A stretch of 44,316 nt of DNA from NCBI GenBank assembly GCA_018818965.1, contig JAHJQX010000037.1, positions 1 to 44,316 of the forward strand. The letters run 5' to 3'. The position numbers and the translations under genes were made by a program. Under the pieces are notes generated by a model, which saw only the letters and a program-made list of their open reading frames with translations, searched no databases and was not told the DNA's origin. Below, in pieces: positions 1 through 44,316 of this stretch (the first letter of the stretch is position 1; every line of letters begins with the position of its first letter). The DNA is from Patescibacteria group bacterium. Lineage in GTDB: Bacteria; Patescibacteriota; JABMPQ01.

Positions 1-1119
1 CTCACTCTTGGTTCCCGCCCAGTAGCAGTCAAAACAGGTACTACTCAGGAATACCGTGACGGCTGGACCGTTGGCTACACTCCCAGTCTAGCAACTGGCG
101 TTTGGGCTGGTAATAACGATAACACACCGATGAAAGACGGAGCAGCCGGTATCTATGCAGCCGCTCCTATTTGGAATTCTTTTATGTCGCAAGCGCTAGC
201 GGGGGCAGGCGTGGAAGAATTTGACAAACCACAAATCCCCAAAACTAAAAAGGCTATTCTCAATGGCCATCTCTCTGAAGAACAAACCGTCAAGCTGTGC
301 AAGCCCTCAATGAAATTAGCCACCGAGGCTTGCCCCCAACATTTGATTGAAGAAAAAACTTACAAAAAAGTTCACACCATTCTTTATTACGTTGATAAAG
401 ATGAACCCCAGGGTCCCTACCCGAAAAATCCCCAGGCTGATCCGCAATTTAATCGTTGGGAAGGGCCGGTGCGCAGCTGGGCAGAAGGTCAGGGCTACAA
501 ATCAGAAGATCCTCCTACTGAGACAGACGACATGCATACTCCCGATAAACAACCAACTGTAGAATTCATTACCCCGAGCGACAATAACACAATCAGCACT
601 AACGCCACTACCGCTTCCGTTAAAGTATCCTCCGCGTTAGGTATAAAAAAAGTAGAATTCTACATCGACAACATTAAGGTAGGAACAGACTTAACCGGAC
701 CCTACGCTCATTCTTATAATTTCAGTGCTGCTGCCAATGGCTATCACACCTTGACCGCCAAGATATATGACATCGTTGATAACACTAACCAAACTAGCAT
801 CACGATTAATCTTAAAATGGACAAGGTGCCGGTAATTGAAGCAGTTACTCCCCCACCGGTTATTTCTTTAACTGAGGGCAGCTTCCCCTACACTCTGACA
901 GCCGAAGCTTCGGCCTCGGCTGGTATCAAAAACGTAAAGTTTTATGCAGTTGATGGATCAGCTGCTAGTCTAATCGGGACAGTGGCGCCAACCAATGGTT
1001 CGACCTTCTCTACCAGCTGGACTTATCCCGGCGCAGGTAGTTATCAAGTTTATGCCACCGTCTTAGACGCCCAAGATAGAACGGCTAGTACAGCCAAAGC
1101 TAACGTAACTGTGGAATAA
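1..1119 (+). CDS. Penicillin-binding protein 1A-like, C-terminal part of transpeptidase domain plus two Ig-like domains (5' truncated by window edge)
   Basis: Frame 1 is open from base 1: LTLGSRPVAVKTGTTQEYRDGWTVGYTPSLATGVWAGNNDNTPMKDGAAGIYAAAPIW; the KTGTT motif and following sequence are typical of class A PBPs. The tail contains Big-like repeats (VEFYIDNIKVGTDLTGPY...). Confidence 0.9.
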   Translation, partial: LTLGSRPVAVKTGTTQEYRDGWTVGYTPSLATGVWAGNNDNTPMKDGAAGIYAAAPIWNSFMSQALAGAGVEEFDKPQIPKTKKAILNGHLSEEQTVKLCKPSMKLATEACPQHLIEEKTYKKVHTILYYVDKDEPQGPYPKNPQADPQFNRWEGPVRSWAEGQGYKSEDPPTETDDMHTPDKQPTVEFITPSDNNTISTNATTASVKVSSALGIKKVEFYIDNIKVGTDLTGPYAHSYNFSAAANGYHTLTAKIYDIVDNTNQTSITINLKMDKVPVIEAVTPPPVISLTEGSFPYTLTAEASASAGIKNVKFYAVDGSAASLIGTVAPTNGSTFSTSWTYPGAGSYQVYATVLDAQDRTASTAKANVTVE

Positions 1120-1132
1120 AGTAAAATATATT

Positions 1133-1468
1133 ATGAAACTACTAATCATCATCACCCACCAAAAAAATACCAAGCAACTCGAGGAGGAATTCATTAAGCA
1201 AAAAGTTCAGTTCACTAAGATGGAAACTATGGGTGGTTTTTTGCGTAAGAAAAATTATACCTACCTGGTCGGTACCGAACCAAAAAATGTTGATAAGGTA
1301 ACAAAAATAACCCGACGGGCTTGCCATAGTCAGGAAGAAATCGCTGAAACACCCTGGTTTGTTGAGGGACAGCCAGGAGAAGTAGTAATACCCGAAAGCC
1401 AAACTAAAGTGAAGGTGGGAGGAGCTACTATTTTTGTAGTAGAAACTGACAAAATTGAGAAAATATAG
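1133..1468 (+). CDS. Cyclic-di-AMP receptor-like PII-fold protein (YaaQ/DarA/PstA family, DUF970)
   Basis: 111 aa; TKMETMGGFLRKKNYTYLVGTEPKNVDKV and C-terminal VGGATIFVVETDKIEKI resemble the YaaQ/DarA signature (TKLxTTGGFLxxGNTTFLIG... GGATVFV). Confidence 0.8.
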   Translation: MKLLIIITHQKNTKQLEEEFIKQKVQFTKMETMGGFLRKKNYTYLVGTEPKNVDKVTKITRRACHSQEEIAETPWFVEGQPGEVVIPESQTKVKVGGATIFVVETDKIEKI

Positions 1469-1491
1469 CTAGCTAGTGGACAAATTACTAA

Positions 1492-1520
1492 TTGACATTT
1501 GCCCTTTTATATAGTAAAAT
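1492..1520 (+). promoter_or_regulatory. Sigma70-type promoter for the 1549-3462 gene group
   Basis: TTGACA (1492-1497), 17 nt spacer, TAAAAT (1515-1520), about 29 nt upstream of the ATG at 1549. Confidence 0.75.
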
Positions 1521-1548
1521 ATAAAGGTAAATAATTAACGTAATAAAT

Positions 1549-2604
1549 ATGCCCGAAAATAGCCCTGACCACACTGAAGGTGCAGGATACACCTTTGACC
1601 CCAGCCAAGAAGGGGCAAAAGTACTAGATAATAAAGGACAAGTGGTAGAATCTGCACCAGTTGAAGCTCCCTCAGAGATGACTCAACCTATACCACCGGA
1701 GCAATCACCCTATCCTGATATGGATCATGATACATACCAAGCAGCCGCCGCTGATGCCTTTGGCAGTCCGGAAGCTCACCAGCAATGGCTAGGTGAAATG
1801 AATGAAAAGCTAGCTGGAGGAGCAGTGTTAGATTTAAAGGGAGCAGACTTAGAGTCGCTTGACGATTTAGAAGCTGCCGTTGACTCCGGCGAAGAGGCAG
1901 AGGTACAGAGAATTATTGATGAATTTCAGCCAGCTGAATCTCAGCCGGTGGCCGAAGGTCCTGCCACTGAGTTCGATTTTGATCAAGCTATTGAAGCTGC
2001 AATAGCGAGAGTTACAGATGGTGGAGAAACTATACAACTCACAGATAAAGACCTCACCGAGGTTATTCCTAGTGCAGGCAGAGAAGGTAAAACAGAAGCT
2101 ATCCCCCTCCCTTCTGACGCATCAGCTGAACAAGTTTTAAATAGACAACTAGCAGACGCGCTCAAACGTATCCAGGCTCTAGAAGCTAGCCGTTCAGAAA
2201 GGTCTCGAGGAACAGGATTTCTAAAAAAAGGGCTTGGCTTAATGGCTGAGCTTGGTCAAAGTCTGGCTAAGGAATATAGAGCGGTGGTAGCCGAAATTAA
2301 AGAAAATGCCGAAATACGAAAGGAAAAATCTAAGCGGAAAAAAGAAGCAGGTGCTCTAGAAAAACGGCAAACAAAACTTGAGAAAACACGAACCAAGCGT
2401 CAGGAGCAAATGAAAAAAGATAAGGAACAGTTTGAAGCTGCCCAGGCTAAACTAGCTGAAAACGAGGAAAAAATGAAAGCTGAAGAAGGAGAACTAGCCG
2501 CCATAGAAAGAGTTTTAGGTGACATGGATGCGGGAAGAAAGGTCGCGGGGGAAGAAGTAGAGGCAGAAGGAGAAAGAGGAGAAACAGAGGAAGAGGCAGC
2601 CTAA
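1549..2604 (+). CDS. Hypothetical acidic protein with charged coiled-coil C-terminal half
   Basis: 351-aa ORF with promoter upstream; Lys/Glu-rich heptad-like region near the C-terminus; no recognised domain. Confidence 0.7.
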   Translation: MPENSPDHTEGAGYTFDPSQEGAKVLDNKGQVVESAPVEAPSEMTQPIPPEQSPYPDMDHDTYQAAAADAFGSPEAHQQWLGEMNEKLAGGAVLDLKGADLESLDDLEAAVDSGEEAEVQRIIDEFQPAESQPVAEGPATEFDFDQAIEAAIARVTDGGETIQLTDKDLTEVIPSAGREGKTEAIPLPSDASAEQVLNRQLADALKRIQALEASRSERSRGTGFLKKGLGLMAELGQSLAKEYRAVVAEIKENAEIRKEKSKRKKEAGALEKRQTKLEKTRTKRQEQMKKDKEQFEAAQAKLAENEEKMKAEEGELAAIERVLGDMDAGRKVAGEEVEAEGERGETEEEAA

Positions 2605-2618
2605 ATTAATCAAAATAA

Positions 2619-3005
2619 ATGTCTAAGCAAAATCTAATCTCCATCATTAAAAGCTCTCAATTATCAGATAAAAATAAGCAAAAATTGATTTCTGAAATTA
2701 ATACCTGTGGAGAAACCAAAGATACTGCCAACCATGTTAAGAAATCCCTTCTAAAAATGAGGGCAGAGTCTCAGCAATCACTGGAAAAGCTAAAAGTAGA
2801 GAATATTACTGCCGGCTCAAAAAAAATCAACGCTGAAGAATTCAAAGAGCGAGAGTTTGATCGCCTGGTAGGAGAAAAAGCTCGCCAGTTACGTCAGCAA
2901 TATCTTTGGTACTTTTTCAAAATCGCCCGCTTAATGAAATATAACACCGACCTAGCTATTAAGATGATTGAAGAAGACCAACATAAAAGTAAAGCGACGA
3001 ACTAA
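2619..3005 (+). CDS. Hypothetical small helical protein, paralog of the next gene
   Basis: 128 aa; shares LIxII..S.L....KQ.L...I, EF..RE..RLVGEK.RQ..QQY and MxEEDxxxA with the 3046-3462 product. Confidence 0.7.
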   Translation: MSKQNLISIIKSSQLSDKNKQKLISEINTCGETKDTANHVKKSLLKMRAESQQSLEKLKVENITAGSKKINAEEFKEREFDRLVGEKARQLRQQYLWYFFKIARLMKYNTDLAIKMIEEDQHKSKATN

Positions 3006-3045
3006 GATGCTGGTCACCGTCAGTAACGATATTACTCAAGAATAA

Positions 3046-3462
3046 ATGCAAAAACAAACACTACTTGATATTATCCAAAATTCGAACTTGGCAGTTACAA
3101 CTAAGCAAGAATTAACTGCCAAAATCGAAAAAGAAGGAGCCAGCGCTCCGGTTGTTAAAAGTATCACCAAAACTTTAAAAGAAGCTAAAGATAGTTTGCA
3201 GCAATCTCTGGCTCAACACAAGGCTGAGCAGGCTGAATTAATCAAACAAGTAGGCAGCCCTGATGACGATAAAGCAGCTGAGTTCAAAGCCCGTGAAGTT
3301 AATCGCCTAGTGGGAGAAAAAATGCGCCAGGTGAATCAACAATATGTGGAAAACCTGCAGAAGTTGGAAAAATTAACGAAGCATATAACTAATCAGTCAA
3401 TGCAGATGATGGAAGAAGACAAGCAGCAGGCCATTAAGGCTTCGCTTGACGATATTAAATAG
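3046..3462 (+). CDS. Hypothetical small helical protein, paralog of the previous gene
   Basis: 138 aa; see previous entry. Confidence 0.7.
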   Translation: MQKQTLLDIIQNSNLAVTTKQELTAKIEKEGASAPVVKSITKTLKEAKDSLQQSLAQHKAEQAELIKQVGSPDDDKAAEFKAREVNRLVGEKMRQVNQQYVENLQKLEKLTKHITNQSMQMMEEDKQQAIKASLDDIK

Positions 3463-3480
3463 AAAGCTATAGAAACATAG

Positions 3481-3502
3481 AACCGCCGCGGGGCGGTTTT
3501 TT
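3481..3502 (+). terminator. Rho-independent terminator
   Basis: AACCGCC-GCGG-GGCGGTT followed by TTTT, just after the 3462 stop. Confidence 0.85.
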
Positions 3503-3521
3503 GGTGCAATAATATCTAAGA

Positions 3522-5327
3522 TTAGAAATTTCCTCCCACTGCCGTTACGCCGCCACGAAAAGTAGGTTGATAAGCCATAAAGCCAGCACCACCCGCAATA
3601 GTAGAAGTAGCTTTACCACCAATTGCAAAAGCACGGACGTGTGGACCACCAGTTGGCCCAGCGCTGATCAAGATCTCGGGCGCACCATCACCATTTATAT
3701 CAGCTGCTTCGATGTTAGCGCCGGAATTTACACCAGCGCCATAAGCTCTAGTTTGGGTGACAACAGTGTTTTGATTATTGTACTCGTAAATTTTGAACCA
3801 GGCTTCACCATTTTTCAGCTGGGAAACGCCAATTTCATCTTTGCCATCAAGGTCAAAGTCAGCGGCTACTACATCTACACCAGTACGTGAATTCTGATGA
3901 AAAGCGAAAAAAGAGATTGGTTTAAGAGTACCGTCCGCTTCGTAAACCCGGATGTGTGGGCCACCGCCCGTACCCGCTCCCACAATTATTTCCGCTTGAT
4001 TATCACCGTCAATGTCCCCCATCGCCACTGTACATCCCACCTCGGGTAAACCAAAAGCATTCCACTGGCCTACTACCGTTTGATTATTATCATAGCGATA
4101 TACTTTGACGTAAGCCTGGCCATTAGAAAATTGGCAGGCAGCGATTTCATCTTTGCCATCGCCATCCGTGTCACCAGCCGCAACGTCAATTCCGCCCCGA
4201 AAGTCAGGGTGAAAAGCAAAAAACTGAATTGGTTTAACTGTTCCATCATATTCAAACACCCTCACTTGTGGGCCACCGCCAGCACCAGCGCCCGCAATTA
4301 TCTCCGGCGTCCCATCGGCATCAACATCACCGAGGGCTAATCGCACCCCACCACGAAAGGACTGACTGTAAGCCCAAAAGTCGTTGCCCAAACTAACTCC
4401 CTTGGCGGAAAACTTCCTGATCTGCGGACCACCACTGGAAGCTGGGGAAGTAATAAGCTTGTTAGCCTGAGAAAGATAAGATTTGAAAGGAGTATTCGGG
4501 TGAGTGGAAGAATCAGAGTCGTCGGTACTATTATCCGTATCGGTATCCGTGTTAGTGTCCGTATCAGTATCAGTGGTATCCGTGTCGGTATCAGTATCTG
4601 TATCTGTGTCGGAGTCATCCTCGAAGCCAGCGGTCAGCAAAGCGAAATAGCGAGAATCCAAAACATTATAAGCCGCATTATTGAGGTGAGAGTCGGAGAC
4701 ACTCTGGGCAAAAGAGGAACTTAAATTGCCGTTACTATCTACTAGCGCTCCGTACATATCGAGAATCTTTACTTGGCTACTATGTTGACTTTGGAAATCG
4801 TTGAGCCACTGATTATATTGCTGGTGATCCCACACCAGATAACTATCGGTGTCAGCTAATACTTGGGGGAGAGCATTGCCGATAATCAATTTAAAGCCAC
4901 GCTGGGTAACCACCACATCATAGACGCTTTGCACTACACTTTTATTCCGCGCCAGATTGCTAGCCGCGGTAGATTGATCACTACCCGCGAAATCAACAAA
5001 GCAAAATTTAAAAAAAACGGCGGTGCTAGAACTCGCGGGCAAAGATTGCGCGATACTGGTAGCACTATCGACCATATCTTGGCCATTACCATTAGGACTA
5101 TCGATATAACGATGATACAAAGTATATCCCTCCCGGCTAACCGGATCGTTATCATCCCAACTCCAGCTCCAATGATCAAACCAGCCCTCCATCACCGAGC
5201 GACCCATCATGTAGACAGTATCGACACTAGCTGCTTGGGCTTGATTGGTGGAGCCAGCCGGAAATACTAGCCAGGCGATTATCAGAGTGCTGGCCAGAAT
5301 ACCGAGAATGCTAAATGTTTTTGACAT
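3522..5327 (-). CDS. Secreted SGNH-hydrolase-like protein with Asp/Thr-rich linker and FG-GAP-type beta-propeller
   Basis: 601 aa; signal peptide; MGRSVMEGW block and DSHLNNAAYNVLDS block V-like motif; (DT)n linker; tandem GDxDGDGxxEIIxGAGxGGGPxxRVY repeats. Confidence 0.8.
   Translation of the reverse strand: MSKTFSILGILASTLIIAWLVFPAGSTNQAQAASVDTVYMMGRSVMEGWFDHWSWSWDDNDPVSREGYTLYHRYIDSPNGNGQDMVDSATSIAQSLPASSSTAVFFKFCFVDFAGSDQSTAASNLARNKSVVQSVYDVVVTQRGFKLIIGNALPQVLADTDSYLVWDHQQYNQWLNDFQSQHSSQVKILDMYGALVDSNGNLSSSFAQSVSDSHLNNAAYNVLDSRYFALLTAGFEDDSDTDTDTDTDTDTTDTDTDTNTDTDTDNSTDDSDSSTHPNTPFKSYLSQANKLITSPASSGGPQIRKFSAKGVSLGNDFWAYSQSFRGGVRLALGDVDADGTPEIIAGAGAGGGPQVRVFEYDGTVKPIQFFAFHPDFRGGIDVAAGDTDGDGKDEIAACQFSNGQAYVKVYRYDNNQTVVGQWNAFGLPEVGCTVAMGDIDGDNQAEIIVGAGTGGGPHIRVYEADGTLKPISFFAFHQNSRTGVDVVAADFDLDGKDEIGVSQLKNGEAWFKIYEYNNQNTVVTQTRAYGAGVNSGANIEAADINGDGAPEILISAGPTGGPHVRAFAIGGKATSTIAGGAGFMAYQPTFRGGVTAVGGNF
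4493..4620 (-). repeat. Low-complexity tandem hexanucleotide-like repeat encoding a (Asp-Thr)n linker
   Basis: Encodes DDSDTDTDTDTDTDTTDTDTDTNTDTDTDNSTDDSDSS; DNA shows gtatcc/gtatca/gtgtcg 6-bp periodicity. Confidence 0.85.
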
Positions 5328-5438
5328 ATTTTTATATTAATTAAATTTGATCTAAAACTTAACACCTACCCGCCTACCCGTGGCATATAAATCGGCAGTC
5401 CGCCTTGTCTTGCGAGTTGGGGCGGATCTATAATCTAA

Positions 5439-5744
5439 TTATCCGATCTGAAACACAATTCGATGCACCACCGGTCGCCCGACCTCCTTATTAATACCAT
5501 CGATAATCAAGTGCCGTCGCATTTGTAATTCCTGCGCCCAGCCTGATCCGATCACCGCCACCGTTAAAATTTTGTACTTATAGCGAATGGCTTGTGACTT
5601 CTCTAAAGCCTTTTTATCAATATCAACCCGGGCTAACACTTTCTGATATGTGTCACAAATCCGGGCTGCTTCAACCTGCTTGGTAATACCGGCCTGGTTG
5701 ATAGTTTTGGCGATCAAGCCGCCGAGTTTGATTGGTTTAGCCAT
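5439..5744 (-). CDS. DUF721/DciA-like protein
   Basis: MAKPIKLGGLIAKTINQAGITKQVEAARICDTYQKVL... immediately downstream of recF, overlapping it by 8 bp; recF-DUF721 adjacency is common. Start moved from 5786 to the internal ATG at 5744. Confidence 0.65.
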   Translation of the reverse strand: MAKPIKLGGLIAKTINQAGITKQVEAARICDTYQKVLARVDIDKKALEKSQAIRYKYKILTVAVIGSGWAQELQMRRHLIIDGINKEVGRPVVHRIVFQIG

Positions 5745-6828
5745 TGGCTTGTAGCACTTCTCCCTTGTTAATTGCTTCTTGATCAATAAAGCTTAAATCG
5801 GTAGTGGTAATAATAGTTTGCTGTTGATCGAATGTTTCCACTAGACGCTGTCGTCGTCTCTGGTCTAGTTCGGAAAAAATATCGTCGAGCAATAAAATTG
5901 GTCGTTGACCTAATTTCTGGGCGAAAAAATCTAGTTCCGCTAACTTCAAAGCGATTATGGCCGAGCGCACTTCTCCCCGCGAACCGTAAGCAGATAAATT
6001 CCGACCCGCTAGGGTTAAATTGAAATCATCGCGCTGTGGTCCGACTAGTGAACAAGCCCGCTGTATTTCCAGCTGCCGTTTAGCTAACAACTGAGCGCGA
6101 AATTCTGTATCGAACGAATCGTCATTTTCGTAAGCAATGTTGGGTCGATAACACAATAACAACTTTTGTTCGCCTTGGTTAATTTTACCATACATCTTCG
6201 TCAAACAGTTGTTATAAAAAGTGGTCAGGTCTTGGCGAACCCTAGTAATTTTTCTCCCGCCCGCTAATAATTTTTCATCCCAAAAATCAAGTTCGGCCTC
6301 ACCGGCTTGACCATCTTTGACCCGCGCTAATAATTGATTGCGATTTCGCAGTACCTGTTGGTATTCATTCAAAACACGGCAATAGAGGGGATCGACTTGG
6401 CAAATAGTGATATCGAGATAGCGGCGGCGATTGGTAGGAGGATTGAAGATTAAATTAAGATCATCGGGAGCAAATAAAACCGTCGTCATTTTTCCGATTA
6501 GATCTAGGGCGCGGGCGGGTTTATTGTTAATCTGAATCGACTTTTGAGCAGTGCGGCCATTCCGCTCGATGACTACTGCTAGCTCCACTTTCCGCTTAGC
6601 CAGCTTTACTTTTCCTTCAACGCGAGTAAAATCTTTATCAAATTGAATTAATTCTGTATCCCGCCGTGCCCGAAATGACTTAGACAAACTGAGCACGCGC
6701 AGACTCTCGAGAAAATTCGTCTTGCCCGCTCCGTTTGGACCCACCAGAAATAACACATTTTTAGTAAATGTGTGGGCGAAGTCAGAGTAATTGCGGAAAT
6801 TATTCAGTTTGATGCTAGAAAGAAACAT
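5737..6828 (-). CDS. recF: DNA replication and repair protein RecF
   Basis: MFLSSIKLNNFRNY...VGPNGAGKTNFLESLRVLSLSKSFR, LVGPQRDDF, LLLDDIFSELDQRRRQRL. Confidence 0.95.
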   Translation of the reverse strand: MFLSSIKLNNFRNYSDFAHTFTKNVLFLVGPNGAGKTNFLESLRVLSLSKSFRARRDTELIQFDKDFTRVEGKVKLAKRKVELAVVIERNGRTAQKSIQINNKPARALDLIGKMTTVLFAPDDLNLIFNPPTNRRRYLDITICQVDPLYCRVLNEYQQVLRNRNQLLARVKDGQAGEAELDFWDEKLLAGGRKITRVRQDLTTFYNNCLTKMYGKINQGEQKLLLCYRPNIAYENDDSFDTEFRAQLLAKRQLEIQRACSLVGPQRDDFNLTLAGRNLSAYGSRGEVRSAIIALKLAELDFFAQKLGQRPILLLDDIFSELDQRRRQRLVETFDQQQTIITTTDLSFIDQEAINKGEVLQANG

Positions 6829-6933
6829 GGCTTATTTAACATAGCACGAGCGCTCTCCAGGCTCAATATCTCCTTGCTTTATCAACCACGCAGCCATATA
6901 ATGAAGAAACTTCATTGTTTACTTGTTCGTTCG

Positions 6934-6978
6934 TCCCGATCAGATCGGGAGCTCACTCCCTGCCTGCCGGCAGGCAGG
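6934..6978. repeat. Two adjacent GC-rich palindromes (REP-like)
   Basis: TCCCGATC-A-GATCGGGA (6934-6950) and perfect 20-bp palindrome CCTGCCTGCCGGCAGGCAGG (6959-6978). Confidence 0.8.
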
Positions 6979-7015
6979 CGGCAAGGCAGGGCTGCGCAAA
7001 TAATACAAATTAACG

Positions 7016-7086
7016 CGGGGCATAGTGTAATGGTAGCACGAGTCCCTTGGGAGGATTTAGCCTGGGTTCGAATCCCAGTGCCCCGA
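7016..7086 (+). tRNA. tRNA-Pro(UGG)
   Basis: CGGGGCA acceptor pairs with TGCCCCG; D-arm GTGTAATGGTAGCAC; anticodon loop CTTGGGA (anticodon TGG); T-arm TGGGTTCGAATCCCA; no encoded CCA. Confidence 0.93.
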
Positions 7087-7103
7087 TAATTTAACTAAAA
7101 TCT

Positions 7104-7613
7104 ATGTGGGTCAAAGATTACATGTGTAGCAAAGTTAGAACTATCACCCCGGACAAAACTTTGGCGGAAGCGGTTGAACAAATGGTGGCTAACAGAACCA
7201 ACAGTCTGATCGTGGTTGACGACAGCAAAAAACCGATTGGCGTTGTCTCGTCTCATTTGTTAATACTGGAAACTGTTCCGGAATACTTAAAAGATAGCCC
7301 TAAGGCGGCGGCCTACGATGCCGAAGGAATTTTTGAAAAGTACGCTGAACAAGCTAAAGATAAAAAAGTTGTCGATTTTATGTTCAAAGATATCCACATC
7401 CTCACTCTGGACGACACTATGATCGAAGCCGCTACTCATGCTTCCGAAGGGGCAAAAAGAATCCTGCCAGTGGTAGATGAAGATGGAAAATTAGCGGGAG
7501 TTATCACTAGAACCTGCATCAAAAACGCTCTTCATAATGCTATTTACAAGGATCACATAGTCGACCCGCAAACAGGCGAGCATAATTGCAAATGTGGTCG
7601 TGACCATAGCTAA
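7104..7613 (+). CDS. CBS-pair domain protein
   Basis: 169 aa with two CBS motifs: VKDYMCSKVRTITPDKTLAEAVEQMVANRTNSLIVVDD...PIGVVSS and VVDFMFKDIHILTLDDTMIEAA...RILPVVDEDGKLAGVITR. Confidence 0.88.
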   Translation: MWVKDYMCSKVRTITPDKTLAEAVEQMVANRTNSLIVVDDSKKPIGVVSSHLLILETVPEYLKDSPKAAAYDAEGIFEKYAEQAKDKKVVDFMFKDIHILTLDDTMIEAATHASEGAKRILPVVDEDGKLAGVITRTCIKNALHNAIYKDHIVDPQTGEHNCKCGRDHS

Positions 7614-7674
7614 AATAAATTAGCTGCTCGAGAGTAGTCTTTTTGTTTTTATTAATCTAATTCAATTTATAGCG

Positions 7675-8997
7675 ATGATATTACTCGGCGAAATTTCCCA
7701 ACACGTATCTAACGTTAGTCCAGCTACCATCTTAATAGCTCTCTTAATTTTTCTCGGCAGCTACGCTGTGATTATTTCCGAAAAAATCCACCGAACTATT
7801 ATTGCCATTTTTGGTGGCGCTCTGATGGTAATTGTCGGTGTCTTATTGAATTTCTACGATCAACATCAAGCCGTAGCGGCCGTTGATTTCAACACCATCG
7901 GCTTACTGGTAGGAATGATGATTATTGTTAGTATTGTTAAAAGTACTGGCCTCTTTCAATTCATAGCCATCAAAGCCGCCAAATTAGCCAAAGGAAACCC
8001 CTGGAAAATTATGGTGATGTTCGCCTTGATTACGGCTATTTTTTCTGCCCTCCTCGATAACGTCACTACTATCCTATTAATGGTGCCGATTACTTTAGTC
8101 ATTTGTAACAATTTAAAGGTCAATCCCATTCCTTTCCTGATCACGGGAATAGTAATGAGTAATATCGGCGGAACAGCCACCTTAATCGGCGACCCCCCCA
8201 ACATCTTGATCGGTAGTGCCGCTGGATTGTCTTTCTTGGACTTCATTGTTAATTTGGCTCCAATTGTCGCCTTGTTATTCATAGTATTTTTACCCTTTTT
8301 CAAAATAATCTACGGCAAAAAAATCAAAGCGGATAAGGCCAGTATGAAGCAAATCATGCGGCTGGACGAAAAAGAGAGTATAACCGATACAAAACTGCTG
8401 CGGAAATCGTTGGCGGTGTTGGCTCTGGTCATTCTCGGATTTTTCTTGCATGGTTGGCTGGGAATGGAGGGCGCCACCATTGCCCTTTTCGGCGCTGGTT
8501 TGCTGCTCCTGCTTGATCGGCAAAATCCGGAAAAAGCTTTGCATGAGATCGAATGGACCACAATATTTTTCTTTATTGGTTTATTCGTGTTAGTTGGTGG
8601 CCTAGAACACACCGGGGTAATCAGTTGGGCCGCTACTAAGTTGTTATCTTTGACCGCTGGTAATCTAGCCGCCACCGCTATAATTGTTTTATGGGGTAGT
8701 GCTATTTTCTCTTCTTTTGTTGATAACATCCCTTTTGTCGCCACCATGATTCCGCTAGTACAAGAAATGGGTGGAACATTCACTAATCTCAATCCACTCT
8801 GGTGGTCACTGGCTCTGGGAGCCTGCCTGGGTGGTAACGGGACTTTGATTGGCGCTAGTGCTAACTTAGTAGCCGCCGATATGGCCGGTAAGGCCGGTTA
8901 CAAAATTAAATTCATCGATTTTATGAAAATTGGCTTCGCTGTGATGGTAATCTCGGTGATGATAAGTAATGTTTATATCTGGTTGCGGTATTTATAA
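7675..8997 (+). CDS. ArsB/NhaD-type ion transporter (IT superfamily permease)
   Basis: 440 aa, multiple TM helices; LLDNVTTILLMVPIT, GGTATLIGDPPNILIGSAAGLSFLDF and FVDNIPFVATMIP...GGNGTLIGASAN, typical of the ArsB/NhaD/P-protein family. Confidence 0.88.
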   Translation: MILLGEISQHVSNVSPATILIALLIFLGSYAVIISEKIHRTIIAIFGGALMVIVGVLLNFYDQHQAVAAVDFNTIGLLVGMMIIVSIVKSTGLFQFIAIKAAKLAKGNPWKIMVMFALITAIFSALLDNVTTILLMVPITLVICNNLKVNPIPFLITGIVMSNIGGTATLIGDPPNILIGSAAGLSFLDFIVNLAPIVALLFIVFLPFFKIIYGKKIKADKASMKQIMRLDEKESITDTKLLRKSLAVLALVILGFFLHGWLGMEGATIALFGAGLLLLLDRQNPEKALHEIEWTTIFFFIGLFVLVGGLEHTGVISWAATKLLSLTAGNLAATAIIVLWGSAIFSSFVDNIPFVATMIPLVQEMGGTFTNLNPLWWSLALGACLGGNGTLIGASANLVAADMAGKAGYKIKFIDFMKIGFAVMVISVMISNVYIWLRYL

Positions 8998-9026
8998 TAA
9001 ACAGGTCGTCAATCTAACAAAAACAA

Positions 9027-10097
9027 ATGTCTAAACTGTTAACTCCCCTCCTTATTCTCGCCACCGGTCTATTTCTACTCGGTGCTGGCTGTCAAAAGGA
9101 AGAAGAAAAAACGTCGGAATATAAGCAAGAACCAGAACAGACTCAGAAGCAAATCCAGGAACAAGCAAAGCTGCCGGAAGAACAGGAAGATTTGGCTGTC
9201 ACTGCCAAACAAGAGTTTGAGCAAACTAGAGCTCAGCAAAAAGATTGCCAGAAATATGACTGGGCTAACCGCGAAGGCCCTTACAACAACAAGATTTCTT
9301 ACGCCACTAGTACTGACTTATTGAGCTGGATCGATTCCGAAAAAACTTTAACCGAACATGCTTCAGTGCCCGGCGCAGTTTATCGGGACGGGACGATTTA
9401 TGTCTATTTTGTCGATGTCTCCGAGAAATGCTACCCAGAGAAACTCGGACTAATAAAATCAACTGACAATGGCATCACTTGGTCAGCCACAGAGACAGCT
9501 TACATTAAAGGTTTAGGCACCAAAGTAACAGCTGATCCCGCTCCCATTCTTCTAGACGATGGTCGAATTAGATTATTTTACTTTGATATTAGCGTAAATC
9601 CAGCTCCGGGAACCAACTTTGAGATATATTCGGCTATTTCTGAGGATGGAGTAAACTTTGTCCAGGAGGATGGCGTACGTTTCTCTAACCCTGGCACGCT
9701 TGACCCAGATGTAATTAAGGTTGGTGACACCTGGCGACTTTATACCGGCGATGTGGAAAATGATTCTACTGTCTCGGCTACTTCCTCTGATGGCTTAGAC
9801 TTCACCAAAGAAGGAACAGCTTTTGGCGCCGGAGCAGTGCCTGATGTATTTTACAAAGACGGCACCTATTATTTGTATACGGCTGGTATTAACATCGCCA
9901 CTTCCTCCAACGGTAAATCATTCACCGCTACCGGTAAATCATTCCGTACTCAAATGGGAAAGATCACCGCTGACCCTTCGGTGATTGAATTAGCGGACAG
10001 ATCTTATCTGATGATCTATAAATATCAAGAAGAAGGGCCAAACGGATCAGGCTCGGGCGGACCAAGCGGACCTCAACCGCCTCCTCCAACCAATTAG
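9027..10097 (+). CDS. Predicted lipoprotein with beta-propeller glycosidase/sialidase-like repeats
   Basis: Lipobox LGAGC after a hydrophobic signal; repeated SxDGxxF / DPxxxxxxDG..RLFY motifs resembling five-bladed propeller glycosidases. Confidence 0.65.
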   Translation: MSKLLTPLLILATGLFLLGAGCQKEEEKTSEYKQEPEQTQKQIQEQAKLPEEQEDLAVTAKQEFEQTRAQQKDCQKYDWANREGPYNNKISYATSTDLLSWIDSEKTLTEHASVPGAVYRDGTIYVYFVDVSEKCYPEKLGLIKSTDNGITWSATETAYIKGLGTKVTADPAPILLDDGRIRLFYFDISVNPAPGTNFEIYSAISEDGVNFVQEDGVRFSNPGTLDPDVIKVGDTWRLYTGDVENDSTVSATSSDGLDFTKEGTAFGAGAVPDVFYKDGTYYLYTAGINIATSSNGKSFTATGKSFRTQMGKITADPSVIELADRSYLMIYKYQEEGPNGSGSGGPSGPQPPPPTN

Positions 10098-10098
10098 T

Positions 10099-10578
10099 AT
10101 GATTGCCATTCTCCACAATATTCGCAGCGCCCATAATGTTGGCTCTATTTTCCGTACCGCTGATGCGGTTGGGATTGAGAAGTTGTATTTAGGTGGCATC
10201 ACGCCAGCTCCGCTGGATAAATACAAGCAACCGGTGGCTAAAATAACTAAAGTTTCGCTGGGTGCGGAAGATAATGTTGACTGGGAAAGTCGGAAATCTA
10301 TTGTAGAGACGATGGTCAATTTGAAAAAGCAAGAATATCAGCTACTAGCAATCGAACAAGCGGCTGGTTCTGTGCCTTATCATCAATTACAACCATCGCC
10401 GGCCGAATTGGCAAAAATAGCCTTAATAGTTGGCAACGAAGTAGATGGTTTATCAGCTGAGATTTTAGCCGAAACAGACAAAATCCTTGAAATCCCTATG
10501 CAAGGCCAGAAAGAATCACTAAACGTGTCTGTCGCTTTCGGAATTGTTGTTTTTGCGCTCCGCGACCATCAGAAATAG
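10099..10578 (+). CDS. TrmH/SpoU-family RNA methyltransferase
   Basis: IRSAHNVGSIFRTADAVGIEKLYLGG, LIVGNEVDGLS, IPMQGQKESLNVSVAFGIVVF motifs. Confidence 0.92.
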   Translation: MIAILHNIRSAHNVGSIFRTADAVGIEKLYLGGITPAPLDKYKQPVAKITKVSLGAEDNVDWESRKSIVETMVNLKKQEYQLLAIEQAAGSVPYHQLQPSPAELAKIALIVGNEVDGLSAEILAETDKILEIPMQGQKESLNVSVAFGIVVFALRDHQK

Positions 10579-10617
10579 ATTGAATATTTTGCCAGAACCC
10601 TTAAACTGTAAATAACT

Positions 10618-10688
10618 GCGGGTGTAGTTTAGTGGTAAAACTCCAGCCTTCCAAGCTGGTTACGTGGGTTCGATTCCCATCACCCGCT
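10618..10688 (+). tRNA. tRNA-Gly(UCC)
   Basis: GCGGGTG acceptor pairs with CACCCGC; anticodon loop CTTCCAA (anticodon TCC); T-arm GTGGGTTCGATTCCCAT; no encoded CCA. Confidence 0.92.
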
Positions 10689-10727
10689 TTTGATGCGAAT
10701 TAGTTTTTGTATTTCTCAGATGACTTT

Positions 10728-10754
10728 AAAAGCCCCTAGATTAGGGCTTTTTTG
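10728..10754 (+). terminator. Rho-independent terminator downstream of tRNA-Gly
   Basis: AAAAGCCC-ctagatta-GGGCTTTTTTT. Confidence 0.75.
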
Positions 10755-11090
10755 ATACTCCCCCAGCACGATAAATTCGAGTCAAAAATAGGGCATATGC
10801 GACAGATTTGGGCTTCTGCCTTATTTGAAGGAAAGAAGTGGTGGTTCGAGGCAAAGTGGATAAGTGAGTAGACTAGGCAGGGTCAAATTAGAATATCACA
10901 AGATCAGAATACGACATACTGCTACGTGAAATAATTTATCTACCTAATCATGCCTAAAAACCAACCCATTCTTCTCACCAGCAACTAACAAGAAACTCTG
11001 GGATAAACTTCCCTAAAAAAACAAAAGATAGTATTGTGGAGTAAGCTGAAGTGATCTTTAAGTGTCTTGGTTTTTAAAACAATCAAATCT

Positions 11091-11663
11091 ATGAAAAGTT
11101 TTTCCTGTCTGGGATTGTTTTTGGTTGTCACTTTTGGCCTTATTCCCAGTTTACTAGTTGGTAAGGGCGATGCTATCAAGTTTGTTCAGAGAGAGGCAGG
11201 AATAAAATTGGAAAGACAAGACGAGCTGGAATATAATGACGAGGACTGGCTCGGTTTTGATTATGGCAAATATATCCAAGTAAAATTTTCTGAGGAAAGA
11301 TATAACGAGATTGTAGACCAGATAGAAGATGGGGCTTATGTTTCGCCCGATGTTGTAGAGTTCGCCTACTGTAGCAAGCCAGAGTACAGTGGCAATTATT
11401 GTAGTGTGGAGATAAAAGCGGGTAGCAAAAAGGATATTATCGCTCTAGCTACTGAGAAAGACACCAAGGGAGTCTGGTTTAAGATCGATGAAGGATATGG
11501 TTTCAGTGGATATTTTTCGGTGGCAAATTTTGAGAAAGAGGTGAACGGTGATGAGTCTAACCAAGACGAATCAGGATCACACGATTTTATTGAAGATTGT
11601 CATTCAAATATGATTCTAACTGAATCCGCCCGACAATTAGTAATTGAGTATATTTGTACATAG
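11091..11663 (+). CDS. Hypothetical exported protein
   Basis: Start chosen at MKSFSCLGLFLVVTFGLIPSLLVG (signal peptide); no recognised domain. Confidence 0.55.
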   Translation: MKSFSCLGLFLVVTFGLIPSLLVGKGDAIKFVQREAGIKLERQDELEYNDEDWLGFDYGKYIQVKFSEERYNEIVDQIEDGAYVSPDVVEFAYCSKPEYSGNYCSVEIKAGSKKDIIALATEKDTKGVWFKIDEGYGFSGYFSVANFEKEVNGDESNQDESGSHDFIEDCHSNMILTESARQLVIEYICT

Positions 11664-11676
11664 CAATAAATGCCTG

Positions 11677-12642
11677 ATGAAGAAAATAACCTTATATAAA
11701 ATTTATGGTATTTTTGTTCTCCTGATTCCGTTGGTGGTGGGTGCTATCGGCTATTATCATTATCATCGCGATGCAGCTATCAGGGGTAAAGTCAGTATCG
11801 ATCCGACTTTAAGCCAAGAGGATCTGTTGTATGTTTTTGTGGTCATGATTTTTTGTTTTCTGCTGACAATCCCCTTGAGTCTTAAAAGTAAAAACAGCAA
11901 GGAAATTATTAAAATCGCGGCGCTAGTTGCCGCCGCTGGTTTTTTGGTCGTTGTTTGCTCTACTTACGGTAATTATTATCTAGCAAAGTTAGTTAGCGAA
12001 TATCTGTATCCCGCTCATAGTGCTGTGATGCACTCAGGTGAAATTCCTCTTTTGATTTCAGCGATGCTGTATCTAGCCATAGCAATCTATGTTTTGGTCT
12101 TTGCTTGGGTAGTGTACGAGCTTAATAAAAAACACGTTGGTGGATCGATAAAAAATGTTATCGTCTTGGTGATTATGAGCAGCCTGGTTGGCCTAGGGAT
12201 CTACCGGATACATTATCTTGTTCCCGACGTTATGTTTGTAAATACTGAAGTGACCGAGGGGCAAGATCTAATAGTCACCACCAAATTGATATCATATCCA
12301 ATCAACGTCAATAAGTATTTGGTGGATGAGATTGACCACTTAGCTTTTGAAAAATGCGGCCGGCGATCCGTTATGAGAATAGATAAAGCGGCGACAAAAG
12401 TTTATCTGGGCGACTGGATATCACATTCAGATTTACGATTGGTGAAAAATGATGGTCAAACTGTCAACATTGGCTACGTGGAAGATAAGGCGTACTACCC
12501 CAGCAATAAGTGGGACAACACAGGCCATTACGATTTCGCTGTATCTCTAGCCAATCAGCTAGGAGTAAAACTTGAGACGAACGAGTGTTCCGCTATTGTC
12601 AACTGGGAACCCAATACTCGTCTGGATGACTTGGTTGATTAA
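11677..12642 (+). CDS. Hypothetical membrane protein (four or more TM helices)
   Basis: Start chosen at MKKITLYKIYGIFVLLIPLVVG; several hydrophobic segments then a soluble C-terminal domain. Confidence 0.55.
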   Translation: MKKITLYKIYGIFVLLIPLVVGAIGYYHYHRDAAIRGKVSIDPTLSQEDLLYVFVVMIFCFLLTIPLSLKSKNSKEIIKIAALVAAAGFLVVVCSTYGNYYLAKLVSEYLYPAHSAVMHSGEIPLLISAMLYLAIAIYVLVFAWVVYELNKKHVGGSIKNVIVLVIMSSLVGLGIYRIHYLVPDVMFVNTEVTEGQDLIVTTKLISYPINVNKYLVDEIDHLAFEKCGRRSVMRIDKAATKVYLGDWISHSDLRLVKNDGQTVNIGYVEDKAYYPSNKWDNTGHYDFAVSLANQLGVKLETNECSAIVNWEPNTRLDDLVD

Positions 12643-12880
12643 ATAAAGGAGTTTGTTCTAATTATACGCCCCCTTCGACGAAATCTACTTTTCGCTCACC
12701 AATGATAACCCAAATAAACTAAGCTTTTTATCTTGTAGCTGTCCCCACTAACCAAAACAATTAGCGAGGATGGTTCTGTTACAAACCAAGATCATCCCTA
12801 TAGTCGGAAATATGGAATCTATTCTCATGCTTAGAAAAAAAGTTCGAACGTTGTCTACTACGCTGCTCCAGATGTAGTAC

Positions 12881-12903
12881 AGGCACCTTTGTGCCTTTTT
12901 TTC
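12881..12903 (+). terminator. Rho-independent terminator upstream of prs
   Basis: AGGCAC-CTTT-GTGCCT followed by a T-run; overlaps the 5' end of the ORF-track call at 12891. Confidence 0.8.
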
Positions 12904-12944
12904 TTTGTGTTAGAATAAAGAGCAAACAGATTAACTTTAATTCA

Positions 12945-13838
12945 GTGTCAAATATTATTATTTCTGGTTCGACCAACCCCACCCTCGCCCGCCAGCTAGC
13001 CCGCCAAACCAAATCCCCACTCGCCCCAACGGAAATCACTAAGTTCCCTGACAACGAGACTTATGTGAACATTAAGCAAGATCTACACAGTCAAAACGTT
13101 TTTATCGTCCAATCCTGCTCCAATCCAGCTAATGAAAGCTTGATGGAGCTTCTGATCTTAATCGACGCAGCCAAGCGCTTGCAACCAAAAAAAATCACTG
13201 CCATTATCCCCTTCTATCCTTATCGCCGCCAAGAAAAGAAAGTCAAATCCGGCGAATCCGTCACGGCTGAACTAGTAGCTCGACTCCTTAAAGCTGCTGG
13301 AGCCAATAAAGTAATCGCCGTTGAATTGCACACCGAAAAAGTCGAAGCGTTTTTCGACTTTCCTCTAGTCCACATCCGGACTTTACCTTTGTTGATTGAA
13401 CATTTCGGTAAAAAGATTGATCAAGCACGAGATTTTATAGTTGTCGCTCCTGACCATGGCTCCGCTGACGAGTCTAGCACTTTGGCTAGTGCCCTTGGTA
13501 TCCCTTTGGCAGTGATTGACAAAACGCGCATCTCTTTTAACACTGTCGAAATCGAAAAATTAACTGGCGAAGTAGCTGGTAAAAACGTTATCATCATCGA
13601 CGATGAGATCAGCACCGGCGGCACTCTCTGTAAAGTGACGGCGGCTCTAAAAAAGCATAATGTCAAAGATATCTATGTCGGAGTGACTCATGGCGTCTTC
13701 GCTGATCAAGCAATCGCTAAAATTAACCGGGCGCCAATTAAAGAAGTAGTCATCACCGATACCATCCCCCAGACTAAAAAGTATAAAAAAATAAAGGTGC
13801 TGTCGGTAGTAGGACTAATAAGTAAAGAAATAAAATAA
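12945..13838 (+). CDS. prs: Ribose-phosphate pyrophosphokinase
   Basis: GTG start at 12945 (VSNIIISGSTNPTLARQLARQ); PFYPYRRQEKKVKSGESVTAELVARLL, VAPDHGSADESSTLASALGIP, VIIIDDEISTGGTL. Confidence 0.88.
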   Translation: MSNIIISGSTNPTLARQLARQTKSPLAPTEITKFPDNETYVNIKQDLHSQNVFIVQSCSNPANESLMELLILIDAAKRLQPKKITAIIPFYPYRRQEKKVKSGESVTAELVARLLKAAGANKVIAVELHTEKVEAFFDFPLVHIRTLPLLIEHFGKKIDQARDFIVVAPDHGSADESSTLASALGIPLAVIDKTRISFNTVEIEKLTGEVAGKNVIIIDDEISTGGTLCKVTAALKKHNVKDIYVGVTHGVFADQAIAKINRAPIKEVVITDTIPQTKKYKKIKVLSVVGLISKEIK

Positions 13839-13839
13839 C

Positions 13840-15024
13840 ATGTCCGATATCAAAAAAATCCTCGACCGTAAAGTCGAGGAAGTGATAGTTCAAGAAGAAT
13901 TAGAAAAGAAACTGGCCAGCGGCAAAAAATTGCGGATAAAATTAGGGGCCGATCCTTCCCGACCCGATCTACATATTGGCCACGCTGTAGTTTTAGGCAT
14001 CCTGAAGGCTTTTCAAGATATGGGTCACCAAATTGTCTTTATTATTGGCGATTACACGGCCAAGATCGGCGACCCTAGTGGAAAAAGCAAAACTCGTCCA
14101 ATTCTTTCCGACGCCGAGATCAAAAAAAACGCCCAGACTTACTTTGATCAAGTCGGTAAGATATTGGATGTCGACAAAACTGAGATTAGATATAACAGCG
14201 AGTGGTTTACTAAGAAAAATTTCGCTGATATTCTCGACTTGTGTGGTAAATTCACAGTCGCACGCATTACTGAGCGTGATGACTTTGCCAATCGCCTGCA
14301 AAAAGGTGTGGACGTGGGTCTGCACGAGCTGCTCTATCCTGTTATGCAAGCTTATGATTCAGTGGAGCTCAAGGCAGACGTAGAAGTGGGGGGTACGGAC
14401 CAAAGATTTAATATGCTAGCTGGTCGTAGTTTACAAAAGCGGCTGGGTCAGATACCGCAAGATGTGATCACCGGCAAATTACTAGTTGGCCTAGATGGCA
14501 CCGAGAAAATGAGCAAGAGTCTGGGTAACTACATTGGCCTGACCGAATCAGCTGACAGCATGTACGGCAAAGTAATGTCAATCCCCGATGATTTGATCGT
14601 CAATTACTTCGAACTAGCCACTCAGTGTCCGGAGGAGAAGGTTGAGGAGGTCAAAAAACAGTTAGAAGACGGAAAAACTAACCCACGCGACCTCAAGGCT
14701 GAGCTAGCTCGAAAAATTGTGACGCTTTATCATGATAATAAAGCAGCCATCGCGGCGGAAAAAGAATTTACTAAGATTTTTACACAAAAAGAAAGACCGA
14801 CAAACATAAAAACCCATAACCTACCGGCCACAACCTATAACCTAGTCGATTTGTTGCCAGAATTAGAGCTTGTTGACAGCAAAGGCGAGGGAAGACGCCT
14901 AATTGAGCAAGGCGCAGTAAAAATCGACGACAAAGTAGTAAAGGAATGGGATATAAAAATTAAAGTTAAGTCGGGAACAACAATACAGGTCGGGAAGAGA
15001 AAATTCGCTAAAGTAGAAGTATAA
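13840..15024 (+). CDS. tyrS: Tyrosyl-tRNA synthetase
   Basis: LGADPSRPDLHIGHAVVL (HIGH), GGTDQRFNMLAGR, EKMSKSLGNYIGL (KMSKS), C-terminal S4 domain. Confidence 0.93.
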   Translation: MSDIKKILDRKVEEVIVQEELEKKLASGKKLRIKLGADPSRPDLHIGHAVVLGILKAFQDMGHQIVFIIGDYTAKIGDPSGKSKTRPILSDAEIKKNAQTYFDQVGKILDVDKTEIRYNSEWFTKKNFADILDLCGKFTVARITERDDFANRLQKGVDVGLHELLYPVMQAYDSVELKADVEVGGTDQRFNMLAGRSLQKRLGQIPQDVITGKLLVGLDGTEKMSKSLGNYIGLTESADSMYGKVMSIPDDLIVNYFELATQCPEEKVEEVKKQLEDGKTNPRDLKAELARKIVTLYHDNKAAIAAEKEFTKIFTQKERPTNIKTHNLPATTYNLVDLLPELELVDSKGEGRRLIEQGAVKIDDKVVKEWDIKIKVKSGTTIQVGKRKFAKVEV

Positions 15025-15025
15025 A

Positions 15026-16015
15026 ATGCCAGAGTTAAAACGCAAACTAGTCAAGAAATCTGAGCTTAGCCGATTCGGTGCTTCTACCAAGGCTATAGTT
15101 GAAGCTGCCTGGAAAAAAGGAATTGAAGTTTTCTATATTCACCCTAAAAAAAGTATTTTTATCCTGAAACGCGACAACGTGGAAAAATGGTACTACAAAA
15201 GTAGAATGTCAGACGATAATCGAGTTGGAGCCTTAATAACAAAAGATAAGCAACTCACTAAAGAACTATTAGCAGCGATGGACGTGCCAACAGCGCTAGG
15301 AGCTGTAGTGCAAGAGGAAAAGACACTACTTAAAGAAGCTCAGCTCTTGGGGTATCCAGTAGTAGTGAAGCCAGCTGATTCCCAGGATGGCAAAGCTGTT
15401 TTTGTTAATATTTGCGATGATAAAACGCTCCGGAAATCTTTCCTGATTGCTAATCAGTATAGCGAGAATATAATGGTGGAAAAGTTTCTACCGGGTAGAT
15501 ATTATCGTTTTTTAGTAATCAATAAAAAGTTTTTTGCGGCGGCTGAAGCGAGGGGAGCTACCGTTGTCGGTAACGGCAAAAATACTCTGGCTGAATTGAT
15601 TGAAACCGAAAATAACAAAACCGACAAGGGAAAAAATAGCACCAGAAAAAAAATAGTCCTTAATGACAAAGCTAAAAGTTTTCTATTAACCCAAAAATTA
15701 ACGACCCAGAGTATACCTCCTCAGGGACAAGAAATAACTTTAAGTTTCTCGGGGGCAGACGGTGGTAAGTGGACAGATGTCACTGATCGAGCTCACCCCG
15801 ATAATAAAAAGATAAGTGAGAAAATTGCCACAACTTTAAATATGCGCCTGATAGGAGTTGACATCATGTCGCCTAATATCTCTAAGCCCTTGTCAGAAAA
15901 CGGCGGAGCAGTGATCGAAGTTAACTCTGCTCCCACCTTTGACATTCACCAACAACCTACGGCGGGCAAGCCCCGGCCAGTGGCTGCCGCTATCATTAAA
16001 ATGCTTTTTGAGTAA
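15026..16015 (+). CDS. Stand-alone ATP-grasp ligase related to the cyanophycin synthetase/GshAB ATP-grasp domain
   Basis: LGYPVVVKPADSQDGKAVFVNI, EKFLPGRYYRFLVINKKFFAAAEARGATVVGNGKNTLAELIE, IGVDIMSP...GAVIEVNSAPTFDIHQQPTAGKPRPVAAAI. Confidence 0.82.
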   Translation: MPELKRKLVKKSELSRFGASTKAIVEAAWKKGIEVFYIHPKKSIFILKRDNVEKWYYKSRMSDDNRVGALITKDKQLTKELLAAMDVPTALGAVVQEEKTLLKEAQLLGYPVVVKPADSQDGKAVFVNICDDKTLRKSFLIANQYSENIMVEKFLPGRYYRFLVINKKFFAAAEARGATVVGNGKNTLAELIETENNKTDKGKNSTRKKIVLNDKAKSFLLTQKLTTQSIPPQGQEITLSFSGADGGKWTDVTDRAHPDNKKISEKIATTLNMRLIGVDIMSPNISKPLSENGGAVIEVNSAPTFDIHQQPTAGKPRPVAAAIIKMLFE

Positions 16016-16034
16016 GTAGTCTCATCGCTACCAT

Positions 16035-16069
16035 AAAAAACCCTCGCGGCGAGAGCAGAGCGTGGGTTT
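16035..16069 (-). terminator. Terminator between convergent operons
   Basis: Imperfect stem AAACCC-T-CGC ... GCG-T-GGGTTT with an A6 tract on + (T6 on -) at the - strand 3' side. Confidence 0.65.
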
Positions 16070-16103
16070 GAAATTAATAAAAATAACAAAGGCGATTTAG
16101 TTT

Positions 16104-17024
16104 TTAAATTTTATTCTTAATACAGCCAATCAATTCTTCAACTCCGTCAACGCCAGATTGCTTCATCAACTCCGGGAAAAACCCCGGTAAAGTGTGAACA
16201 TCAACGATATAATATCCGCCATCTGCTGCCATAATAATATCCACTCCAGTGATATCAAGCTGAAAAGCCTGGGCGGCCTTGAGCGCTAGGTCGCGCTGTT
16301 CAGTTGTCGGTTCGACATAATCAACATCTCCCCCTTCCTTATTAGTATCCAACACTCTCCAATCGGCAATTTTAGTTGGCCTTTTACGATAGCCAAAAAG
16401 TATCTGGTTATTTACTACCGTCATCCCGCACCATTTTTTAATATCATTGCTGATATAGCGTTCTAGATAAAAACCCTTATCGGCTTCCTTGCCTAAATGA
16501 CCAATGACGTCACGGAGTGTTTCCTGATCATTTATTTTAACAATGCCAATGCCGAAAGATCCCTGGCGTGGTTTAAGTAATAAAGTCCCCCATTGTTCTA
16601 GTAATTTATAGCTCTGGTCAACGTTACGAGCAGAAATAAAAGCAAACTCAGGAGCAGCAATGCCATGTTGGTGCAAAATCATGTTAGAGGATAACTTATC
16701 AAGCCCTCGATAATAAGCAGGTGGATCGTTAATTACGGTAACTTTTCGGGCTAGGTTTTTGAGAATGTTGTAGTTATAAGAAAGCATCGCTCCCTTGGCA
16801 TACCAGAAATACAAATCGAGATCGGATAGACAAAAGTCATCAATATAAATACTACCACTTTTTATAACGGCGCGAGTGAAATCCAGATCTTCGAATAATT
16901 CCCAACGGTTTTCTTTTTTTAGTCTTTGCAAAAAAGCAGAACGAACTGGATTCTCCATTTTGCCCGCCGGGTGTTTTCCTTTTTCGGGAATCCACAAGCC
17001 AATTTTTTTTCTGAGAATTGCCAT
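16104..17024 (-). CDS. ATP-grasp protein (RimK/YheCD-like)
   Basis: GTLLLKPRQGSFGIGIVKI, FYLERYI, ITGVDIIMAADGGYYIVDVHTLPGF. Confidence 0.72.
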   Translation of the reverse strand: MAILRKKIGLWIPEKGKHPAGKMENPVRSAFLQRLKKENRWELFEDLDFTRAVIKSGSIYIDDFCLSDLDLYFWYAKGAMLSYNYNILKNLARKVTVINDPPAYYRGLDKLSSNMILHQHGIAAPEFAFISARNVDQSYKLLEQWGTLLLKPRQGSFGIGIVKINDQETLRDVIGHLGKEADKGFYLERYISNDIKKWCGMTVVNNQILFGYRKRPTKIADWRVLDTNKEGGDVDYVEPTTEQRDLALKAAQAFQLDITGVDIIMAADGGYYIVDVHTLPGFFPELMKQSGVDGVEELIGCIKNKI

Positions 17025-17041
17025 TTTGCAAAATCTAATTA

Positions 17042-18547
17042 TTAGCCTTTAGCTAAATAGCCAGGATAGAAAAATCTCTTCAGGCGTAACCATTTGACCG
17101 GCCGTAAATCAAAAGATTGATACACACTTCGTACCACTTGATCAGCCCACTGGTTTAGTTCGCCTGATTGCGTTCGGACCGAATTAAGGCATAGAACTCT
17201 ACCTAGTCTTCGACCTGGATCAAAATGAGAAAGTCGATAAGGAACACCGTCCGCCACAACAAACTCACCTTCGTTTTTAATATGACACAAATCGTAACCT
17301 GGTCTAATAAATTTAAGTTGGGAATTTTCTAACCGGTATACCCCGGCTTTTATTTCTCGATGATTTTGCACCATCTGCCTCACTAAATTATGCATTATCA
17401 TTTGCACGCCTCTTTTGGGCCGCCGGAGCATGGCATTGATATCATCAACATCTATCGAATAGTCCAGGTCGAGAAATTCCAGCAGGTGAAAAGCCAAAAT
17501 CGGGATCTCTCCATTTAAGTGTTGAACCATAGAGATAACGGGGAAACTGCCAAGCAGACGTGGGTTAGTTTCCACTATATATAACTTGTTTGTTTTATCA
17601 TCTAAAATAAAATCTAGTCCAAAAATTCCCTTGTATCCTTTGCTTTTAAAATATTGACCAATTTTTTCCACATACTCATAAGCCTGTTGATTGATATCAT
17701 TGCCTATCGCACTGGCAGAAGTCCAATCATGTCCACAGAAAAGACCCGACCCCGATTCAGGATTAAATAACTGGTTATTATCTAACAGCTGAAACTGTAA
17801 ATTAGTCGATAAGATCCCATGTTTTGTGACACAGGCTGTCAGACTAGGAGAGGAACCACGAATAAATTTTGCTACCAATACTTCCAGCTCCGCCAAGCCA
17901 ACTTCTTCTTCAGGGTCTTGATCACTTTTTTCAGCTATTTTCTGTAGAGCAGCATTCCAACTTGCTCGCCCCCTAATAAAAAAAGTGCCTTTTCCACCTC
18001 CCCGCCTGGGATGCTGGATCACGAAAGGTAGACCATATCTATTTTGTAATATTTTGTAATCAAGTTTCTGATAAAGACAAACTTCTCCGGGAATGACACC
18101 TAGGCCTAGTTCCTCTAAAATTTTCCGGAATTTTATTTTATCCTCAAACAAATCTTTGCCAAATTTATGGCTATTCATTAACAGCAGCCAATTATTTTGT
18201 TGGCATATTTCTTCTATACGAGCAGTAGACTTGTAAGGCAACAGGGCGGCTTGGCCAGGGAATTGAGCAATATAATCCCTGACTCTCGCCGACTCTACCA
18301 CCGTAGTAGAATTGCGCGGCTGGTTTATATGCTTGGTGCCCATACCCTTTTCCAAAGACAGCATCTCCACCTCCTTTTCAATTATTTCAGTATCTAAACT
18401 ATAACGCAGAGCTAAAAGTCGATAATCAGGGATAAACTTTTCTGGGCTTAGCCTGTTAAAAACATTGGTGCATACACCAAAAACGTTAGTCTTTAAATCA
18501 GTGGCCAAAAATTCTCTGAGAGACTTTAAATCAATTATTTGCTTCAT
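17042..18547 (-). CDS. ATP-grasp protein (carboxylate-amine ligase-like)
   Basis: GLPFVIQHPRRGGGKGTFFIRG, VLVAKFIRG, KGIFGLDFILDDKTNKLYIVETNPRLLGSFP. Confidence 0.78.
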   Translation of the reverse strand: MKQIIDLKSLREFLATDLKTNVFGVCTNVFNRLSPEKFIPDYRLLALRYSLDTEIIEKEVEMLSLEKGMGTKHINQPRNSTTVVESARVRDYIAQFPGQAALLPYKSTARIEEICQQNNWLLLMNSHKFGKDLFEDKIKFRKILEELGLGVIPGEVCLYQKLDYKILQNRYGLPFVIQHPRRGGGKGTFFIRGRASWNAALQKIAEKSDQDPEEEVGLAELEVLVAKFIRGSSPSLTACVTKHGILSTNLQFQLLDNNQLFNPESGSGLFCGHDWTSASAIGNDINQQAYEYVEKIGQYFKSKGYKGIFGLDFILDDKTNKLYIVETNPRLLGSFPVISMVQHLNGEIPILAFHLLEFLDLDYSIDVDDINAMLRRPKRGVQMIMHNLVRQMVQNHREIKAGVYRLENSQLKFIRPGYDLCHIKNEGEFVVADGVPYRLSHFDPGRRLGRVLCLNSVRTQSGELNQWADQVVRSVYQSFDLRPVKWLRLKRFFYPGYLAKG

Positions 18548-18686
18548 TTAATTTACAAACATTAGATAAATATTTTACACGAACGAAGTAAGCCATTTTT
18601 ACCTCTTTGACTTCAATTACGAATATCGAGACCACAATTGATATTATTCAGGATATTGTCTATTTTTTCATACCCCATTGACATTG

Positions 18687-20114
18687 TTATCTTTTGCCAA
18701 TATCTACGAGAAATTTTTTTAAATCCCTTTTCCCCACTATCATCTTGTACTTCAACAACCCCCGTTCAGTAATATTTACTCGAGAATATATTTTGATACC
18801 AGATAAATTAAATCTTAACTTGATATATGGCCTCAAGGTCAAACCATGAGCAGATCTGACATAAGTGACTTTAACGATTCTTTTATCCTTCTGCCCCAGC
18901 TTGTCAGCTAAGTTCCTTGCTTCTCTCTCCGCTTCCCTATCGGTCAGATTAGGATCAAGCTCATAGGTTTCCATTAAATCTAAAATGTCGCCATATCCCA
19001 ATTTGCGTGCCAAGCTTTGGTCGATTGAAGTAGAATCGGCGCCGGTGTCAATTTTAGCCAGAGCTTCCGCTTTTTTCTGACCTTCTTTGTCTAAAAATTG
19101 TACTTTCTCCACGCTACCAATCACCTCCCGTTTGGATACTTCTTCCACCCTTCTTTCTACATCCCCCCCGAATAAATCCTTGGCTATCCGTACACCACGC
19201 TCTACTGATTTAACTTTTAAACCCTTCACTCGCTTCAGCCGGGCCGCTAAGCCTTCCAAATTAGCAACTTGAATATCAAGCCCAGAACGAGCATTCAGCT
19301 CTAAAATTTCCGGTCCGTGACGCTTGTCAATCGCAATATCTACTCCTAAAAAACCAAGGCCGGAGGCGATCTGCACTTCAATGCTCATTTCCAAAATCCG
19401 ATCCCAATCTGGAATCTCTAAGCCAGCTAGTTCTTGACCGGTATCAGGGTGTCGCTCAATCATCCGGCGGCGGGGAATTTTCATCATTGCAGTGGTCGTT
19501 AAACCAGAATCAATATCAAGCCCCACTCCCAACGCTCCCTGAGCAATATTAGCTCGACCCCGCGATCTTTCCGTTGGCAAACGCAACATAGCCATCACTG
19601 GCACTTTGTTAAAAACAATAATCCGAATGTCAGGAATTCCCTTTTTGGTATATCCTTTAAATATTGGGTGAGTGGTAAGCCGGCGCTCAATAAAGGCAGT
19701 GTCCGACAAGCCTTGTAGAGAAAAACTACCATCCAAAATATCCAAAATGTGAGACTGGAGTTGATCATAAGTCAAAATGTCACCTCCACCAGTAACCCAC
19801 TCTCGCTTTCCTAGCGGCAATTTTAAAAACTTTTCTTTTTTTACACTACGTCGCAAAATCAAAATACCTTCACCACCAAAACCACGATTAGGTTTAATAA
19901 CAAAGTTAGCCGGCAGTTTTTTTCCATCAAACTCCCCCCAGTCTTTTACTGAACGAATCACACCATATAGCTTGGGGGTAGGGATACCAGTTTTGGCTAA
20001 TAATTCCTTGGTGGCTAGCTTATTATCAGCCAACTTAGTAGCATTTTTTTTATTGTAGGGACGGACAAAAGACAAATTTCTCTCATTCATCCCCAAAATG
20101 TCAGATCTTATCAT
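18687..20114 (-). CDS. Fusion: alpha-L-glutamate-ligase-like ATP-grasp (RimK-related, ATPgrasp_ST type) plus C-terminal RimB/Zn_protease-type retropepsin-like domain
   Basis: N-term: NFVIKPNRGFGGEGILIL, DIRIIVFNKVPVMAMLRLPTERSRGRANIAQGALGVGLD, EILELNARSGLDIQ. C-term: ALAKIDTGADSTSIDQSLARKLGY (DTGA), VTYVRSAHGLTLRPYIKLRFNLSGIKIYSRVNITERGLLKYKMIVGKRDL. Confidence 0.88.
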   Translation of the reverse strand: MIRSDILGMNERNLSFVRPYNKKNATKLADNKLATKELLAKTGIPTPKLYGVIRSVKDWGEFDGKKLPANFVIKPNRGFGGEGILILRRSVKKEKFLKLPLGKREWVTGGGDILTYDQLQSHILDILDGSFSLQGLSDTAFIERRLTTHPIFKGYTKKGIPDIRIIVFNKVPVMAMLRLPTERSRGRANIAQGALGVGLDIDSGLTTTAMMKIPRRRMIERHPDTGQELAGLEIPDWDRILEMSIEVQIASGLGFLGVDIAIDKRHGPEILELNARSGLDIQVANLEGLAARLKRVKGLKVKSVERGVRIAKDLFGGDVERRVEEVSKREVIGSVEKVQFLDKEGQKKAEALAKIDTGADSTSIDQSLARKLGYGDILDLMETYELDPNLTDREAEREARNLADKLGQKDKRIVKVTYVRSAHGLTLRPYIKLRFNLSGIKIYSRVNITERGLLKYKMIVGKRDLKKFLVDIGKR

Positions 20115-20119
20115 TGATC

Positions 20120-21676
20120 TTATTTATCCTGCCGTGACGTTTTCCGCACTGCGCGAAAACGAATATATTCGGAAATACGCAATCCCACCCATCTACCCAA
20201 TAAGATATTAATTATAAAAGTTAGCAAAATTACCTCCGGGTAAGCAAGAACAAAGGTGTTAAGAGCACTCCAACTAGCCAAATAGTAGCAAGCGACCGAA
20301 ACTAGGATTGTTTCCAAAGATAGTAAAATAGCAGTGCTGGGCCCCTTTTCCATTTGGATAGCGATAAATTTCTCAACTAGGATAATCAATACTAAAATCG
20401 GCAAGATAGATAGACCAATAATACCAGTTCGACTAGTCAACGCTCCAACAACAAACATAGCTAAGATAGCAAAAGCAACCACCGTCAGCACCATTGCCAT
20501 CCGGGGAAGATACAATAAGCGAAACTTTTTCAAGATTAGTCGCACTACGGTAGCTACCACCAAAATGACCAAAAATATCGCCAAGCCATATTTCAAACCA
20601 GTGGCCAAGAAGGATAACGTGATAATTGTCGGGGTATAAATACCAAAAGTTTTTAACCCCAAGAACTGACGGGCGAAGGCAACCACCGTAGCAATGACCG
20701 GCAGTATCAACATTAAATAAATATTATCTGTCGAAACACCCCGGTTGATTAGAAAGTTAATCGTGTAGCTCATAAAATTGGTCACACCCAGCTTGCCAAT
20801 TGCCCGTTCGCTATAGAAACTAATCAAATTATGATCGACGCCTGATTCCCGTACCGCTTGTAAAATTGCATCAGCTGTCCGGTTGTCGACCACATTATAC
20901 AAAGAAGTCTCTTTGGTTAAAAGAATGTACTGGGGTTTCAAAACGTCAAAGGTTGACTGGGCGTAGCGGGCTACAGGAGTAAAACCTCCTTCAGCTATAT
21001 TAACAATAGCCTTTCCAGACATATCTAGACTTCCCAGATCCTCAGTTTTCTGAGCAAATTTAGAAAGTACGCTCAAACCCAAACTACCTGAGGTCCAAAC
21101 TACTATAGCGGAGGATTTTTTAACAATCTCGCTATTCTCCAGCAGAGAATCAACTAGCAAACCTTCCGTGATATAATCAGTACTAGTTTCCGATGCCTTG
21201 ATATTAAATAATAGTATCCGCTGGCGGGAAGCATAGCGTCGTAAAGATTCTAGCTCATCAGTGGGAGGAGTAGCATCGGTTAGGAAGATAATAACATCAT
21301 CAAAAATCTTAACCGTAAGGTCATCAACATCCTTACCGACTTCGTTGCTCACTGTCAGGGTGGCTTTAAAATCACCAGAGTTTTGGTATTGGTGTTCTAC
21401 TTTTTGCCCCTCACCAAATTGGCCATCGCCAAAATCCCAACTATAGATAACTGCTTCACCGGCTTGCCCTTCCAGTTGCTGACCATTAAAGATCACTTTA
21501 CGATCCACCAGTTGTTCGATATCATCGCCCGCACTGGCTCTGGGAGGTTTGATTTCTGGTTGTTCTTCGACAATAGCTTCTTCTCCCTCAGCAGCAGCGA
21601 CAATTTTTGGCTGAGCCAAAGAAAATATTGGAGCCAAGAGGAGCACCAGTATTAATACTAACCATCGAATATTCAT
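20120..21676 (-). CDS. Membrane protein: signal peptide, PKD domain, unknown extracytoplasmic domain and a '7TM_transglut'-like 7-helix region
   Basis: PKD: RKVIFNGQQLEGQAGEAVIYSWDFGDGQFGEGQKVEHQYQNSGDFKATLTVSN. 7TM: LPVIATVVAFARQFLGLKTFGIYTPTIITLSFLATGLKYGLAIFLVILVVATVVRLILKKFRLLYLPRMAMVLTVV... resembles the 7TM regions found with inactive transglutaminase modules. Confidence 0.8.
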   Translation of the reverse strand: MNIRWLVLILVLLLAPIFSLAQPKIVAAAEGEEAIVEEQPEIKPPRASAGDDIEQLVDRKVIFNGQQLEGQAGEAVIYSWDFGDGQFGEGQKVEHQYQNSGDFKATLTVSNEVGKDVDDLTVKIFDDVIIFLTDATPPTDELESLRRYASRQRILLFNIKASETSTDYITEGLLVDSLLENSEIVKKSSAIVVWTSGSLGLSVLSKFAQKTEDLGSLDMSGKAIVNIAEGGFTPVARYAQSTFDVLKPQYILLTKETSLYNVVDNRTADAILQAVRESGVDHNLISFYSERAIGKLGVTNFMSYTINFLINRGVSTDNIYLMLILPVIATVVAFARQFLGLKTFGIYTPTIITLSFLATGLKYGLAIFLVILVVATVVRLILKKFRLLYLPRMAMVLTVVAFAILAMFVVGALTSRTGIIGLSILPILVLIILVEKFIAIQMEKGPSTAILLSLETILVSVACYYLASWSALNTFVLAYPEVILLTFIINILLGRWVGLRISEYIRFRAVRKTSRQDK

Positions 21677-21685
21677 AACGTTAAA

Positions 21686-22180
21686 TTACTTACAAATACT
21701 ATTTAATTTCTCTGAATTAGCGTGACAAATAGCCACTGCCAGAGCATCAGCCGCATCATCGGGCTGAGGAATTTTGTTAAGTCTCAATATTCTTTTGACC
21801 ATCTGCTGTATTTGAAGCTTATCAGCCCGACCATAGCCGGTCAAGGATTGCTTTATCTGTAAAGGAGTATATTCGGCTAGTGGTAGTCCAAACTGCTGGA
21901 TAGCTAACAGTATTCCTCCTCTGGCTTGAGCGACTGTGATAGCTGTCTTGACGTTTTTGAAGAAAAATAACTCTTCTACCGCTGCCGCCACCGGTTGATA
22001 TTCTTTAATCAGCGCCAGAATATCATCGTAAATGCATTTAATTCTCTCCGCTAAAGGTAGTCCAGCACAGGTAGTAACGCAACCACATTTTATATATTTA
22101 ATTTTACTGCCTGTTTTTTCTACCAGGCCAAAACCAGTAATTGCTGTACCGGGATCAATACCGAGAATAATCATACACAA
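21686..22180 (-). CDS. ruvC: Crossover junction endodeoxyribonuclease RuvC
   Basis: MIILGIDPGTAITGFGLVE, VEELFFFKNVKTAITVAQARGGIL, YTPLQIKQSLTGYGRADKLQIQQMV, DAADALAVAICH. Confidence 0.95.
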   Translation of the reverse strand: MCMIILGIDPGTAITGFGLVEKTGSKIKYIKCGCVTTCAGLPLAERIKCIYDDILALIKEYQPVAAAVEELFFFKNVKTAITVAQARGGILLAIQQFGLPLAEYTPLQIKQSLTGYGRADKLQIQQMVKRILRLNKIPQPDDAADALAVAICHANSEKLNSICK

Positions 22181-22185
22181 TAAAT

Positions 22186-22905
22186 TTAGTCGGCTAAATT
22201 ACTATAAACTTCGCCTACATCATCCAAATCGTCCAGGGCTTCCATTAATTTCTCTATTTTATTTAAAACATCTTTATCCTTTACTCGCAAAGGATTCTGA
22301 GGGATTAGCTCAATATCAGCCGATTCTACTCTAACTCCAATGGCAACTAGGGATTCTTTCACTGCTGATAACTTATTAGCTATAGTGACAATAACTAGAT
22401 TGCCATTTTGTTGTTCTATATCCTCTGCCCCCGCCTCAATAGCCGCCATCTCTATTTTATCACTCCCCGCCCCCGATATTCTTATAATACCTTTACTATC
22501 AAACATCCAGCGTACGCTACCGACCTCTCCCATCCGACCGCCATTATCAGTTAAAACATTTTTTACTTCTGCCAGAGTCCTATTATTATTATCAGAAATT
22601 GCTTCAATTATTAAAGCTACTCCACCAGGGCCATAAGCCTCATAGGCCAACTCCTTGAGTTGGATATTCTCTGATAATTCACCCGCTCCCTTCTTAATCG
22701 CCCGCTCGATGTTATCAGCTGGCATATTAACGGAACGTGCTTTATCAATAGCTAAGCGCAATTTAAAGTTCATTTCTGGATCACCACCACCAGATCTAGC
22801 CGCTACCGTAATTATATTGGCCATTTTGGTGAAAATCTGACCCCTCTTGGCATCATTGACTCCCTTTTTGCGCTTAATTGTGGACCATTTCGAGTGCCCG
22901 GACAT
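22186..22905 (-). CDS. yebC: YebC/PmpR family protein
   Basis: MSGHSKWSTIKRKKGVNDAKRGQIFTKMANIITVAAR, YEAYGPGGVALIIEAISDNNNRTLAEVKNVLTDNGG. Confidence 0.95.
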   Translation of the reverse strand: MSGHSKWSTIKRKKGVNDAKRGQIFTKMANIITVAARSGGGDPEMNFKLRLAIDKARSVNMPADNIERAIKKGAGELSENIQLKELAYEAYGPGGVALIIEAISDNNNRTLAEVKNVLTDNGGRMGEVGSVRWMFDSKGIIRISGAGSDKIEMAAIEAGAEDIEQQNGNLVIVTIANKLSAVKESLVAIGVRVESADIELIPQNPLRVKDKDVLNKIEKLMEALDDLDDVGEVYSNLAD

Positions 22906-22931
22906 AATCGAGTTTCTTGATATTTTATACT

Positions 22932-22959
22932 AAAAACCGTCTGACTACATAATCAGACG
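22932..22959 (-). terminator. Rho-independent terminator of the CaCA exchanger gene
   Basis: CGTCTGA-N8-TCAGACG hairpin (22938-22959) followed on - strand by GGTTTTT. Confidence 0.75.
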
Positions 22960-23038
22960 CCTGTATTGTACGTCTTTTTAGTCAAAAGTGTCAATTGACC
23001 ATACTGCTTTGGTCCCTCTAATTTTTTCCTTAACTTCT

Positions 23039-23980
23039 TCACTGCCTTATGCTCAATTCCACAATTATAAAAATAATATAAAACATTATTAAAATTATCC
23101 CCTCTTTCCAAGACAACCTATCTTTTGTTCTTAAAAGAAAAGTAAAAAGGACTAGAACAACGACCAGAAAAGCGGCGGCAACTATAAATAACGAAAAATC
23201 AGCGATAGTTATAGGATAAATTAATCCGACCAAACCTAAAACCAGAGCTGAATTAGTAACTACACTCCCTAAAAGATCACCGAGAGCCATCCCCTCGCGC
23301 TTCGCTAGAACTGCTTTAACTTCAAATACTAGTTCAGGCAGCGAAGTGCCAATGGCCAAAAAAGCTACACCAATCAAGATTAAGGGTACGCCAAATTCGA
23401 TGGCTAAATTAGAGCCAAGATCAACAATAATCTTGGCAGAGGCTACAAGCAATACTACACCAACAACGAAAAGAAAAACACTTTTAAAAAATTCTTTTCT
23501 AGCAACATGATTAGAGATTTTCTTAAATCTTTTCCGTTGTCTCCAAAGTCTTAAAGCATAAAGAAAGAAGGCAAGTAGTAATACTAGGCCATCTGTTCTT
23601 GACAAGTACCGATCCAACATTAAAAGTATAGGCAAGATAGCAACACCAACTGCAAAGTAAGTATCCCTAATCACAATTTTACCTTTAATTTGAATCCCCC
23701 GGGCAAGAATAGCTACTAACCCAATTACTAAAGTTATATCAACAATGTTGGATCCTATAACATCTCCCAGAGACAAAGAGGGAACTTTATTCATAGCTGA
23801 GGTAACCCCGACAAACAATTCTGGTATCGACGTTGCTAAAGCCATGATAATAAAGCCAACTACAAAATCAGAAAGTCGCAAATAAGCGGCAATCTTTATC
23901 AAAGCCTTGATAGTCAGTGTGGCACTGACAACCAAAACAATACAGGCGACTAGGAAAAAAACGATGGATGAGATAATCAC
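23039..23980 (-). CDS. CaCA-family Na+/Ca2+ exchanger-like protein
   Basis: 313 aa; duplicated alpha repeats: ATSIPELFVGVTSAMNKVPSLSLGDVIGSNIVDITLVIG and IGTSLPELVFEVKAVLAKREGMALGDLLGSVVTNSALVLG. Confidence 0.92.
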   Translation of the reverse strand: MIISSIVFFLVACIVLVVSATLTIKALIKIAAYLRLSDFVVGFIIMALATSIPELFVGVTSAMNKVPSLSLGDVIGSNIVDITLVIGLVAILARGIQIKGKIVIRDTYFAVGVAILPILLMLDRYLSRTDGLVLLLAFFLYALRLWRQRKRFKKISNHVARKEFFKSVFLFVVGVVLLVASAKIIVDLGSNLAIEFGVPLILIGVAFLAIGTSLPELVFEVKAVLAKREGMALGDLLGSVVTNSALVLGLVGLIYPITIADFSLFIVAAAFLVVVLVLFTFLLRTKDRLSWKEGIILIMFYIIFIIVELSIRQ

Positions 23981-24248
23981 TTTTGGTAATTAAAATAAAC
24001 TCCAAAGAAATAGAGCAGGGAACGATATCTAAACTTCCCGATGGCGTTTCTTTCTCCTAACAAACATTCACTTTGTAATTTCAATTGCTATGATGTTAAG
24101 TATAGTCAATCCTACTAACAACGACTAGTCACTAAGGCCTAGAAAAACAATCCTTAGAACACTGCGACCGCTTCTTGTGAATGGAATAGAGGCCTACTAA
24201 CTTTTAATTAACATTGTTTCTCTCCCCGAAGTGTAGCATACTGGATTT

Positions 24249-25388
24249 ATGATATCACAATCAACAAACAAATATTTAGAATTAGAGTTTGACGATAAAG
24301 AAGTAGAATTCCTCATCCGCGAGAAAGGGTTTTATTATGACGATATTCTGCTCAATTCTCTCAAGAAAGTTCGAGATGCTTGTCTAAAAAATAGGGTCAA
24401 AAATGTCCGTTTTGGTGTTAATGCTAGCCCGGAAGAAAATCTAAGCAAACTATTACGAGTAGACACCCTAGAATATGCTCACCGCATCAAAAGCCTCGGC
24501 TATGATTTTATTAGTCTTAATTTAGCTCAATACTTAGCTATAAGTTACTTCGGCAAGTCTGGCCGGCCGGAAGACAGAGGAAGCTATCAATCAGTGTTAC
24601 CAAAGTCCCACTATGACCTTTTTCTTGAGTTAGTGGATAAGCTCAAAGAAAAGCTTGATTTCATCTTTCATCTTCCAACTGATGATTTTATCTATGAGGA
24701 CCCGACTGATAAACTTTTTCTCAATTGTCTCCATCTGGCTCATCAGCTAAGCGCTATTACACCACAAACTATTTTACCTTTATCTTTCCACGCCTACCGA
24801 GCCAAAAAGAGCAGTAATTTAGAACATGACCTCCAAGTCTCGAAAAGCAAAACGGCTGATCTAATTATCAGAACCGCCCGTTTTTTTAATCATCTAGAGA
24901 AAAAAACAAAGATAAAACTGACTTTAGCCTTGGAAATGACTAATCAAGAACTACCGACCTCTCACTTTGTTAAATACTGCACTTCTCCTTATCAGGTGTT
25001 AGAGACTTACTACCTAGCTAGTAAAAAAGACTCAGCAGCGCTGGTAGAAAAATATCTTGCAGAGGGTATTTTTTCCGTTACCTGTGATATTGGTAATTTC
25101 CTTCTCGACCAAAAATTTAACCAGCTGACTGCTACTGGTGGTCGGCCAACTACTACCGGTTCTTCTCTCTACTATGGTTTCGAAGAATTTTGCCGTAAAA
25201 TATCTGTCTACCACATAAATAATGTGCAGCACCCAGAATATTTATCCAATTATCTAGACAACCGCCGGGGAGGAGAATTTGAAAATAAATTCGGCCAGTT
25301 GCCTGCTCATCATTATCCCAGCTTGTTGACTGATGCTGATAAAGTAGGTGAGGTAATGAAGCAGATTGAGCTGTTTCAGAATATGTAA
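24249..25388 (+). CDS. Hypothetical TIM-barrel-like protein (possible sugar phosphate isomerase/AP-endonuclease-2 fold)
   Basis: 379 aa; LTLALEMTNQE, SVTCDIGNFLL and ISVYHINNVQ resemble barrel strand motifs; weak. Confidence 0.5.
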   Translation: MISQSTNKYLELEFDDKEVEFLIREKGFYYDDILLNSLKKVRDACLKNRVKNVRFGVNASPEENLSKLLRVDTLEYAHRIKSLGYDFISLNLAQYLAISYFGKSGRPEDRGSYQSVLPKSHYDLFLELVDKLKEKLDFIFHLPTDDFIYEDPTDKLFLNCLHLAHQLSAITPQTILPLSFHAYRAKKSSNLEHDLQVSKSKTADLIIRTARFFNHLEKKTKIKLTLALEMTNQELPTSHFVKYCTSPYQVLETYYLASKKDSAALVEKYLAEGIFSVTCDIGNFLLDQKFNQLTATGGRPTTTGSSLYYGFEEFCRKISVYHINNVQHPEYLSNYLDNRRGGEFENKFGQLPAHHYPSLLTDADKVGEVMKQIELFQNM

Positions 25389-25541
25389 TAACTCAACGGC
25401 ATCTCAGTTAAGAAATATCTTAATCGGCAGAGGGTTTGGTATGTCTTATTCTTAACCCATTGATATTTATCTGATTTGTGGCTGTTTCAGTATCGCGACT
25501 AGCAAAAAGCTATGGGTCTCATTGTTTGCCGTGCCAAAAAA

Positions 25542-26972
25542 CTAAACCTGATGCACCTTCACTAAGTTGACATTGCCAGTTTTCCCTACTGGCTGACCCC
25601 CGATAATAATAACCCGATCGCCCTTTCTAATAATTTGATTACGCTTAGCGCAAGTAACCACTTTCCTAATTAATTCGTCCACACTCTGGCAACGAGAGAC
25701 CACAAAAGGTAACACGCCCCAAGACAAAGCCAGCTGGCGACGGACTTTTTCATTTTCAGCTGCCACCACTATCGGTAATTCGGGACGGTATCGCGACACT
25801 AAGCGAGCCGAATAACCAGAAATGGTAGCGACAATAATGGCTTTAGCTCGCACGTCACGTGCTAAGCCATAGGCGGCGTATGAGATAGCGCTATCAATCG
25901 GTATTACTGTTTGGTTCTGACGATTGCTCAAGATCAAATCATCGTAGGGTGATTGCTCCGTATCACTGATAATTTTTGACATTGTCTTAACTGTTTCCAC
26001 TGGATACTGCCCCACCGCCGTCTCCTGAGAAAGCATCACGCCATCGGTATGGTCGATAACCGCATTGGCTACATCCGAAACCTCTGCCCGTGTCGGTCGG
26101 GAATTCTTTACCATCGAAAGCAACATCTGGGTGGCAATAATCACTGGCTTGGCGGCTGTCAGACACTGCTCAATGATCTTTTTTTGGACAATCGGCACTC
26201 GTTGAATTGGCATCTCAATGCCCAAATCACCCCGAGCAACCATGGCGCCATCAGCTTCAGCTAATATTTCGGCGAAATCAGTTACTGCCTCACCTTTTTC
26301 TATCTTGGCAATAATTTTAGCGGGTCTTTTTGTCCGATATTTTTTCTCCAGGTTATTAATCAATCTCCGTAAATAAGCAACATCCTGTCGACAACGAATA
26401 AAAGACAAGGCCACCCAATCAACGTCATGCTTGAGAGCGAAAGCCAAGTCTTTTTTGTCCTTAGTAGTTACTGAGGGTGCCGACAACTTGCTATTGGGAA
26501 AATTCATCCCGCGATAAGAAGTAATAATCCCACCAATTAAAGTTTTACAAGTAATGTTGCGTCCGGATATACTTTGCACTCGTAGTTTTATCAGACCCTC
26601 GTCTATTAAAACAGTATCGCCGACTTTTACTTCCCGGTGTAACTTATTGTAGCCCACTGGCAAAACTCCATCCTGCACCTCATCTATGCCCGCTCGTAAA
26701 ATAACCAGACTACCTTTTTTAGCATTGTAGCCAGCTGGGGGTAAATTACCTGTTCGTACTCGCGGCCCTTGTAAATCAGCCATAATCGCTACTGGCACTC
26801 CGAGCTGTTTCGCTTCTCGACGGACAGTCTTGATCACGGCTGCATGTTCCACATAATTGCCGTGCGAAAAATTAAGCCGGACACAATCCATGCCGGCTTT
26901 AATCATTTTTCTGATCGTCTCTTTACTACTAGAAGCAGGACCAATTGTACAAATTATTTTTGTCCTGTCCAT
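25542..26972 (-). CDS. pyk: Pyruvate kinase
   Basis: MDRTKIICTIGPASSSKETIRKMIKAGMDCVRLNFSHG, IAKIEKGEAV, VARGDLGIEMP, KPVIIATQMLLSM...PTRAEVSDVANAVIDHTDGVMLSQETAVGQYP. Confidence 0.97.
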   Translation of the reverse strand: MDRTKIICTIGPASSSKETIRKMIKAGMDCVRLNFSHGNYVEHAAVIKTVRREAKQLGVPVAIMADLQGPRVRTGNLPPAGYNAKKGSLVILRAGIDEVQDGVLPVGYNKLHREVKVGDTVLIDEGLIKLRVQSISGRNITCKTLIGGIITSYRGMNFPNSKLSAPSVTTKDKKDLAFALKHDVDWVALSFIRCRQDVAYLRRLINNLEKKYRTKRPAKIIAKIEKGEAVTDFAEILAEADGAMVARGDLGIEMPIQRVPIVQKKIIEQCLTAAKPVIIATQMLLSMVKNSRPTRAEVSDVANAVIDHTDGVMLSQETAVGQYPVETVKTMSKIISDTEQSPYDDLILSNRQNQTVIPIDSAISYAAYGLARDVRAKAIIVATISGYSARLVSRYRPELPIVVAAENEKVRRQLALSWGVLPFVVSRCQSVDELIRKVVTCAKRNQIIRKGDRVIIIGGQPVGKTGNVNLVKVHQV

Positions 26973-27000
26973 TTCACCGCTAAATTTACTAACAACACAA

Positions 27001-27018
27001 ACCCCGTGCGAACGGGGT
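27001..27018. terminator. Stem-loop between DUF4870 gene and pyk
   Basis: ACCCCGT-GCGA-ACGGGGT perfect 7-bp stem; weak T-tract on - strand (TTTGTGTTG). Confidence 0.45.
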
Positions 27019-27046
27019 CAGGCGTTATCAGCAAATATGCCAGAAA

Positions 27047-27394
27047 TTACATCTTTATTTTGCTGGCGAATTTACCGATCACCGGTAATTCTTTGCACTC
27101 GCCCTTAGAAACAGCAATTAATCCCATGATAGCAAACACCAGACCAATTATATAACCAACTAGTCCAACGATCCAACCAATTACGGGAATCACGTAAATA
27201 ATGCTATCGACAACAAAATAAATCAACAAAACGACACCTTGCTTGGCGTGGTACTGAGCAAACTTACTATCTTTCTTGGAAAGCAGAGGAACAAGGCACA
27301 GAATACCGATGTAGCTCAAAAAAGTAATACCTTTATTTTCTTCGACATCTTTAGGGTCACATTGAACCCCTTCAGATACATTTTCTTCCATCAT
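27047..27394 (-). CDS. DUF4870/Tic20-like small membrane protein
   Basis: ITFLSYIGILCLVPLLSKKDSKFAQYHAKQGVVLLIYFVV ... GWIVGLVGYIIGLVFAIMGLI. Confidence 0.75.
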   Translation of the reverse strand: MMEENVSEGVQCDPKDVEENKGITFLSYIGILCLVPLLSKKDSKFAQYHAKQGVVLLIYFVVDSIIYVIPVIGWIVGLVGYIIGLVFAIMGLIAVSKGECKELPVIGKFASKIKM

Positions 27395-27511
27395 TAATTA
27401 ACAACACCCCCTTTCATTTATTATTTTATTTTCTCTTTGTTTTTGACACTTGTCAGAAAACCACTATGTATTATACCTTATATAAGGAGTAAAATCAATA
27501 ACTCTCTGGGG

Positions 27512-27551
27512 ATAATAAAGCCCCTCTCTAAAAATGATGGGGCTTTATTAT
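27512..27551. terminator. Bidirectional terminator downstream of the 1330-aa gene
   Basis: ATAATAAAGCCCC ... GGGGCTTTATTAT perfect 13-bp stem. Confidence 0.85.
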
Positions 27552-27578
27552 AGAAGAGGCAACTACTTGCTATTACTC

Positions 27579-30500
27579 CTAGTCACGGTTACCCAAGGTA
27601 ACATTTACTCCTCCCCGGAAACTACTATCATAAGCCCAAAACCAATTCAATAATTCCAATCGAGATTCCTGTAAATTGTAAACCCGTAAATTGGGACCAC
27701 CACCAGTTTTAGGAGTAATGACTAGTTCAACTTTTCCATCTTCGTTTAAGTCACGAGCAGCAATGTGTACGCCCTGACGGAAGCTACTGTTGTAGGCCAT
27801 GAACCAATCTAAGAGATTAGAGAAAGAACCATTTTCATATTTGTAAATTCGAATATTGGCTCCTCCTTTCCCCTCTGGAGCAGTTATAATCTCTGCCTGA
27901 CCATCATAGTCAAAATCGCCGACAGCTAAACTAACTCCGCCACGAAATTTTTCGTCATAAGCCATGAACCAGCCCAGCGGGTTAATTTGACCATTAGCTA
28001 AACTATAAACTCTGACATTAGGTCCACCGCCACTACGAGGAGCTACTACCAACTCTGCGCTACCATCTCCATCTAAATCGCCACTGGCCATATTAACTCC
28101 TCCATGGTATCCCTCGTCATAAGCTAACACCCAATCTACCAATTCAAGTTCACCCTCTGTGTACTGGTAGACCCTTATATTAGCTGAACCGTGGGTAAGG
28201 GGAGCAGTAATCAATTCCGATTGCCCGTCCCCAGTTAGGTCGCCAGCTGCCAAGCTAACACCACCATGAAACTTTTCATCATAAGCCATTTGCCAAGTAA
28301 GTAACTCAAATTTTCCGCCAGAGTAACTGTAAACCCTTACATTTGAACCACCCTGGCCTTCCGGAGCGACAATTATCTCATCCTTACCATCATTGTTTAA
28401 ATCAGCTGCTACCACGTTCAGGCCACCCCGAAATCCTTCATCATAAGCCATAAAAGAAGCTATCGCCTCACCTTGTTGCGTAAACGCCCGAACATGAGGA
28501 CCCATTCCCTCCCCCGGATAAGTGATTATTTCCTCGGCTCCTTCACCATCGATATTAGCCATCACTGATTTGAACTCACCGCGTAATTTATCACTGTAGG
28601 CAAAGAAGGATTTTAATTTAGTACCATCCGCTTTATAGGTAATATACTGAGGGCCACCAGCCGATTGTGGTGAGGTTACCACTAACCCGTTAACCATTTC
28701 TCCAGAAGAAGGAGTGGGAGTAGGCTGACGACTATCGCTAGCTGGAGTAGGAACTCCAGTGATGTTAAACTTGGTTAGATGCTCCGAATAAGCAACTACT
28801 CGATTTTGTTCAGAATCAACCAGAGTAGCCATGCCTCCACTATTCCAATATTCCTCATTGTCAGCAAAATATTGCGGCACTAGATTATTTTCTGTAATAT
28901 CCTGCTGTTCTAATAATGCCTCATCGTAAGGTAATGAAATTTTAGCTGGACTTCCTAAATTACTAACCTCAACCCCACTGCCGTTGCGGGCTTTGACGTT
29001 ATATGACACTGAGACGGGATCACCAGCCATACTTGGATTCAATTCAACACTTGGTTCTAAACTAACCTCGACTGTCCCACTAGTATCAATAGCAAAGGGA
29101 GAAAGCTGCACCGTGCTGCCGGAAGGCAAAGTAACGCTAGCTAACTGGTCAGCGTCAAATTCCCTAGTAACTGAGCCAGGCACTGATATATTTGCGTCTT
29201 CTAGTGTTAGGTTCCGCTGATTTGCGCCCGCCTCAGTAGTAACAGTGCTTTCAATTTTCAGAAGATTATTACCCGATACGGCCGCGGCTGTTAATTTCCA
29301 CTCATCTCCCGCGTCTACTGGCAAAGAATACTGGCCATTGGCATCAATATCATCTTTGACAAAACCACCATTCTCAGTATAAGCGCCAACGCTACCGGAA
29401 GAAACTGGATTACCGCTAGCATCCAAAACAACACCGCTGATAACAGCGTCAGAGTCAGTAAAAGACAGGTTAGCAGTCTGAGTAACCCCGGCGGTGATAT
29501 TTATTATCTGAGCTTCCGGCTCAATCACGTTATCCGCCAAATCAGGTGTAACCCCAGTAATTATTTTATACTCTCCCGCTGGTACAGCTAGTGAATAATC
29601 TCCATTGGCATCAGCGTAAGTGGACACCTGAACTACATCCTCGGGTTCAAATTCACCTACTCCTTCTAAGATGGGTAAATTGGTGGCTATTACTGGTGCT
29701 AGAGCTACATCTTCCCCATCCGGATCGAGGATTGATCCACTTATCGTTGCTTCCTCTTCTTTGGCTCCTAAGTCTAAACTGGCAGTCTGGCCATTACTCA
29801 CTATTACTCGATTATCTTGGACAGCCGGACTAATTATATTTGAATCTTCATCTTGAACCTGATAAGTAACATTCCAGTTGCCCGCTGGGACACTGAGCGA
29901 ATACCGGCCATCAGTACCCATCGTCCCTTTCTCTATGTTGTCACTAGCGTCTACTGCTATTACTACCACATCATTTTCCCCCGGTTGCAAAGTATCCCCA
30001 TCGCTGTCCTTTAATTCACCGGTAATGGTAGAACTTTCCGGAGAAAGCCCTAAATCCAAGCCCGTGTTAGGACTGACAGTAGCAGTAGCTGCCTGCGGTA
30101 GACTATAACTCGAACCAACATCAGAAGCCACCCCCACTTCCACTGATTGCCCTGATAAAGCAGTGGGTAATGGTATCTCGTACTGGCCATTATCGACCGC
30201 TGTGCCAAAAACCTCACCAGTTGTAGCAGTAACATAAACTGTGCCAGAAAAATCATCAATAGTATTGTTGCTTTCATCTTTTATTTCACCCATAACCTGT
30301 TGATCCATTCTTTCTACCACTAGATTATTGTCACTGGAAGTATCACCGTTGTTAGCAATATTTACTGAGCGAGAATTAGTTAAACGATATTGATTGCCAG
30401 CTCCTTGGTTAACCCCGATAGTCCAAGTTCCTTCTCCCACTGTAAATGAATATCCGCCATTGGGGTCTGTATCAGTTGCCAAAAATTGAGGAGTCTCCGC

Positions 30501-31571
30501 GCTAGAAGCAGTGACTTGAATATTAGCGACGGGATTCCCTAAAGTGTCAATTACTCCACCACTGATGGTGGCACTGTTGTGTTGTGCTTGAATGGTACCC
30601 AAGTTTTTGTTTTCTCCTTCTCGCAAGACAAACTTGGTTTGGTTGGCGGGAAAAGCAGAACCGCTTAAAGCATTGTGATAACACCATATCCCATATATTC
30701 CCGCTGGCAAACCGATGTTAACTAATTGACTGTTAGCATCGACTTTACGGATTGTACCAACACCGTCAGAACGACTAAGATCACAATCCGCCCGAAATTG
30801 ACCAGAGGTAAGAAGATCCCCATCAGCATCCAGAAAAGTGCCCGATACTGAAGCGGTAGTATTCTCAACCGTAAAATTGGCTGATGCAGTTTCTGCACTA
30901 TCGTCACTAGCAAAGGAAACATCTACGGCTGGCCCGGTAGGTAACCAATCAGTGTTATAATCGCTAAGATTGACCTCGGCCTTTACACTCCAAGAAGGCA
31001 CACCCGACTGCAAATTCAGGGAATATTGACCATTTTGGTCAGTAACAGCACTAACTCGACTTATCCCTTGTTTCCCCACTGGATAAGCTGATATTTCTAC
31101 TCCTTGCTTTAGAGCACCTGTATCTTTCATAGTAGCTGTCCCCGTAACGATCTTGGGAGCAATCACTAATTGAAAACTGACTGGGTTGCCAGAAAAGGTA
31201 GAACCATCCCAAGTAAAATTAACTGGCGAATTAGTGGGGCGATTGTAGCCTGATGGCGGTGACACTTCCAGAACTAACTGATCCCCATCAGTCAGGGGGT
31301 TAGCCTGCAATTGAGCATCATCGGTATTAAAACTAAAATTCCCACCGGCATCAGTCATATCATTGTAGGATTTGAGCCCGTCCCCAGTATGTAAAGAAAC
31401 TTGAACATTCTCTTCAGCAGCACCGAGCTCATCCAACACCGTCCCACTTACTACTAAGGTCCCTGCTCGGGCAATGGGTATAACTGCCCACCCATTCGAC
31501 ATCAGCATTATCAAGGTGAAGACGCTGATCCATGATAATAACCGCCAGCATTTTTTACTCTTTTTGCTCAT
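27579..31571 (-). CDS. Large secreted protein: tandem carboxypeptidase-regulatory/Cna-B-like repeats plus C-terminal FG-GAP-type beta-propeller
   Basis: 1330 aa; signal peptide; repeats such as SGTVLDELGAAEENVQVSLHTGDGLKSYNDMTDAGGNFSF; C-terminal repeats MAYDEKFRGGVSLAxGDxxxDGxxEIITAPxGxGGxNIRVY. Confidence 0.85.
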   Translation of the reverse strand: MSKKSKKCWRLLSWISVFTLIMLMSNGWAVIPIARAGTLVVSGTVLDELGAAEENVQVSLHTGDGLKSYNDMTDAGGNFSFNTDDAQLQANPLTDGDQLVLEVSPPSGYNRPTNSPVNFTWDGSTFSGNPVSFQLVIAPKIVTGTATMKDTGALKQGVEISAYPVGKQGISRVSAVTDQNGQYSLNLQSGVPSWSVKAEVNLSDYNTDWLPTGPAVDVSFASDDSAETASANFTVENTTASVSGTFLDADGDLLTSGQFRADCDLSRSDGVGTIRKVDANSQLVNIGLPAGIYGIWCYHNALSGSAFPANQTKFVLREGENKNLGTIQAQHNSATISGGVIDTLGNPVANIQVTASSAETPQFLATDTDPNGGYSFTVGEGTWTIGVNQGAGNQYRLTNSRSVNIANNGDTSSDNNLVVERMDQQVMGEIKDESNNTIDDFSGTVYVTATTGEVFGTAVDNGQYEIPLPTALSGQSVEVGVASDVGSSYSLPQAATATVSPNTGLDLGLSPESSTITGELKDSDGDTLQPGENDVVVIAVDASDNIEKGTMGTDGRYSLSVPAGNWNVTYQVQDEDSNIISPAVQDNRVIVSNGQTASLDLGAKEEEATISGSILDPDGEDVALAPVIATNLPILEGVGEFEPEDVVQVSTYADANGDYSLAVPAGEYKIITGVTPDLADNVIEPEAQIINITAGVTQTANLSFTDSDAVISGVVLDASGNPVSSGSVGAYTENGGFVKDDIDANGQYSLPVDAGDEWKLTAAAVSGNNLLKIESTVTTEAGANQRNLTLEDANISVPGSVTREFDADQLASVTLPSGSTVQLSPFAIDTSGTVEVSLEPSVELNPSMAGDPVSVSYNVKARNGSGVEVSNLGSPAKISLPYDEALLEQQDITENNLVPQYFADNEEYWNSGGMATLVDSEQNRVVAYSEHLTKFNITGVPTPASDSRQPTPTPSSGEMVNGLVVTSPQSAGGPQYITYKADGTKLKSFFAYSDKLRGEFKSVMANIDGEGAEEIITYPGEGMGPHVRAFTQQGEAIASFMAYDEGFRGGLNVVAADLNNDGKDEIIVAPEGQGGSNVRVYSYSGGKFELLTWQMAYDEKFHGGVSLAAGDLTGDGQSELITAPLTHGSANIRVYQYTEGELELVDWVLAYDEGYHGGVNMASGDLDGDGSAELVVAPRSGGGPNVRVYSLANGQINPLGWFMAYDEKFRGGVSLAVGDFDYDGQAEIITAPEGKGGANIRIYKYENGSFSNLLDWFMAYNSSFRQGVHIAARDLNEDGKVELVITPKTGGGPNLRVYNLQESRLELLNWFWAYDSSFRGGVNVTLGNRD

Positions 31572-31600
31572 ATGTTTTGTTTATTTATTTTTTATTAAAA

Positions 31601-31629
31601 AACCAGCGAATCTAAAAAACAGGCTGGTT
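31601..31629 (-). terminator. Intrinsic terminator in the 5' leader of the 1330-aa gene
   Basis: - strand AACCAGC-N15-GCTGGTT followed by TTTT (TTTTTT run including the stem end); about 30 nt upstream of the ATG. Confidence 0.7.
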
Positions 31630-31683
31630 GAAAACAACTAAAAGCATTTTCTCCATTTTATTTTCTTCAAATTATTGGACTTA

Positions 31684-31712
31684 ATTATAACTCAATGACA
31701 ATAATTTAGCAA
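31684..31712 (-). promoter_or_regulatory. Predicted promoter of the 1330-aa gene
   Basis: - strand TTGCTA (31712-31707), 17 nt, TATAAT (31689-31684), downstream of the groEL terminator. Confidence 0.6.
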
Positions 31713-31739
31713 AAGATCCTGATCAATTTATTCCTAATA

Positions 31740-31773
31740 AAAAAACGCTTCTTTGAAAAAAGAAACGTTTTTT
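31740..31773 (-). terminator. groEL terminator
   Basis: AAAAAACG-c-TTCTTT-loop-AAAGAA-a-CGTTTTTT. Confidence 0.8.
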
Positions 31774-31789
31774 AGAAGATTCTGGATAA

Positions 31790-33445
<1,656 letters not shown>

Positions 33446-33452
33446 TTAATTA

Positions 33453-33749
33453 TTATTTAACAACAGCCAAGATATCATCCATGCCAGCGATTAGATATTC
33501 CTCATCCTCAATCTTAATCTCATCAGGACCATATTTCTTGAATAAAACAGTATCACCTTTCTTAACAGTCATTTCAGATTTTTTACCCGACTCCAAAGTT
33601 TTACCCGGACCAACTGCAATTACTTTGGCTTTCTCTGGCTTTTCTTTTTCCGCGGTATCAGGTAAAACGATACCAGACTTGGTAGTTTCCTCTTCACTGA
33701 CCGGCTGGAGGATTACATTGTCACCCAGCGGCTGTAGATTGTTTGGCAT
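33453..33749 (-). CDS. groES: Co-chaperonin GroES
   Basis: MPNNLQPLGDNVILQPVSEEETTKSGIVLPDTAEKEKPEKAKVIAVGPG ... GDTVLFKKYGPDEIKIEDEEYLIAGMDDILAVV. Confidence 0.97.
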   Translation of the reverse strand: MPNNLQPLGDNVILQPVSEEETTKSGIVLPDTAEKEKPEKAKVIAVGPGKTLESGKKSEMTVKKGDTVLFKKYGPDEIKIEDEEYLIAGMDDILAVVK

Positions 33750-33785
33750 ATTTTTTCTTAATTACTTATATTACTTTTTGTTACA

Positions 33786-33812
33786 TTAGCACTCTCATAT
33801 TCAGAGTGCTAA
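33786..33812 (-). promoter_or_regulatory. CIRCE element (HrcA operator)
   Basis: TTAGCACTC-TCATATTCA-GAGTGCTAA: perfect CIRCE inverted repeat with N9 spacer, upstream of groES. Confidence 0.96.
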
Positions 33813-33817
33813 TCTCT

Positions 33818-33845
33818 AATTTAGCAAATCTAAAAACACTGTCAA
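33818..33845 (-). promoter_or_regulatory. Predicted groESL promoter
   Basis: - strand TTGACA (33845-33840), 16 nt, extended -10 TGC-TAAATT (33823-33818), just upstream of CIRCE. Confidence 0.55.
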
Positions 33846-33863
33846 GTGTAATTGACAGTGTTT
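33834..33863 (-). terminator. Terminator of the 839-aa gene
   Basis: Perfect 12-bp stem AAACACTGTCAA-gtgtaa-TTGACAGTGTTT followed by TT on - strand. Confidence 0.7.
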
Positions 33864-33888
33864 GGTAGAAATATTTATAATTTTGCCA

Positions 33889-36408
33889 CTAAGCGCTGTT
33901 AGCTCCTAGCTCCTCATTGAAATCAAGCATTACCTTGTCTTGCAAAGCTTTTTTTCTGGCCGCTAAATATTCGTCCTGCATCCGAGAAAATCTGTCCGCT
34001 GCCTTTAATGCCCGGCCTCCTTTTAAATCCCCAATTTCAACCCGATAAGCCTGACGATAAGCCTCCTGATAAACATACCCATTAAAACTGAGACGATTTA
34101 ATTCATATAACATGTTGACCTGACTCACGATCGCTGGCAGATTATTTTTATATTCCGGACCAAAAACTTTCAAATCAGCTAAATCCCCTGATTTTTCCTG
34201 ACGAGGCGGCCGAGCAGTTTCCTCAAGAATTTGTGGATAATCTGGATTTTGTTCTGCCTGTCGCAATTCGCCCTCTAATTTTAATAATTGCATTTTAGCA
34301 TCCATTGCTACCTGTGGGTTAGCGTGACGGGCTAGTCTTTGCATGTTTCGATAATAAGCGCTGTCAAAAGTAATTATTTTACCTTTATATAATCGATCAA
34401 CCAGTCTGAAAAGACCTCCGGTATCTCTAGCTTGTCCTTCCTGCACTCTAGTAGCTTCCAATTGCTTCTCTAATCTGCCGCGAGCTACTCTTATTTTAGC
34501 AAGACCCTCGACTGGTGTTAAATCACCTTGCCATATTCCTCGCATGGCTTCAGCTGCCTCAGGTGAGACATAACTACCCCGAACACTAGCCTCTCCCTCT
34601 ACTCTAACACCTAGGGCACTACTAATTTGTTCCACATCTCCAGGAGCAAAAACTCCCCGTGGAACTGCTTGCAACATATCTGTCACCAATTGGTTCTTGT
34701 GGGACAATAATTCATCGTATTCAGCTTGGGCTGCTCCCATCTCGGCATTAGCAGCCTTCTTGTCTCTGGCTAGTCTAATTCTTTCCATAACTCCTCCCAT
34801 TAGACCTCTGGAATCCACGGCCGAACCTTCAATTTCTCTGTAAGCTATTCTTTTCTTACTCAAGTCAGAAAGAGCCTGTTCTATTCTACTATTCAATTTT
34901 GTAATGGCTTCTGAACCAAAAGCTAAATTACCATTTGCATGTAATTGATCTACTACAGTATAAATACGTTCTCGCAATTGTTCATTTCTTTCATTCTCGC
35001 GTAGAATGATAGCCTTGTTGGCCTCAATAAGAACTTCTTGTCCTCGCTCAAAATATTGTGCTTGTAATTGATCTCGGAGTCCCCTAGCTTCGTCAAGCGT
35101 TATAGCTCCGCTCTCCAACAATCCAGGTAAATTTCCCAAATCAACGATCTCTACTCGAGCCAGAAGTTCTTGTCTGGCAGCAGCATACTCTTCACTACCC
35201 ATCCCCTCAGCTCTCTCTTCGAATGACTGCAATAATTCATCCGCCTCAGCCGGAGTAACATACGCTGCTTCCATTCTAGCTTTTTTTCTAACAACAACTC
35301 GCTCCGCCTGCTCTTGCTTGCTACTTTCTGCCGACTCAATGACGGTTTTTAACCGCTCAAAATCTAGCGAGTCAGCATCTAACATTTTGTAGGCCTCGGA
35401 TAAATTTACACCTCTCGCCGACTCAATACCTTTAAGCGCAGTAATTTTTTCTTTTTTAGCCTCCGCTGCCGTTATCAAACCTTGCTCCTGGGCTAGTTCA
35501 GCTTCCACAAATAAATTTTCTACTTCGCCTTCAGTTTCTTGGTACAACTTTGCTAAGCTGTCCAAGGTGTCTCGTATTTCTTGCTCGGTACTAAGAGGAT
35601 TAGTTAAGCGCTGATATATCTCAACCGGACTAATCTGATCACCTTTGGAAAGCAAGCGCCAACCAGTGGCCGCTTGTAACTCTTCAATTATGGCTGCCTT
35701 CGTTTCGTTGGCTACGCTAAGCGGCATAACTCCAGCATTTATATAAGCGTCTAGAGTCTTCAACCGTTCGGGAGCGTTATCGATGGTGACACCTTCTAGT
35801 ATAGCTTCTTTTTCTTCACCAACCTCCCCTACTTCAACTAGATCAGTTTCATCAAGTTCTTCGGCATCAAGATCTGTTACTTCTACCACGTCAGCATCAT
35901 CCACTTCATCAATTATTTCTGGCGTTTTATAAGTCTTTTTCATCAGAACCGTCCCTAACAGGCCACTAAATTCAAAAATGGCATCCTTGAGACCCTCTAA
36001 CCTCCGCTGATCCGGCAAGCTCGTGCTCCAGGCGCCAGGTTTTTTCATTTTTTCTACCAACTGATCACGATACTGTTCTAAAGATTTTATTCCTTGTTCT
36101 AGTTTACTACTGACCTCACCAGCAAGCTCGACAGCAATTGTTCTTCTGTCAGAATCTGTAGCTTCTCTAAGTTGGGGGGTAGCAGCTATAACTTCTTTAA
36201 TCTTACGTCCCGTCAATAACCTTCTCATGTCGGGGCTAGGATGGTCATTCTGAGAACCTAAACAAGCCTCCTGAATCTCCGTTAGCGCATCGTCGGTATT
36301 GTATTCCACTGCTTCTTCTGCTTCCGGACTTGCTTCAACTGTATCTATTTTTCTCGCTGTCATTCCGTCAATGGCACCAGCGGGCATTGACCCTGATTCT
36401 CTTACCAT
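33889..36408 (-). CDS. Large hypothetical cytoplasmic helical/coiled-coil protein
   Basis: 839 aa, acidic N-terminal region then long Glu/Lys/Ala/Leu-rich helical segments; no signal peptide; no recognised domain. Confidence 0.7.
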   Translation of the reverse strand: MVRESGSMPAGAIDGMTARKIDTVEASPEAEEAVEYNTDDALTEIQEACLGSQNDHPSPDMRRLLTGRKIKEVIAATPQLREATDSDRRTIAVELAGEVSSKLEQGIKSLEQYRDQLVEKMKKPGAWSTSLPDQRRLEGLKDAIFEFSGLLGTVLMKKTYKTPEIIDEVDDADVVEVTDLDAEELDETDLVEVGEVGEEKEAILEGVTIDNAPERLKTLDAYINAGVMPLSVANETKAAIIEELQAATGWRLLSKGDQISPVEIYQRLTNPLSTEQEIRDTLDSLAKLYQETEGEVENLFVEAELAQEQGLITAAEAKKEKITALKGIESARGVNLSEAYKMLDADSLDFERLKTVIESAESSKQEQAERVVVRKKARMEAAYVTPAEADELLQSFEERAEGMGSEEYAAARQELLARVEIVDLGNLPGLLESGAITLDEARGLRDQLQAQYFERGQEVLIEANKAIILRENERNEQLRERIYTVVDQLHANGNLAFGSEAITKLNSRIEQALSDLSKKRIAYREIEGSAVDSRGLMGGVMERIRLARDKKAANAEMGAAQAEYDELLSHKNQLVTDMLQAVPRGVFAPGDVEQISSALGVRVEGEASVRGSYVSPEAAEAMRGIWQGDLTPVEGLAKIRVARGRLEKQLEATRVQEGQARDTGGLFRLVDRLYKGKIITFDSAYYRNMQRLARHANPQVAMDAKMQLLKLEGELRQAEQNPDYPQILEETARPPRQEKSGDLADLKVFGPEYKNNLPAIVSQVNMLYELNRLSFNGYVYQEAYRQAYRVEIGDLKGGRALKAADRFSRMQDEYLAARKKALQDKVMLDFNEELGANSA

Positions 36409-36436
36409 AATTATAAATGTTATTTATTACTTAGTA

Positions 36437-36724
36437 TTATAACAAACCTTCTACTTCTTGGGTAAAGTCATCAACCGTTTGACGCAAAATTTCTTGGTGG
36501 TTGGGTACTATTTCTGCCAAATATTGCTCAAGGTTAGAATCGTTTTGATCCATTCTTTGTTCAACCTCGGCTACTTTGTCTGCTGGTACATTGCTAGTTA
36601 AGGCAGCTACCAGTTTTTTTTCCAGAGTCTCGCCTATTTTCTCGGCCAACTTATCTTTTGATTCAGCCGGCAATTTTTCTAATAGGCCAGTAGAATCCAG
36701 GATCTTTTTTGTTTGCGGTAACAT
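36437..36724 (-). CDS. Hypothetical small helical protein
   Basis: 95 aa; MLPQTKKILDSTGLLEKLPAESKDKLAEKIGETLEKKLVAAL; co-oriented between its neighbours. Confidence 0.6.
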   Translation of the reverse strand: MLPQTKKILDSTGLLEKLPAESKDKLAEKIGETLEKKLVAALTSNVPADKVAEVEQRMDQNDSNLEQYLAEIVPNHQEILRQTVDDFTQEVEGLL

Positions 36725-36758
36725 GTATTTTAGTTATCTGTTTTTAGTAAATATTAGA

Positions 36759-37517
36759 TTACTTACGGGCAACGCGTTCATGTGACGCTGCTTGCCGTTG
36801 AGCTTTTCTGCTATAGCGGGTACCTCTTTTTTTACCTCTTGCACCTTTAGCTGCTCTTTTGTCTGCCTTGTATCCTGTCCAGGCATCACTTCTTACCTTC
36901 TCAGGAACACTACTAGTATCAAGGTAATAATTTAAAGGTTTTCCACCGCCGTACTTAGCATTAAAACGATGCAACCGCTTAAGAGCATCAACAGCAACAC
37001 TACCGCTAAGATCTCGATTCTCGCTAAGGTCGCCTAAAGCATCTTCTAGCTTTGTGACATAGAAAACAAAAGTATCTTTATCTCCAGCCTGCGCCTTGGG
37101 AAAATCTAAACGCGCAATTCGCTCAGAGGGATTTCTATATGACATATTTTCTCTTTCCGCTGCGGTTAGCCCGGGAATATCGTCATAAGTTCTACCCGGC
37201 TTTTCCGCTTGAGCAAAAATTGGTTGTGTTCTATCTGGACCCACTGGAGCTCTCATGGCCGGAGCGCAAGCACCTAGAGCCATAACCGCCGTTAAGCCAA
37301 GAGCTAACTCTGTCCTACGACCCTTCTTTGCCCAGTCTGGTGTTAACCGGTCTGCTTCCTCTGCTTGGATAGCTAGGGCTTCTGTTACTTCTTTTGATAC
37401 CTCTACTGCCTCTGGTCCTTGACCTTCTGCCGGAGAAAGACCTTCTTCAACTCCTTCTGGTTCTTCTTCGTGGGCATCAGTTGGCATTTGTTCCCTTGGC
37501 ATTTGCTCTCCTGGCAT
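36759..37517 (-). CDS. Hypothetical protein with internal lipobox-like hydrophobic segment
   Basis: 252 aa; acidic N-terminus, then KKGRRTELALGLTAVMALGACAPAM, then basic C-terminus (KGARGKKRGTRYSRKAQRQ). Confidence 0.6.
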   Translation of the reverse strand: MPGEQMPREQMPTDAHEEEPEGVEEGLSPAEGQGPEAVEVSKEVTEALAIQAEEADRLTPDWAKKGRRTELALGLTAVMALGACAPAMRAPVGPDRTQPIFAQAEKPGRTYDDIPGLTAAERENMSYRNPSERIARLDFPKAQAGDKDTFVFYVTKLEDALGDLSENRDLSGSVAVDALKRLHRFNAKYGGGKPLNYYLDTSSVPEKVRSDAWTGYKADKRAAKGARGKKRGTRYSRKAQRQAASHERVARK

Positions 37518-37687
37518 ATTTCTATATGTTAGTTATTATTCTATATAACTCTAGCACATATCATATACTTTGTAAAGGGCTTATTAATCACAAACTGCTA
37601 ATCCCCTGACTACTAACAAAATCTCAACTGTTTTTTGGTTGACTTAGACGCCCACAGTCTTATGCTGGCAGAAGGAGGGAAAATTAG

Positions 37688-37735
37688 ATGCGTATTTTTA
37701 AACTCCCTCTCGATGGGGGTTTTGTTTTTTACTAA
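37688..37735 (+). CDS. Candidate 15-aa leader peptide overlapping a terminator
   Basis: AGGAGGG (37673-37679), 8 nt, then ATG: MRIFKLPLDGGFVFY-stop. Confidence 0.4.
   Translation: MRIFKLPLDGGFVFY
37701..37722 (+). terminator. Intrinsic terminator in the 5' leader of the 37749 gene
   Basis: AACTCCC-TCTCGAT-GGGGGTT then TTGTTTTTT; no + strand gene lies directly upstream. Confidence 0.65.
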
Positions 37736-37748
37736 TAATTTTTGCATC

Positions 37749-38342
37749 ATGAAGAAAAAGCATTTTTATTGGGTTGTGCCAATATTGATAGCTACAACAG
37801 CAATCAGTCTTTTGCTATTTGTCCATAAAAAAGAAAAAGATCAAGAAATAACAGAAGAAAAAACTAAACAAGCGCCAGAGATTCAACCAGTTACTGAGTG
37901 GTCGATCTATATCAATCAAGAACATGGCTTTACTTTCAAATATCCTGAAGAATGGGAGAAAAAAGAGGTCAGTGTTAACTACATTTTAGTCAAATACCAT
38001 CACCCTGATGAGAAAGGCAATATTGATCAAGCAGATCTTTCGCTACGGGTGATAGACAATACTGCGAAAATGACTTTGGCAGATTGGGTAGCCAAACATG
38101 ACCCCATTAATCCAGACACCATGGAGTTGGTAGCACAAAGCACTAGAGAAATTGACGGCCAACCAGGCATCCTCCGAGAAATAACTGACAATGTCGCTGG
38201 CGGTCAGATAAATGATTTACACATTACTTATCAAGATAAAATCTATCAGTTTGAACTAACGGCCAGAGCCTCAAAGTTGCCAGAACAAGCGGAATACCGG
38301 TTAATACTAAATCAAATACTAGCTAGCTTTAAATTTAATTAG
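37749..38342 (+). CDS. Membrane-anchored/exported hypothetical protein (PsbP-like fold possible)
   Basis: Start chosen at MKKKHFYWVVPILIATTAISLLLFVHKKEK; EHGFTFKYPEEWEKKE...ILRE motif resembles PsbP/DUF1795-like proteins. Confidence 0.6.
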   Translation: MKKKHFYWVVPILIATTAISLLLFVHKKEKDQEITEEKTKQAPEIQPVTEWSIYINQEHGFTFKYPEEWEKKEVSVNYILVKYHHPDEKGNIDQADLSLRVIDNTAKMTLADWVAKHDPINPDTMELVAQSTREIDGQPGILREITDNVAGGQINDLHITYQDKIYQFELTARASKLPEQAEYRLILNQILASFKFN

Positions 38343-38354
38343 GAGGGGGGATCA

Positions 38355-41300
38355 ATGTCAACTAGGAGGGGGCAATATTATTATTTTTGTTTATTATTTG
38401 TTTTAATTAGCCTTATTTTTTTACCTGTATTTTCTCAAGCGATCCAAGCTTTCCTTACCTACCCTCATGCTTCCTATAAAAAAATAACTCAACACTTTGA
38501 CGACAGCTATACTCACCAGCATGGTCTTCCTTACTACACTGGACACAAGGGGACTGATTATGACGCCCTATTGGGTACACCGATATATGCTGCTGCCGCT
38601 GGACAAGTCACAAAGGTAGCTGCTGGATTTGGTGATGGTTGTCAAAGAAACACTAGTGACGGGGGTGGTTTCGGTAATCACATTATCATCGCTCATCCCA
38701 ATGGCTACTACACCATTTACGCTCATTTGCAAAAAGGAAGTATAAAAATTACTCAGGATCAGGCGGTAAAAGCTGGCGCCCTGCTCGGTCTGGCAGGCAG
38801 CTCCGGTCGTACTTACGGCAGTGATACTTGTGGCACTTTCGAACATCTGCACTTCGAAGTGAGAAGCCAGCGCTACGGCCATCACGTTAATCCTTATAAT
38901 CTAAGTACGGGCTGTTTATTTATCGGCGGATGTGACAACCCTCAACTACCTAATGTCAATCCTAAATCTCCAGCTTCTACCTACCAATTGGATCACCTGG
39001 GTTGGCTTGATGTTTTTAAAAACACTGCTCCATCAGTGCAGCATTTGACAGCTGGTAGTTATGACGGGGGCAGTCGTGCTGGGCTTCACACTGCCGCTGA
39101 TACACTAGACGGTCATATTTACTACCACGAAGTTTGGTGGGACACACCAGAACGAGAGAACGGGAACATCCTTGACCGCTTATACAAACTTGCTCCCTTC
39201 GGCCACGCCAACAGAAAAATTACCGCCATGACAACCGGCAATTTTGGCAGTGGTGACGATGATATTTTGGCAGTTGCTTTTGTTGGCGATGACGTCATTC
39301 ATTTTTACCACCATCAACGCGAACTTGGCTCTCTGGATCCTCATCCTGGCCATCCAGCTATCAATCATCTAGCGGCCGGTGACATTGACAATGATGGGCA
39401 AGCGGAGCTGCTCACCACTGTCCCCAACGACGATCACGTTTACATTTTTGATCAGTGGAACGGGCGGACGTTAGAACGCAAAGTTGGCTTCCTCGATGCT
39501 CATGGAGGTAACCCCACTATTTCTGCCATCGCCACCATGGATATTGACTCCAATGGTTATGACGAATTACTAGTAGCTACGGTGGTGGATGATCATATTT
39601 ATGAATACTATTTTGACTATCAGAGAGCCAAAAAGTGGTGGAAATTCTGGCAGCTCCTACCCCAACCATTTATCAAACAAGGTTACCTAGACTGCCATGG
39701 TGATAAAAACAGCCCGCAAATCAATCCTCGCATCACCAGTCTAGCTGTTGGTAAATTTCAAGGTCAGCAAGATCACCTGGCTGTCACCACCACAGCCGAT
39801 GACCATATTTATTTTTACTGGGAACGAGATCTGGCTAACGCTTGGAACGGAAAAATTTTCCAGCAGAAAAAATTTAAGGATGCCTTCCCGGAAACCGAGC
39901 AGCCAATTATTCACACTCTGGCTGCTGGTGACTTTGACGACTCCGGCGATGACGAGCTGGCTTTGGCGATAACAGGCAGTGACCATCTTAACTTCTTTGG
40001 TCATAGTGATGGTAGTGGTTATACCGGCTACGGCGGAGAGGAGGATTATTACAGTGCCGAACTGGTAGCCCAGAGTACTAAGGAGATAATACTGCGGCCG
40101 GGGCAAATATCTAACATCTGGGTAGAATTTAAAAATACTGGCAATGTCCCCTGGTTGAAAAATTTTACTCCGGAATTTCAATTGCGTCTCGATCCCGATA
40201 ATCGTAATAGTATTTTTTACGATAGTAGTTGGACACAGAAAAATTCACCCGCCCGATTATCAGATCCAGAAGTGGAAGTCGGAGCCACTACCCGTTTTCA
40301 TTTTAAAGTCCAAGCACCTATTTACTCGGGCCAATATGTTGAATATTTCCGCTTACACTTAGGAAATCAAGGATTTGACCAGGCAGTCATGCAGCTTAAT
40401 ATCGCCGTCGATGGGGAGTTGCCCAGTAAAATTTCAAGCCTGCACGCTAATCTAAAAAACTCGCACTGGCAGCAAAATTATACCAATGATGATACTCCTA
40501 CTTTCCAATGGAGCCCAGCACATGATCGCTTATCAGGCCTGGCTGGTTATTATTTAGCCATTGACGACCCCACACCGGACGGCGTTCACAAACAAGACTG
40601 GTGGATTGACAATGTCACTACTTGGACTGCCCCGACCTCCCTGGTTAATGGCTGGCACACAGTGGCTATTACCGCCAAAGATAAAGCGGGTAATGTTAAT
40701 CCAGCTAACACCGACCGACTAGGTGACGCACCATATCTAAAATTCATGACTGACACCGAAGCTCCTGTTCCACCCCCGGCCATCAGTCCTGATACTACTA
40801 GATCAAGTTGGCGGAAAATTAGATATTATGATGGTCGAGAGAAAAATATCACTACTAGCCGTCAGCCCGCTTTTATCTGGTCGGCCGGTTCCGATAAGCA
40901 CTCGGGAATAAATAGTTACCAGATTGAGGTTTTAAACCAGAAATTAGAGAAAATAAAAGATCTTATTTTAAAAACAGCTACTAACGGCTCCACTACTTGG
41001 CAATACCCAGACGTCCTGTCCGACGGAGAATATATCCTCAAGATTAAAACAGTCGATCGGGCTGGCAATTTTTCTACTATTATCGCTTATTCTTTCGCGG
41101 TTGATACTACTCCACCTACTGGCTCAGTAACGATTAATAGGAATAATAAATACACAGCTAATGACGAGGTTACTTTGGAGATAATAACTAAAGATAGCTC
41201 TTTAGTGACTGCTTATAGTCTTTCGGCTGACAGTCAAGCTTGGCAAACATTTACCCTAAAAAATGGCTACCGGCCAACCATCAACTATTCTACCCCCTGG

Positions 41301-44144
41301 CAACTGGTTAGCGGCAATGGTACTCGAACTGTTTTTATCAAATTCCGTGATAGTTGCGGGCACTGGTCCCAACCATTCACGGATAGCATAATTCTCGATA
41401 CGACCAAGCCAAACTCTAGGGTCAATGATCTACCTACTTGGCACAATACCTTATCCTTCTTTGTTTCCTGGTTCGGACAAGATAATTTGTCCGGTATTAA
41501 ATATTTCGACGTGCAGTATAAAGATAGCCTGACCAAGAAATGGATTACTTGGTTGAGTAAGACTAAGTTGGAAGGTAAGCTTTTCACTGGCCTGAATGGA
41601 GTAACTTACTGGTTTCGCTCCCGCGCATACAATCAGATTAATAATCAGGAAAATTATCCCCGCGAGTCTGACACAGAAACGATTGTTGATATTACCAAAC
41701 CCGATCCGCCTATTATTAACGATCCAGCTGACAATTCTAATTTTAGCGCCAGTGTTGATGAAGATGAAAAAACAGCCGGTATCCAAAAAACCATTAGCGG
41801 CACTGCTGAAACAGGTTCTCAGATAATATTAGTGCTAAAAAACGATACCCTTCGGATCAAACATAAATACTCAGCCAAAGTTGACGTCCAGGGCAATTGG
41901 ACAATTAATGGTGTCGTCTTAACAGAAGGGGAAAATATAATTCAAACCACTGCTATCGACCCAGCCGGCAATTGGAATGATTCCGGTGATCACTCCATTT
42001 GGCTCGACACAATTGCTCCAGCTGTTATCACTGATCTGGCGGCATCAAATACAACCTATCACTCAACCGTCCTCAGTTGGATTACCCCTGGTGATGACGG
42101 CCAGCAAGGTACTACAAAACTATATGACATCCGCTACTCGCTTCAACCACTGACAATTACCAACTTCGCCAGTGCTCGACTGGTGGCTAAAATACCTGTT
42201 CCGGGAAAAGCCGGCAACAAACAAAGTCTTGCCGTAGACGGCCTCGAGCCTAAAGAGACCTATTATTTTGCCATTAAAGCCGTTGATGAAGTTGAAAATT
42301 GGTCGGATATTTCTAACACTGTTACTGCTCAAACTACTACTTCAGCTAACAGTATCACCCTTACTACTAGTAAAAATACACTGACAGCTGAGAGTAGTCA
42401 GCAAAGTACTTTAACGGCCACTGTCTATAATCCTGATAATAAAACTGGATCTAAGTTAGCCGGAGAGCCCATTACTTTGATGATTACCAAAAATAATGGC
42501 CATCTTGGTCAGACTGGCTCAATTTCCGCCATCAGAGATAATGGTAACGGCACCTATAGCAGTATTTACATCGCCGCGGGCGCAGTTGGCAATGGTCAGA
42601 TTACTATCACTGCCGACTGTTCCACCTGCATGAGCCAGCCAATGGCCAGTATTGATATAAAGCTCGTCCCTGGCTATCCCGCTGGTGAGATTAAGTTAAA
42701 TGCTCGACCAGCACAGATTAACGCCAATGGTTTTAACACCACTAGTATTACTTCGCAGACAATAACAGACAAAACCGGTAACCCGGTAGCCGACGGAGAA
42801 ATGATTACGGTTAACACTCAGCAGGGATCAATTATTACTCCCGATGCTGATGCAATTCAACTGGGCACACAAGTAATTACCCAGAAAGGAATTATCCAAT
42901 TCGTTATCCGCTCTCCCCAGTGGAACAGTTACGACCAATCCAATACGCAAGTGGCAATAACAGCAAAGAGTGCGACCGGCTCGGCTCAAGGTCAAACAAA
43001 AGTGACTTTTCGTGATGTAACAACCCCGCCAACGCCTATTATTACTACTCCCGCCCACATCAGCTTCACTAATAACAATACCCCTACTATTACCGGCCAA
43101 GCGGAACCTAAGGCTCGCCTTCTCATTTACTGTAATAATAAATATCACCACTACACTTACGCTGATTCGGCTGGCAAATTCTCCTATACCTTCGGTAAAG
43201 CTCTGGACGATAACCAATACGAACTTAAAATACGGGCGCGTGATACAGCTGGGAATACGTCCGATTATTCCGAAAACATCAACATACTAATAGATACAGT
43301 GGCTCCTATTATCACTAGCTATGATCCGACTGACATTGTCCACCACCGCCATAATAATATTGTTGTTAACTACCACGACAACCCAGGTGGGACTGGCATT
43401 GACATTAATCGAACAAAGTTAAGTTTTCACAGCTCAGCTATGTTAATTAGTGCTTCTAGTGCCCTATCACAATACAACAGAACTTTAGCAACTACCCCAG
43501 GTAATGTCTCGGACTCCCAAGCAAGTTACAACGTTACTCTGGCAGAAGAAAATCGTACCTACCATGCCCAAGCAACAGTAGTTGACCGAGCCGGAAACAT
43601 CACTGCTGTCAATTGGACTTTTACCGTCCAGCTCTTTACTTACCTTAAAAGTCGCGTGGAAAGTGGCTATCGATCCTCCATTGTTTCTAACTGGTCTGAT
43701 TCAAAGGGATTAATTTCCAGCCCTGACTGGTGGAGCCCCAGCTTTGCTGATAATACTTGGCGCGATATTGTTTACCTCGCCCAGTTACCCCCCACTTCTA
43801 TCCTTAAGCCAGAGACAAACAGTGAATGGTTGTGGGGAGATCCTCAAGTGGATCCTAATGAAACTACCCTTATTAGAAAAAGGTTCGCCGTCCCCAATAA
43901 CGTAATAATAGATGACGCTGCCATTAGAATGTCGGCCGACAATGAAGCTTGGGGATTTGTTGGCTTCCTCAATGGTTATTATTTCGGCAAGGTGCCAGAA
44001 GCACTTAGCGAAGGGAATCCTTATCTGTTCGGCGTCAAAAACCTAATTCGTCCCGGCAATAATCTTTTGGCAATTCAAGTTAGTAATGGTAACGACAACC
44101 GAGCAGGCATAGCCTATACGATGACAATTAAATATCATGATTGA
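38355..44144 (+). CDS. Giant secreted multidomain protein: M23 (LytM) peptidase, FG-GAP/VCBS-like repeats, NBR1-type Ig domain, multiple Ig/FN3/Big domains, C-terminal galactose-binding-like domain
   Basis: M23 motifs GHKGTDYDALLGTPIYAAAAGQV and HLHFEV; repeats GDIDNDGQAELLTTVPNDDHVYIFDQW; NTGNVPWLKN; VDTTPPTGSV/AGNxSxY Ig repeats; C-term ADNEAWGFVGFLNGYYFG...NLLAIQVSN. Strong SD aggagggggg. Confidence 0.85.
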   Translation: MSTRRGQYYYFCLLFVLISLIFLPVFSQAIQAFLTYPHASYKKITQHFDDSYTHQHGLPYYTGHKGTDYDALLGTPIYAAAAGQVTKVAAGFGDGCQRNTSDGGGFGNHIIIAHPNGYYTIYAHLQKGSIKITQDQAVKAGALLGLAGSSGRTYGSDTCGTFEHLHFEVRSQRYGHHVNPYNLSTGCLFIGGCDNPQLPNVNPKSPASTYQLDHLGWLDVFKNTAPSVQHLTAGSYDGGSRAGLHTAADTLDGHIYYHEVWWDTPERENGNILDRLYKLAPFGHANRKITAMTTGNFGSGDDDILAVAFVGDDVIHFYHHQRELGSLDPHPGHPAINHLAAGDIDNDGQAELLTTVPNDDHVYIFDQWNGRTLERKVGFLDAHGGNPTISAIATMDIDSNGYDELLVATVVDDHIYEYYFDYQRAKKWWKFWQLLPQPFIKQGYLDCHGDKNSPQINPRITSLAVGKFQGQQDHLAVTTTADDHIYFYWERDLANAWNGKIFQQKKFKDAFPETEQPIIHTLAAGDFDDSGDDELALAITGSDHLNFFGHSDGSGYTGYGGEEDYYSAELVAQSTKEIILRPGQISNIWVEFKNTGNVPWLKNFTPEFQLRLDPDNRNSIFYDSSWTQKNSPARLSDPEVEVGATTRFHFKVQAPIYSGQYVEYFRLHLGNQGFDQAVMQLNIAVDGELPSKISSLHANLKNSHWQQNYTNDDTPTFQWSPAHDRLSGLAGYYLAIDDPTPDGVHKQDWWIDNVTTWTAPTSLVNGWHTVAITAKDKAGNVNPANTDRLGDAPYLKFMTDTEAPVPPPAISPDTTRSSWRKIRYYDGREKNITTSRQPAFIWSAGSDKHSGINSYQIEVLNQKLEKIKDLILKTATNGSTTWQYPDVLSDGEYILKIKTVDRAGNFSTIIAYSFAVDTTPPTGSVTINRNNKYTANDEVTLEIITKDSSLVTAYSLSADSQAWQTFTLKNGYRPTINYSTPWQLVSGNGTRTVFIKFRDSCGHWSQPFTDSIILDTTKPNSRVNDLPTWHNTLSFFVSWFGQDNLSGIKYFDVQYKDSLTKKWITWLSKTKLEGKLFTGLNGVTYWFRSRAYNQINNQENYPRESDTETIVDITKPDPPIINDPADNSNFSASVDEDEKTAGIQKTISGTAETGSQIILVLKNDTLRIKHKYSAKVDVQGNWTINGVVLTEGENIIQTTAIDPAGNWNDSGDHSIWLDTIAPAVITDLAASNTTYHSTVLSWITPGDDGQQGTTKLYDIRYSLQPLTITNFASARLVAKIPVPGKAGNKQSLAVDGLEPKETYYFAIKAVDEVENWSDISNTVTAQTTTSANSITLTTSKNTLTAESSQQSTLTATVYNPDNKTGSKLAGEPITLMITKNNGHLGQTGSISAIRDNGNGTYSSIYIAAGAVGNGQITITADCSTCMSQPMASIDIKLVPGYPAGEIKLNARPAQINANGFNTTSITSQTITDKTGNPVADGEMITVNTQQGSIITPDADAIQLGTQVITQKGIIQFVIRSPQWNSYDQSNTQVAITAKSATGSAQGQTKVTFRDVTTPPTPIITTPAHISFTNNNTPTITGQAEPKARLLIYCNNKYHHYTYADSAGKFSYTFGKALDDNQYELKIRARDTAGNTSDYSENINILIDTVAPIITSYDPTDIVHHRHNNIVVNYHDNPGGTGIDINRTKLSFHSSAMLISASSALSQYNRTLATTPGNVSDSQASYNVTLAEENRTYHAQATVVDRAGNITAVNWTFTVQLFTYLKSRVESGYRSSIVSNWSDSKGLISSPDWWSPSFADNTWRDIVYLAQLPPTSILKPETNSEWLWGDPQVDPNETTLIRKRFAVPNNVIIDDAAIRMSADNEAWGFVGFLNGYYFGKVPEALSEGNPYLFGVKNLIRPGNNLLAIQVSNGNDNRAGIAYTMTIKYHD

Positions 44145-44169
44145 ATTAAAAAACCGCTGGGAGTTAGCC

Positions 44170-44316
44170 CGGCGGGACACCGTTCAATTTCGGGTGCGTA
44201 AATTACGAGTTTCCTGCTATGATATGCCCAAAAGTAGTGATTTAACTAGTTAAATAGGCATATTATGACAAAAAAAACGTAAAGTAAGGTGCCCAAATTG
44301 TGGTAGTAAAAGAACA
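44170..44316 (+). mobile_element. Probable left end of an insertion sequence with zinc-ribbon transposase start (truncated by window edge)
   Basis: ATG at 44265 followed by A8; the shifted frame encodes KKRKVRCPNCGSKRT, a typical N-terminal zinc ribbon of IS1-/IS1595-like transposases; palindromic leader. Confidence 0.5.

Follow-up and report, generated by a model that had tools for sequence, protein, structure and literature searches.

A patescibacterial Rlo-like locus with a ligase-protease fusion and a variable cassette of ATP-grasp ligases

Among the closest described systems is the rloABC operon of Pseudomonas aeruginosa, which encodes a retropepsin-like protease, a 7TM protein of the inactive-transglutaminase family and a RimK-like ATP-grasp (mBio 2025, PMC12239564). 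The original prediction had named such a context, a RimK-related ligase with an inactive-transglutaminase/7TM protein and a RimB-like protease, and this operon shows that it is real. RloABC-type systems are important in Pseudomonas for osmotic tolerance and antibiotic response. RloB matches are found to 96% in Proteobacteria (PMC12239564), and the host of our window (the whole analysed stretch of 44,316 nt) belongs to the Patescibacteria. Our literature search for work on this group dealing with hypervariable wall loci, ATP-grasps or Rlo-type operons returned nothing relevant. The bacteria concerned are tiny and uncultured; patescibacterial cells are often attached to other microbes and their envelope chemistry is hardly known. 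The rlo operon itself is already known from Pseudomonas; we found no published description of the RloC-RloA fusion or of the ligase cassette presented here.

Organisation and conservation of the core

All five predicted ORFs are present, and both ORFs and domain matches confirm that four different ATP-grasp proteins and one PKD/7TM protein are encoded in the ~6.7 kb between 15026 and 21676 (Table 1). The locus has two parts: an Rlo-like core (RloB and RloCA) and a variable cassette holding the other three ATP-grasps. Only two ATP-grasps had been taken as extra; we count three in addition to the Rlo core, and they form a cassette that is replaced between close relatives. The predicted gaps of 5, 9 and 5 nt had the right sizes and belong to yebC-ruvC, ruvC-RloB and RloB-RloCA, followed by a gap of 139 nt between RloCA and 17042- and one of 17 nt between 17042- and 16104-. 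A consensus scan found no minus-strand terminator-like site in the 139-nt gap. As such a site follows the last gene and a promoter-like site precedes yebC, a single transcription unit from yebC to 16104- is plausible from the sequence.

Table 1. Features of the locus and its flanks (window coordinates)
Feature	Coordinates	Strand	Length	Remarks
tyrS	13840..15024	+		conserved flank on the other cassette side; 86% to congener
Variable ligase cassette	15025..18686			between tyrS and the RloCA stop codon
CphA/GshAB-type ATP-grasp domain (15026+)	15026..16015	+	329 aa	cassette member; convergent with the operon
Terminator-like hairpin	16040..16056	-		3' of the last minus-strand gene; consensus scan only
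RimK-family ATP-grasp (16104-)	16104..17024	-	306 aa	cassette member; PF08443 4.2e-18
PRK06524-related ATP-grasp (17042-)	17042..18547	-	501 aa	cassette member
RloC-RloA fusion, RloCA (18687-)	18687..20114	-	475 aa	ATP-grasp residues 1-300, C-terminal retropepsin residues ~330-475
Retropepsin (RloA-like) domain of RloCA	18690..19127	-		catalytic DTG at 19041-19049
RloB-like membrane protein (20120-)	20120..21676	-	518 aa	PKD and PF14402 7TM
ruvC	21686..22180	-		PF02075; conserved upstream neighbour
yebC	22186..22905	-		PF01709; conserved upstream neighbour
Promoter-like site	22965..22994	-		upstream of yebC; TTGACA-18-TACAAT, 11/12; consensus scan only

The RloB-like protein consists of an N-terminal signal/TM segment, a PKD domain (residues 44-123; PKD_4, 3.3e-16), an alpha/beta domain (residues ~127-285) and the 7TM domain (residues ~298-517; PF14402, 7TM_transglut, 7.1e-31, above the gathering cut-off), with hydrophobic segments at 1 and 314-471. 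Neither Pfam nor AF2/Foldseek (AF2 model pLDDT 84) detected a transglutaminase domain, the region being PKD plus alpha/beta, and thus we call the locus Rlo-like and not a strict Rlo member. The NF052267 RloB model matched the 7TM part only, far below its cut-off, and did the same in 33 of 33 relatives; the RloB of Moranbacteria is the 7TM part only. All good structure matches were to the PKD domain; the weak ones were to an alpha/beta domain, the C-terminal domain of Nir2, with a low TM-score. For the 7TM domain no solved structure was matched in the PDB sequence search or the fold search, so that export by RloB is a guess. We also considered a relationship to the poly-gamma-glutamate exporter subunit PgsC/CapC, which was unsupported as this family is absent from the weak Pfam/NCBIfam matches.

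The predicted retropepsin-like protease is present as the C-terminal domain of 18687- and not as a separate gene. The ATP-grasp part of this RloCA protein matches PF14397 (1.4e-68) and TIGR02291 (3.9e-83; 279 bits, where the cut-off is 314). The RloA3 (3.4e-4) and Zn_protease (9.5e-5) matches of the retropepsin part are each sub-threshold alone; the DTG motif is conserved and an RloCA-family profile matched the RloA structures 9g59 (9.6e-7) and 9g58 (1.1e-4). The AF2 model of RloCA has a pLDDT of 87.8 and RimK 5zct as its closest PDB fold. When we looked for a signal peptide or membrane segment we found no hydrophobic segment, and RloCA is apparently cytosolic. Arg-99 of Pseudomonas RloA contacts poly-Glu (PMC12239564); on our reading it has no clear counterpart in RloCA, where the alignment of this region is poor and contains an insertion.

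Among 58 relatives, the 22 that have RloB are also the 22 that have RloCA; the two genes are adjacent in 21 and lie at two contig ends in one (G012). Across 95 dereplicated patescibacterial loci RloB is located directly upstream of RloCA in 89. Of the six loci that deviate, five show a contig end or a gap, and in the sixth the RloB position is taken by a 226-aa ORF without a label. Further upstream, ruvC is found within three genes in 69 loci and yebC is present in 52. The ligase residues K32, K74, R164, R178, D259, E272 and N274 are invariant across all complete RloCA homologues and the catalytic DTG is kept in 90 of 93. A neighbourhood lost in relatives or damaged ATP-grasp active sites had been named as grounds for giving up the original prediction. 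With the neighbourhood kept and the core ligase residues intact, it stands on both counts.

Content and turnover of the cassette

The 15026+ protein is a stand-alone CphA/GshAB-type ATP-grasp domain matching the NCBIfam cyanophycin synthetase model (6.7e-86, ATP-grasp part only), PDB 7lgn (3.1e-43) and the NAGGN synthetase model. It is not a cyanophycin synthetase (CphA), a single chain of N domain, ATP-grasp and Mur-ligase domain: only profile positions 147-473 of ~870 are covered and the Mur-ligase half is absent. Its orthologue in locus L091 (47%) lies inside the operon itself, downstream of RloCA. The 17042- protein, a distant relative of PRK06524/biotin-carboxylase-type ATP-grasps (3.4e-42), was rejected as a PRK06524 equivalog (144 bits, cut-off 684) and has an intact E-T-N metal motif. 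L091, L103 and L104 carry orthologues of it (45-51%) in their RloCA clusters. The closest cassette homologues of 16104- are L187_11 and L149_12 (~34%). We rejected it as S6-RimK because it scores 99.8 bits with the RimK-family model (cut-off 143.4) and 51 with the S6-ligase model (cut-off 331). D-V-H replaces D/E-x-N in this protein, placing a His at the expected metal-binding Asn, and its activity is thus less certain.

Most loci carry one to five additional ATP-grasps after the core. These cassette ligases are no fixed set and are almost completely replaced between close relatives. The DNA of the congener L089 aligns with the window at 12994-15012 (76%) and 18687-24142 (77%) with nothing between, so that both are alignable up to the cassette edges and not inside. 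We compared 20 independent genome pairs whose RloCA proteins share 70-91% identity. Of their 76 cassette ligases, 72 had no counterpart of at least 45%; RloB and the commonly following class A PBP were retained despite this turnover. Of the 235 cassette genes in the 95 loci that reach 140 aa, 144 (61%) are ATP-grasps, compared to 2 (0.2%) of the 822 genes elsewhere in these loci. This enrichment, together with the locus conservation, excludes chance clustering of ATP-grasps. The non-ligase genes are mostly of peptidase, glycan or Mur type; YdjC, glycosyltransferase, Mur-ligase and CphA-like genes occur, and two cassettes hold a GNAT gene. One congener ligase matches the TTL family, and in one relative an almost full-length CphA-like protein (771.6 bits, cut-off 850) lies beside RloCA.

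We considered several other readings of the locus. Complete replacement between conserved flanks could mean that the slot is a mere recombination hotspot whose genes are functionally unrelated to RloB-RloCA. We regard this as very improbable given the non-random content (the ATP-grasp excess over the same loci, with the rest mostly peptidase, glycan or Mur-type), the linkage of the ligases to RloCA in most genomes and cassettes free of arbitrary genes. The PADLOC models gave no match to the five proteins at 1e-3 and an anti-phage defence system was rejected on that basis. A graspetide-like ribosomal or secreted peptide, for which the ATP-grasps would act as maturases and RloB as the exporter, would account for several ATP-grasps next to a protease and a membrane protein and for a turnover like that of antagonistic peptide loci. 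It is most improbable, as the ligases belong to RimK/CphA/GshB/RloC-type families and not to graspetide families, PADLOC found nothing and no precursor gene was recognised, short of a systematic search. Finally, the ligases could produce a small molecule or storage peptide, either a cyanophycin-like polymer or an osmolyte dipeptide resembling N-acetylglutaminylglutamine, with the protease responsible for its turnover. The CphA-type domain and NAGGN match of 15026+, the CphA-like protein beside RloCA, the two GNAT genes and the effect of rlo genes on osmotic tolerance fit this idea. We nevertheless consider it improbable: the Mur-ligase half of CphA is missing from 15026+, the clusters showed no cyanophycinase, and the constant 7TM protein and the rapid ligase swapping are left unexplained.

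Peptidase exchange and the envelope

The catalytic Asp is lost in three RloCA proteins, and all three come with a MATCAP whose HExxxH is intact, fused in L105 and L109 and adjacent in L110. MATCAP occurs in 15 of the 95 loci, which puts a random coincidence with Asp loss at about 0.0035 by our own arithmetic, uncorrected for ancestry. A search elsewhere in the window's genome, run without a positive control, found no MATCAP. Pseudomonas RloA cuts poly-Glu of at least 8 residues (PMC12239564) and human MATCAP-family enzymes deglutamylate tubulin (PMC10499314), which points to an acidic peptide as the product. The fold of the RloCA ligase, closest to the poly-Glu synthetase RimK, also counts in its favour. 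The exchange of retropepsin and MATCAP thus restricts the candidates for the product to an acidic peptide, a biochemical prediction that can be tested.

Protein tails are extended by RimK on ribosomal protein S6 and by TTL/TTLL enzymes on tubulin. RloCA and the cassette ligases could likewise tag cytosolic proteins, with retropepsin or MATCAP as the remover and RloB as a membrane-bound regulator. The missing signal and TM segments of RloCA, its RimK-like structure, the congener ligase of TTL type and the fact that both peptidases trim tails in known tagging systems agree with this. However, a tag on a conserved protein is not expected to need ligases swapped wholesale between congeners; RloCA and RloB are always coupled, and the presence of a class A PBP, YdjC and glycosyltransferases nearby suggests the envelope. 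We consider cytosolic tagging unlikely.

The predicted combination of ligation and cleavage tied to the cell surface is still the best reading, with protein tagging just one possibility among several. We favour, with moderate confidence, an envelope peptide-ligation system in which a conserved ligase/trimmer works with interchangeable ligases. We see it as an enlarged, patescibacterial version of the Rlo/Rim principle of ligase plus eraser, and we infer its substrate and chemistry. RloC would add an acidic, probably glutamate-rich, peptide onto a precursor and the fused retropepsin (in some lineages the MATCAP carboxypeptidase) would trim it. Cassette ligases may then add further lineage-specific residues, RloB may export, anchor or sense the product, and the product would finally be placed in the cell envelope, with the peptidoglycan or its surface as the most likely site. 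A class A PBP is found in 42 of the 95 loci in several lineages, where it often ends the cassette, and the YdjC, glycosyltransferase, Mur-ligase and CphA-like cassette genes likewise speak for an envelope link. Moreover, in lactic acid bacteria the ATP-grasp AslA attaches D-Asp to the peptidoglycan stem (PMC4155827), and Pseudomonas rlo mutants show effects on osmotic tolerance, beta-lactam sensitivity and shape (PMC12239564). Several observations count against the envelope reading. Among the lineages, the Moranbacteria show the strongest PBP link; the window's cassette has no adjoining PBP, the only one of this genome being on another contig. The Pseudomonas phenotypes stem from a distant system with a secreted protease. 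The altered metal motif of 16104- and the Arg-99 without a clear counterpart are further such points.

Different ligase sets in close species suggest a peptide coat or wall decoration with a chemistry varying by species. In capsule and O-antigen loci the biosynthetic genes between conserved flanks are likewise replaced wholesale. It is possible, and we propose it only tentatively, that the locus is of a peptide 'serotype' kind, with which Patescibacteria vary their wall- or surface-bound peptide chemistry by swapping blocks of ATP-grasps between the RloB-RloCA core and a wall polymerase. In our main reading, too, block exchange would reflect diversifying selection on the outer residues by phages, hosts or predators. 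If the serotype idea is true, peptide bonds play the part that sugars play in the capsules and O-antigens of other bacteria, and a hypervariable ligase cassette that in many lineages adjoins a class A PBP would represent a new type of surface-diversification locus.

Comparison with known systems

The locus shares three homologous components with P. aeruginosa rloABC, and in both the RloC-type ATP-grasp adjoins RloB. It differs in that RloA is fused to RloC without a signal peptide and presumably cytosolic, whereas Pseudomonas RloA is secreted and encoded by a separate gene. Furthermore, RloB has PKD and alpha/beta domains (in Moranbacteria the 7TM only) in place of the inactive transglutaminase, and most patescibacterial loci add one to five further ATP-grasps. 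RimK-RimB (JBC 2025, PMC11957791) likewise pairs an ATP-grasp glutamate ligase with a cytosolic retropepsin removing the product; here we find a single fused chain, a 7TM partner, another ATP-grasp family (TIGR02291/PF14397) and several partner ligases. In the tubulin code an ATP-grasp-type ligase (TTL/TTLL) is opposed by a HExxxH carboxypeptidase of the family that is also found here (MATCAP/TMCP; PMC10499314), whereas the present system is bacterial, lacks tubulin, has MATCAP fused to the ligase in two lineages and has it replacing the retropepsin in three. AslA D-aspartate ligase is also an ATP-grasp, acting in the cytosol to attach an amino acid to a cell-wall precursor, but it is a single dedicated enzyme and not a swappable set, and no protease or RloB partner is mentioned in PMC4155827. 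With capsule and O-antigen loci the likeness lies in conserved flanks and wholesale replacement; what is swapped here are peptide ligases and not glycosyltransferases.

The RloB-RloCA core in the window and its relatives

The original prediction had placed five ORFs in this cluster, four of them ATP-grasp ligases of differing subtypes and the fifth a membrane protein, and both the positions and, by domain searches, the domain assignments (PKD and 7TM_transglut for the fifth, RloB) were borne out. It had also listed a retropepsin-like protease. The domain is indeed present, though not as a gene of its own: it makes up the last ~145 residues of the 18687- protein, a fusion of RloC (ATP-grasp) and RloA that we call RloCA. 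The source genome has 1.2 Mb and a completeness score of 100%.

As expected, the neighbourhood is kept in relatives. Among 58 genomes, that of the window included, 22 encode RloB-like PF14402 proteins, and it is these 22 that also encode RloCA fusions. Scanning GTDB genomes yielded 80 named loci, almost all with a Patescibacteria label, with a majority from Moranbacteria and others from Doudnabacteria, Torokbacteria, Kerfeldbacteria, Falkowbacteria and Dojkabacteria. For the comparison we used 95 loci carrying RloCA after removal of duplicates: RloB lies immediately 5' of RloCA in 89, and the nearest three upstream genes include ruvC in 69 loci and yebC in 52. In the Moranbacteria loci L129-L198 RloB has only ~217 aa, corresponding to the 7TM domain without PKD or extracellular domain.

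The core ligase retains the intact ATP-grasp site that had been anticipated, with K32, K74, R164, R178, D259, E272 and N274 invariant in the complete RloCA proteins, and 90/93 of these carry the retropepsin DTG. The AF2 model of RloCA shows two domains and is confident (pLDDT 87.8); its closest solved structure is RimK. A simple hydropathy scan detected no signal or membrane segment in RloCA, and one N-terminal and seven C-terminal hydrophobic segments in RloB. An in-frame stop interrupts RloCA in one genome (G017, L101) and a cassette ATP-grasp has a broken frame in another (G011, L097), in each case through decay or assembly error.

Content and turnover of the ligase cassette

Downstream of RloCA, 75 of the 95 loci carry one to five extra ATP-grasps, and a class A penicillin-binding protein (PBP) occurs within this run in 42. 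ATP-grasps account for 144 of the 235 cassette genes of at least 140 aa, compared to 2 of the 822 genes elsewhere in these loci. Further cassette genes include those for MATCAP (an HExxxH carboxypeptidase), glycosyltransferases, YdjC-like proteins, GNATs, a Mur-ligase-like protein, DUF3541 and the cyanophycin-synthetase-like protein of L093 (see table).

The DNA of the window and of its congener locus L089 matches at 76-77% identity in two blocks, one running from prs-tyrS as far as 15012 and the other beginning at 18687, where the RloCA stop codon lies, and extending across ruvC and yebC; nothing aligns between the two. There the window has three ATP-grasps and L089 five, with mutual identities of at most about 35%; RloCA is 84% and RloB 87% identical. 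Across 20 independent pairs (RloCA at least 70% identical, cassettes complete), 72 of 76 cassette ligases had no counterpart at 45% identity or above. As controls we used RloB (minimum 61%, median 77%) and PBP (minimum 55%, median 66%) across all 73 such pairs. As the controls are kept and the ligases lack counterparts, these sequence comparisons indicate that the filling is exchanged between conserved flanks.

The nearest relatives of two window ligases, 17042- (51%) and 15026+ (47%), are adjacent in locus L091, downstream of RloCA, which argues that the plus-strand 15026+ belongs with the system although it is inverted in the window. In the third, 16104-, DVH replaces the D/E-x-N of its relatives and thus this ligase may be altered or inactive. 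There is no terminator-like site on the minus strand within the 139 nt that separate RloCA from 17042-.

Features in the window and in compared loci (L numbers)
Feature	Location	Strand	Remarks
RloCA without catalytic Asp	L105:8811-11195		C-terminal MATCAP (PF08014) fusion, HExxxH intact
RloCA without catalytic Asp	L109:5801-7804		C-terminal MATCAP (PF08014) fusion, HExxxH intact
RloCA without catalytic Asp	L110:8020-9375		MATCAP gene directly 3'
MATCAP/QEGLA gene, then 612-aa N-formylglutamate amidohydrolase-domain protein	L091:9016-11942		between RloCA and two ATP-grasps
Cyanophycin-synthetase-like protein	L093:960-3635	+	near full-length, beside RloCA gene; 771.6 bits (cut-off 850); followed by DUF3541, then two more ATP-grasps
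Repeats resembling those of the 1929-aa protein	window 3522-5327 and 27579-31571
tRNA-Gly (TCC)	window 10618-10688		98.7% identity to end of congener contig
198-aa ORF	window 11067-11663		precedes 332-aa membrane protein gene
332-aa membrane protein	window 11644-12642		DUF3413 match sub-threshold only
1929-aa protein	window 38355-44144		N-terminal stretch M23 peptidase-like (by eye); Ig-like/FG-GAP-like repeats

Peptidase exchange and proposed pathway

The catalytic Asp of the retropepsin is missing in three RloCA proteins (see table), a small sample from different families. MATCAP is also present in 12 further loci whose retropepsin is intact. Pseudomonas RloA cuts Glu runs of at least 8 residues (PMC12239564) and human MATCAP-family proteins remove glutamate from tubulin (PMC10499314). 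As both peptidase types act on glutamate-rich tails, we infer that the product of the RloC ligase is an acidic peptide.

The sequences show which genes are present, how far they are conserved, that active sites are retained, the pattern in which the peptidases are exchanged and the turnover of the cassette; beyond this, we propose the following pathway: RloC would build an acidic peptide onto a precursor of the envelope, the protease fused to RloC would trim it, the cassette ligases would attach variable residues and RloB would carry the product across the membrane. The main argument for peptidoglycan as the target is the PBP linkage, but the window's own cluster contains no PBP. AslA is an established case of an ATP-grasp that extends a wall precursor by an amino acid (PMC4155827). 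In Pseudomonas the rlo genes act in one common pathway with cell-envelope phenotypes, and losing rloB or rloC rescues the loss of proteases (PMC12239564), suggesting that what the ligase and the 7TM protein produce there does harm if left untrimmed.

Earlier work describes the Rlo operon, RimK-RimB and MATCAP, and our search of the open-access literature turned up nothing on a RloC-RloA fusion, on the exchange with MATCAP or on a swappable ligase cassette.
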